A stretch of 64,000 nt of DNA from Ulota crispa (lineage: Eukaryota; Streptophyta; Bryopsida; Orthotrichales; Orthotrichaceae), in contig OY987248.1 of the NCBI GenBank assembly GCA_963920765.1, forward strand, positions 14,356,539 to 14,420,538, written 5' to 3'. Both the position numbers and the translations under genes were made by a program. Under the pieces are notes generated by a model. That model worked only from the letters and a program-made list of their open reading frames with translations, had not been told where the DNA came from and made no database searches. Positions 1 to 64,000 of this stretch are shown here, in pieces. Every line of letters begins with the position of its first letter. Positions within the stretch are counted from its first letter, which is position 1.

Positions 1-2888
1 CTCCTCCATTTTAGATAAAGGGTCCACACGGAGTGGCCATTGAGGCTGCTCTTAGACTCTTAGAGTGTAGGACAGGGGTAGGGCCTCAGCAGGCACATGG
101 AGTGTGAGGACTATGAAGTCATTGGGATGAAGACCAACACCAAGGGGGGCCATGAATGGGGACAATGACCTTGTCCGGATAATGATTCCTCTGCACATTG
201 CCTTGTGAACATCATCCTCCAAAAAAGTGGTACATGAACATTTCAGTTCTACCCTGCTGCTGGAGTACGGCACTTGGAGTACTGTCTAGGTACCACAGTC
301 TTCTGTGGGGAAATATGTACATTTCCTAGTTTTGATGAATAGGTTCGGCAATGGCAGCTACCTAAAACTCATCTTTTTTTCTCAGTTGAAATCCATTGTT
401 TCTATTTACCATTCGGCACATTGCAGGCTTTTTGAATTTCTCATGGGCATGTTTCAAAAATGTGATGTATATGGTTGATTTTTTGTTATTTCTTCTTATG
501 TAACGTTTTCAAAGGGGTTCATGCATAATTTAGGGTTTTGTAACTTAGTGTTTTTGAGAGGAGGTGAATTTGATCAAGTCTTGGAGATAAGGATGTTGCT
601 TTTGGAAAATGTGTGGATTCAAAAGAGGGTTGGTGCGTTTTTCCAAAGGCTAGTTAGTACAACAAAACAACACATGTATCTCAACCCAACTCATAATTTT
701 GAGAATGAAGTAAGCCAAATAAACATCGAGCATCCTCTAAATTGAGTTTAATTAAGAAAGTCAAGTAGCTTAAGGCGTTAGCACTTAGCATATAAAAATC
801 AATACTTATATTTGTTTTTCCACAAATTTTTATCATTAGTGATAAACCAAACTCCTCATTTGGCCCTTCCAAAACAATTCTAAGCTTGGCGTCTAAATTC
901 TTACTCCAAATTCACATGCAATCCTAGTTTTGGAAGTCAAACTCACAAACAAAAAGAAGAAGAAAATAAACCATGGGCTCCTCTCACTTAATTGCCACTT
1001 TGTGTTACCTTAAGCTCTAGTTTGATTCTAATTTAATCTTAATTTTATACAATTTGTTAACGTATTTTTCCGGCAAACTTAAAATCCCCTTTGCTTAAAT
1101 CTGGAAGAATGAAACCACAAACGGTAAATATCTTAAGTAAATTGTGGGAAGGCCGGCCGCATTGCCAAGACTTTTGTATCCTCCCTAGTCGGTTTCCTAA
1201 TTTCTCATTTTGGGGTTGGTACCTCATCTAAATGTTTTCTATGTCACTCATAAATCTTCAATTTTTTTTGGCTAGGATGTAATTAAACCCCGGCACTCCT
1301 TGCACATTGCTAGGTACATGTCCATTGTCCCCAATAGGGTCTAGGAAATATTTGAGTTTTTTTTTTGGTTGATTTCCTTCAATTCCCATGTTGAACCAAT
1401 TGGATCTATTTTGGTTATTTTCTCTAATTCAAACTGTAAATAGTTTTCTTTTAGATTTTTGACTGGTTTTTCAACTGCAGTTTATAAATTGCAAACGTTT
1501 TTTTCTCATTTCAACTTGCTAGCTTTGAACTAGCCGCCACTTTTGACCGGACCTTGGCCCCCAATTCCACAAAAACTTTATCCTTTAACAACTACACTTA
1601 ATTGTGCATTTAGTTTGCCTTAAAAATTTGGCTACTCTACAAAGTTACCTCATGACTCATTGCTTGGCCACTTGGAGGTGCATGCCACTCTATAAGTAAT
1701 AGGATTTCACATGGTTTACAGTCTAGAAAACATCAATTTGTTTTTCCGCAACAAAAATTGTTGTTGCCAAATCCTTATTATTGTTAGAAATTGTTTACTA
1801 AATTGATAATTGATGAAAACTATTGTAATATTAGTAAGTATTTATACAATGTAAGATGCCAAGAAATTATTGTGGAACAACCTCACTGTACTATTTACTG
1901 GAGGCAACCACTTTTTGGTCACTTCTAGTGTATTTTCAAGTCCCTATTGTTAAAATTTTAACAAATTAGACTTAATCCTTTAACTCCTGAGCGCCTAGGC
2001 CAATTTCACCAAAATAGACCTACAACTTTGATGCATTGTATCTCGGTCAATCGGGTGATCCACAAAAAGTGATCATTGAAAATAGTGGAACACCTACTTA
2101 GAAAATGGCTTGCAAATTTTGGGAACAATTCAGAGTGGGAGATGGGGGATTATGACATTTGATCAAACAACATGTGATGACAAAATCTCATTTTTTGGTA
2201 GGTAGTTGCTATTTGATGAGTTTTACAAAATTCCATAAGCCTCGGATTCATCTCAAATTTTGTGAGCAGCAAGATTAGACGTGAATGCACACACTTGTAA
2301 ATTAATAAAGATTGCACTTCTTTTTATGTCAAGATTTAGGGCTTCAAATTGCTATTGCATGGAAAACATTGGCTGGCACATTTGGTGACGATTGCCATAA
2401 TAAGAGTTTAGAACATGCTTGAACCCTTGCCAACAACTTTCCCGCTACCCCAAAGCTTACACAAAGGAAGCTTGAAAAGGATATTGACTTGTTGCAACCT
2501 ATAAAACGTTGCTTGCCACCATGCCTTGTATGCTTGCCACCACTCTCTATATGGTGTTTCACTTAATAAAATCTCTTGCAACACTTGTACAACATTTGAC
2601 TTTCCTTGCCATTACCCCATTGGCATGGACAACTTGAATGCCGTCATAATTGTAGTTTATAGCAAGACCAAAAAGTTAGATCCAATCCCTCAAAACAAGG
2701 TTCAAAATCGTGGGAGACAATATATGAGGCGCTGGGGCGCTCATGGGTTAATGAAGTGGCAGTCACTTTCTAGTTGATCTTCTAATGTTGTTTCACAACC
2801 TTTGTTGTTGAAGCGTTGGACTTAATTCTTTAACAATTAGGCAACTAGTTTTTGGTAGATTCCTAGAGTTTTCTCGAAACCCTTGCAG
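1..2888. other. gene-free AT-rich stretch, old repeats
   Basis: No convincing gene is visible. The longest open frames are short, lack splice context and resemble no family I recognise. A minus-strand frame near 52-273 is open for about 70 codons but has no partner exons. The sequence is AT-rich and looks like decayed repetitive DNA. Confidence 0.5.
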
Positions 2889-3128
2889 TTAACCTCCAAA
2901 GGACAAAGCAGCCCTTTGCAATCAGGTCAATATAAGATATTTTTCTTGTATTTGGAGTGCATCCACACTTTTATTACACATGAGATCAACAAAGAAGCTA
3001 GAATATAGATCAATGATGTCCAAATGAGGTAGTCAAGATCCAAATTAAAACTTTTTGTTGGTAGCAAATGCCAATTATACAATACCATACATACTATGTA
3101 TTATGGTACCTAGTCCTTTAAGGGTTAA
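2889..3128. mobile_element. TTAA-flanked MITE, about 240-bp class
   Basis: The element is bounded by TTAA at 2889-2892 and 3125-3128. Its ends read TTAACCTCCAAAGGAC and CCTTTAAGGGTTAA, which are inverted repeats of each other. The interior matches the copies at 29330-29561 (same orientation) and at 48004-48238 and 57026-57265 (opposite orientation). It carries no coding capacity. A piggyBac-type origin is inferred from the TTAA flanks and CCC-starting termini. Confidence 0.7.
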
Positions 3129-5632
3129 AAGCTTTAAAATTTTCCAATTTAGGATTATTGAATTTCCTGACAAGAACTAGAGAGCCCTTCAATTTTGTGG
3201 CACTCTTCGACACATGGGGCATTGGGTTGGGAGCCGGGTGGAAAATTTGGGGGGTTTTGAAATTTGGTATGAACCAAGCTATTAATTGTAGGGAAAATTT
3301 TATGGATATCCCTGAAATTTTCACATTTGTATAGATACCCCTAGTTTCTTAGAAATTGCACAAATAATCTTGGGCCATAATTTTCAGGTGTTTGTTTTGT
3401 TTTCGTACATTACTTTCTTCATGACCAATGTTAAAGTAAGGAGGGTAATAGAACAAAAAAGAAGCAGCATGTAGACAAGAGAGAAAGAAATGACATGCAC
3501 AACAGGACAAATGCCTAAAAGTTATGGTCCAAGAGCATTTGTACAATTTCTGAAAATCAAGGGTATTCATACAAATATGGCAAACTTCAAGGGTTTCCAT
3601 AAAAATTTCCCTTAATTGTATATGGGTAGAAGAGAAGTTAGGAAATTAGTGTAGCTAATACTTGTATGAGACATAAGAGGTGCTTGGATGGTAGGCATGG
3701 ACAAGCTATGTATCTATATAAGGCAAGCAATTCTTTAACAAGTTGGCTACCAACTTGGTTCAAATAGGTAATAGGTTGCAAGATTTGTACAAAGAATTCA
3801 TATGCAAAAAAAGATATAAGTTTGTGCAATGAAATTTAGATGATTCAAAAATATTCAAAGCATTATATTTTGCTTCTTGTCTATAGTATCCTATTGTTGT
3901 CCTATTGTGATCTTTTCAATAATTCGCTTCTCAAATACACTAGTCTTTCATTTTTTGCATGATATATAACATAGCTAGCAATGGTGACAATTGTATTGTT
4001 GTTTGCATTTAAACTTTCTAGGCACCTTTTGCAATGCATCCATATTACTAGCAAACTTTGAGGAATAATGTGGGTTGCACTATTTTTTACATACATATAT
4101 TGTGAGTGAGCAATTATTGTGATCCGTGCCACTACCTATGCAAAACCAAAAACCCATAAATCACAAACAATGTGGCTTCCATTGTTACCTATACAAAGCT
4201 CACTCTTTAAAGTTTGCCAAATGACTTTGCCCATGTTCCATATGAAAACATGTGTAGCAAGTCAATAGGAATAGTTATAGGTAACATTATAATAAGTAGG
4301 GAGTTGAACTACACATGAAGTAGAGAACCTAATATCATCACCATATGTCACGAATATACATAGTAATACCTAAAGTTATGACAAAATATGCAAAGCCTAC
4401 TTTGTTAATACTAGAACATGTCTAATACGCTAACCCAAGCAACCAACATTAAGAATTTTGATAAATGTGACTGACAAGGATTGGCTCCAAGCAGTCAAAT
4501 TATCATTTGTAATCATTCTTCTCTGTTAATTGCATTAATTGGCCACATATCTCCCCTCAATTACTAGCTCATGCAATTTCCACTATCCAAAATTGGAGGC
4601 TAAGTGAAACAACTCAAATTCAATAAATGCAATGCATGATTATTGGACTCACAGAATGTCATGTCATGCCTCGTTAAGATTGACATGGCAAATTGTCTCA
4701 TGTCTCAATTTCGCAATTCCTATATTGTTGGCCAGTTACAAATGGTAATGACCACATTTGTGAACCAATTTAGTCTAAAATTGAGCTGCTCCCTCTTTTA
4801 TTGCTCAAGAATTGCTCAACAACGACCTTGAGAGCAATTCGATTACAAAATTATATTGGCTCACAACTTGGCTTGGCCATAACCTACTTTGTAATATTGC
4901 AGTAAACAGCTTAGTGATATGTTCTACCACAGGTTAACAACAATTTCCTCACATTGAAGACATATATTTATTGTTTCTTTAAATATTGAATTCATATCTT
5001 TTGAAATTTCCTTGACATCCTTTTGTTTTTCTAAATTTGCTCGGTTTTGAAAAATAATTTCCAGATGATTTCGTCTCGTATTTTCTGATATTGTTTTGAA
5101 CAAACTTGCTATTCACGTAACCTGTAGTAGTATACAAGTTTAACACATATGCAATAGTATTAATTCTCCTCCTTAGTCCTTACATGTCCTCTTACTACAA
5201 GAGGAGAGTATATTGGCATGCACTCAATGGTTTGTTTGTCCAATTGATTCTACAATATAACCGAAAACACCAATCATAGCACAGAAACCCAAACACATTC
5301 TTGAAAAGAAATGCAAAAACCTTGCTTCTCCAATTCTTTAACATTTAATTTTCTTTATTTTTTGGCACATGCCTTCTCACATCTTGCAGGGCATTGGCAC
5401 TTAGGTCAACTATAGTTCCTACCATTCATAATGCAACTACAATAGGTAAAAAACCTTTCATGGCACCTAGAAATCACATCCTTGTACCCGTTAACGACAA
5501 TATAAATACAAAATTTTGTAAAGTACATTGGTGTGGTGTAATGCCAAGTGCCTCTACCGCTAAAGCAAAAGAAAAGAGACCATTCCTTCTCAAACATTGC
5601 TTTCTATCTCAATTAAGATTTCTACATTTTTG
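3129..5632. other. gene-free stretch with one MITE
   Basis: Apart from the Mutator-type MITE at 3291-3611, I see no gene, RNA gene or array here. Only short chance frames and AT-rich sequence are present. Confidence 0.5.
3291..3611. mobile_element. Mutator-type MITE family A, copy 1
   Basis: This 321-bp element starts with GGGAAAATTT and ends with the inverted AAATTTCCC. It is flanked by a perfect 9-bp duplication, TTAATTGTA, at 3282-3290 and 3612-3620. Nine-base target duplications and GGG-starting terminal repeats are typical of Mutator-like elements. Both halves carry the family's inverted 'GATACCCCTG' core. It is more diverged than the other copies and is non-coding. Confidence 0.88.
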
Positions 5633-5711
5633 TTAACCCCTAAATGCCCACAATATCAAATTTCAGTGTTGAAAACACCCAAATTGGGTGCCGTGGGCAT
5701 TTAGGGATTAA
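5633..5711. mobile_element. TTAA-flanked mini-MITE, 79 bp
   Basis: TTAA stands at both ends (5633-5636 and 5708-5711). The ends TTAACCCCTAAATGCCCAC and GTGGGCATTTAGGGATTAA are inverted repeats. The interior holds a second small palindrome, CACCCAAATTGGGTG. The same palindrome lies near the left end of the 662-bp element at 43845, so this looks like an internal-deletion derivative of that class. Confidence 0.75.
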
Positions 5712-5840
5712 AAACGTGTACGGTTTTCCACGTTGCTATACTTTGCGTGGAGTGTGGCAACCCCAGGCACTACAGAGTCCCCTATCGCCGCTAATAATGA
5801 TATCTCTACAAGAAAGAAAAGGTAAATATTATTATGATTT

Positions 5841-8800
5841 TTAGTACCGAAATTGACACAAAGCAAGGCTACCGTCTGTGTGAGACGTAAGCACCCGAGT
5901 TGAACCAACCCTGACACACAAAATGGGCACTTGTCTTGGAGGCACCACCATGCCGCTTGAACTACTGGAAACGCCCCGCAGCGGCAGCGGCACCGCTATT
6001 TCACTGCACCTTGACACAGGAGCTTGAGCGTCAGCTCTGGAGCCAGCGCTGGGTCGCAAGGATCTAAGAATCTTTCCAGTAGAGGAGTCCCAGATTCGCA
6101 CTTTCCCATCCATGCTTCCTGTCACCAGTGTCGAGGGAGCATACTCTTGCAGATGTAGACTTTTCATCACACTCTTGTCATGACATTCTTGCCATAGAAT
6201 TTCTTGTTTCCTGATAAAGACCACCATTAACATCATCATCCTCATAGCTGAGCTGAGCAATAACAAAAGGGAAAATTTCATGGATACCCCTAAAGTTTGC
6301 AATATTCTCATAGATACCCCTGCTTTTTCAGAAGTATAATGCATGACACTTATAACCAACAACTATTGGCCAAACAAGAAATACTAAGGCATAACACATA
6401 TACTCAGTAGCTCAAAAGTAATTCCACCACCAAGCGGAACAAACCCTAAGCTTCATCTTGGTGGACTTGAATTTTTGATAACGTTTTTTTTGACAAAGCC
6501 TTAGGCTAACCACTTGAATTGGGAGTTGTTGGTTATAAGTGTCATGCACTGTATCACAAATACCCTTGGACCAAAAAAATTAGGCGTTTGAGGGAGAAGG
6601 GAAGTGGCATGCACAACAAAACAAACGCCTAAAACATTTAGTCCAAGAGTATTTGTGATATTTCTGAAAAACCAGGGGTATCTATGAAAATATTGCAAAC
6701 TTTAGGGGTATCCATGAAATTTTCCCATAAAAGAAATACTGTTACATCCTGTAATGGAATTTCAGCTGTGTAGACAATATGAGCACTGGTGATGCATAAA
6801 GTCACTAACATGAAATAGAGAACCACACCTTATGTCCCAGCAACAAAGGCGACCCACTGATGTCCCTGCGAAGAGGAAGTGACCGTTTCTGCCCCACTGC
6901 AAGCACTCCACCTCTGCAGAAACATATATATAAGACCTTAGAAAAAGAAAAATAATACAGCACCACGCTGTAGAAATATTGATGTACTGTACTACTCGTG
7001 CATGTTTCGCAATTTTGTGTATGAATCGAATATCAGAAAGTGGACCTCTCGTAGGGTTGGCCTTAAGGAGACGAGCCACGGTTTCACCAGAGGAGCTGTC
7101 ACAGACTTGGACAGATCCATCCCTGGAACCAGTAGCCAGTAGTTGCATCTCGTCTTGCATACCGAGAGTCGACACAGCTGCAGAATGGCACCTGCATATC
7201 AGCGAAACCAGTACTTCACAAGTGTTCAATAACGAGAGTCTTTTGCTCTTTATGCTGATATTTGTTACATTGCAAAAAAATATAATGTAAATATTAGGGA
7301 AAGTTACATGGATACCCCTGACGTTTGCAATATTTACATAGATACCCCTGCTTTTTCAGAAATATCACATATACCCTTGGACCAAGACTTTTAGGCATTT
7401 ATTTGTTGTGCTCGTACTTTCTTCATGACCAATGTTGAAGCAATGAATATAAAGAAACAAAAAAGAAGCAACGTGCGCACAAAGGACAAAGGGAAGTGAC
7501 ATGCACAACAAACAAACACCTATTTTTTTGGTCCAAGGGTGTTTGTGATATTTCTGAAAAAGCAGGGATATCCACGCAATATTGCAAATTTCAGGGGTAT
7601 CCATAAAATTTTCCCTAAATATTAAGCCCTTCCTGAGAGGCAGAAAAATAGTTTGGGAAAGGAAAAAAAATGGTTGCAACCTCAATATGCGAGAGCAGCG
7701 TCCACTATAGAGATCGTAAATGCGGGCAGTTCCATCAGCACAACCAACTGTCACCTCTGAATCTGTGCAGCTGCATCTCAAAAGCCACAGAAAAAAATGA
7801 GCCCTCAGGAACTAGATTTTTTTCCTGCCCAGAAAGCACAAACATGCAGCAGCTCTGATTGGTCACTCCAACCTTAAGCAATAGAGGCGACAACCATGGC
7901 CACCCATTTTATGAGTCACGCGTCCTCCTTTGTTTCGATTCCATATCCAGACCTCCGCCCCTGTTGCTGCTACAATCTGCCCCATAACCCATGCAATATC
8001 AATTAATGTCTTTCTACAGTAGTATACAAAATCATAAGCAAAATGTCTAATTGGATCCACAAAAGAACAATAATAGAGTCACAACACCAAATTCTGGTTT
8101 TATTCACCTTGTTAGAATCAAACACAAGGTCGACTATAGCTGATTTCGGCTTGCCAACTTTGTACTCCTCCACACACTGCAGGGTGGGTGCAGACCACAC
8201 GCGTATAATCTAAAAGCAAAAAATGCACTCTTGGTAAGCAAAAGAAAAGGAGAACAACTAACCATAGGATGCATAGCTGGAATAATAAACTGTCCAAAAA
8301 AAAAAAGCCTTATATCTAAGCCAAATTTTATAACCAGCCAGCACTTAAACTTCCAAAACTCAAGAGATCCAATGACTGAACACCCGGGTATAATAACAAC
8401 GAGGAGAAAGTGCATTACCTGATCACTAGAGCCACTAACGATTGTGTCCAAATTCATGCGGCAGCAATCTACCCTGCCCTTTCCCACAATCATCCCCACC
8501 TAGCCCGTGCACATCAATTCTAGCAACAGTGTTCCCATACACAAAAAAATCGGTTGAAATCCCTTAGAATCACATCCAGCCTTTCTACATTCTGGATTGT
8601 TTTTGACTAGTATATAGAATTAAGGGAAAATTTCATGGATACCCCTGAAGTTTGCACATAGATACCCCTGCTTTTTCCGAAATTGCACAAATACCCTTGG
8701 ACCATAATTTTTAGGCATTTATTTGTTGTGCTTGTACTTCCTTTATGACCAATATTGAAGAGGGGAATGTAGTGAAACAAAAAAGAAGCAATGTGCGCAC

Positions 8801-9970
8801 AAAGGAAGGAGGGAAGTGGCATGCACAATAAAACAAACGCCTGAAAATTTTGGTCCGAGTATATTTGTGGAATTTCTGAAAAAGCAGGGGTATCTATGCA
8901 AATATTGCAAACTTTAGGGGTATCCATGAAATTTTCCCTAGAATTAATTGAGAGCAGTGTTATTAGGTCAAGGTACATTCCCGAAAGTAAAAGGTAGAGT
9001 AAGGCTCTTGCCTTGAAGAGTGGCCTTTCCACCAGCGAGAATCCATGGTACCATGAGCGAGATGAACCCGTTGCCGCATTGCAACAACTCTTGTTTTAAA
9101 ATCCAAATCATTGGATAAACTGATGTTCAGCTGCGGAAATCTGAGTTTCAGCTCCTTCGTCTGCTCCTCGTTGGCTTTCTCCCATAAAATGGAGCAATTC
9201 GATACTACACTGTGCCTGCAGCAGTACACCATCACTAAAATTCCTCGAAAAAGTCTACAAAGTTACAGGAAAAAGGGTCTCTTACATCCTACTGTAGATT
9301 TTCACACACGTTGCAACCTGCAGTGATAACCGTAAACATAACCATTCATTAGTAGTACTGAGCATACCATACCAGAGCAAGTATAAACATATTCTCACAT
9401 GTAAAGGATCATTGTCTTGAGAAGAGGAGCTCTTGATCAAACTCAGAGCTCAGCTTTGCAAAACAAGGTAGCAAGAATTCCTACCCTTTATGCAAATTCA
9501 GAGTATGTTCAAAAAGATTTTTACACAATTGTTACGTAGACCTAAATTGACGTCCCTTGGTAAAAAAAAGAATATTCTAAGTTAAGTTTAGGTCAAGAGA
9601 ATTTTGAAACTATCGTCTTCTGTTGCAAATGCTCTATGGATCCAAAACATCAATATTACCTCAAACAGCGCAACTCTCGGTTGAATTAGGGTTTACTTAC
9701 AGCAAGTTTCTTATCCAATTCCTTATTCAACCAACCAGAGGACTCTTATAAACCCTAGAAAACATGTAGAATTGTGAGCACGCACCAGGCTCTGCAGACG
9801 GCGGAAACACGCACGAGCGAGGGTGCAGAGAGACGTGCAAAGATGAGCAGCAGCACATCGGCGCCAGCACCGCCCCAAGACACCTTGGCAATCCTCTTCG
9901 TCGCCTCAGTCTCCGTCGTCGTGTTCGTCTTCTTCTTCATCTTTACCTTGCTCTTGCCCAGATTTTCCAT
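5841..9970 (-). CDS. F-box/WD40-repeat protein (like Arabidopsis At3g52030)
   Basis: Nine coding exons on the minus strand join in phase: 9970-9786, 9215-9012, 8473-8419, 8209-8108, 7976-7873, 7776-7681, 7191-7046, 6913-6829 and 6210-5841 (TAA). The product is 448 residues, close to the family length of about 450. I chose the ATG at 9970 (context CCATGG) because no in-frame ATG lies upstream. A Lys-rich N-terminus precedes an F-box at about residues 36-64 (GADVLLLIFARLSAPSLVRV...CRAW). A WD40 propeller follows, with blades such as DTIVSGSSDQ, VTVGCADGTARIYD, LLATGSRDGSVQVCD and TLVTGSMDGKVRIWD. Such proteins act as substrate receptors of SCF ubiquitin ligases; the target is unknown. Intron 2 (9011-8474) is GC-AG (AAG|GCAAGA). 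Exon 6 could instead start at 7770, because a second in-frame acceptor lies 6 bp further in. Introns 6 to 8 hold or border Mutator-type MITEs. Orthology to At3g52030 is inferred from architecture and length. Confidence 0.9.
6269..6726. mobile_element. Mutator-type MITE family A, copy 2 (interrupted)
   Basis: The element starts with GGGAAAATTTCATGG at 6269 and ends with the inverse at 6726. Its interior is split by a 213-bp insertion at 6338-6550. The flanking 9-mers ATAACAAAA and ATAAAAGAA agree at seven of nine positions, so the target duplication has probably decayed. It lies in the last intron of the F-box/WD40 gene. Confidence 0.85.
6338..6550. mobile_element. nested 213-bp inverted-repeat element
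   Basis: The inserted DNA has terminal inverted repeats reading (A/G)TGCATGACACTTATAACC with the exact inverse at the right end. GTAT is present on both sides (6334-6337 and 6551-6554). Uninterrupted family A copies read CAGAAATATCAC at this point, so the insertion site is clear. A longer relative starts at 32540. The superfamily is unassigned; the 3-4 bp duplication would suit PIF/Harbinger or CACTA. Confidence 0.8.
7297..7615. mobile_element. Mutator-type MITE family A, copy 3
   Basis: This 319-bp copy has terminal repeats GGGAAAGTTACATGG and the inverse. It is flanked by a perfect 9-bp duplication, TAAATATTA, at 7288-7296 and 7616-7624. It sits in the intron between the 7776-7681 and 7191-7046 exons of the F-box/WD40 gene. 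Confidence 0.92.
8624..8938. mobile_element. Mutator-type MITE family A, copy 4
   Basis: This 315-bp copy begins GGGAAAATTTCATGGATACC and ends with the inverse. It is flanked by a perfect 9-bp duplication, TAGAATTAA, at 8615-8623 and 8939-8947. It lies inside the GC-AG intron 2 of the F-box/WD40 gene and is non-coding. Confidence 0.92.
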
Positions 9971-10045
9971 GGTTTTAAGGGAAAAGTTTTTCACAATCCG
10001 GTTCCTCGACGACACTGTTTTCGGAATCGCGAATTTGCGACTCAA

Positions 10046-11466
10046 ATTGCGGTGGTGTTGATGATTGTGCAGCTTGGATTCGGCGTAAGCTTATGATTGC
10101 TGGAATGATCAGTTGCCCCGCTCAAGCTCCGCATGTCTTCGTATTTCGGAACGTTCTCTGTGGATGAACTCTGAACTCTGTCCATGAACTCTTCAAACCC
10201 TAATTCCTCGATATCGTGTAGTCCGATCTCTATCACTAAGTTACTGGAGGGCAAGACCAAGGAAACTCAAGAATTGAGCGATCAGTAACTTACCTTAAAT
10301 TAGGCTGTTTGTTTGGGTGTTTGGATGTTTGAGTGTTTGGATGTTTGGGTGTTTGTTTGGATGTTTGGGTGTTTGTTTGGATGTTTGGGTGTTTGTTTGG
10401 ATGTTTGGGTGTTTGTTTGGATGTTTGGGTGTTTGTTTGGATGTTTGGGTGTTTGTTTGGATGTTTGGGTGTTTGTTTGGATGTTTGGGTGTTTGTTTGG
10501 ATGTTTGGGTGTTTGTTTGGATGTTTGGGTGTTTGTTTGGATGTTTGGATGTTTGTTTGGATGTTTGGATGTTTATTTGTTTGCTTGTCACATTGAGATA
10601 TCTTGAATCATGTGTCCCCAGCTACGTGCTTGGTATCTTTGGAAAGCTCTTGGCAAGGAGGGGCGCATGGGTTTGGTTTTGTGGCATTTGGACCTACTAT
10701 ATGGTGGGAAATTTATTGAATTTCAAAGTTTTTAATGGATGAAAAATTTAGAAAATTACTGATTTGCCAAAGACAAGTTCCATGTAAAAATATGGTAGAA
10801 TTCAAGTTTAACTAAAGTAAAATTTGGATGTGCACTTAAAAATAAAGTAGAGTACAAGTTTAACCATGGGTGGCATGAAGGGATAGCATGGGGGGCATGG
10901 AGGGCATGGGGGGGGGTCATGGGAGACATAATCTTGTAGTGTAATCCCATCAATATGATGGGCAATATACTAGTTGTATTGATGGAAACCTAAAATTGGT
11001 CTCAATGGTTTTATATTGAAGGGCACTTTAGACAATGTTTTGCATAGCATTGAGAATCTAATTGGTGTATAATCAAAAGTTGGGATTTGGTGCTTCACGC
11101 TATGTCCCAGGTCTTTATTCATTTTGCCTATATGGCATGACTATTTGAGGGTTTTGGTACCATGATGATGGAACTTGCCCAAGGGTTGACCATGCCAAAC
11201 CCACATTTCAATCCAAGTCCCACTAATCTTTTTGCATAAAATATATATGTTTTACTTTATTGCTCTTTTTTGCCCCTAATAATCCAACAAAGCGAAGATC
11301 TTGCAATCAACTAGAACTTGCAATGATGCAACGTGGGAGGTAATGTGAAGCACCTCTAAGAGTTGAGACCAAAGTATGCAAGAGTGACTTGAAACTTACA
11401 TGGCATCATTTATCGTCAACTTCTCTTTGTCTTGTTTCAACAAAATAGTTCAACTAGTAGGTGATT
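10046..11466. other. intergenic, F-box gene upstream region
   Basis: This stretch lies 5' of the F-box/WD40 gene. It holds the presumed promoter and 5' UTR (about 9971-10300), a 20-bp minisatellite, and AT-rich sequence with no gene I can support. Confidence 0.5.
10306..10588. repeat. 20-bp minisatellite
   Basis: The unit ATGTTTGGGTGTTTGTTTGG is repeated ten times without change from 10341 to 10540, with diverged units on either side. Because 20 is not a multiple of three, all frames stay open and give periodic artefact peptides. It lies about 340 bp upstream of the F-box/WD40 start codon. Confidence 0.97.
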
Positions 11467-11825
11467 TTAACCCCTAAACATCGGCACGGACAAAAAATGT
11501 CCTTTGCCTCAAAAAAACAACTCTGTATCCCAGAAAAAGACTGATTTTGATTTGATTTTTTTTCAGAAGTGATCATAAATGCATAGTGCATCATGGAAGG
11601 CAAAAAAACTACATCTTGAGATACATTCATTTTGTTTTGTAACCCAAATTGTGATACATGGTGTTAGCTCCCAAGCTGCCCTTCTTGCAATTTTCATGAG
11701 GGCACCATGCACTATTGACTTTTCCAACTTTTTGAAGCAATACTACTGGTGCCCATGTGCAAAATACTGTAGAATGCTACAAGCAAGGCAAGCCACAATG
11801 ATCCCATCCATCCTTTAAGGGTTAA
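11467..11825. mobile_element. TTAA-flanked MITE, 360-bp class
   Basis: TTAA bounds the 359-bp element (11467-11470 and 11822-11825). The termini are CCCCTAAACATCGG and CATCCTTTAAGGG. The interior is collinear with the copy at 33409-33773, including the shared stretch around CCATGCACTATTGACTTTTC. It is non-coding. Confidence 0.75.
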
Positions 11826-11916
11826 AGTTGCCATCACTAATAGTGGCTATACCACCAATTGAAACACACATATTAGAACCTAGCAAGAATACTTTTGTAA
11901 GGATTTTATTGTGTGG

Positions 11917-12133
11917 CACTAGAAGAAAAACAAGGATAAACGATTGCCACAAATTGAAATGACTAGGTCACCATAACTGCCTTGCAATTGCACAAACAAT
12001 TGTACAACAACTGCACGACTACAATCTAGTCGTGCAATTTTTGTATAATTGTTTGTGCAGTTGCAAGGCAATTATGGTGACCTAGTCATTTCAATTTGTG
12101 GCAATCGTTTATCCTTGTTTTTCTTCTAGAGTG
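11917..12133. mobile_element. near-perfect foldback element with CACTA-like ends
   Basis: Two arms of about 100 bp pair almost perfectly, from CTAGAAGAAAAACAAGG at the left to its inverse at the right, around a short loop near 12015-12025. The left end reads CACTAGAAG and the right end inverts to CACTCTAGAAG. A target duplication is not clear. A transcript would form a long hairpin, which could be a small-RNA source. Confidence 0.8.
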
Positions 12134-13560
12134 GTTTGTGTAAAAAGAAAGATCCAACATGATTTTCAATAACAAAAGAAAAAAAATCCTAAAAAAAGCA
12201 TGGATTGCTTCCATCCATGTTAGATAGTCATGCAAATTTCAATTACCATTTTCCTTAGAATGCAAAAAAGAGGAAGTTAAGAACAAATTGGATGCTTGCA
12301 AATTTTGCCACTATGTGTAGAATCACATTTCACTTAATCTCCCAGCTTTGTCAGAATGTAGCATAGAGTCCCTTAGGCATGCATCAAAGTAAAGCTTTGC
12401 AATGCACATTGAAAACATGTAATGCTTTTCTTCACTTTCCTTCAATGAACTTTGAGACGCATTCAACCATGCACAACAACATTTAACTAACTTATCTCCT
12501 TCAAAACTTGCCCTCTTGTTGGATATACAACACTACAGGAATGCATTAATTGTATCCTCATACATTAATTACAACCATAAAAATCACAAATTGATTTCCC
12601 TCAAAATTTTAGAGAAGCCACTTAGTTGCCAAAATGAACAGACAAGGCTAAAGGAAACTAGCCAAAATGCACAAGGAAGGAATACGAGAGTTGCATGTAA
12701 ACACAACCAATGAAGTAGTGACACATAGCATTACTTAATTGGTCAAGGGACGTATAGAATGCCATTGTGGGCAAGCATTGTTGACACTAATGCAACTGCT
12801 CTTTTCCTAAAACATTGCTTTGCAAGTTATGGCTGCAATTTCCATGGTTGAATGGGAGTTGCTTGTAGAGAGTTATGAAAAACTCTACTCTAACATGCCA
12901 TTTTCAACCGCTTTTCCAGTTAGAGTGGAGACGCTTTAACGGTTTTAAGTGTGTATAGATATGAATCATACTATAGGGAACATGATTGGAAGTTACAATT
13001 GATTTAATTAGTTTAGGTGTGCTAGTTTAGGTGTGTTTACAATCATGAGTCTTGCGAGAGAAGAAACAATTGAAGATGTGTTTACATGCCTAATAGAAGA
13101 AACGGTTGTAAGGTAGCAACAGTGCTTATCAAGATTGTCCCTATGGGCGTCATTAGCAAAATCAAGGCCTAATAAACATAAAATCAAATAGTTATGGGTG
13201 ATGAAGTGATGGTTATGGATGACTAATGTGATATTTTTGAGTGTCCCATTTCACTATTTAAGAACCAACAAGTTTTGTTTTTAGCATCTCTTACACACAA
13301 CTTTACATTTTTAATGATTTTGGATTTTGAAAAATCTTTGTAAACAAATACTTGTAGTTGAAATTTTGAAATTGATGCCAATATTTTTCATTCCTTCTTG
13401 CCAATCTAACAATGTTATTTTCATACTTGTTCAATCAGGTATATACCTTAGAACCCTTAAACTCACGCTTATGGGTGTTGCTACCTTAGGTGTTTTCATG
13501 GATGAAATGGTTGTAGATGTGCTAATGGACAATGCGGTTATAGGAGTGTTTTCAGCAGAG
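12134..13560. other. intergenic, no gene seen
   Basis: This AT-rich interval upstream of the NSUN2-like gene contains no supported gene. The 5' UTR and promoter of the next gene probably begin near 13560. A possible 5' UTR intron acceptor (CTTTGCAG) lies at about 13745. Confidence 0.45.
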
Positions 13561-13784
13561 GACATGACAGAAGACGGCAGGTGCCAAATGCTCAGACGAC
13601 GACGACGAGCAAAATTTGATTCTCTCAGAATGCGCTAAACTCAAAACCCTAAACCCCGACTCGCAACCTGCCTCGCTCGCTCGCACCGGCGTTGTTGCTG
13701 CAGCTGTCGGTGTCGAGTTATCGGTGACAATTTCGGTCTTTGCAGGGGACCTGGACACGCACCGAGAGAAAACAAAATATAGCC

Positions 13785-22918
<9,134 letters not shown>

Positions 22919-23990
22919 TTTAGTAGCTGGAGCAATTCAAAAAGACTGAAAAAGACGGTGTAATTCAGGACCCCTTGATTTGAGACTGCTGGACACAAGA
23001 ACAGGTCGATATGAATGCAATTCTTCTAGAACATTGCTTCAGAACTGAAATTGAATTGTGTTTCATCACGATAATTTACTCTGAATTCTATTAGCTAGAA
23101 ATTAGTTCTTAAATTTGCGCTTGCACAATGAAGAAAAAAGGAAAGAAATAAGAGGATGTGAAATTCACATTTTTTTTTTTTTTTTTTCTGCTTTCTAGTG
23201 CCAGATTGCACCCAAAAAAAATCTGGCTAAAAAATGTCAAAAAAATGCCGAAAAAACTTAGATGAAATCGCCTCAAGGCTTCAATTTTTAAAAAACCTGG
23301 ATGAAATTGCCAAATTGTGGATGAAAACCAAATTATAGACATGTAACATGTACTAATGTGATATTTTCAATCCAATATGTGGATGAATGTTGAAATTTGG
23401 AGCACCATTATAACATTTTAAATTGCCACTTTCACACTTATTAAAAAATGAAGAAAAGAGCCCTAATGTGAATGATTGTGGAAGGTACTTGAATGCTAAT
23501 GTATTAAGGTCCTAGTTATAATGATTTTAGGTGAATGTATGCTTCATAATTGGGTACCATGTGGTAAGCACAATCTTTGTCTTAGAGCTATTTTGTTGTC
23601 AAGTAAACATATCTTCAATTGAATTTTGTTTTTCGTCAACCTTTGTTGTTCCCAAGGAAAGTCAAACATACATAGCTTATACCTTCATGCTTGATATTAT
23701 GGAAAATTATGAAAGAAGATTCAATATTGCCTAGTGCAAAGCCGTGGTACTTTTCAAATGTGTCAAATTATTGCTTCAAACCCCTAAAATTCTACTTGGT
23801 AAAATATGGCCTTCCAAAAAACACCCTTGTAGTAATTTTTTGGGATATTGTTTGTACATTTGATTGTTACGTGTTCTCAAAGTTAACTATATTTTGTAGT
23901 AAATATAAATTTTTGTTTATAATCAGCAAGATTGTAAATTAAACTCTTGTGCCCATATGATTTGTATCTTATAACAATATGTTGCACAAG
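22919..23990. other. 3' flank of NSUN2-like gene, repeats
   Basis: The 3' UTR of the NSUN2-like gene lies at the start. The rest is AT-rich and includes a dispersed repeat at 23160-23430. No gene is supported. Confidence 0.5.
23160..23430. repeat. dispersed repeat, copy 1
   Basis: This stretch is the reverse complement of 31797-32015. Both contain TGGATGAAATTGCCA-like, GGATGAAAACCAAATTAT and GAATGTTGAAATTTGGAGCA segments in the same order and end in A/T-rich runs. The class is unknown. Confidence 0.65.
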
Positions 23991-23995
23991 TGTTA

Positions 23996-26900
23996 AGGTG
24001 GGTGCACCCATAAGCGTGAGTTTAAGGGTTTTTGGGTGGTTCTCTTGGTCAAGCAAGTTTAAAAATTATATCATTAGATGGGGAAAAGGATATAAAAATT
24101 ACAAGTGTAGAGTTTAAAGTTGTATACATGATCATTTAATTGTACAAATTCTTCAAAGTGCAAAATTCAAAAAATCCATGCTCATTTGTAGAGGGTGGTT
24201 TAACAAAGAGACAATGGCCCTCTTAATAATCTTGCTTGCATCCCTTGCAAGAGTGACTAAAACAAAGACAAAATGTATTGATAGTTGTGAGCGAATGCTC
24301 TGAAATACCAAGCTGGGGTAAGTACTCACCAAGCAACATTGCTTCAAAAACAATGAAAAGAGTCCCTACAACCGCTAGCATGACAAATAAAAGTGCTGGT
24401 AAAACCAAATAAAACCAAGTGCATCAAATTCCTTACACACCCCACGCTGCATCTAAAACCAGGGGTGCATGTTCCTTGTGCAGCCTGATATTTTTGGGTA
24501 CCCTGTTAGAGATCCAACATGTATTCCGAATCTAGGACAGATGGTTTGAGGTGCTTTGAACCTGCTAAGATACCACGTCAACGGCTAAAGGCTTTGTAAG
24601 CTGCTTCTAATTGACTCTTCATCTTCGTTGCTTAGTTGTCCGAGCTAAACTTTGCAACTTGTTGGTCAATCATGCAATGGAAAATCTGCTGAGGTACCTT
24701 GTCAGTGTTGATCTGCATTGAGACACTCGTTAGCTGCCTCATCTAGTTGAATCTCGGAAACCTGCTGCAGAGTTGCCAATGTTGTCTAGCTTGGCTCATT
24801 TATAGCGTAGATCCTAGAAATCTGCCGCTTGCAGGGTTGCTGCTACAGTGGAGCTCAGCTGCGTTGAAGTTCAAATACTTGATGAGCGTGGAGTCATCAG
24901 AACCATTGATCTGGAGTACGTCAATCTGGAAAACCCATCGCGGGGAGGCAATTTGAGTTAATTTTGTGTGGTGAGGCTGAGGGACATACTTTAATCCTTC
25001 AAATTTTGCCATTGAGTCCAAAGTTGCTGTCAACATCATGCCCTGCTCCAGCTCCATTGCTGTGTCGACTTTGGGTTTGAGGCCTTGGACGCACTCGGCC
25101 TCGTTCAGCAAGTTTGCGTGCTTTTTTGCGCTCACACTCTAGCTTCTTCTGCTCTGCCTCTAGATGCCATACCACCTTTTCAACCTCCTTCCGCAACTTC
25201 TCTTGTTGATGCTAGGTTTTTTTTGCTCCGCTAGCAACTTCCAATCCTCTCTTTCTCTAATCACTTCAAGTTTCCATGTAGCTTTAGCAGCCATCGTATT
25301 CATATATTTGTCGGATGTGACTATAATTGACATCGAAAAGTCGATTACTGGTTTGTTGAGGACTAGATTGTCTCCAAGCTTGTTGATGTATGTGCGGTAA
25401 CATGAAGAGATTCTGTAAGTTCTTGACCTCTCCAGTCTCCGCTTCAGAGGTTGTACCGTCGCTGCCATCTGGATCCAAGCTGGACTCTACAAAGCATTGC
25501 GCAGTTGGATTCTGCATCTCTGGAATGAACTCTTGCTCTTTGGTATTTGGTGCAGGCACCATGTCTATTTCAAATCTCCGATAAGTCCTTGACAACTAAC
25601 GCTCGCTTGTACGTGCATGTCACGCATGACTAGCATCTTTGCATCACCATTCTGCTCCACTTGCAATTGATGGGCGGGTGGTGGTGTAGTAGCTCTAGCC
25701 TCCGGGGACTCTACATTTGCTTGAGCCTCATGCACCCCCAAGCCTTTGACCGCTGGTCGCTCTGGAGCCCCAACCTGACAAGCATGCTTGTGAACAAGTC
25801 TAGCAACTGCACCTTTGGCGCCTTGGCGCTGTTCATCACCGGCTTCCTCAACATCAAGGTTTTCTTTGTCTTTTGTGAAGCTTGACACATAGCATTTGCT
25901 TGGCTTCATATATGCTTCCATTGCAAAAGAATTTAACAGCCAAATACCAGTTGTTTTAAATCCTTTGGTAAAATTTCTTTCTGTGAGTGCCTTCCAAAGT
26001 TCCAAAGATGCCCACTCTGCCAATTCTTCCTTCCTGGCAAGTCTCCCTTTGTTTTGAATGGACTAATTGTCTCTTATTGCCCAAAATTCTTGCTAGAAGG
26101 ATTTAAACACAGAAATGTCTAGTGGTTGAAGCTTGTGACTAGTATGGCTGGGTAGAGTTATTATATCTAATCCTTCTGATCTTGCCTTTGAAGCTACATC
26201 TAATGTGACATGAGATGCATGGCCATCTAGCAATAGCAAGTGTCTATGTTGTTGTGAAAGACCATATCTCTCTCTAACAACTCTAATGAAGTGAGAGAGC
26301 CAAGCTAAAAACAGAAAAGATGTCATCCAACCTTTTGGTTGCATGGCCATTAATAACTGAGCCTCACATCTGGCAAAATAGTTTTTGGTTTTACGTTTAT
26401 CCTTGAATGTAAAAATTTGGTAAGTAATCACCTGATGCGTTAACGCAAGAGAGTACTGTGAGATATTCCTTGTTGGTTGGCACTATTGTATGAACAGATC
26501 TGCATCCATTTTTTGCAAAAACAAGGGATCCCCTCTTCTTTGTCCAGATTGGACTCCAAACTCATCCGCTTTCCAAATCTGCGCTAGTGAGTACTCATGG
26601 TGACTATATGCATTGAGAAGGTTAATGTAAAGTGATTTCATGCTGATGGGGTTTAACCCCATCACACAGTTTTCTTCTAAGGCTTGTGCAGACCTCAGTG
26701 TAACCTCCGGGCGGCGGTTACAAAACCCCCGCAACCATCCACGCCCAGGGATGCCGTCCTTGAATGGTGTCCAACGCTCCTGGGTCATCTTTGTAACCTT
26801 CAGTTTGAGATCTGCAATTGAAATTGGATGTCTGTATTCCTGCATGTCTAACATCCATTTCACGAGAGTAAATTCTTCCTCCACTGTTAAAACACCTTGA

Positions 26901-28387
26901 CGACCTTTCTTTTGCTGCAAAGTCTTTCCATGCAAGTGGTTGCGCAGAGAAGACATCAGGATTCCAAAAACCCTTCTTGCAGTAGCAACCTTGTTGCCGA
27001 AGTCTACAACTGCAACTGCAAATGCAAGATCTGCATCCATCTACGTCCTTGTGCTCTTCCGTTGTTGCATTTGGTTTGCACAGATTAGAGATCTCGTAGC
27101 AGGTGTGGGAATGAATTGCGCAATTTGTGACCTTGTCAAAGATCTTGACACCGACAAGTGCTCTGCGGGACTATGATGCCCTGCTTTATTCCCCACCGTT
27201 GTGTTATCGAGTCTATTATGTTTGACATAGCCACCATAGTCACAAGCAAACGTCGGCATAACTTTTGTGGACCACCGCGTGCTCTCTCTCACACGGTCCT
27301 CAAGCCCCTGCACACGTTCTGAGCACTGTTGCATGTTGTTGAAGGAGCTGCGAGGATCTTCAACAACCGCGCGTTGTTCTCTCACTGGCCAATTCTCAAC
27401 ATGCACGTGCTGATCAGTGAGCAGTCCTTGCATCATCTCGGCAGGCCTTTGCCAACCTCCAAGTCCTTGTTGTTGGTCCCGAAACAGCTATTGCTGAAAT
27501 CTAGCTGGTGACTCTTGATTCGTGCCCGTACTTCCCTGGTTGTCAATGTCTACAAAGAATGGCGCAAACCCGCTTTGAAATTCCTCCACGTGCTGGTCGA
27601 CGGGCCTCCTAAAGTCCAAGCCCCCGGCAGTTGAAGACGTCCCAAGCCAACCGCAAGAATTTGATTGCACCCTATGCATTGGCGATGGTCTACTAAGTTG
27701 AAATGGTTGATAGTCATTTGCAACATTCGCACTTCCACCTTGCTCAGTGTATGCCCAACCGCCACCAGGTAATAGTCTGTATGCCTCTAGCTCTAGAGTC
27801 CATGCCTTTGTTCTACGCTGCCTTTGAATACTTCTCTTGTTTCTATTCATTGGACTTGATATGTTCTAGGACTGTTCATGTATTTCCACCTCAAATATGA
27901 GTTTGCTCAATGCTTAGACTTCTGAAACATGAACTAAAGCAAGTGGTTTCACTTGCAACCCTTTTGTTTTTTCATATGTACATGCAATTGCTCCTCAAAG
28001 TGGTGTGTGTCGTCAGTTTTGGATCTCATTAATTGCCCTAAATTTCTCCTTGATCACGGCAAGAGGATCTATATCTCGTGGAATGTGTATGCGCAGCCAC
28101 TGCTAAATGCATGCTAAACCGCAGTAATGGTAATCATAGCCACTAAACATGGTTCCTTATGCCCACTGCCATCTCACTTGCCATTAAATTCTCTGATAAT
28201 ACGTGTGCATTAATACCGTCAGCCATGAGATCTAAGGACAATTTTGGTAGCACCCTAAACCACCGCAATTATCATCTACCACCATAAATTAACTACCCCT
28301 CGAAAAATGGGTACAGAATACAGTGATTACAGGTGCAAAACTAGGCCTTGCCCATGGAGACAGTAACGGCCATGGGTGCACCCACCT
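23996..28387 (-). mobile_element. pogo-like (Tc1/mariner superfamily) DNA transposon, decayed
   Basis: The 4.39-kb element has 16-bp terminal inverted repeats (AGGTGGGTGCACCCAT and its inverse) and TA on both sides (23994-23995 and 28388-28389), as expected for the Tc1/mariner/pogo group. The repeat itself contains the palindrome GGGTGCACCC. The minus strand encodes a CENP-B/jerky-like transposase. The terminal repeats remain matched although the coding part has decayed. Confidence 0.85.
25565..27040 (-). pseudogene. pogo-like transposase, frame-broken
   Basis: Read from 27040 downward on the minus strand, the sequence shows a helix-turn-helix region, a CENPB-type DNA-binding segment (WTPFKDGIPGRGWLRGF), and DDE-type motifs. 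These are KADEFGVQ near 26563, LLLLDGHASHVTLDVA near 26225 and LPSHTSHKLQPLDISVFK near 26120, followed by FKTTGIWLLN near 25960. The frame shifts twice between about 26430 and 26500, and in-frame stops follow the third Asp near 26040-26100, so no full-length enzyme can be made. Further open frames upstream (27041-27850) and downstream (24800-25470, charged and coiled-coil-like) may belong to the same element but match nothing I recognise. Confidence 0.85.
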
Positions 28388-29329
28388 TATGTATATATAA
28401 AAAAGTTTAAGATCATTGAGCATACTTTTCCTGGTAAAAAATTATCTACTTAATGAAGTTCAATAACTGTCATCACTCAAAGAATGAACTTCAAAACGTG
28501 CCCATTGCTCACCCATTTGGGTTCAAACATTTATAATGACCTTCTCCAAACTATCATGGCAATTATCAAAAAATTGAACTGCATGTTACCAATAATTCTC
28601 TTGCCCCAACTTAAATAAAAAGTCTACCTGGGGGTATAACTTTCAAACCACAACTCAAATTGCTCTAGAAGATGTACGCTAACGTGAAGCTAAGTAAAAA
28701 ATGACCAATATTTTTTTGCTATTATCCTTCACAGATTGAAACTCTACTGCCTCACATGCTTCGTACATATGCTTGATAGAATTATCTGCATAAGAACTCA
28801 CCGATTGATAAACTCAAACCTCATCCTACATGAGGTTTAGAGAGGTCCTTTAGATGCCTAAGACTAGAAACTCTTCAAACAAAGAGTGCATTCAATAGAA
28901 TGGCCAAAAACAACCTTACATAAGGTAGGTATACCCATATTTGAGCGTTTAAGGGTTGGGGATATTGCAAGGTCTTGGAGAATTCAGGACAAAAATCCGT
29001 AGGGTGAGCTTTTCAACAAGGTATCATGGAACATCATTTTTGTGGAAAAAGTTATTGTAGAATAATTTATATTAAAGGGCAAAGTTATGGTTGTAGAAAT
29101 GATATTGTTTAGGTGTGTTCCTATACATGTATTTGACAATTTCAATCCCAACCCTCCCAAATCAACTCCTAAGTTTACTTGTGGCATGACCTACTTGTGC
29201 AAATGGCATTTACAGCTCCATTTTAGATTCTCACTTTGTGGTGAACACCTCAAACTTAGGGTACGGAATTGGGAGCTACTCAGGAATGTGTATGAATACC
29301 TTAAGGTAGACATACCCATAACGGAGAGT
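28388..29329. other. intergenic dispersed repeat
   Basis: No gene is supported. About 28940-29290 is related to 48235-48470 plus 49430-49560. Shared segments include CTTTCAACAAG-like, GTGTTCCTATA and GTGAACACCTCAAA sequences. It looks like an older repeat into which a TTAA-flanked MITE later inserted at the second locus. Confidence 0.5.
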
Positions 29330-29561
29330 TTAACCCCTAAATGTCTGAGCGTGCAGTTGTGACCAATAGAATAGAATACAAGGAGTTTTTTTGGTATTTG
29401 GAATAGATTCACACCTTTATTACAATTGAGGTCAACAAAGTAGTTGAATCAAAGTGGTTCTAGTGAGCTACTTGAGATCCCAAATTGAAATTTCTTATTG
29501 ATAGCAAATACTGATTATACGGCAGCATATATACTATGCTCTATGGCCCTTTAAGGGTTAA
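29330..29561. mobile_element. TTAA-flanked MITE, about 240-bp class
   Basis: TTAA bounds the 232-bp element (29330-29333 and 29558-29561), with termini CCCCTAAATGTC and GGCCCTTTAAGGG. Its interior matches the copy at 2889 and the inverses at 48004 and 57026. Confidence 0.72.
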
Positions 29562-29717
29562 GAGATCCAACCCTATGTACCCAAATTGTTCATTTCAGTT
29601 CTAAAATGAACAATTTGGATACATAGAGTCAGATTTAGAACCCACTCCAAATTGGGTGTGTACCTTACATCATATTGAACAAGCCGACCAGTATTTCCAA
29701 AGTCCTCAGCAACAAAT

Positions 29718-31416
29718 CTACAGCCTCGACTTCTTGCCTGGGGAGTCTCTCACGAGAGCCGCCGCCGTGTCCGGGATGCCGTGCGCCTGGCGCTCCTCCC
29801 GCCTGGCTATCTTGCGCTCCCTGGTGGCCTTGTTCTTGACCCGCCGCGCCTCGAACTGGTGGGAGAGCGTCTTTTGGCGCGCCTTCTCGGCCTTGGTCTT
29901 GTGGATGCTCTCTATCAAGACGCGCTTGTTCTTGAAGACGTTGCCCTTCACCTTCATGTACATGTCGTGGTACATGTGCTTGTCGATCTTCTTCGTGTCC
30001 CGATACTTGCGCAGCAGTCGCCTCAGCACGCGCATGCGCCGCAACCACAACACCTGGCAACAACCACAATTGCACCCCCACGTCAGATCACCTCTGAGGT
30101 GCTGCACAACTGAATTAAGACTGGCATGCTTTCGTATCAATATAAACTCCCTGGTGCTCTCTTTATATGTAAACATGTTAAAAAAAAAACGAGAGAAACA
30201 ATTCAACAGTTAGCTAAATGAATTGATTGACCTTCAAAGACCGAGATAGTTTCAAGGTTATGACTGACCAATTCCAATATTGGATCGTGGAACAATACAG
30301 TTTAGATTGGTCAAAAAATGAAAAAAAATAACAAAAAGATAATCAAAATTGACCGTCTGAATAGTGCATAAGATCATGAAGATTTGAATAATCTTGGTTC
30401 AATGATGTCAAACATTGGAAGACGGCAGAAATTGCAAGAACTCTTCGCCATCGGTACTCTAAAGAAGCACAAGCAGTTTCAAACCTATTAGGCCATATTC
30501 GTTAAATTGGGAAAAACGGAGGTACCATTTTGTACTCCACCTTCAAGACTTAAACCCAAAATGTTACCCCTTAAATCAAATTTGAAGGTATCAGATTCAA
30601 TCTGAGCCACTAAGATTTTTTCCCTTGCAAATTTCTCCTCTCAAGTGAGGGCACGTGTACCAAAAAACTCTAGAGCTTGGATTAAGGTGACCACCTTAAT
30701 CCTTCAAAAGTCCCAAAATGTACTGTTTTTTTCAATTTAACAAATATGACATTCTAAGTAAACTCTGACAATTAGCAGTAAACTTACATGACTCCAAAAC
30801 GGTTGCAATTGCTACAAAAAAAATGATATCCTAAACAACTAACTACAAATGTCCTAAACAACTATAAAATGACTTTGCAGTTGTTTAGGATCAGTTGTTT
30901 ACTGCCGGTTTTCTTCTAGTGAGCTGCAAGTCAAGTTGATCTGGATGGTTCAATGTACAAAACTGTTGCAATTCACGAATATCGCCAGCTGAAGAAAGTC
31001 AAAGAATAACAAAATGTCATACATCAAGTAAGCATTATGTCCCGGGACATTGCTAAAGGCCGAGCTACGAGCAATGGTGCACTTCACCTCGATCACACAG
31101 GTCTCAATGCAAGAGTTTCACAGAAACGTAAGCAGTTCACCTTGGTTGGAAGCCTGGCCTCCCGAGTACCACGACGCTTTCCGTATCCGGAGTGACGCCC
31201 TTTCCTCTTGGCCTCCAACGCACGACGAGTGCGAGCCCGCGAGTGGATCTTCTGCGTCTTCCTGATCACGAACCTGTCCTTCACCAGCTTGCGGATGTTC
31301 TGTCGGCTGTTAGCCATGGAGATCTCGTTCCCCTCATTGGGATCCAACCATACCTTGCGTTCGCCGCACTTGAGCACGGAAGCGGCGAGGCGCTTCTGCA
31401 GCTTGAGGGACACCAT
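29718..31416 (-). CDS. RPL19: 60S ribosomal protein L19 (eL19)
   Basis: Two exons, 31416-31141 and 30053-29718 (TAG), join in phase 0 across a 1087-bp GT-AG intron to give 203 residues, close to the usual 200-214 for plants. The start [18 protein letters not shown] and the segments [26 protein letters not shown] and [18 protein letters not shown] are diagnostic. The last of these leads into the long basic C-terminal helix of eL19 ([20 protein letters not shown] and beyond). The protein belongs to the large cytosolic ribosomal subunit and takes part in an intersubunit bridge. The start codon sits in good context (GCCATGG). No defect is seen. The intron holds inverted-repeat debris near 30493-30749 and 30790-30920. 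Confidence 0.97.
30493..30749. mobile_element. MITE-like inverted repeat (ATTGGGAAAAA family)
   Basis: The left end ATATTCGTTAAATTGGGAAA and the inverse at the right end enclose a non-coding interior. The same termini bound the element at 52471-52685. It lies within the RPL19 intron. No clear target duplication is visible. Confidence 0.5.
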
Positions 31417-31796
31417 GGCTGGATTCAGGGCGGCAGTTCTGCTGTAGGTATGAGGGAGTGAAAAAGGTAAGTAACTGTGATAGCAGTGGCGACTACAATG
31501 GCGACGGCGATGGCGAATCCTCAAAATCTTAGATGCATGGATTGCTTAGACAGTTGTGGATGTCCACCAGGATTTTGTAGGTAGTGGCATGGCGATGATG
31601 GCGATGGTGGCACCTCGGCGTGGCGGCCACGGCTTTGCGTCTTGTTCCTTGTCTCCCACGGGAGCACCTCCCTGAAAATACGTTTTTTTTTTTTTTTTTT
31701 TTCATTCTTGGGTATGTTCACACTTGGTATTAGGGGGTAAGGTAGTGGGCTCATAAACCGACCAGGGTTTTAAGAAATGTGAAAGAGGCGATTGAA

Positions 31797-32015
31797 AATG
31801 TTATAGCGGTGCTCCAAATTTCAACATTCATCCATATATTGGATAGAAAATATCACATTAGTGTTTATAATTTGGTTTTCATCCACAATTTGGTAATTTC
31901 ATCCATGTTTTTTTTAAAATTTGAAGCCTTATGGCAATTTCATCCAAGTTTTTTGACATATTTTAGTGAGATTTTTTTTTGGGTGCAATTTGGCAATAGA
32001 AAGCAAAAAAAAAAG
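31797..32015. repeat. dispersed repeat, copy 2
   Basis: This is the inverse of 23160-23430, with the same order of conserved blocks. It lies about 400 bp upstream of the RPL19 start codon. Confidence 0.65.
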
Positions 32016-33408
32016 CCTTGAAATTGACCATCTAAGGGTTGAAATTGAATTTTGGGGAGGTGGAACTTCTTGAAAAAAATTTCAGTAAATTTTACTCAAA
32101 AGACAAGAGGAATTGTCATCTAACTCAAGTTTTTTCACACTTTTGGAGTTTTATAGAATTAATTGTGAAATTTTGAAGTGGAAAGGCCAAAGGGTTCTAA
32201 AACCGCCCACCTCCTCAAATGTATGTTGCATGTATATTATTGAAAAGCTTTGAAAAACAACAAATACCAGCTGAGTACATTTGAGGAGGTGAGCGGTTTT
32301 AATGCCCTAACAGAGTTCAAGCCTCCTACCTTATTAGCAATATGAATGTAGTCTAAAGGTGTGTCCAACTGCATCTAATTTTCCTTCACTATCATCACTC
32401 TCAACATCAAGTGTAAACATATCCTTAGATGAACTTCTATGGTGGTTTTAGAATCACAAATTTTACAAATGACAAGCAATCTTAGGGTTGCTTTACACCA
32501 GGAATCAATCAGGGCCATGAAAACTTGTGGTCATCATATAGTACATGACACTTATAGCCAACAACTAATGGCCATACAAGAATTACTAAAGCACAACACA
32601 TATACTCATTAGCTCAAAAGTGATTCTACCACCAAGCGGGACAAACCCTAAGACATGGGAAAAGGGCAAAAGCATTCATCTTCTTAATCAACTCTTTTGG
32701 CCTTACTAAAAATCACCTAACAATTGTCATGAATAGTAGGACTTGAATATCAATTTCTAGACTACTTTGAACCACAAGAAATGCCAATTTTTAGTTAGAG
32801 TTCTTGTTTGAGTCATAGTTTTGTATTTGGAATAGCGACCTTGTCATATTTTGCCTAGTTGTTAGACAAGGAGTTATGTCGCATCATCTTTGATACTATA
32901 GCGGTCATTTAAAAGTGGTTGCGGTTGTCTCTAGTCCCTTTCCGGTATTCATGTTTAGTTGTGACTATTTGTCACAACCACATGGTATAAACCGGTTTAT
33001 TAGTGGGTTCTTACCAAAGCAACCCATTGATATGTTGTGGTTATTTGTTGATTGATTAGAGTTACCTACTAGTTTGATTAGCGTCACCTACGCCCACATC
33101 CAAGGAAGATTGAAAGCCATCAATGATCAAGCTTTGGAGTATGTAGAGTCCTAGGGTGAGGTATGGTCACTCCTATTATCTATTTAACTTTTCCCATGTA
33201 CTTTCAGCCTTTTGCTCATTAAGTAATTGCTTCATTTTGCTTATTGTTGTTTTGTAGAATTACTAGAAAAATTCATTGCTTGGAAGGCATTTTTGATTGG
33301 AAACCTACAAATCTAACCACCCTACTATTGTTCTCTTGTTTAAAGTTCATTCTCTAACCTATCTGCCAAGGTTAAAACCCCTTAGTCCAATTGTGCTTGT
33401 ACTTACCT
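32016..33408. other. intergenic, repeat remnants
   Basis: No gene is supported. A short inverted repeat (CACCTCCTCAAATGTA and its inverse) lies at about 32205-32305. From 32540 a relative of the nested element at 6338 begins. The rest is unclassified AT-rich DNA. Confidence 0.5.
32540..32660. mobile_element. fragment related to nested element at 6338
   Basis: From AGTACATGACACTTATAGCC onward the sequence follows 6338-6455 closely, including the ACCACCAAGCGGGACAAACC segment. No matching right terminus was found nearby, so the extent is uncertain. Confidence 0.6.
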
Positions 33409-33773
33409 CTAGCCCCTAAACATCGAGGAGGACAAAATACGTCCCCTCCTTTGAAAAATTATTCTATGATTTAGAAAAAGTTATTTTTCATCTGATTTTT
33501 TTCAAAAGTGACCATAAACACATGGTCCATCATGGAAGACAAAAAATTACCTCTTGAGATGCATTCATTTTTTTTGGTAACCCAAATTGTAATAAGATTT
33601 AGAAACATGGTGGTAGTTCCCAAGTTGCCGTTCTTGCAATTTTCATGAGGACATCATGAACTGTTAACTTTTCCAACTTTTTGAAACAATACTACTAGTA
33701 CCCATGTGCAGAACACTCTACACTACTACAAACAGGGCAAGCCAAGGTGATCCATCCATCCTTTAAAGGCTAG
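33409..33773. mobile_element. CTAG-flanked copy of the 360-bp MITE class
   Basis: This 365-bp element is collinear with 11467-11825. Its flanking tetranucleotide is CTAG at both ends (33409-33412 and 33770-33773) instead of TTAA. The termini are CCCCTAAACATCG and CATCCTTTAAAGG. Confidence 0.7.
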
Positions 33774-34279
33774 AAGAAGAGGTTTGAGCACTTAGAATCT
33801 CCACCCGGTTTGCCAATCCGGCCCTCAGTGTCGGCCAGCATGGTCGAGCAGGAATGGGCCTCCCAACCCCCATCAGTTTGCTCATACTTTTTACTAGAGA
33901 TTGTTCTAACCAATTTTTGAGCTATATATGAAAATCACATTTGGACCATTAATGCAAAGGACACCCTGATTGTGAGATTGTGAGGGGCACAGCTTTAATA
34001 TTTTTATAAAATAATTCAAGGTAGTTCTCTAAATTTTGGACATCAAAGTGCCACTTTATATAATTGCGAAGTGTCAAAAATGCCACCTTTCCTAGAAACT
34101 TTGGGTGTTAGATTATATTTCACTCAATATTTTTCTTAGTATTAATCTTGTTTCCTAGAACTGCATAATTGAGGAACACCTTTTATTTATCTTTGAAGAC
34201 GTCAAAGTAACACCATTTATAATTGGAAAAGTGTCATACGGGTCACTTTCAAATATTTTAAAAGTGTCATAAAGAAACC
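33774..34279. other. intergenic, no gene seen
   Basis: AT-rich sequence with short repeated phrases. Nothing coding or structural is supported before the copia target duplication at 34280. Confidence 0.45.
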
Positions 34280-34284
34280 CAAAT

Positions 34285-34566
34285 TGTTGAGATAAGTATT
34301 CTATTAATACGCTCTTCACATAGTTAACTAGAGTTCATTAGAATTTACCTTAATAAAGGGATCCTATGGATCAATAGTAGAGAAGGACTTTTACTTTCTC
34401 TCTTTGATCTTCCCTTGTATATAATAGGCAAACCCTACTTGGATAATAACACTTGTTACTTCTTCTCCTTGCATACTTTGTTAAATCTCTTTTGTGTCCT
34501 CGTTGTGTTTTCTATTCCCAACACTTTCTTTAGAGTCTGTAACTCTATCACAGCTCTATCACAACA
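34285..34566 (+). repeat. left LTR of copia element
   Basis: This 282-bp direct repeat is paired with 39361-39642. It begins TG and ends CA and is followed by a primer-binding-type stretch (TTATCAGCA). Confidence 0.93.
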
Positions 34567-37500
34567 CGTTATCAGCATGCTTCTTTGCTTTAATCCCTTT
34601 GAGGGAGTTTATTCGTACTATCCTTCATCCCTCATGGCTACTTCACATTTTTTTGCTACCACATCTGTTGTAGTGCTAGCAGCTACTCTCAACATTGAAG
34701 CACCAAGGTTTCAGCCTCTTTTCTTTGCACAATTGGAGGTTGACAACAGCAACTACCTTCTATGGGCAAGAACTACAAAAGCACATGTTTATGGGGAGCA
34801 CTTATCCTAGTGCATCGCATTTGATAACCCTTTTGATCAACCTTCTACTGTAAGTACTACTGGTTTAACAACTACGTCTTACAATGCATTACTTTTGCTT
34901 CGTCGTCATCTTGTCCCATCTTTACAATATCAATACCTAGAGGTCAAAAACCCTAATGAGCTTTGGAATAAGCTCAAGTCTTGTTTTGATAACCAGAAAA
35001 CCATTTTTCTTCCTAAAGCCCTACATGATTGGACTCATCTACGAGTATTGGATCTTTCAACACTCGTTTCTTTCAATAGTGAGTTATTTTGTATTATATT
35101 GCAGTTGAGGTTGTGCTGTCGGGCTATCACTAGGGAGAAAATGATTGAGAAAACTCTCTCAACATTTCCACCCCCTCTGCTATACTTGCATAGCAGTATA
35201 GAAACATGAAATTTGAGACTCTCTCAAATCTCATGTCTCTGTTACTTCTTGCCGAAAAGCAAAACAAACTCTTACTTCGTAATGCAGAGTCACATCCAGT
35301 CAGTACCCCGGTTCTTAAGTCGCACGCTGTTAAAGTTTTTGATGCCAAGTCTAAGGCACAGAAACATAGGAAAATAAGTATAAACACTCGGGTCAGTCTA
35401 GATGTCATAATCACCATGTTCCAAAGGAAAATACCACTCCTTCTAATAATAATGGTAAGCGTCCATTAGAGACACGTTCTTGTCACAAGTGTGGCAAAGT
35501 GGGTCATTTGGCCACTAGTTATTGTACATTGGAATATTTTGTAAAAATGTTCCAGGACAACAAAAAGCTACGAGCTGAAGCTCAAGAGTCTCATTCCATG
35601 GATGTGTCTATGGATCCATTTGAAGCTGAGGCATTTGAAGTACATGTTGCTGAGGACACTCATATCGATGAGTCATCTAATGTCTTCCTTGACTCTGCAA
35701 CAACACATACAATTTTGCGTAATAAACATTTTTTTGATGAACATAATCTTTCATCTTGGAAAACCAAAAATTTGATTACTATGGCTGGATTGAATGTGTT
35801 TCAATTCCAAGAGGGGCTAGCAAAGGTGATATTGCATGAGGGCACCACCATTACATGCATGCGTGCTATATATTCTTCATTTGTCTCCTAAAGTCTGATA
35901 AGCTATCAAGATGTGCGCGCCAACGATTTTCACCTCTCGACCAAAATTCTAGATAGTCGTGAAGCTTTGGTTATTATGCTTAATAATAAAATTGTGGAAA
36001 TAGCCTTTGCTGCAGCAAGTGGTTTGTATTGGATTGCAATCCGGCCACCTAGTGTATATAGTTTTGCTATATCTTCTAAAGATAATAAAATTTCACTCTG
36101 GCATGAACGATTTGGTCATCTAGGTTCTACATTGTTAAGGAAAATTATTCCTTGTGTTGCTGGACACAATTTGCAAGTTGCAAATGTAAATTCTATGACA
36201 TTATGTCAAGCATGCGTGCAAGGTAAATTAATTGCCAAACCATCATTATGGAAGCTTCTTCATGAATTACCACCAATGCATTCAAGGCTACATGGTGATA
36301 TTTGTGGTCCAATAAATCCTATATCAGGACCATTCCAATATTTCTTGGTTTTGGTTGATGCATCTAGCAAACAATCACATGTCTTGTTAAAATCAACAAA
36401 AAATTTGGCTTTTGCCAATTTATTGTCAATGTTGATCCGCTTCAAGGCCCATTTCCCTGACTATCCAATCAAGACAATAATGCTTGGGAATTTTGATCAA
36501 CATCATTTGAAGACTATTGTATTGCAACAAAGATTGATTTGACATATTCAATTCCATATGAACATGCTCAAAATGGATTGACAGAGTCTTTTATCAAACG
36601 GATTCAGCTTATTACAAAACCATTGCTTCTTCATGCAAACCTGCCAGCATCTATGTGGGAACATGCAGTTTTACATGCAGCAGCTTTGATTCGACTCCGC
36701 CTTTCTTCTTTGGAGAATGCTTATGCTCAAGAGCTTATTTCAAGGCATATTCCTAATGTATCTCACTTGCAAGTGTTTGGTTGTTGTATATGGATTCCAG
36801 TTCCAGAACCCCAACGCCATACTATTGGAGCTCATTGACAAGAAGGCATTTATGTTAGATTTGACTCTCCAAGCATTATTCGTTATATCAATCCTTACAC
36901 TAGTACGCTACTTTGAGCTCGTTTTGCCAATTGTTGATTTGAAGGAATAAATTTCCATCTTTTCAGGGAGGAACATCTATTCAGGAACATTCTAAGGGCA
37001 TTATATTTAAGGCACCTAAAACATTTACATTGAACCCTGATCCTTGAACATCTTTGGCTGAAACTGAGGTTGCTAAAATTTTGCATTTGCAAAAGATTAC
37101 GGATCAAACATCTGATGGTTTCAATGTTGCACCAAGAATAACCAAGACTCCATTAAGTGAAGCTCAAAATCTCCCTGCTTAAATTTCAATTCCAAAAACC
37201 ATTTCTACTCCAACTTTGCAATTGGTGGGCAAGCAAACTTGTGGACCTGATAAACAAACACGCAAGCGCAAGACTATTTCATCTACTCGTACAACAACCA
37301 CTTTTACTTTTATGGGATCTGCAACTCCTAAGGGAGAAAATCTTGTTTCTGAATATAATATTCCCAAGCCAAATATTGAATTATCTATGATGTATTGCGA
37401 TACACATGATATTTGGGATAGAGCAATCACTGACATAAATGAAACATTTATTTGTATGATTGCAGAAAATTTTTCTTGTGAGAAAGATGACCCTAAACCA

Positions 37501-39360
37501 ATGACTATTGATGAAGCGATGCATCGCTCTGATTGGATGAAGTGAAAAGCGGCTATTGAGGAGAAGTATATTTCTTTGCGTAAGAGACAAGTTTTTGGAC
37601 TAATTATTAATAATCTTTCTTCTCGGCCTCTTGGATACAAGTTGGTATTTGTGCGCAAATGGGATGACAAATGATAAATCATTCGTTACAAGGTGCATTT
37701 GGTTGCTCAAGGTTTCACTCAAAAGTTTAGAGTTAATTATGATTCTACATATTCACCAATTATGGATTCTATTACTTTCTGATATCTTCTTGGAATAGTC
37801 GTACACACCACATTGAAAATGCGTCTTATGGACATTGTTACTGCTTATCTCTATGGCTCTCTTCATGATGATATTTATATGAAGGTTCCACTTGGCCTCA
37901 AAAACAATAAGCAAGTCACCTTTATTCCGGAAAATATTGTGGTGTCAAATTACAACGGGCGTTATATGATCTTAAACAATTTGGGCGCATATGGTATCAA
38001 CAACTGCGGAACTACCTTGTTGAGCATCACTTTATAAATGATCCATTGTTGCTATGTCTTTTTATTAAAAGAGATAACTATGGATTTGTGATCATTCAGG
38101 TATATATTGATGATTTAAACCTTGTGGGCACTAAATTTGCATGTATTGCAGCTATGGAGTTACTCATTCATGAGTTTGAGATGAAACTCCTTGGTAAAAT
38201 TACCTTTTGCATTGGCTTGCAAATTATTCACTTGAAAAATGGTAGCATATTTCTTTCCCAACAGGCTTATATAAACCAAGTATTGAAAATGTTTAATATT
38301 GCGGATGCTTATCCGTTATCTACGCCTATGGTTGGTCGGAGCAACAATAGTGAAGGACCTTATTGCCCTTACAAGGAGGAGGAACCCTTGGGTGAACAAT
38401 ATCCATACCTTGCTACGGTCAGAGCGCTTTTATATTTGGTTACATCTACAAGGCTTGATATTGCATTAGCAATTAATGTATTTGCAAGACATAGTGCCCG
38501 TCCAACACTTCGACATTGGAATGGTATTAAACATCTTCTTCATTATTTACAAGGGACTAAAGATTTGAAATTGCATTATTCTAAATCAATGAATCCTACA
38601 TTGGTTGGGCTTGCTCATACTAGTTATAAATTTGATCTCGCAATAGCCAAGTCTCAAACAAGTTATGTTTTCTTAAGGCATGGAGCTACTATATCTTAGA
38701 AATTGGTAAAGCAAACAATAACTATAACATCATCTAATCATGCAGAAATGATTGCTTTACATGAAGCTTCTAGGGAATGCATTTGATTGATCCATTGATA
38801 AGTTTATTTAAACAAATTGTAGATCACCATATAATGATTCCCCGACTATTTTATATGAAGATAATAGTGCTTGTGTTACATAAATGCAAGCGGGTTTTAT
38901 TAAAGGTGATCGGACCAAACATATTGATCCCAAATACTTCAGCTACACCCATGACTTGATTAAAGCGCAAGCACTTGAAATCAAGAAAGTCATATCGGCA
39001 GATAATCTTGCGGATCTCTTCACCAAAGCCCTTCCATTATGTACACATTGCCGATTTATTCATGGCATTGGAATGCAACGACTTAATACTTTAGAGCAAG
39101 AGATTCAAGAGGTTTGTATTGTAGTAACCTTTACCATCTTTCCATGGATTTTTTCCATTGGATTTTACCATGTGAATGGATTGTAAGGGGTATTGTATTC
39201 TTTTTCTTTCATCCATGGTTTTATCCTTGATCATCAACAAGGTTTTCCTGGATAAGGTTTTAATGAGGCAACAACTGTATATCTTACAAGATTACGGGAA
39301 TAATCATATAAAACATTATTGTTTAGGTCTACATACAACTATGTGTCAATCAAGGAGGAG

Positions 39361-39642
39361 TGTTGAGATAAGTATTCTATTAATACGTTCTTCACATAGT
39401 TAACTAGAGTTCACTGGAGTTTACCTTAGTAAAGGGATCCTATGGACCAATAGTAGAGAAGGACTATTACTTTCTCTCTTTGATCTTCCCTTGTATATAA
39501 TAGGCAAACCCTACTTGAATAATAACACTTGTTTCTTCTTCTCTTTACATACTTTGTTAAATCTCTTTTATGTCTTCGTTGTATTTTCTATTCCCAACAC
39601 TTTCCTTAGAGTCTGCAACTCTATCACAGCTCTATCACAACA
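39361..39642 (+). repeat. right LTR of copia element
   Basis: This 282-bp direct repeat is paired with 34285-34566. It is preceded by the purine-rich AAGGAGGAG and followed by the CAAAT target duplication. Confidence 0.93.
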
Positions 39643-39647
39643 CAAAT

Positions 39648-40492
39648 GACACCAAGGTCCTTGTCAAACTGTCCGGCATTTTTTACCTCGGGAATAAGGT
39701 CCGGTGATCGGTCATAGGCTCCAGCGACACAATTTCTAATCTGCCGATCAGTTATCATCATGATTTCAGTACAGAATCGAGATTCTTCACGGCACGAAAG
39801 TGAAAAAAGCTGCACTTTTGGCAAGTGCTAGAATAAGAAGATAAGGTAGCCTAGCTTTTGGTACGGTGACTTGTGTCCTGGTCATTCGTCTCAGGTTCCC
39901 AGGTCCTTGACTAAAAAAAGTACAGAACTCATCCACCCAACCAATACCAAAAGGGGCTGTAGGTTTCGACACTGGGCCTCAAATAACAGTGCAGATGTCT
40001 GTATCAGCTGCAACTCATAGAAAGCGTTGCGGAGATTTTTTACAGTCAAGTAGCAAAAGGCAATTCATGGCCGGGGCACCGAGTGATGGACATTCGGAGT
40101 GTTCAGAGCCAGCAAAACTGTCATCCTCGTGAATGGAGAGCTCGGTGGAAAGCTCGATGACCTTGCTGATGATATGCTCAAGATTCGGAGGTAAAAATTT
40201 GCATCTGTGAAGTTCGGCAAATAAGGGTCTAGACAAGTTTGGGAGAGCGTTCTCAAAATAATTTGTAGTGTAAGCTATAACTGAAAAACTCATAGTAAAA
40301 ATCTGTTGACAACTTCTCAACAAGTGCAAATTTGTAATTCTTGTGAAAATCTACCATGCAGATGCAAAGATTATATATAAGGTTTGATTACTAGATTGTT
40401 CTTGAAACTCTAATCCCAAAAATATCAAAAGTGTAGATAGCTTTGCTTAGAAAGTTAATGAGTATGCTTGATCCTTGCACCTACCGAGATAA
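39648..40492 (-). other. possible gene remnant of unknown family
   Basis: Several minus-strand open segments have ordinary protein-like composition, for example around 40329-40015 (PNLSRPLFAELHRCKFLPPN) and 39823-39648. They do not join into a clear gene, I recognise no family, and the copia element lies immediately to the left. It may be a decayed gene or an unidentified transposon. Confidence 0.25.
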
Positions 40493-40571
40493 CACTACAA
40501 TAAAATGTTGTCAATTTGATCATTTTTTGTATATTTGGACATGTCAATTTGGACACTGTTTTCTTGTAGTG
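40493..40571. mobile_element. 79-bp CACTA-type MITE next to P450 start
   Basis: The left end CACTACAATAAAATG and the right end TTTTCTTGTAGTG are inverted repeats of CACTA type. Internal motifs resembling TGTCCAAATTGAC are shared with the fragment at 54951. The element ends 5 bp before the P450 start codon at 40577. No clear 3-bp target duplication is present. Confidence 0.65.
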
Positions 40572-40576
40572 CAGCC

Positions 40577-43500
40577 ATGGCGATGATGGAGCTGTGGAAT
40601 GGGGTAGTAGTGGTGGTGCTCACAGCCGTGATTTACCAGCTGGTGACGAAGCTGTTGTGGAATGGGTTGTGGGAGCCGCTGAGACTGCGTGGCATCATGG
40701 TCAAGCAGGGCGTCAAGGCATTGCCCTTCCGATTCCTGCTGGGCCAGGTACCAGAGCAGGCCGCATTTGTGGACAAGCTACCCGAGGTCGTGCCCATTGA
40801 GAGCTTCGCTGCTTTGGCACCCACTGTCACGCCGCAATATGCCCTCTTCATTCCCCGGTTTCCAGGTACTCATCCATCCCGGCACTCACTATTCTGGCCC
40901 GTTTGCGTAAGAGGTTTTCAGATGTCAAGTAATTAATTTGTGCGCGCATGTTGTGTGATGTGATGTGATGTCCAACCGACTGAGAATCTAGTTTTGAACT
41001 CTTGAAGTACTAATTCGGAATGAAACAGCTGCAACCTCAGTTAAATAGTACTAAAAAAAACCTAATTCTAAGATTGATTGCAAGGGATCCAGCAGCAATG
41101 GGAGGGTGACTTGCAATGTCCAACAATCTCTGCAAAAACTCAAATATTGCATTCCCTCCGTATCTCTAAAAACATCCAAAAAGCTTCCTTGCAAAGGATT
41201 AACTATGTTCTTAGTCTTTGTGCTAGTGACACATGCATTCTAGAATCAATACACCATCTATCATAAGTAAGCAAAATTTCCAAGTTTGATGTCGTCATTT
41301 AGGCACCCAAATTCCATGTAAAAAGTATCATATTTGTGCATGCAGCCAACTCCTTGTTATTGATGATTTAAAGATTAGTTGCAACAATGATACCTCACAT
41401 GGGCAAGGCCAAGCCTGCTAGGAGTGGAATGCTCTCTAATTGTTTAATTTGCCCCCATGAGATGAGATCATTGAAGATGGTCTCAGCTTTTGAAATTAGC
41501 TAAAGGGAGCATTTTAGTGGTACAAAGAAACGTGTCTGAATTGGACGTTTGTAGAGGGACAGAGGGAGTAGTATTGAACTTTGAAAATAACTAACGAAAG
41601 GCTCTAACGGAGAATATAGGTTGAAAAGTTAATAATTAAAAGTGGTGTCGTGTCGAGCGCATGCGTGCAGGCGAGAAGTATTTTCTGTACTGGTGGAGAA
41701 CACAGACGCGCCTGGTGGTGCGAGACCCGGAGATTGCGAAAGAAGTGTTTTTCAACCACTCCGACTGCTTAGAGTGGAGTGCGTCCAGGGTGTTTTTCCT
41801 GACTAAGGTGATTGGTCGAGGACTCGTGATTCTCACCGGAAAAAAATGGGCCACGGAGAGACGCACATTGAACCCCTTCTTTCACCAGGACGCTCTCAAG
41901 GTACGAAGATCAATACTCCCCAAATATGAATTGGAAAAACTGAGGGATCATTTTTTACTCTACCTTAATTTCACATCAGTAAATGTAGGCAAATCTATTG
42001 CTCAAAGGTTGTAATTATCAAAGTTATTGTAGGTAATCATTGAGACTTCACTATTGTACAAGAAAATGCATGCTTGTCTTTTTGTGATATGCTAATATAT
42101 ACATAATGACAAAAATAGTGAAAGTCTCAAAATTTACTATTTATCCCAATTTATCTAATATAGTGTTTGCAAGGATTAGCAAACATTATGGCTTTGTAGT
42201 GTTAGTCTTGGCTATGCCACTCAAGTTTTGCACATAAGAGGTAGTCACACCTTCTTTGAGAATGAAATTTCTATGAATAATGAAGAAGTTGAGTGGAGTG
42301 GAGAATAGGAGCGAAAGAAAGTCTGTACTTCTTTGTGGAGATTAAGGTGTGACTCCCCTTTTGTGGGTAGCGTAGAATAGAAAATGAGTTTACCTCAAAG
42401 AGGGTGATGCAGTAAGAAAAGCAAGTTGTATTTCCAACACTCAATTAAGGAATCCAAGTTCCAACTACAAGGAGGGTGAAAGCAAGAAGAATTAAATGAA
42501 AAAAGATACACATGGGTAAAAATTTCACATGCTAAATCTTCTTCATGCCCATTCTTCTCTTTTGGAAGTGAAGAGAGAAAATCCTCGATTTTCAAAGAAT
42601 GATACCTTGCAAATCAAGAAGAAGAGAGTGCCACTACACTGTGCTTTAAAGATTGAAAATAGGGGTGCAGAAGGTGTGACTACTACTCCTATAATTGTCA
42701 TACTCGACACTGGACCGCCTCCCGATTTGCGGGTCTGATTAAGGGCTAGCCTAGCCCCTATAAAAATTATTTGAGAATATTTAAAGACGCTCCAAAACAT
42801 TCAAAATCAACCATAGAATTCTTAATTTGTTCAACTTGTAATGGTGTTGATGAGCATATCCGTCCGTCCGAAGGACAGTCACCTCCTATCAATTGCCCTC
42901 ATCCACTTAACATGACAATCAAGGTTTGATTTACATAATTTGTACATGCATGCCTTGGGCATGCAGGGCATGGTGGGAAACATGGTGGAAGGGACTGCAG
43001 CGGAGATACACAAGTGGGAGCACATAGTGGCCGGAGCAGGGGGCTCGGGCTGAGATCGACGTGGAGGCAGACATTCACAAGATGTCTGGACGAGTCTTGG
43101 CGCTTACGGCGTTTGGTGGCGATTTCGAGGCAGGAGAGCAGGTCTACAAGCTCCAGATGGGATTGTCGCAGGAGCTGAACCAGATGATGAAGCGTGACGT
43201 GAAATCGTGGCTCATTCCTTTCTACAGGTGAACCTCTGTCGACCTCATTATAACTAAATCGTCCTGTTTACCCAAAGGTCTGAAATCCTGAGGAAGGTGC
43301 TGCTAGGTCATGGTTGTCACATTGGACCGCTTGTCCGTCTGCCCAAAGTGCCCGTATGAAATGCTCAATTTTGCTCATGGTCAGTCTGATGTAGTCAATT
43401 CATAGTTGACTTCAAAAAATGATAAATAATGATAAAAACAAAAATTATATGTTGGTGACATTCATTGTTGCCTACCACAACATTAATACGTGGATTTGAA

Positions 43501-46110
43501 AGTCAAATCAAGTATTAAAATTGAAAAATAGTAATTTGAGTCTTCCTTTTTAGGTCAAAAACCCTACGAATACACTAAAAAACACAAGGGAACATACAAG
43601 CACCAAATAATGCAAGCAGATAAGGAAAATTTGGATAGAAATGGATAGAATCATTGACTTGTGCACGTTCATTTGTAAAATACACAAATTTTAGTAGCTT
43701 TCATGCATGTTTTAGCAAATGTTGTGATTGCTTAGGGAGGGACTTGGCAATTTCATTCATTTTTTCACATGATTCTTTGAGTGTTATGGTAACTACTAAC
43801 TAATCCAAAATTGAGATAAGATTTAGGCAAAATTTGCCAAGAATTTAACCCCTAAATGCTCAAGGCACCCAATTTGGGTGTTTGCAAAACTTTGAAGACA
43901 AATAATATCTTATCAAATCACTATTTTTGGTACTTTCTTTTGAACACAAGTTTGTTTTGAAATCTATTTTCAACATCAAAAATCTGATTTTGAAAATGAA
44001 TGTTCATGATTTTTCTATTCAAGATTTTGTACAAGGGTGTCCACTGCAATCTTGAGTTTTCTAGTGTTGGAAGATCTTGAAAATGAGCCTCAAATACACT
44101 AGAGCTTGGAGAAAAATCTGCCTTAGAAATCCATTTAAAAAAAAAAAAAAACAAGAGTAGATTTTGAAAGCCGTAAATTGGTTGAGTTTAAACATGTAAT
44201 GACCTTAAACCTCATATTTTTTTGATGACCAACTTTTTAGATTTGACATGTGAAATGAGGATTAGAAAACTTTAAGTCACTTTTGCAATTTTAACACCCT
44301 CATGTTCAAATGTTATAATCTTTCAAACTATAAGTGATATAGTTGAGTTTTCTTTTTCCATGTAGTCTCTAACATGTCAAGTTTAAATTTGTACGGTTAC
44401 AGTTTAAAAAAACTTGATAAGATTTATGAAAAGGTCAATTGATTGTTCACTTTCCTGTAAATGCCAAGTTCAAGTTCAGAAAGGCCTTGGGCATTTAGGG
44501 GTTTAAGGCTGCGCCTGTGTCTGACAGCCACAGCCAAATCTTACACGAAGTAACAACCCTGCAGTGCTTAGGTATTCATTGAGTAGTTTTTTTGGAGTGA
44601 CTTGCAGGAAAATCCCCACGAAGCGACACAGAGACGTCGACCAGAAGGTATCGAACATCGACGCTTTGGTGCGCGGGCTTATACAGAGCCGACTTGATGC
44701 CGTTCGCGATGGAGATGCCAACTCTTTGGGCAACGACCTGCTGGGACTTATGCTCCACGCAGCGACTGAGGGATGGCAGGAAGATACCACGGAGTTCAAC
44801 CTGGCGTCCGTGCTCAACAATGGCAAGCTGTTCCACTTCGCTGGACAAGACACCGTTGCCAACAGCCTGTCCTTCGTCATGCTCATGCTAGCTTTGCACC
44901 CCGACTGGCAACACCGTGCTCGCCACGAAGTCCTGCAGGTTCTCGGCCACGACGACGAGAGCTTCAATGCTAGCGTCTTATCTCGTCTGAAAGTGGTAAA
45001 ATCCCTAGTCCCCTCCTATATATAGTGCAAGACACCATAAATCAGCAAATTGTTGTTGACCAAAAATGTCAAATAGGAAGGTGAGTTTTTTTTTGGCAAA
45101 CAATAACTTCAATCAGTTTTTGTAAACTTTATTCTAAGACCTTCTTGCTCATAGTTACAAACCAAGAGTTTCATTGAGGGGTGCTATGAACAACCCATAT
45201 ATGGTTGTTACTTGTTAGGCTTTTGTTGCTTGCCTTATGCTGTCGTGCATCATACTACCTACAACGCAGTCATTGCATTGGTACATTCCAAAATCCTAAA
45301 TGTATTGGGAGGATGTCGCTACTCTAGACAAGGATGATCATGCATGGTGGTGAGCCAAGTTTTCTGGTTTGGGTTTAGGTCAGGCTTGCAAATTGTCACG
45401 TAAGGAACCAAGTCATTTGCAAAACCATTTGAACCAACTCTTAATATAAAACCTTGACGTTCAACTGATGACCCAATTCTAAGAGCTAATTAACCAATCC
45501 CATTGGTCCATCTTGATGGTTTTTAAATTAGGCCATCAAATAGGGTTTTGATACTATACAGAGTGGCTTTAACCTAATCAAGAATGTCTAGAATTGAATT
45601 GATCTAAAATTTGGTAATCTAAAGGAGAGAAAAATGGCAAACCTGGTGCATAAACTGGATGGGATTGTGGGTGGGTGTTTTCAGGTGGGGATGATAGTGA
45701 ACGAGACAATGCGGTGCTTTGCACCAGCGCCATCGATATCCAGAGTGGTGAGCAAGGACATGCAGCTGAAGAGCTTGTTCATTCCCAAGGGCATGACGAT
45801 CGAGTTGGCGGTGGTGGCCCTGCACCAAAGCAAAGAGTTCTGGGGAGATGACGTGGCGGAGTGGAACCCTGAGAGGTTTGCGCAGGGCGTGGCGGGAGCT
45901 TGCTCGCACCCGCAAACGTTCTGTCCGTTTGGGCTGGGTCCTAAGATCTGCATCGCCAACAACTTTGCCATGATGGAGATGAAGTTGCTCTTGGCTCGAG
46001 TGCTGCGCAGGTTTGAGCTCGTGCCATCTCCGAGGTACAGGCATCACCCCACCGCTGTCGTCACCATGAAACCCAAGTTTGGCTTGCCTATCACTCTCAA
46101 AGCTCGATAG
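40577..46110 (+). CDS. cytochrome P450, CYP72-clan type, one apparent frameshift
   Basis: Five exons: 40577-40865, 41671-41900, 42967-43227, 44608-44995 and 45685-46110 (TAG), about 530 residues after allowing for one extra base. An N-terminal membrane anchor (VVVVVLTAVIYQLV) is followed by a Trp/Pro-containing linker typical of microsomal P450s. The I-helix reads AGQDTV (about 338-343), the K-helix ETMR (396-399) and the PERF motif NPERF (450-454). The heme loop is CPFGLGPKICIANNFA with Cys478 as ligand. Family members are heme-thiolate monooxygenases of the ER membrane; the substrate is unknown. Exon 3 is out of frame by +1 after the five-G run at 43039-43043. Dropping one G restores the conserved reading, so this is either a recent null allele or a base-call error. 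In the heme loop the usual Arg is Lys and the Gly after Cys-Ile is Ala. Intron 3 hosts a 662-bp MITE. Confidence 0.88.
43845..44506. mobile_element. TTAA-flanked MITE, 662-bp class
   Basis: TTAA bounds the 662-bp element (43845-43848 and 44503-44506), with termini CCCCTAAATGCTCAAGG and CCTTGGGCATTTAGGGG. It shares collinear interior blocks (TTTCTATTCAAGATTT, AATGAGCCTCAAATACAC) with 46201-46862, which has the same length. It is located in intron 3 of the P450 gene. Confidence 0.75.
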
Positions 46111-46200
46111 AACCCCTGCAAGCTCAATGGTAGAATCCCTACACCAAAAATGATAGAATCCCTACACCAAATAAGGTAGACAGACCCATACCCGGCCGTT

Positions 46201-46862
46201 TAACCCTTAATCCAACCCCAAAGCGTCATTGGGGACAAAAACTGTCCTCCATCAATTTTTGGAGTTAAATAAACTCAACCAAATTATTATTTTTAGTAGT
46301 TTATATTTTTAAAATTTTATTTGAAGCTTAGTTTTAGATCCAACAATTTGATTTTGCAAATGATTGAGTATGATATTTCTATTCAAGATTTAGTGCACAG
46401 GTGTTCATTGCAATCTTGATTTTATGTAGTGTTGAGGGCTCTTGGGAATGAGCCTCAAATACACCAGATCTTTAAGAAAAAATCACATCAAAAATTCTTA
46501 AAAAAAAATTGTAGAGTAGATTTTGAGAAGTCATAAATTGGTTGGGGTTATGCTTGTTAGGCCCTTTAACCTCATATTTTTTGGTGACCAACTTTTTAAA
46601 TTTGACATGTGAAAAGAAAATTGAAAGACTTCAAATCACTTTCACAATTTTAACACCCTCATGATCAAACATTATAATCTTTCAATCCATAAAAGATATT
46701 GTTGTGCTTTCTTTTCTAATGAGATCTCTAACATGTCTAGTTTGATTTTATACGATTACAATTAAAAAAAAAATTGATACAACTTATCAAAATATTGCTT
46801 TTTTTTTCAAGTTAGAGCAAATTCCTAGAAGCCCTAGAAATGCAATGTCACTTTGGGGTTAA
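46201..46862. mobile_element. TTAA-flanked MITE, 662-bp class
   Basis: This copy lies between TTAA at 46201-46204 and 46859-46862 and is a sister of 43845-44506. The ends are more diverged (CCCTTAATCCAACCCCAAAG and CACTTTGGGG). It abuts the next element and shares the TTAA at 46859. Confidence 0.68.
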
Positions 46863-47800
46863 CCCCTAAAGGACCATTGTCCCTTCGGGGAACAAGTTGG
46901 ACTTTGGGCATGTACCTATGGCTAAGCTACTTTGTGTGATTTTTTGAAACTTTTATTGAAGGTGGGGAATTCAAAGATCTATGTGGGCATCTAGTTTTTT
47001 CTTCATTCCAACATTTGATGAAGAAGTTATGCAAGAATTTGTGAAAATTTGGGGAGCACTGCCCGCCCGGGCAGCCCAAAAACTTCTTTAAAAATTACAT
47101 TTTTAAAAAATTAAAATTTGAAATTGGTTCTTTAGATTTTTTTTACAGGTGAGAAGCTTTGAATCATTCATTTCAATCAATGACATGAAAATTATGAGGA
47201 GTTTTTGTTTGCGGGTGGTAAGTTACAAATTCTCTACTCTAAAATAAATTTTGAAGTCATTTATTTTACTCAATTTTCAATATTTTGGAAAAAATACATA
47301 ACTAAAAGAAGTAGATTGTTTATCACAACATTATGACCGTTGGGATTTGCATTTTTCATTTCAATAATTAAATTCTTAACAATTTAGTATTATGAATCAT
47401 TCTCTACTTCTTTTTACTTAATAAATTTTCCCATATGTTGTATAGTTCCAATTGATTTGAAAATTCTCCCACACATACCTAACTTGATCTCCTACATGGA
47501 AAAAAAAGTGCAACTTTGGGTAGAGCAACTTTTTTGTTATAAGAGTGGTCAAAGGCTTCTAAAATTTTTGGGTTGCATGGAAAAAAACTTTTTTTTTCAC
47601 TTTAGACGTAGATATCTCACTCCTCTTCATCCGAAATGAGCTAATTTTTTTTCCCATAAGTACCTCTTCTAGTTTGGGGCAAGATCCTACGGTTGAATTT
47701 CCCAAAAACAAAAAATTAAATCCCTTTTTACTAAACCTCCTAGAAGTGGCAGTTTTTAGTGATTTTCACAGAAAAAAGGGCAGGGTCCTTTAGGGGTTAA
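46859..47800. mobile_element. TTAA-flanked MITE, about 950-bp class, copy 1
   Basis: TTAA stands at 46859-46862 and 47797-47800. The termini are CCCCTAAAGGACCATTGTCC and GGGTCCTTTAGGGG. Its interior is shared with 48472-49406 (direct) and 50272-51243 (inverse). It has no sizeable reading frame and is probably a deletion derivative of a larger element. Confidence 0.78.
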
Positions 47801-48007
47801 AGGACCATAGGGCACAATAATTGGTATTTTCTATATGTAAGAAGTTTTAATTTGGGATCTCAAGTAGCTCACTAGAATTGCTTTGATCTATTCTCCAACT
47901 TCTTTGTTGATCTCAAATGTAGTAGAGGTGTGGATCCATTCCAAATACAAGAAAAATACCTCGTATTGTACTGGTCGTAGAGCTATGCTTAGTCCTTTAG
48001 GGGTTAA
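47797..48007. mobile_element. TTAA-flanked MITE, about 240-bp class, left end clipped
   Basis: The interior matches the 240-bp class (AAGTTTTAATTTGGGATCTC and CCAAATACAAGAAAAATACC). The right end is AGTCCTTTAGGGGTTAA. The left end begins directly at the TTAA shared with the previous element, as if that element had inserted into the TTAA that lies within this class's own terminus. Confidence 0.62.
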
Positions 48008-48238
48008 GAGACCGAGCTACTATAATACATACTATGTACGTTGTTGTATAACTGGCATTTGCTACCAACAAAAAGTTTTAATTTGGGACCTTAACTACCT
48101 CACTAGAACATCATTGATATATATTCTAACTTCTTTGTTGATCTCAAATGTAATAAAGGTATGGATGCACTCCAAATACAAGAAAAATACTTTGTATTAT
48201 ACTGGTCGCAAAGGGCTGCTCAGTTATTCAAGGATTAA
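48004..48238. mobile_element. TTAA-flanked MITE, about 240-bp class
   Basis: This copy continues head-to-tail from the previous one through the TTAA at 48004-48007 and ends at TTAA 48235-48238. The interior contains ACTATAATACATACTATGTA and ACAAAAAGTTTTAATTTGGG, shared with 57026-57265. Confidence 0.65.
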
Positions 48239-48471
48239 GAGTTTGGGGTACTTGAAATTTTTGAACAATTCCAAAAAAAAGAATCTGTAGGGTTAGCCTT
48301 TCAACAAGCTATCATGGAATGTCATTTTTGTGGGAAAATGTATTGTGAATTATTTTATATAAAAGGGTAAAGTTGTAGCTCATAGGGTCCCTATTAGCAG
48401 CTTTAGATTAGCCTTGAAATTGCTTGGGGGTGTTCCTATAATGGCACTTGACAGTCCTAATTCCAACCCTC

Positions 48472-49406
48472 TTAACCCCTAAGAGACCATTGTCCCTACG
48501 GGGGACAAATGGGATTTTGGGGATGTACCTATGGCTAAACTACTTTGTGTGATTTTTGAAACTTTTATTGAAGATGGGGAGTTCAAAGATCTGCATGGGC
48601 ATCTAATTTTTCCTTCATTTTGACAATTATTGAAGAAGTTATGCATGAATTTTTGAAAATATGCAAGATCGAGTAGCCAAAAACTTAAATTTTTTTTTTT
48701 TTCAAAATAAAAATCCAAAATCGGTTCTTTAGATTTATATATATGTGGGGAGCTTTGAATCATTCAATTTGGATTTATGAGTGAAAAGTTTTAGTTTGCG
48801 GGTAGGTATGGGACTCCCATAATTCCTTTCTTTTGCCTTTGGTACTTTACTTGTTTGTGCTGTTTGTGAATTTGTTTTTTGGCTTCTTTTTTTTCCAAGT
48901 TTTAGTAGACTAAGATTCCTTGTTTTTTAACATTTGGATCAACGTAATTCATATTTCTCAATTTTACATAAATCCTCCAATTTTGCCTAGTGTATTTGCA
49001 AATTTCATGGCCTTACGGCATTGCAAGATTTTACAAAGTATGATTCACACCTCCAATTCATTTGAAAATTCTCCCACGCTTACCTAACTTGGTCTTCTAC
49101 ATGGAAAAAAATAAACCTCAACTTTGAAAAGCAATTTTTTTGATTTAGGGGCAATCAAAGGCTTTTGAAATTTTTGGGCAGTAGGGAAATAAACTTTTTT
49201 TTTCACTTCAAATGCCAATATCTCACTCCTCTACTTCTAGAATGAGCTGATTTTTTTCCCACAAGTACCTTCCATAGTCTAGGACAAGATCTTACGGCTA
49301 GATTTCCAAAAATAATTGTTTTTCCTACCTTTCTACTCATTCCCCCAAAAGTGGCAGTTTTCAGTGATTTTCACAAAAAAAAAGGGCTTGGTCCTTTAGG
49401 GGTTAA
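48472..49406. mobile_element. TTAA-flanked MITE, about 950-bp class, copy 2
   Basis: TTAA stands at 48472-48475 and 49403-49406, with termini CCCCTAAGAGACCATTGTCC and TTGGTCCTTTAGGGG. It interrupts a dispersed repeat whose other copy (28940-29290) lacks the element at the equivalent place. Confidence 0.78.
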
Positions 49407-50271
49407 AGAGTCAAAGCAACTCAACATATGACATGTGGCAAAATTTTCTTGTACAAGCAGCACTCACTACTCCACTTTGGGTTCAAGAGTGGACAGTGAA
49501 CACCTCAAAAGTAGGGTGCGGAATTGGGGAGCGGTTGGGAATGGTTGTGTCTACTTTAGTGCATTTAGGTTGCCTTACTGAGGCAAAATTACCTCATGAC
49601 TCATTCTTGGCCCTCTAGACGTGCATACAACTCTATTTATACTACAATAATTTTTGGTATTGTGTAAAGTTCACGCTTCTTTACTCCTTAACTTTGACAT
49701 TTGTTGTTGCACCTACCCTCTACTTGCTTCCTCTTGACTTTGACATTTTATTGCTGTGTCCAACCTCCACTTGCTTCCTCCATTGTTTATCAAAGTAATT
49801 ATTCACATGAGTTACTGTAGCCTTTGTAAATATTGAAATAATGTGGAATGTCAAGAACTTAGTATGGGGCAACCTAAATGCACTATTTGGTGTGTGCAAG
49901 CTTGGTAAGGTCCGTGCAAGCTCGGTAGGGTCCGTGCAAGTTCCGTAGGGTCCATGCAAGCTCGGTAGGGTCCGTGCAAGTTCCGTAGGGTCCATGCAAG
50001 CTCCGTAGGGTCCGTGCAAGCTCGGTAGTCTCGGCATGTCAGTGCCCGAAGAACCGCAACTTGCAGTCTTCATTGCAAAGAGCAAACCTCCAAAGAGATT
50101 TCTGCGCCTCATGGCCCTGCCCTTTGTTGGCTTTGGACCGCAGGGAGGACTTTGCATCAACATAAAGGTATCTTCAGAAGGTAATCCTGATTAGAAAAGC
50201 AAACTAGTGCTACTGAGACAAAACCTTTTGTAATACAGTTACTTGTTCCTTGTATACGTACCATTTAACTC
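49407..50271. other. repeat flank with short tandem array
   Basis: The first part (to about 49560) continues the dispersed repeat also found near 29211-29290. The 20-bp array at 49891-50028 follows. No gene is supported; the open minus-strand frame across the array is a periodicity artefact. Confidence 0.5.
49891..50028. repeat. 20-bp tandem repeat, about six units
   Basis: Units of the form CTCGGTAGGGTCCGTGCAAG repeat about six times from 49901 to 50020, with partial units outside. Alternating variants (CTCGG/TTCCG/CTCCG and CCGTG/CCATG) suggest a higher-order duplication. Confidence 0.93.
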
Positions 50272-50289
50272 TTAACCCCTAAAGGATCA

Positions 50290-50330
<41 letters not shown>

Positions 50331-51243
50331 TGGCCAAAATCACCGAAAACTGTCACTTCTAGGGGATCAGTGAGAAGGTAGATTTTTTATTTTTATTTTG
50401 GAAATCCAATCGTAAAATCTTGCCTTAAATTAGAAGAGGTACTTGTGGGAAAAAATTTAAGTCATTCTAGATGGAGAAGAGGAAGATATTTACATCTAAA
50501 ATGAAGGAAAAAGTTTTTTACATTGCTGCCAATAAATTTCAAAAGCCTTTGACCACCTTTATATGATAAAAATTGCTCTTCCCAAAGTTGCACTTTTATT
50601 TTTCCATGTAGGAGATCAAGTTAGGTATATGTGGGAAAATTGTCATATCAATTTGAACTATACAACACATGCAAAAAAATAGTAAGTAAAAAGAAGTAGA
50701 GAATGAGGCAAAACACTAAATTGTTATGAATTTGATTATTGAAATGAAAAATGCAAATCTCAAAGGTTATAATGTTGTCATAAAAAATCGACTTCCTTTG
50801 GTTTAATTTTTTTTCCAAAAGATTGAAAATTGAGTAAAATGAAGGACTTCAAAGTTTATTTTAGAGTAGAAAATCCATAACTACCTGGAAACAAAAACTC
50901 CTCATAACTTTCATCTCATTGATTGATATTTAATGATTCAAAGCTTCCCAAGTATAAAAATATCTAAAGAACTGATTCTAAATTTTTATTTCTAAAAAGT
51001 AAAATTTTTGAAGAAGTTTTTTGGGCTCCCCAAATTGCCCCTCCTCCCCTAGTTTCAATAAATTCTTTTGCGTAACTTCTTTTTCAAATGTCAAAATAAA
51101 GAAAAAACTAGATGCCCTTTTAGATCTTTGAATTCCCGACTTACAATAAAAATTTCAAAAAATTACACAAAGTAGCTTAGTCAAAGGTACATGCCCAAAG
51201 TCCCATTTGTCTACCAAATGGACAATGGTCCTTCAGGGGTTAA
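50272..51243. mobile_element. TTAA-flanked MITE, about 950-bp class, copy 3 (inverse)
   Basis: TTAA stands at 50272-50275 and 51240-51243. The termini are CCCCTAAAGGATC and GGACAATGGTCCTTCAGGGG. The interior is the inverse of copies 1 and 2. It contains a T homopolymer of about 38 bases at 50292-50329, which may be an assembly-sensitive spot. Confidence 0.76.
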
Positions 51244-51902
51244 ACATCTAAAGGACCCTATACAAGGGAATTGATATGTGTACCACACTCTTTCAGTTAT
51301 TGTACCACACCCTAGAGAATATTTTAAATTTCTACCATTAAATAGCTAAATTTGAGAATTTGGAATTGAGATTTGGACTTAGAGACCATGAATTAGTCTA
51401 GAACCATAAAAAGTTGCATTTCAACAACATCCAATGAAATTTTTTTTTTATTTTGTTTTTTTATTTTTTTATTTTTATAAACAAAAGTAAAAGTAACACT
51501 TTTTTCCCTAGCTAAACTTTTTTATTGGGTGCTGTTGAATTGTAACTTCTTTTTTTTTTGGTTCTAGACAAAATCATAGTCTCTAAGTCCAAATTTGAAT
51601 TCAAAATTCTCAAATTCAGCTTTTTGATGGTAGAAGTCTAAAATTTTCTTTGGGATGTGGTACAGTAAGTGAAAGGGTGTGGTACACATATCAATTCCCC
51701 CTATACAATCAATACAAAACAAAATATTTTTCTTATATTTGAATGAATCCACATCTTTACTATATTTGAGATTAACAAAGAAGTTGAAATTTAAATAAAC
51801 TTATTGAGCTATTTGAGATCCCAAATCTAAACCTCTTATTGGTAGCAAATGCTATTTGTATGGCAATGTGTCTATTATCCCCATGGGACATTTAAGGGTT
51901 AA
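51240..51902. mobile_element. TTAA-flanked MITE, about 240-bp class, interrupted
   Basis: The outer element runs from TTAA 51240-51243, shared with the previous element, to TTAA 51899-51902. It is split by a 434-bp insertion at 51266-51699. Outside that insertion the sequence matches the 240-bp class (AAATATTTTTCTTATATTTG and CTTATTGGTAGCAAATGC). Confidence 0.72.
51266..51699. mobile_element. Mutator-type MITE family B, nested
   Basis: Long inverted-repeat arms of about 175 bp start GGGAATTGATATGTGTACCA and end with the inverse. A perfect 9-bp duplication, CCTATACAA, flanks it (51257-51265 and 51700-51708), as in Mutator-like elements. It inserted into a TTAA-flanked MITE and must be younger than it. 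Confidence 0.9.
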
Positions 51903-53160
51903 TGTACCATTTAATGGACAAATGAAGTCTAAGGAAACATAAGTTAATTCAACTCCCATAAAATTGTGATCTTATGAAATTTTTACGCATGGATGAAGCA
52001 CCATTGAATTATTTCTTATTGATGTCATAGATGTGGTTTGAGACAATATCTTTTGAATTTTCATTATTTGAAGGGCATCCTTCCATGTGAAGTGTGGAAG
52101 GTACTTTCATAAAATCAAAACTAATTGTGGGTGAAGGATCCTCAAGTTAGAGCTACTAGTATTTACCTTTGACACTTCCATGTGGAAGAGGTGGTGCAAA
52201 TAGCCCTCACCAATGATTGGTAAAACAAGAAAAAAGAGAATTGGATCTCGAAATTAACCAATAGGCAATAGATCAATGAAAAATCACCAAATAATGCTAA
52301 AACTACTTCCATGACCATCTATTGGGAGAATTGTATTGTTGTTGTCTATTGCTCCTACCAATCACCAATGCACCATGGAGGGGGGACGCCCTTACTATGA
52401 AACAAGGTAAAATAGTGGCAAAAATTTGCCTATTTTTTTTCTTTGAGTAGATTATAAGTGGATTAATGCATTATTCATTAAATTGGGAAAAAGCACTTTC
52501 TCAAAACATATTTTGAAAACACTAAATTTTGCATTTGTGAGAGTATTTTGGTGATTTAAGGGAGTTTAAACAAAATTCATGTAAGGTATTTCATCATAAT
52601 ATTCACTCTAAATCACCTAAAATTTCTTAAAAATGAAAAATTCAAAAGTCCCAATATGTAAGCTTTTTCCCAATTTAATGAATAACTTGTTGGATGTAAG
52701 TCTTAGTTCTACAACAAAAGAGTATGGTAGGTTGAGAGCAGATTTGACAGTCAACCACCAAATTAATTATTTTTTGAGAAAATTTAGATTTGGCATCAAG
52801 GTAAGTAATTTGCTCAAGATTAGGCATTTTCAAAAAAAAAAAAAAAAACTATATGACAATCAAATAATATTTTTTAAATAGAATCAAGCCTTCTTCCAAG
52901 TATCTTTGACTTTCCAAATTAGGCCTTTGTACAAAGTTTAGATTAAGCCTTGACCTTCCAAATTTAGATAAGAATAATGATTTCTACCATATTAAACAAT
53001 TCAATTTTTTGTTTAATTTGACATTAGGCATTTTTGAAAAATCATTTACATAATAATAATTGGACAAGGAAATTATTTCATGCCGAATCTGCTCTCAACC
53101 TACAGTATTCAAGAAATCTTACCTCCAGTAATTATGATCCACAGAATTTGAATAATTATT
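51903..53160. other. intergenic, repeats
   Basis: No gene is supported. The interval contains the inverted-repeat element at 52471-52685 and AT-rich DNA leading to the upstream region of the next gene. Confidence 0.5.
52471..52685. mobile_element. MITE-like inverted repeat (ATTGGGAAAAA family)
   Basis: The left end TTATTCATTAAATTGGGAAA and its exact inverse at the right bound 215 bp of non-coding sequence. A relative lies at 30493-30749. No clear target duplication is visible. Confidence 0.6.
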
Positions 53161-53167
53161 TCAGGGT

Positions 53168-54550
53168 TTGAAGGTCAAGCTCTTCGACGACCTCTCTTCG
53201 ACGACGACGACATCGTCGTCGTCTTCGTCTCCGTCGGTGCGCTTTCAATTGAGCATCGACTTCGATCTATCCCTCAGGCCCTTTCCAAACAAAAATTTCC
53301 CGTCTTCCGCAGCATGCAAGCGTTGCCGCTCTCCCTTGATTAGGTCGTCGAGGTTGTTGCTACTGAGAGCAGAGTGCGCTCTTCGCGTGCTGCTGTGTTG
53401 ATGAGAGCTGAATCCCGACCGGAGCTGTTAGCAACGCGCCTTTCTGTGACGAAGCCTAACTTCTCGCCGTCGTTTTCCTCTGCGGATTTGATTCCACAGG
53501 TATCCGTGATTTTTTCTGGAATTTCAAGTACTCCATTTGTGCAGCGTTGCGCTTGATGAAAGGATGCGTGGTTGAGGAGCAGCGATCTTTAAACTGGCTA
53601 ATTTCGCAGGATTACTACCAAAATTTTATGCCGCTAAAAAACTTGTGAGAACTTCACAATGTTGAATTTGAAAATTTTAGCTTTTTTGCAGTTTTTTTAG
53701 TCACTTGAGCTGAAAGCGAAAATCATATTTGAGATCACTGCTGAGGAGAGCTCACTTTGTTTCTGTTACTTTTAGTATTTGATCTTAGCATCAACCAGAA
53801 TATCCTCTGTCCGCAGTAACAATGAGTGATCTCTCGTTTTGCTTATTTTTATAGCCAGATATGTAGTGTTTATGATTTAGTCTTGATGCATTTTGGTAGT
53901 TTTAGAGCTAAGAATGTTTATTGATTTTGTTTTGCAACTGTGATTGTATATATACAGAATCAGCGATCTTTAAACTGGCTAAATTTCGCAGGATTGTTAC
54001 CAAAATTTTATGCAGCTAAAAAAACTTTTGAACTTTACAGTGTTAAATTTGAAAATTTTAGCTTTTTAGCAGTTTATGTAGCCACTTGAGCTGAAAGATT
54101 GTGTATTTGAGATCACTGATTACAGATATACACACGCACCGTTTTGTGGCTCATCACTCGTGTTTGTCAAACCTTGTTGATATACTTTCAACCATCCTTT
54201 TTTTTAAAGGATTTTTTACTCTAATTTCAATTTTAATTTTTTAATTTTTTTTTGTTCTTAACACTTTGTTTTTTAAAGGATTAGCTTTTTCGACAATCTT
54301 CGATGGTTATATGAGTATCCAATTTACTAATGAGATGGATTTTTGTTTTCTAACCATAAATTTATTAGTAAATAGTTTTTACTGTTGAATATAAAACAAA
54401 TTTTATTTAAAATTTTACATTTCAGTTATTATGGATGGGATTGTTTTGGTTACATAGCTTTGATCCTTCCGTGCAGCGTCACTTTGTGGAAAGAGCTCGT
54501 GCTTTATATGTTGCGTGTTCTAAAGGTGGAACTCTTTTGTTTACTCAGCT
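53168..54550 (+). promoter_or_regulatory. likely promoter and 5' UTR with intron of L2HGDH gene
   Basis: GC-richer, CT/CGA-rich sequence at 53168-53499 looks like a plant 5' UTR. CCACAG|GTATCC at 53499/53500 and CCGTGCAG at 54471-54476 could be the ends of a 5' UTR intron. Within that intron a segment of about 160 bp is duplicated (53580-53742 and 53961-54119). Transcription was not shown; this is inference from position and composition. Confidence 0.4.
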
Positions 54551-57500
54551 ATGTCTCATCTTCTGAGACCATCTTCAAAGTGGACGATCTTGCGGAGAGC
54601 TCTGCAGCTCAGTTGCTCCGCATGTCACTCCCCAGGCTGTGACTCGCAACCTTACAATGTATTCCAGATACGTGAGTATTGTCGGCCTAGAAGCTCACAT
54701 TCATTGATCGAGGGAAAGAAGTGGCGATCGTCGGCAGAGGAGGGATACAGGGAAGGGCGCAATTTTGTAAGTGCATGCCTAGAGCTTTATATTTTTGAAT
54801 TATTTTTTGTATATTCTCGCGTCAAACAACCTCGTCATGTAAGTGTGGCCATGATTATCATTTCCTTACACTGTCAATAAGATCAGCAACTTGCAGGAGC
54901 TTGAAATTTGAGGATAAGCATGTTGGACGTAGTGAGATTCGTGGATGCATGCTACAAGAAAATAGTGTCCGAATTGACACGTCCTATTTGACTAAATGTG
55001 TCCAAATTGACAAAAAAGTGTTCTATTTGACAAAAGAATGTCCTAATTGACATGTCCTAATTGACAAAAATTGGCTGAATTGACAGTGTTCCCTTGCATG
55101 CATTTCGAGTGTGAATCATGAACCTTGGATTCATTGATTTCTCAGGCATTTGGTAGGCTTTTGTCAACAGAGTGTTCATCACCACCTCGGGAAAGAGTGG
55201 ACTGTGTGGTTGTGGGTGCTGGGGTCGTGGGTCTTGCGGTTGCAAGAGAGCTTGCATTGGCAGGACATGAGGTTTGGGTAATTGAAGGAGCTACAGACAT
55301 TGGAACTGGTACAAGCTCTCGCAACAGCGAGGTTGTGCATGCGGGCATCTACTATCCTCAAGGTTCTCTAAAGGTTTGGATGCAGCTGTGCAGTAATTAT
55401 GTACTCATTTTTTTGTATGTTCTCTGATTATGGCCACATTCTTGTAAGGAAGCATGCATTGTTTATAAAGAGCTTAGGATCGTGAATCATTACTTTAGTT
55501 TTAACTTGTTTTATACTTGTGCTGCAGGCAAAACTATGTGTAGAAGGAAGGCAGGCGCTATATTCCTACTGTGAAGAAAATGGAATTCCTTTTAGGAAAG
55601 TTGGAAAGTTGATTGTTGCCACTCAGGACAGTCAAGTTCCTATTTTGGAGAACTTGATGAAGGCTGGGAAGGAAAACGGTGTGACTGATTTACGACTTAT
55701 GGAGGCTACTGAAGCTAAAGAGTTGGAACCCCATTTGCACTGCGTAAAGGCATTATGGTCACCTTCATCAGGGATTTTGGACACTCATTCGTTCATGCTC
55801 ACATTGCAAGTACGGTATTATACGCGCATTAACCAATGATATGTTCCCTCCCAATGTGTATTTTTTGTAATTACTTGCCTCACATGCTTTCCATGGATTA
55901 CTCTTCCAAACGTACGTACTAATTAAGAGTGAATGGAAAAGCTTGATTTTGCAAAATAGGAAGGAGAGTTGATTATTCATGTTTTCTTCTGTATCATTTG
56001 CAGGCTGATGCTGAAGAACACGGAGCTTCATTTGCTTTTAATACATCAATGTTAAAGGGTGCAATTACCAAAAGGAATATTGAGATTCATGTTGGTAGTA
56101 CAGATGCTCTGCTGTCGTCTTCTGGTATGCTCACACATTCGCTCATCCTTTTACGGACTCATTTATCAAAATCACATCCATTATGGGCATACTTGAAGGG
56201 AAGGACCTAGTTCATGACAGATGCAGATTCCGCATTGTACATGTTTTATGTTATCGTCGTTGGGAAGTTTATGTCATTTTTTATGACGGGCTTTATGAGA
56301 ATATTGCAGAGAATGGAGTTACTGCAGTCTTGTGCGCAAACCATGTTGTCAACGCTACGGGTCTTTACGCTCAGTCATTGGCGAAAAACTTAAATGGATT
56401 GCCTTCACATACTATACCGGACAGTTATTATGCAAGGGGATGTTATTTCAGTTTGTCAGGAGTCAAGTCTCCTTTCTCACATTTGGTTTACCCCATTCCT
56501 GAAGACGGAGGGCTTGGCTGTCACGCGACTCTGGACCTCCAAGGCCAAGTAAAGTTTGGACCAGATGTTGAGTGGCTCTCAAGTCTGACAAATTGTGTAT
56601 TACCCCACACAATGTGAGTTTTTACAGACAAAACTCACTGATGTATGCTCTATATTAACGCTTAGTTTAACAGCAATTACCGAACACTTGGCATGTGTGA
56701 TTTGATTTTCATTCTAGTTTGAAAAATCCCTTCCTTTTGTGCAGATTTGACTATACAGTCGGTCCTGGTAGGGCGGAGAATTTTATTACGAATATTCGAA
56801 AATACTTCCCTTCATTGCCTGATGGATCATTGCAGCCAGATTACTCTGGCATTCGACCCAAGTTATCTGGTCCCAGTCAGCCAGCAACTGACTTTCTAAT
56901 TCAGGTACCTTTCTCTATTCAAACTTCGGAACCTTCAGACCTTGAAATGCTGATACAAATATCCAATCATGATTTCATATGGTACACTGTAGATACACAA
57001 AATCGAAGTTTTAGAGGTTACCTCTTTAACCCTTAAAGGTCGGGGTTACTATAATACATACTATGTACGCTGTTATAACCGGCATTTCCTACTAACAAAA
57101 AGTTTTAATTTGGGATCTTGACTACCTCACTAGAACAACAATGATTTATATTCTAACTTCTTTGTTGATCTCAAGTATAATAAAGGTGTGAATGCACTCC
57201 AAATACAAGAAAAGTACTCCATATTGTATTGGTCGTAAAAGGATGCCTTGTCCTTTAGGGGTTAAAAGTAAAGGCATCATGTCCTCTTAAAACAATAAAC
57301 TCATGTCTTAGAGGTTATCATAAGAGCATCTGCACCTACACACGCGTAGGGACTTGCGCACACAATAATTTGATGATAAATGCTTAGGGCCTTGAAAGTG
57401 TTCTCTTGACACTCAAATTGAGCGAGTCAAACAATGGCCCTTGAAATTACTATTCATTCTAAGTTTAGTGAGCTCTATCTTCTACTCCACTTGATGATGA

Positions 57501-58206
57501 TTGGTCAATTAATTATTTGTGAGGCCAATCAACTATTTGTGGAGCATGCTTGAAGAGCAAGGGTAGGGGACATAAATTTTGAGGGCTCTCCAAAAGTAGT
57601 TGGAAAAACTTGGCGAGTCACAAGGTTGCGTGCAAGGGTGCAAATGCTCAAATTGATTATAGGGAAAGTTTCATGGATACCCCTGAAGTTTGCAATAATT
57701 TCATAGATACCCCTGTTTTTTCAGAAATATCACATACACTCTTGGACCAAAATTTTCAAGCATTTTTTTGTTATGCATTCCACTTCCCTTCCTCCTTTGT
57801 GCACTCACATAACAAAAAAAAGTAACGTGTGCACAAAGGGAGAAGGGAAGTAGCATGCACAACAAAAAAATGCTTGAAATTTTTGGTCCGGAGTATCTGT
57901 GAAATTTCTGAAAAAGCAGGGGTATCTATGAAATTATTGCAAACAGGGATATCCATGAAATCTTCCCTCGATTATATCATTCCATAGTGGGAGTTCTATG
58001 CAATTAAACAATTTGGGGTTAAATTCTTGTACTATTGCCGTCGGCTCCCCCCTCACTACTTTGCGTACACGTGGCATGTGAAGGGTGAAGCAGATCATGG
58101 AATCCGAGGCCTTGTGAATTTGTACGGAATCGAGTCACCTGGCTTTACAGCGTCTTTGGCCATAGCAAAGGTGGTGCATGCAAAGTTGATGAACCAAGAG
58201 GAGTGA
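54551..58206 (+). CDS. L2HGDH: L-2-hydroxyglutarate dehydrogenase, mitochondrial
   Basis: Seven exons join in phase to 477 residues: 54551-54766, 55146-55373, 55528-55809, 56004-56124, 56310-56613, 56745-56904 and 58084-58206 (TGA). The length fits the family (about 480 in Arabidopsis). The N-terminus [20 protein letters not shown] is basic and amphipathic, as in mitochondrial presequences. The FAD-binding Rossmann motif [15 protein letters not shown] begins at about residue 93. [26 protein letters not shown] and [18 protein letters not shown] are family signatures. The enzyme oxidises L-2-hydroxyglutarate to 2-oxoglutarate using FAD, a metabolite-repair reaction. The last acceptor (CATGTGAAG|GGTGAA) has a poor pyrimidine tract but gives the only conserved join. 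The 1179-bp last intron holds two MITEs, 57026-57265 and 57662-57967. Confidence 0.93.
54951..55088. mobile_element. CACTA-type MITE fragment
   Basis: The left end CTACAAGAAAATAGTGTCC lacks a clean CACTA start. The interior repeats TGTCCAAATTGAC-like words, and the right end stops at GACAGTG. It resembles the element beside the P450 start at 40493 and lies in intron 1 of the L2HGDH gene. Confidence 0.5.
57026..57265. mobile_element. TTAA-flanked MITE, 240-bp class, best-preserved copy
   Basis: TTAA stands at 57026-57029 and 57262-57265. The termini CCCTTAAAGGTC and TTGTCCTTTAGGGG are clean inverted repeats. Its interior aligns along its length with 48004-48238. It lies in the last intron of the L2HGDH gene. 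Confidence 0.78.
57662..57967. mobile_element. Mutator-type MITE family A, copy 5
   Basis: This 306-bp copy begins GGGAAAGTTTCATGGATACC and ends with a slightly diverged inverse. The flanking 9-mers TTGATTATA and TCGATTATA agree at eight of nine positions. It lies in the last intron of the L2HGDH gene. Confidence 0.87.
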
Positions 58207-60647
58207 AAGAGACTCATTTCTTTACAAAGAACTTGGATACATGTTACAAAAATCCCAGTTCATTTATCATTGTGTTGTAAACGTACTCTAAGTAGATGTT
58301 ACTGAGATGGATTACCAATGCTGCTTGCCTGTGTTCATATGACCCGTGCAATTATATGTCCGTAACAAAGGCTCAGGAGGAGACAGGTAAATCACTCTTG
58401 GTTTCTGTTAAATTATTGGCACGTCTTCCTTGACAAAGCTGCGATTAATTATGAACAGCCTTGATAAAAGACTTGGTTTCAAGTTGTGTGATGTTTCCAA
58501 GGTAATTGAGATTTAAAAGAGCCTTTCCCTTCTCTCCGTGTTTGGAACTTGGAATTTTTCAATCATTTTGCTCTGCACCGCACATTCCATACATATGTTA
58601 GTTTCTAAGTGTCTATTTATTGAACGTGGCATTGTTAGAAATCTCAGTTGTAAGGGTTGTTTGAGCCTTGTTCATTTGTTAGTTCCCTTTTGGCTCTTAA
58701 GTTTTTAAAGGAACAAACGATATCATGGTTAGACGGATGGGGAGTTCATCGAATGCTTTGTTGTAGCTTGGTGCCGTATAATGTTTGGCCCTTCACAGCA
58801 ACTTCATAATCAAATAATTACCTGTGAATGCTACCAAAATCAGCGTGATTTTTAAAGGCACCTCTATGGGTAAAGATCGTACTTGGAATGCTGTATTCCT
58901 GCAGTAGGATCCGCAATTTCAGCTCCTCTTTCCGTCTTCTCCAACTGCTTCAGATTCTCTTTGGCGGGGCCGAGGCCAAGGCTAAACTCCAACATGAAGA
59001 CACTAAAGATTTGCTTGGGTTCGCGAGTTGTCAAGTTCCCTTTCATTTCTCATCAGAACCGCTTCATCTCCGTTTTTTTTCAAGCTGAGCGTTGCAGTGA
59101 AGTATTCAAACAATCACAGTCAGATGGGGCTTATGCATTAGTCATAGTTATTGAGCTAATTGATAATCTCAAGCTCACATATTCAATTTAATTGCTTTCC
59201 ACTTGGATGCACAGGCTAAATGCAAGTGTCCATTTAGTCAGACTAAATAAGCGTGTCGATGTGGTGAGTTCGCAGGAGATGACAGTACCACTCACCATCT
59301 CCAACCTCGTGCATGCCACCACCGGCCCAGGATAGCCTTTTGCAAAGCGTTACCATACCCTTCGTGAAGCATAGCACGGTTTGAATGTTGTCAGCCCGGT
59401 TGCCAGACTTGGTTCCCTGTAAGCACATAATAAAATTGAGTTTTCCTTTCTTCATGAGTAAGGTTCTAATCACGTTCACTTGAGCTGATACGAGACTGGT
59501 TAGTGCAGTCGTTCAAAACATTACGATGAATATTTGCAGGTTGAACTTAGTGCATTCACTCGGAATGTGAACTAAAATTGCCTGCGTAGGAAAGGTTTAG
59601 AACCATTGCAAGTCTTCATTCTAGAAGTGGAATAGCAAAGGAGAACGCAAATTAGCTTTATGATATGCAAACCTTGGATTAAACCTCAGTTCTAGATAAC
59701 CTCACATGATCACAGAAATCTCAACTAGAATTTTGAAAGTACCAATATCTAATCCATGTAAGTCAAGGTCTAATAAGGCTTACATGGAGTGACCCAACAT
59801 TGTGGATTATTAAACATAAGGTCTAGCAAGCAGACTTGTATATTGTGGCACAACAGTTTGGATTATTAGATAGGATCCTGAAAATTGTAACTTCGATCCA
59901 AGCACAGATTGAAGTTGTCAAGTACTAAGCAAGACGGTGTGACAATTTGAAGAAAAATCAAGGGAAAAACAATCTTCACTCCAGGCGAGGTATAATTTGT
60001 TTCTTATCGTGATATTATTGTACTGAAAAACAGGTAGTCATCATGGCCTACTACGCCGAAATGGTTACCTGTCATTGAGCAAGTGTTTGCTTGAGGTCCT
60101 GATGTAAAAACGTCCGGCTGTTGGCTAATGACCTGCATGCACAGGGAAACATAGACATGCCTTGTTGTATGTAGTGATGAGCCAAGACCGGATTGAACAA
60201 TTGCAAGCAAAGAAATAAAAAACAGCGACCTCCTTGGTCAGTGACAATTATGGTTTAATGGATGCAAGATCGAGGAGTATCGTCTCTGCCACACCATGAC
60301 ACGACAATTTCCGGCATTAACAATAAGATGATATCAGAGTCATGGAATCGCATTGAACCTTCTCTAATCGACGTTTGAACATGCCAAGTTTCTTGCTTCA
60401 GTACTCCTTGCTGCAGCTTCAGCGCAATATGGCGCAGCGCTGAACAAAGTGCCTCAAGAACAGCCAGCCAAAGCCGAAGCTAGCATTGTTACATGAGATC
60501 CTGAGGCACATCCACAGAGACAAGGTCATTGCACTCACCGTGTTGATGCATGTCTAAAGTGTCCTGCTGCAGATTCTTTTGAAAAATCCACGCCATGACA
60601 TAATATACAAGGGTTGGAAGTACTCACGTCGAACTCATGATAAGCAT
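58207..60647. other. L2HGDH 3' flank and region without a firm gene
   Basis: The 3' UTR of the L2HGDH gene lies at the start. On the minus strand three short open segments have exon-like borders: about 60145-60070, 59416-59280 (GTKSGNRADNIQTVLCFTKG) and 59030-58864. Their phases do not join to each other or to the upstream exons, so I do not call a gene. They could be parts of an alternative or longer 3' end of the gene that starts beyond 64000. Confidence 0.35.
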
Positions 60648-63600
60648 TTACGGAATCCGCCCTTTTCGCGTGTAACTACTTCGTCCATGGTGCCCACTGT
60701 GTTCATAGTGATAGTGCTCGGAGCGACCATTAGAATCATCCAGGTGATTGTTCTTCACACTATTTTTCCGTCGGTCAGGGTGCATACCAGGCTCATGCTG
60801 TTGTCTGTTGTTAACATCAGCTTTTTTGAAGTGACCAACGTTGTGATTCGGTCTATCTTCTTGATAGATGTCTTGCTTATGAGTTTGTTGTTGACGCCTG
60901 GCACAGTCTTGGCCATGGTATTTGTGGCCATAAACTTTGCGGTGCGGAACGTGGTGGTTCAGTCCGTTATCATCGTCAGCCGTTTTTCTACCGAGGTGTA
61001 TCCGATGTCCTTCCTTACATCTTTGACTGTGTTCAGCGTTCTCTCTAGTGCTTGTTTCCGCCTGAAGATGGTGTATGTGTTCATTTCTGTCGTGCAATTC
61101 CGTTGCTGCCTTTGCAGACCTTGTACCGTCAGTCTGCAGCAGGAGAAGCCATAGACACCGTCAGATGGAAGAAAACATAGAAATCGATTTGTTTGCCATG
61201 TCTTATGAGGAATACGAACTACAATATACAGTAGAGGGCTCTCTAGTCTAACAGAAATTTGTCTTTGAAGCCACTTGTCATTCCTGCCTTAGACGGAACA
61301 TACTTGAATCCCATGATGATTATAAATTATGGCACTAGAAAGATGAAATAGGAAGCCCCCTACAATGGTCTCTTTGTATTTCAAATCAACGCTTTGCCTG
61401 GAACTCATATCCTTGCATGAATATTGCACTAATTTAAGATTGTCCTTGTTTGTGGAGATTGACTGCTGATTGTACCTTAACCGTCTTGACGTCTCTGGCT
61501 AGCTCTAACAGTTTCATGCGCCGAGTCAGTGCCGCTCGCATAAGCTCCTCGGTCTTCCTCCAGGACTGCTCCCGTCTCATGATCTCATCTGCCCCCTCCC
61601 CAGCTCCATATATAATCTCAAGCAATATTTTCCAATAATATCGAAGCCACTATCAGTATTTCTTGACTACCGTTTGTTGTTCGAGCGGCATGTTCCACAA
61701 AATGGTCTGCCTCACTATCCTTGAGGCTGGTATCTAACTGTTCGATTTGCTTGCGTAATTGTATCGAGAACATGAGATAATTACAAGCTGACAACTATAT
61801 ACGGTTGCGAGAATTGGCGGTTAATCTTTATTAAATGCAAGATTGATTTGCTGCAATCAGAATCAAGTGATGAGCTTAGATTAAGAACCAATCAAGTATG
61901 AAGACAATCAAAAGACGCACCTTGAATGGAACTATGTTTAGCTTCAAAGTCTGATGACTGCTCCTCGCAGTTCTTTTCAGAAGGGCAGGCCGAAGGGGGA
62001 GGTGATGATTGTGTTGGTGCCACAAGCGGAGGCCGTTGTGGAGGCACGGCAGCACATTGCGGGAGAGGAGTCACCGGAGGAGGAGGAGGCGGAAAAGAAG
62101 GATCACGACGGGGTTGAGAAGGAATTGCTTCGTGCAGCAGCTGCTGCTGCTGCTGCTGTTGCTGTTGCTGCTCTGGGTCTATGTCCGGCATCTCAACTTC
62201 GATAATCTGTACGAGTCCCGGGTACAAGGAAGAAGTGCCACACTGCATTAATAACTGGCCTCAGATTGGAAACCCTAAAAACTCAAAGGAATGTCTCAGT
62301 TTAGAAATTGAAGGACATTTTGACTTGCCAGTGTTATGCATATTTTACGTTACATATTGTCAACTAGGGTTCTGGAATGGACTGTAATATTCTCTACAAA
62401 AAAATTCCGAGACTTCAATTCACTCGTCATGCAATCCCTCGGTACTTCTAAGATAATTGGTAAGATTAAGTATTAACTAAAATTTCCTAAGCGAGATACT
62501 GTTACAATCATTTAGCCAAGATGATCCTGTCTACATGTTTACCCTCTACGGGCTCATAAGCCTGCCAGCTTTGTCATTGGCCATGGAGAAGGTGGCGAGT
62601 TTTACAATGTGGACCGTAAAGGCCACCTGAAAAGTATAAACATAGAAATGCCATCCTCTTCAACCATGAGACCGCAGTCAAGCTGAAAATTGGTACACCA
62701 TTAATTTAAGGTGATCTAGTCTCCAAGTCCCTGACATGGAAAGTTATGATTACGACTAACCTTGATCTTTTCAAAATTTGCATGATAAACACTTGCATTC
62801 GATAACTGTTCTGATTCAAATTCCATGCTATCCAACATGTTATCATCAACTCCAAGATCTGCAATATAGTTCCCAATCGTTTATTGATTTTGATCAGTGA
62901 TAAAGAATAGCAGCAACCCTCAAACGCTGTACACTCTAGATATGCAAGCTTTAAGAGAGTTTGAAGTAAAGGATTCAGAAAATTTTAAAGAACCCACAAG
63001 CAACAATCGAGAGGGTTCGAAAACTATCGACGCCGTTTATTTTGAGAGAGGAATTAAACCATGACTTCTGAACGATACTCGACATTGAAAGGTTGAATTT
63101 GAGACAGTACCTTCACCTGTCGATCCACCCAGAGAACAATTGTAGGGCAACACTTCAACCGGAGGTGTCCAAACTTCAGAAATTGAAGCATCCCTGCCAA
63201 CAATTTAATGCTTAAGTCAAAACCTCACATCAAACAAGTTGCTTACTTACGAATGGCCATGAATCGACCTTTCTGAGAAACTAAATCGCAAGGCAAAATG
63301 TGAAGGAAATATCTCACATTCGTCCGTCCGAATATTCCTGCAAGTGAGAAACCGTATTTTCAAGTTCAGAATTCCTTTTGTTGATTTCTTCGTATTCTTG
63401 CTTCAGAGCCTCGTAGTCTTCTTCCAGCCTGACAGATTCAACTCACCCCCATCAAGGTAAGCGCCACCTACTACTCTTGTAGAATAAAAATCTTTTTTCA
63501 ACTTAATATTATTAACTTCACATAACAGCATCAGACACAACGTTTCAGTGATACGATGAGAAATAGGACCCCAAGGAAGGAGGATAAAATTATCACCGAG

Positions 63601-63972
63601 AATCTTTATCTCATCGAAACCACAAAGGATGAGAGTCCTTCACCTTTGAATGTCCTGAAGAGCTTGCTGATATTCGTTGTTCCTTTCACTGAGCGCAATA
63701 TCCTTACTTTTTAAAGACCTTTGTAGCTCACGTATGCGTTTCTGCATCCTGTGCATTATCCCTTCTTTGTCGTCTACGTCCTGTTAATTTTGTTACATCC
63801 AGAGTTGCATCTAACCAGTGAGAACCCGTTGCCGCTAAGGAAACTTTATAACCGCGACATTGAAAGACTGACGAACTGGAAAGTTAAAAAGACAGCGATA
63901 TAAAATTCAGCTACATTATGAACAACCCTGCAGTGATCACAAATGTTTGGAGTTCCATCTGGAGATATGAGC
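60648..63972 (-). CDS. zinc-finger/coiled-coil protein, 3' part, unidentified
   Basis: Minus-strand exons join in consistent phase: 63972-63927, 63780-63644, 63428-63318, 63193-63117, 62858-62761, 62682-62665, 62242-61921, 61787-61699, 61616-61476 and 61133-60648 (TAA), about 507 residues. The 5' end is outside the window. The first visible exon encodes LISPDGTPNICDHCR, which could be the last CxxC of a FYVE-type finger; this is tentative. A coiled coil follows (HRMQKRIRELQRSLKSKDIA and LEEDYEALKQEYEEINKRNS). Next come an acidic linker, a Gln-run plus Pro-rich segment, a basic helix (RRMKLLELARDVKTVK) and a long His/Asn/Arg-rich tail. Exons to 62761 are well supported. The 18-bp exon, the 82-bp intron and the His-rich tail are less sure. 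An alternative end is the in-frame stop at 62602 if 62682 is read through. Confidence 0.5.
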
Positions 63973-64000
63973 CTGTAAAAATAGGCAATGAAGTATTCTG

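Follow-up and report, generated by a model that had tools for sequence, protein, structure and literature searches.

A 5,702-bp interval of the window, the 64 kb stretch of DNA analysed as a whole, consists largely of non-coding elements, several of them joined through shared TTAA tetranucleotides, which raises the question of what these elements are and what moves them. With a probability of about 0.93 they are non-autonomous MITEs of the piggyBac superfamily, mobilised in trans by piggyBac transposases that the host genome encodes elsewhere; the host is a plant, most likely a moss. This reading rests on the TTAA duplication, on inverted ends of the CCC type, and on transposase elements that have such ends together with a C-terminal Cys/His motif and the DDD triad. 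As a group piggyBac is best known from animals.

Elements of the window and their shared junctions

The sequence-only reading had described seven non-coding elements filling most of the interval, with adjacent ones sharing a TTAA, and both points hold; the seven occupy ~4,594 of the 5,702 bp, and exactly one TTAA is retained at each of four shared junctions, D2/A1, A1/B2, B2/B5 and A3/B6. D2 (46212..46862, + strand, 651 bp) ends in CCCCAAAGCGTC and CCCCAAAGTGAC, is flanked by CCAA at the left and TTAA at the right, and contains a GGACA..TGTCC palindrome near bp 25; its start had been placed at 46201 and was corrected to ~46212, the former position being ruled out by other copies of the family, which begin with TTAACCCCAAAG or a variant. 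A1 (46859..47800, +, 942 bp) has a TTAA in common with both D2 and B2 (47797..48007, +, 211 bp, left end decayed), and B2 has one in common with B5 (48004..48238, +, ~235 bp, right end read by eye). A2 (48472..49406, +, 935 bp) is the family A reference, and A3 (50272..51243, −, 972 bp) carries a long poly-T close to one end. B6 (51240..51902, −, 663 bp) belongs to class B and is itself ~230 bp long; it is interrupted by a different MITE (~51266-51699) flanked on each side by the 9-bp repeat CCTATACAA.

The rest of the window holds B1 (2889..3128, −, 240 bp), E (5633..5711, −, 79 bp), C1 (11467..11825, +, 359 bp), B4 (29330..29561, −, 232 bp), C2 (33409..33773, +, 365 bp), D1 (43845..44505, +, 661 bp), the family B reference B3 (57026..57265, +, 240 bp), and an F element (1980..2751, +, 772 bp) with ends CTCCTGAGCGCC and CCCATGAGCGCC. 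The last of these was added to an earlier tally of about fourteen, and 15 elements are now counted. The statement that the flank was TTAA in all but one proved slightly optimistic; TTAA borders 12 of the 15 at both ends but D1 (right flank TTTA) and D2 at one end only, and C2 lies between two copies of CTAG. Allowing one mismatch, the window contains 21 instances of the motif TTAACCCYTAAA against a shuffle mean of 1.36, and none of 100 shuffles reaches 21.

A shared TTAA junction would form if a new copy inserted into a TTAA that already borders an older one. Little beyond chance has to be invoked for the head-to-tail block: 573 shared junctions occur genome-wide where ~254 are expected, ~2.3 times chance, the expectation being based on ~40,000 exact ends among ~1.57 million TTAA sites as extrapolated from the window density; a special block-forming mechanism was mostly dropped, as the genome-wide excess is only 2.3-fold on an extrapolated TTAA count. 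Sixty copies of three families were fetched from the top 40 scored matches per family, in rank order apart from L066 and L108, both chosen for the neighbour visible in their rows; without these two, neighbours were counted on 8 of 116 sides (p 0.011).

Tandem duplication or slippage, rather than separate insertions, is an unlikely origin of the block. Such a process has been invoked for the tandem arrays of coral CMITEs, which are likewise TTAA-flanked, have CC[C/T]T ends, are linked to piggyBac elements and are sometimes arrayed (PMC2872659, available text), and it would agree with the same orientation of both elements at all four shared window junctions and with class B neighbours above expectation (8/40 sides, or 7/38 without L066, versus 23/999). 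In contrast to the coral arrays, one TTAA is common here to members of different families, as at D2/A1, A1/B2 and A3/B6; mixed neighbours also occur elsewhere (D with A at L002, D with B at L004, and A with an E/D1-type end at L098), neighbours outside the window stand in both relative orientations, each window junction has a single TTAA, and the genome-wide junction count also speaks against slippage.

PiggyBac transposases and their termini

A PF13843 search of the genome gave at least 120 matches (best E 1.3e-73; 116 of 528 first-look candidates scored), stop codons being present in 110 of 120 rows; the accompanying set of 14 control genomes makes a weak control because the only one named is a cyanobacterium. 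No transposase had been seen in the window, and among the listed matches, with the same 116 of 528 candidates scored, none lies inside it; longer transposase-coding elements with such termini, for which a search had been proposed, were found elsewhere in the genome and carry PF13843, which together with paralogous empty sites at or close to TTAA supports the suggested piggyBac type. At ~8 kb, 13 transposase loci were viewed; TTAA-C inverted ends are present in nine, those of L047 having been paired by eye, and matched ends are absent from the other four (L041, L048, T23 and T37).

The L047 ORF matches DDE_Tnp_1_7 at 6e-60, and at E<=0.01 its only PDB matches are piggyBac of the moth Trichoplusia ni (T. 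ni; 6x67, 3.6e-20) and piggyBat of Myotis lucifugus (9c0f, 1.4e-16), the latter remote in sequence and from a mammalian host. With the L047 ORF aligned to 6x67 and 9c0f, the three columns of the DDD triad hold D in 30, 25 and 28 loci respectively out of 33; the third position of L047 itself is N. The Cys/His motif of the C-terminal cross-brace zinc domain, as a sequence motif only, is found in 13 of 30 loci and in 0/30 of each of two controls. An AlphaFold model of the L047 transposase, built from 6 sequences, has a pLDDT of 33.

Genome-wide, TTAACCCYTAAA occurs 39,919 times compared with 792 for its reversed control. In the MITE families and the nine transposase elements, most ends are inverted and start with CC[C/T]; the exceptions are decayed copies and one CTC end each in F and L040. 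The end of T. ni piggyBac is likewise CCC, as in the elements here. The CC[C/T] start has been given as a motif of piggyBac inverted ends (PMC2872659). One transposase element, L042, is tied to particular MITE families beyond the terminal ~13 bases, and it is the only one; most E copies carry its terminus CCCCTAAATGCC at each end and D1 carries it at one, and over 37 terminal bp L042 is 89% identical to the left end of D1 and 86% identical to one end of E. For A, B, C, D2 and F no driving transposase was pinned down among the transposase loci viewed.

It is very improbable that the MITEs belong to another superfamily duplicating TTAA, such as Kolobok or Sola3, and that the piggyBac transposases of the genome are unrelated to them. 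Sola3 has a TTAA target. The TTAA duplication of Xenopus Kolobok T2-MITEs is alike, but those elements have RR termini, for example AG, and another transposase (PMC6004289, available text), whereas the ends here are CCC; furthermore, the element matching D1 and E over its terminal 37 bp bears PF13843, and the palindrome of one end sits at the position of the piggyBac CRD site. For E and D1 the rival is largely refuted.

The elements are best read as a large and new member of the established piggyBac superfamily. With T. ni piggyBac (PDB 6x67/6x68) they share the TTAA target, the DDD transposase, the C-terminal Cys/His motif and, in one end, a palindrome near bp 25 (PMC7351741); they differ in having a plant host, a length of 5-7.5 kb in the transposase-bearing elements, a palindrome whose sequence varies between families, and several transposase lineages in one genome, some only 27-40% identical among 16 loci compared. 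A transposase dimer would hold the terminal ~16 bp of each end, its C-terminal domains would come together as a dimer on a single end, at the palindrome of bp ~17-33, and the element would be cut out seamlessly and then inserted at a TTAA.

In plants, piggyBac appears as list or table entries (PMC3902484, PMC10004981, PMC10794571, PMC10813416, PMC6890710); the available parts of three of these, on angiosperm MITE superfamilies (PMC10004981), plant superfamilies (PMC10794571) and a Ceratopteris repeat table (PMC6890710), give the same superfamily label in entries that carry no description of a plant transposase or element. Moss piggyBac transposases were not described in any of the matches listed from the open-licence literature. 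This one genome, with at least 120 PF13843 matches that fall into several deep lineages and with exact MITE-type ends numbering ~40,000, provides a natural setting for the study of piggyBac in a plant.

The duplicated target

Among the 60 fetched copies TTAA flanks the left end in 55 and the right end in 56, the flanking TTAA having been included in the queries for A, B and E but not at the element edge of the D query; seven family D relatives of D2 have TTAA at the left in 7/7 and at the right in 6/7. Empty sites, proposed earlier as a check, were compared at paralogous positions, where those that could be read carry one TTAA or differ from TTAA by one base. A repeat copy in the window (41307..41570, strand not assigned) is empty with a single TTAA, and its two occupied counterparts contain a family B element (L068) and a family A element (L105). 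Seven of 83 joined sites have a spanning match elsewhere in the genome; two read TTAA, both against that one repeat copy, L077 reads TTGA and L088 TTAG, the matches of L074 and wA2 are too poor for reading, and L062 was not used, since B elements make up its own flanks.

The CTAG on both sides of C2 suggests a duplication of four bases, hence neither the 3-bp (TAA/TTA) duplication of PIF/Harbinger nor the TA of Tc1/mariner. That the true duplication is TA or TAA, with TTAA a mere preferred context, is the least credible of the alternatives; these shorter duplications are contained in T-TA-A and T-TAA, but the CTAG pair of C2, the full TTAA flanks of the 60 copies and the piggyBac identity of the transposases within elements bearing such ends all stand against it.

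Terminal palindromes and internal TTAA

The moss may have undergone a piggyBac radiation of long duration and many lineages. Every family would then have a private palindromic address at bp 17-33 of one end, recognised by the C-terminal domain of its own transposase, and selection would have removed internal TTAA from the transposase-bearing elements, which thereby avoid self-insertion; this wider proposal is given slightly better than even odds. In the available text of PMC7351741 a CRD dimer binds bp 17-33 of the left end of T. ni piggyBac, and the palindrome position here matches that site. All seven MITE families (7/7) have the palindrome, at one end only (36 versus 22.6 shuffled, 0 of 4000 shuffles reaching 36), each scoring >=5/6 at centre 24-26. 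At the transposase-side end of nine transposase elements the same centre gives 37 versus 24.25 shuffled (p 4e-4), the palindrome having first been noticed by eye in some of the ends later tested, and the opposite end of the same nine gives p 0.52; five of the nine score 5/6, with 4 for L042, 3 for L043 and L045, and 2 for L040. The position of the CRD palindrome seems to be kept from moth to moss while its sequence varies.

Within the transposase-bearing elements TTAA ranks first in depletion among 256 tetramers, the controls being 0.86 for Copia, 0.93 for plastid and 0.89 for a short P450 stretch. Codon bias was examined as a sole cause of the loss; over 30 loci the value is 0.69 in the domain, and the strongest loss lies outside it, with 0.45 on the 3' side and 0.49 on the 5' side, part of which may be coding. 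In the nine bounded elements the separate parts are weaker (5' 0.72, P 0.047; 3' 0.66, P 0.016), and in 24 other loci CGAA/TTCG equal TTAA in lowness (0.58).

Internal TTAA may be scarce in these elements because such sites invite self-insertion; if so, an element's own target choice would purge TTAA from the element, and the loss would be a statistical signature of self-insertion avoidance, testable in any piggyBac-rich genome. As a rule the MITEs show no general loss of this kind; internal TTAA is observed 39 times against 21 expected in B and 27 against 28 in D2, with 38 against 94 in A and 1 against 7 in E, where the copies are not independent.

TTAA-flanked elements in the window and the genome

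The TTAA-flanked MITEs of Ulota crispa are piggyBac MITEs, and piggyBac transposase lineages are present in the same genome. The possible piggyBac type put forward in the sequence-only reading is borne out by the TTAA flanks, by loci with the piggyBac transposase domain DDE_Tnp_1_7 (PF13843) inside TTAA-C ends, and by the match between the ends of the transposase-bearing element L042 and those of MITE families D1 and E. The seven non-coding elements it placed in 46201-51902 are confirmed and represent families A (935-972 bp), B (~211-240 bp) and D (651 bp); the sharing of TTAA by adjoining elements holds at four junctions within this interval, each with a single TTAA common to both partners. 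With eight further elements (F, B1, E, C1, B4, C2, D1, B3) the earlier count of about fourteen becomes 15, covering ~7,541 bp of 64,000. The terminal pattern TTAACCCYTAAA occurs 21 times in the window at ≤1 mismatch, against 1.36 by chance; exact matches number 39,919 in the whole 274.8-Mb genome, against 792 for the backwards-read control pattern.

Among 60 fetched copies (20 per family for A, B and E), TTAA borders 55 on the left and 56 on the right, and the sequence further out varies; family D copies show it in 7/7 on the left and 6/7 on the right, one copy being truncated. Pairwise divergence among the fetched copies is 9.2% for A, 8.9% for B and 7.1% for E, figures biased low because the copies were chosen as top hits. 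The claim that TTAA flanks all window elements but one stands on both sides for 12 of the 15; C2, a class-C copy, is bordered by CTAG on both sides, an indication that the duplication spans all four bases.

For empty sites, the flanks of 83 insertions were joined and searched against sequence fetched from the same genome plus the window, giving a spanning match elsewhere for seven. Two of these matches, for L105 and L068, clearly show the single TTAA expected of an empty site, and both are to the repeat copy at 41307-41570; the match of L077 reads TTGA and that of L088 TTAG, those of L074 and wA2 are too poor for reading, and L062 is excluded because its flanks are themselves B elements. Other copies of that repeat are occupied at this TTAA, by MITE family B in L068 and by family A in L105.

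Genome-wide, the head-to-tail junction TTTARGGG-TTAA-CCCYTAAA is found at 573 places and its reversed control at none; 254 are expected from 39,919 ends and ~1.57 million TTAA sites, the latter number extrapolated from the window. About half of the junctions would then be accounted for by TTAA sites being reused at random. The remaining excess may be due to local clustering. Neighbours are often from different families; three of seven D copies adjoin another family on the left.

Transposase loci and their link to the MITEs

A PF13843 profile search of the genome gave at least 120 matches (best E 1.3e-73; 116 of 528 candidates scored) and none in the 14 genomes that served as a weak control. 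The shorter model of the hAT dimer domain has 39 matches in the same genome. The longer transposase-bearing elements sought since the sequence-only reading were found, as TTAA-C inverted ends 5-7.5 kb apart surround the transposase at nine of 13 loci viewed at ~8 kb, those of L047 being paired by eye because they differ by a one-base shift; such ends were not seen at that scale around L041, L048, T23 and T37. Against the PDB at E ≤0.01, the L047 ORF matches only T. ni piggyBac (3.6e-20) and piggyBat (1.4e-16). Across 33 loci, D is found at the three catalytic positions in 30, 25 and 28, and N accounts for 13 of the 16 departures. In 13/30 loci the C-terminal motif CxxC-x8-CxxC-x5-C-x3-C-x4-H, or one close to it, follows the domain start at an almost fixed spacing, compared with 0/30 on the other strand and 0/30 on the 5' side. 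Identities fall to 27% among the 16 transposase loci compared.

L042 is a 5,746-bp element with TTAACCCCTAAATGCC at both ends; over 37 bp its transposase-side end is 89% identical to D1 and 86% to E. The clade L013/L027/L036/L046/L047 (58-72% identical) has ends near those of families A and B, namely CCCTTTAGGGACC in T13 (an extension of L013) and CCCTTAAAGGACC at one end of L046; L044 (an extension of L027) has the differing end CCCTCTAACGTC. The putative link of this clade to A and B spans about 13 bases.

Positions 3811-4908 of L048 (= L019) contain a transposase reading frame that is open over 365 aa and keeps the DDD, with the C-terminal Cys/His motif nearby; no recognisable TTAA-CCC ends were found around it within 9 kb. 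L048 could be a decayed element or a domesticated gene.

Plants are mentioned in passing as piggyBac hosts (PMC3902484, PMC10813416), and passages elsewhere include piggyBac among angiosperm MITE superfamilies (PMC10004981) and plant superfamilies (PMC10794571), or as an entry in the Ceratopteris repeat table (PMC6890710). The open-licence papers among the literature matches listed hold no account of moss piggyBac transposases. The kind is already known; new, as far as could be seen, are its host, its scale and two quantitative signatures.

A palindrome near bp 25 and depletion of internal TTAA

The left end of T. ni piggyBac is bound by a CRD dimer at a palindrome at bp 17-33 (PMC7351741). 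When six base pairs were tested around each centre, the transposase-side ends of nine elements gave a summed score of 37 at centre 24-26 against 24.25 shuffled (p 4e-4), with the mean profile peaking at exactly 25.0; their other ends scored 24 against 23.7 (p 0.52). Five of the nine (L039, L044, L046, L047, T13) reach 5 of 6, and lower scores are seen for L042 (4), L043 and L045 (3) and L040 (2). All seven MITE families have exactly one end that reaches 5 of 6 or more at centre 24-26; the sum is 36 against 22.6 shuffled, a value reached in 0/4000 shuffles, with the scan again peaking at 25. Some scored ends had been noticed by eye before the test; among the transposase ends unused in forming the idea, L046, L047 and T13 fit and L045 does not (3/4). 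The palindromes vary (GGACA/TGTCC, CACCCAA/TTTGGGTG, TTGTCCC/GGGACAA, others), and may be bound family-specifically by the C-terminal domain.

No tetranucleotide is more depleted than TTAA inside the transposase loci (L009-L038, L039-L047), and flanks and window are without such depletion. Calculated from trinucleotides, observed/expected TTAA is 0.61 in the nine bounded elements (72 of 119; lowest of 256 tetramers) and 0.58 at 24 other loci (145 of 250; lowest again, level with CGAA/TTCG), compared with 0.97 in flanks and 0.96 in the window. Codons alone fail to explain the loss because, over 30 loci, the 5' (0.49) and 3' (0.45) sides lie below the domain (0.69); in separate parts of the nine bounded elements the effect is weaker (0.72 and 0.66). 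Selection against self-insertion would be the simplest reading of the depletion in transposase-bearing elements. MITE families B and D2 show no TTAA avoidance.

Other repeats

A different MITE (inverted ends GGGAATTGATATGTG...) lies at 51266-51699 inside the class-B element B6 (51240-51902), bordered left and right by CCTATACAA. Duplications of 9 bp are characteristic of Mutator-like elements, and the size here suggests that the nested MITE is Mutator-like. Short tandem repeats of GGTCCGTGCAAGCTCGGTA type occupy 49895-50028 between A2 (48472-49406) and A3 (50272-51243), and a 211-bp near-palindrome, 94% identical to its own reverse complement, lies at 11919-12129 just downstream of C1 (11467-11825). 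A family of ~320-bp elements (7296-7625, 8623-8947, 57661-57968, 3290-3612) is apparently another MITE type; three members match themselves in reverse complement. Direct repeats at 34285-34567 and 39361-39643, 94% identical and with polyprotein-like frames seen by eye between them, mark 34285-39643 as a possible copia-type element. Plastid psaA and psaB are carried by contig C157 of the same genome. Compared with solved structures, the PsaB encoded there scores highest against 8htu, 6l35 and 7ksq (1714-1710 bits), followed by 9lut (1676) and 7wfd (1632). PSI of P. patens is the subject of 7KSQ and 8HTU (PMC10005731). The structure 6l35 comes from that species too. This ranking makes a moss the most likely host. 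The 46 further psaA/psaB matches on chromosomes are apparently nuclear plastid DNA.
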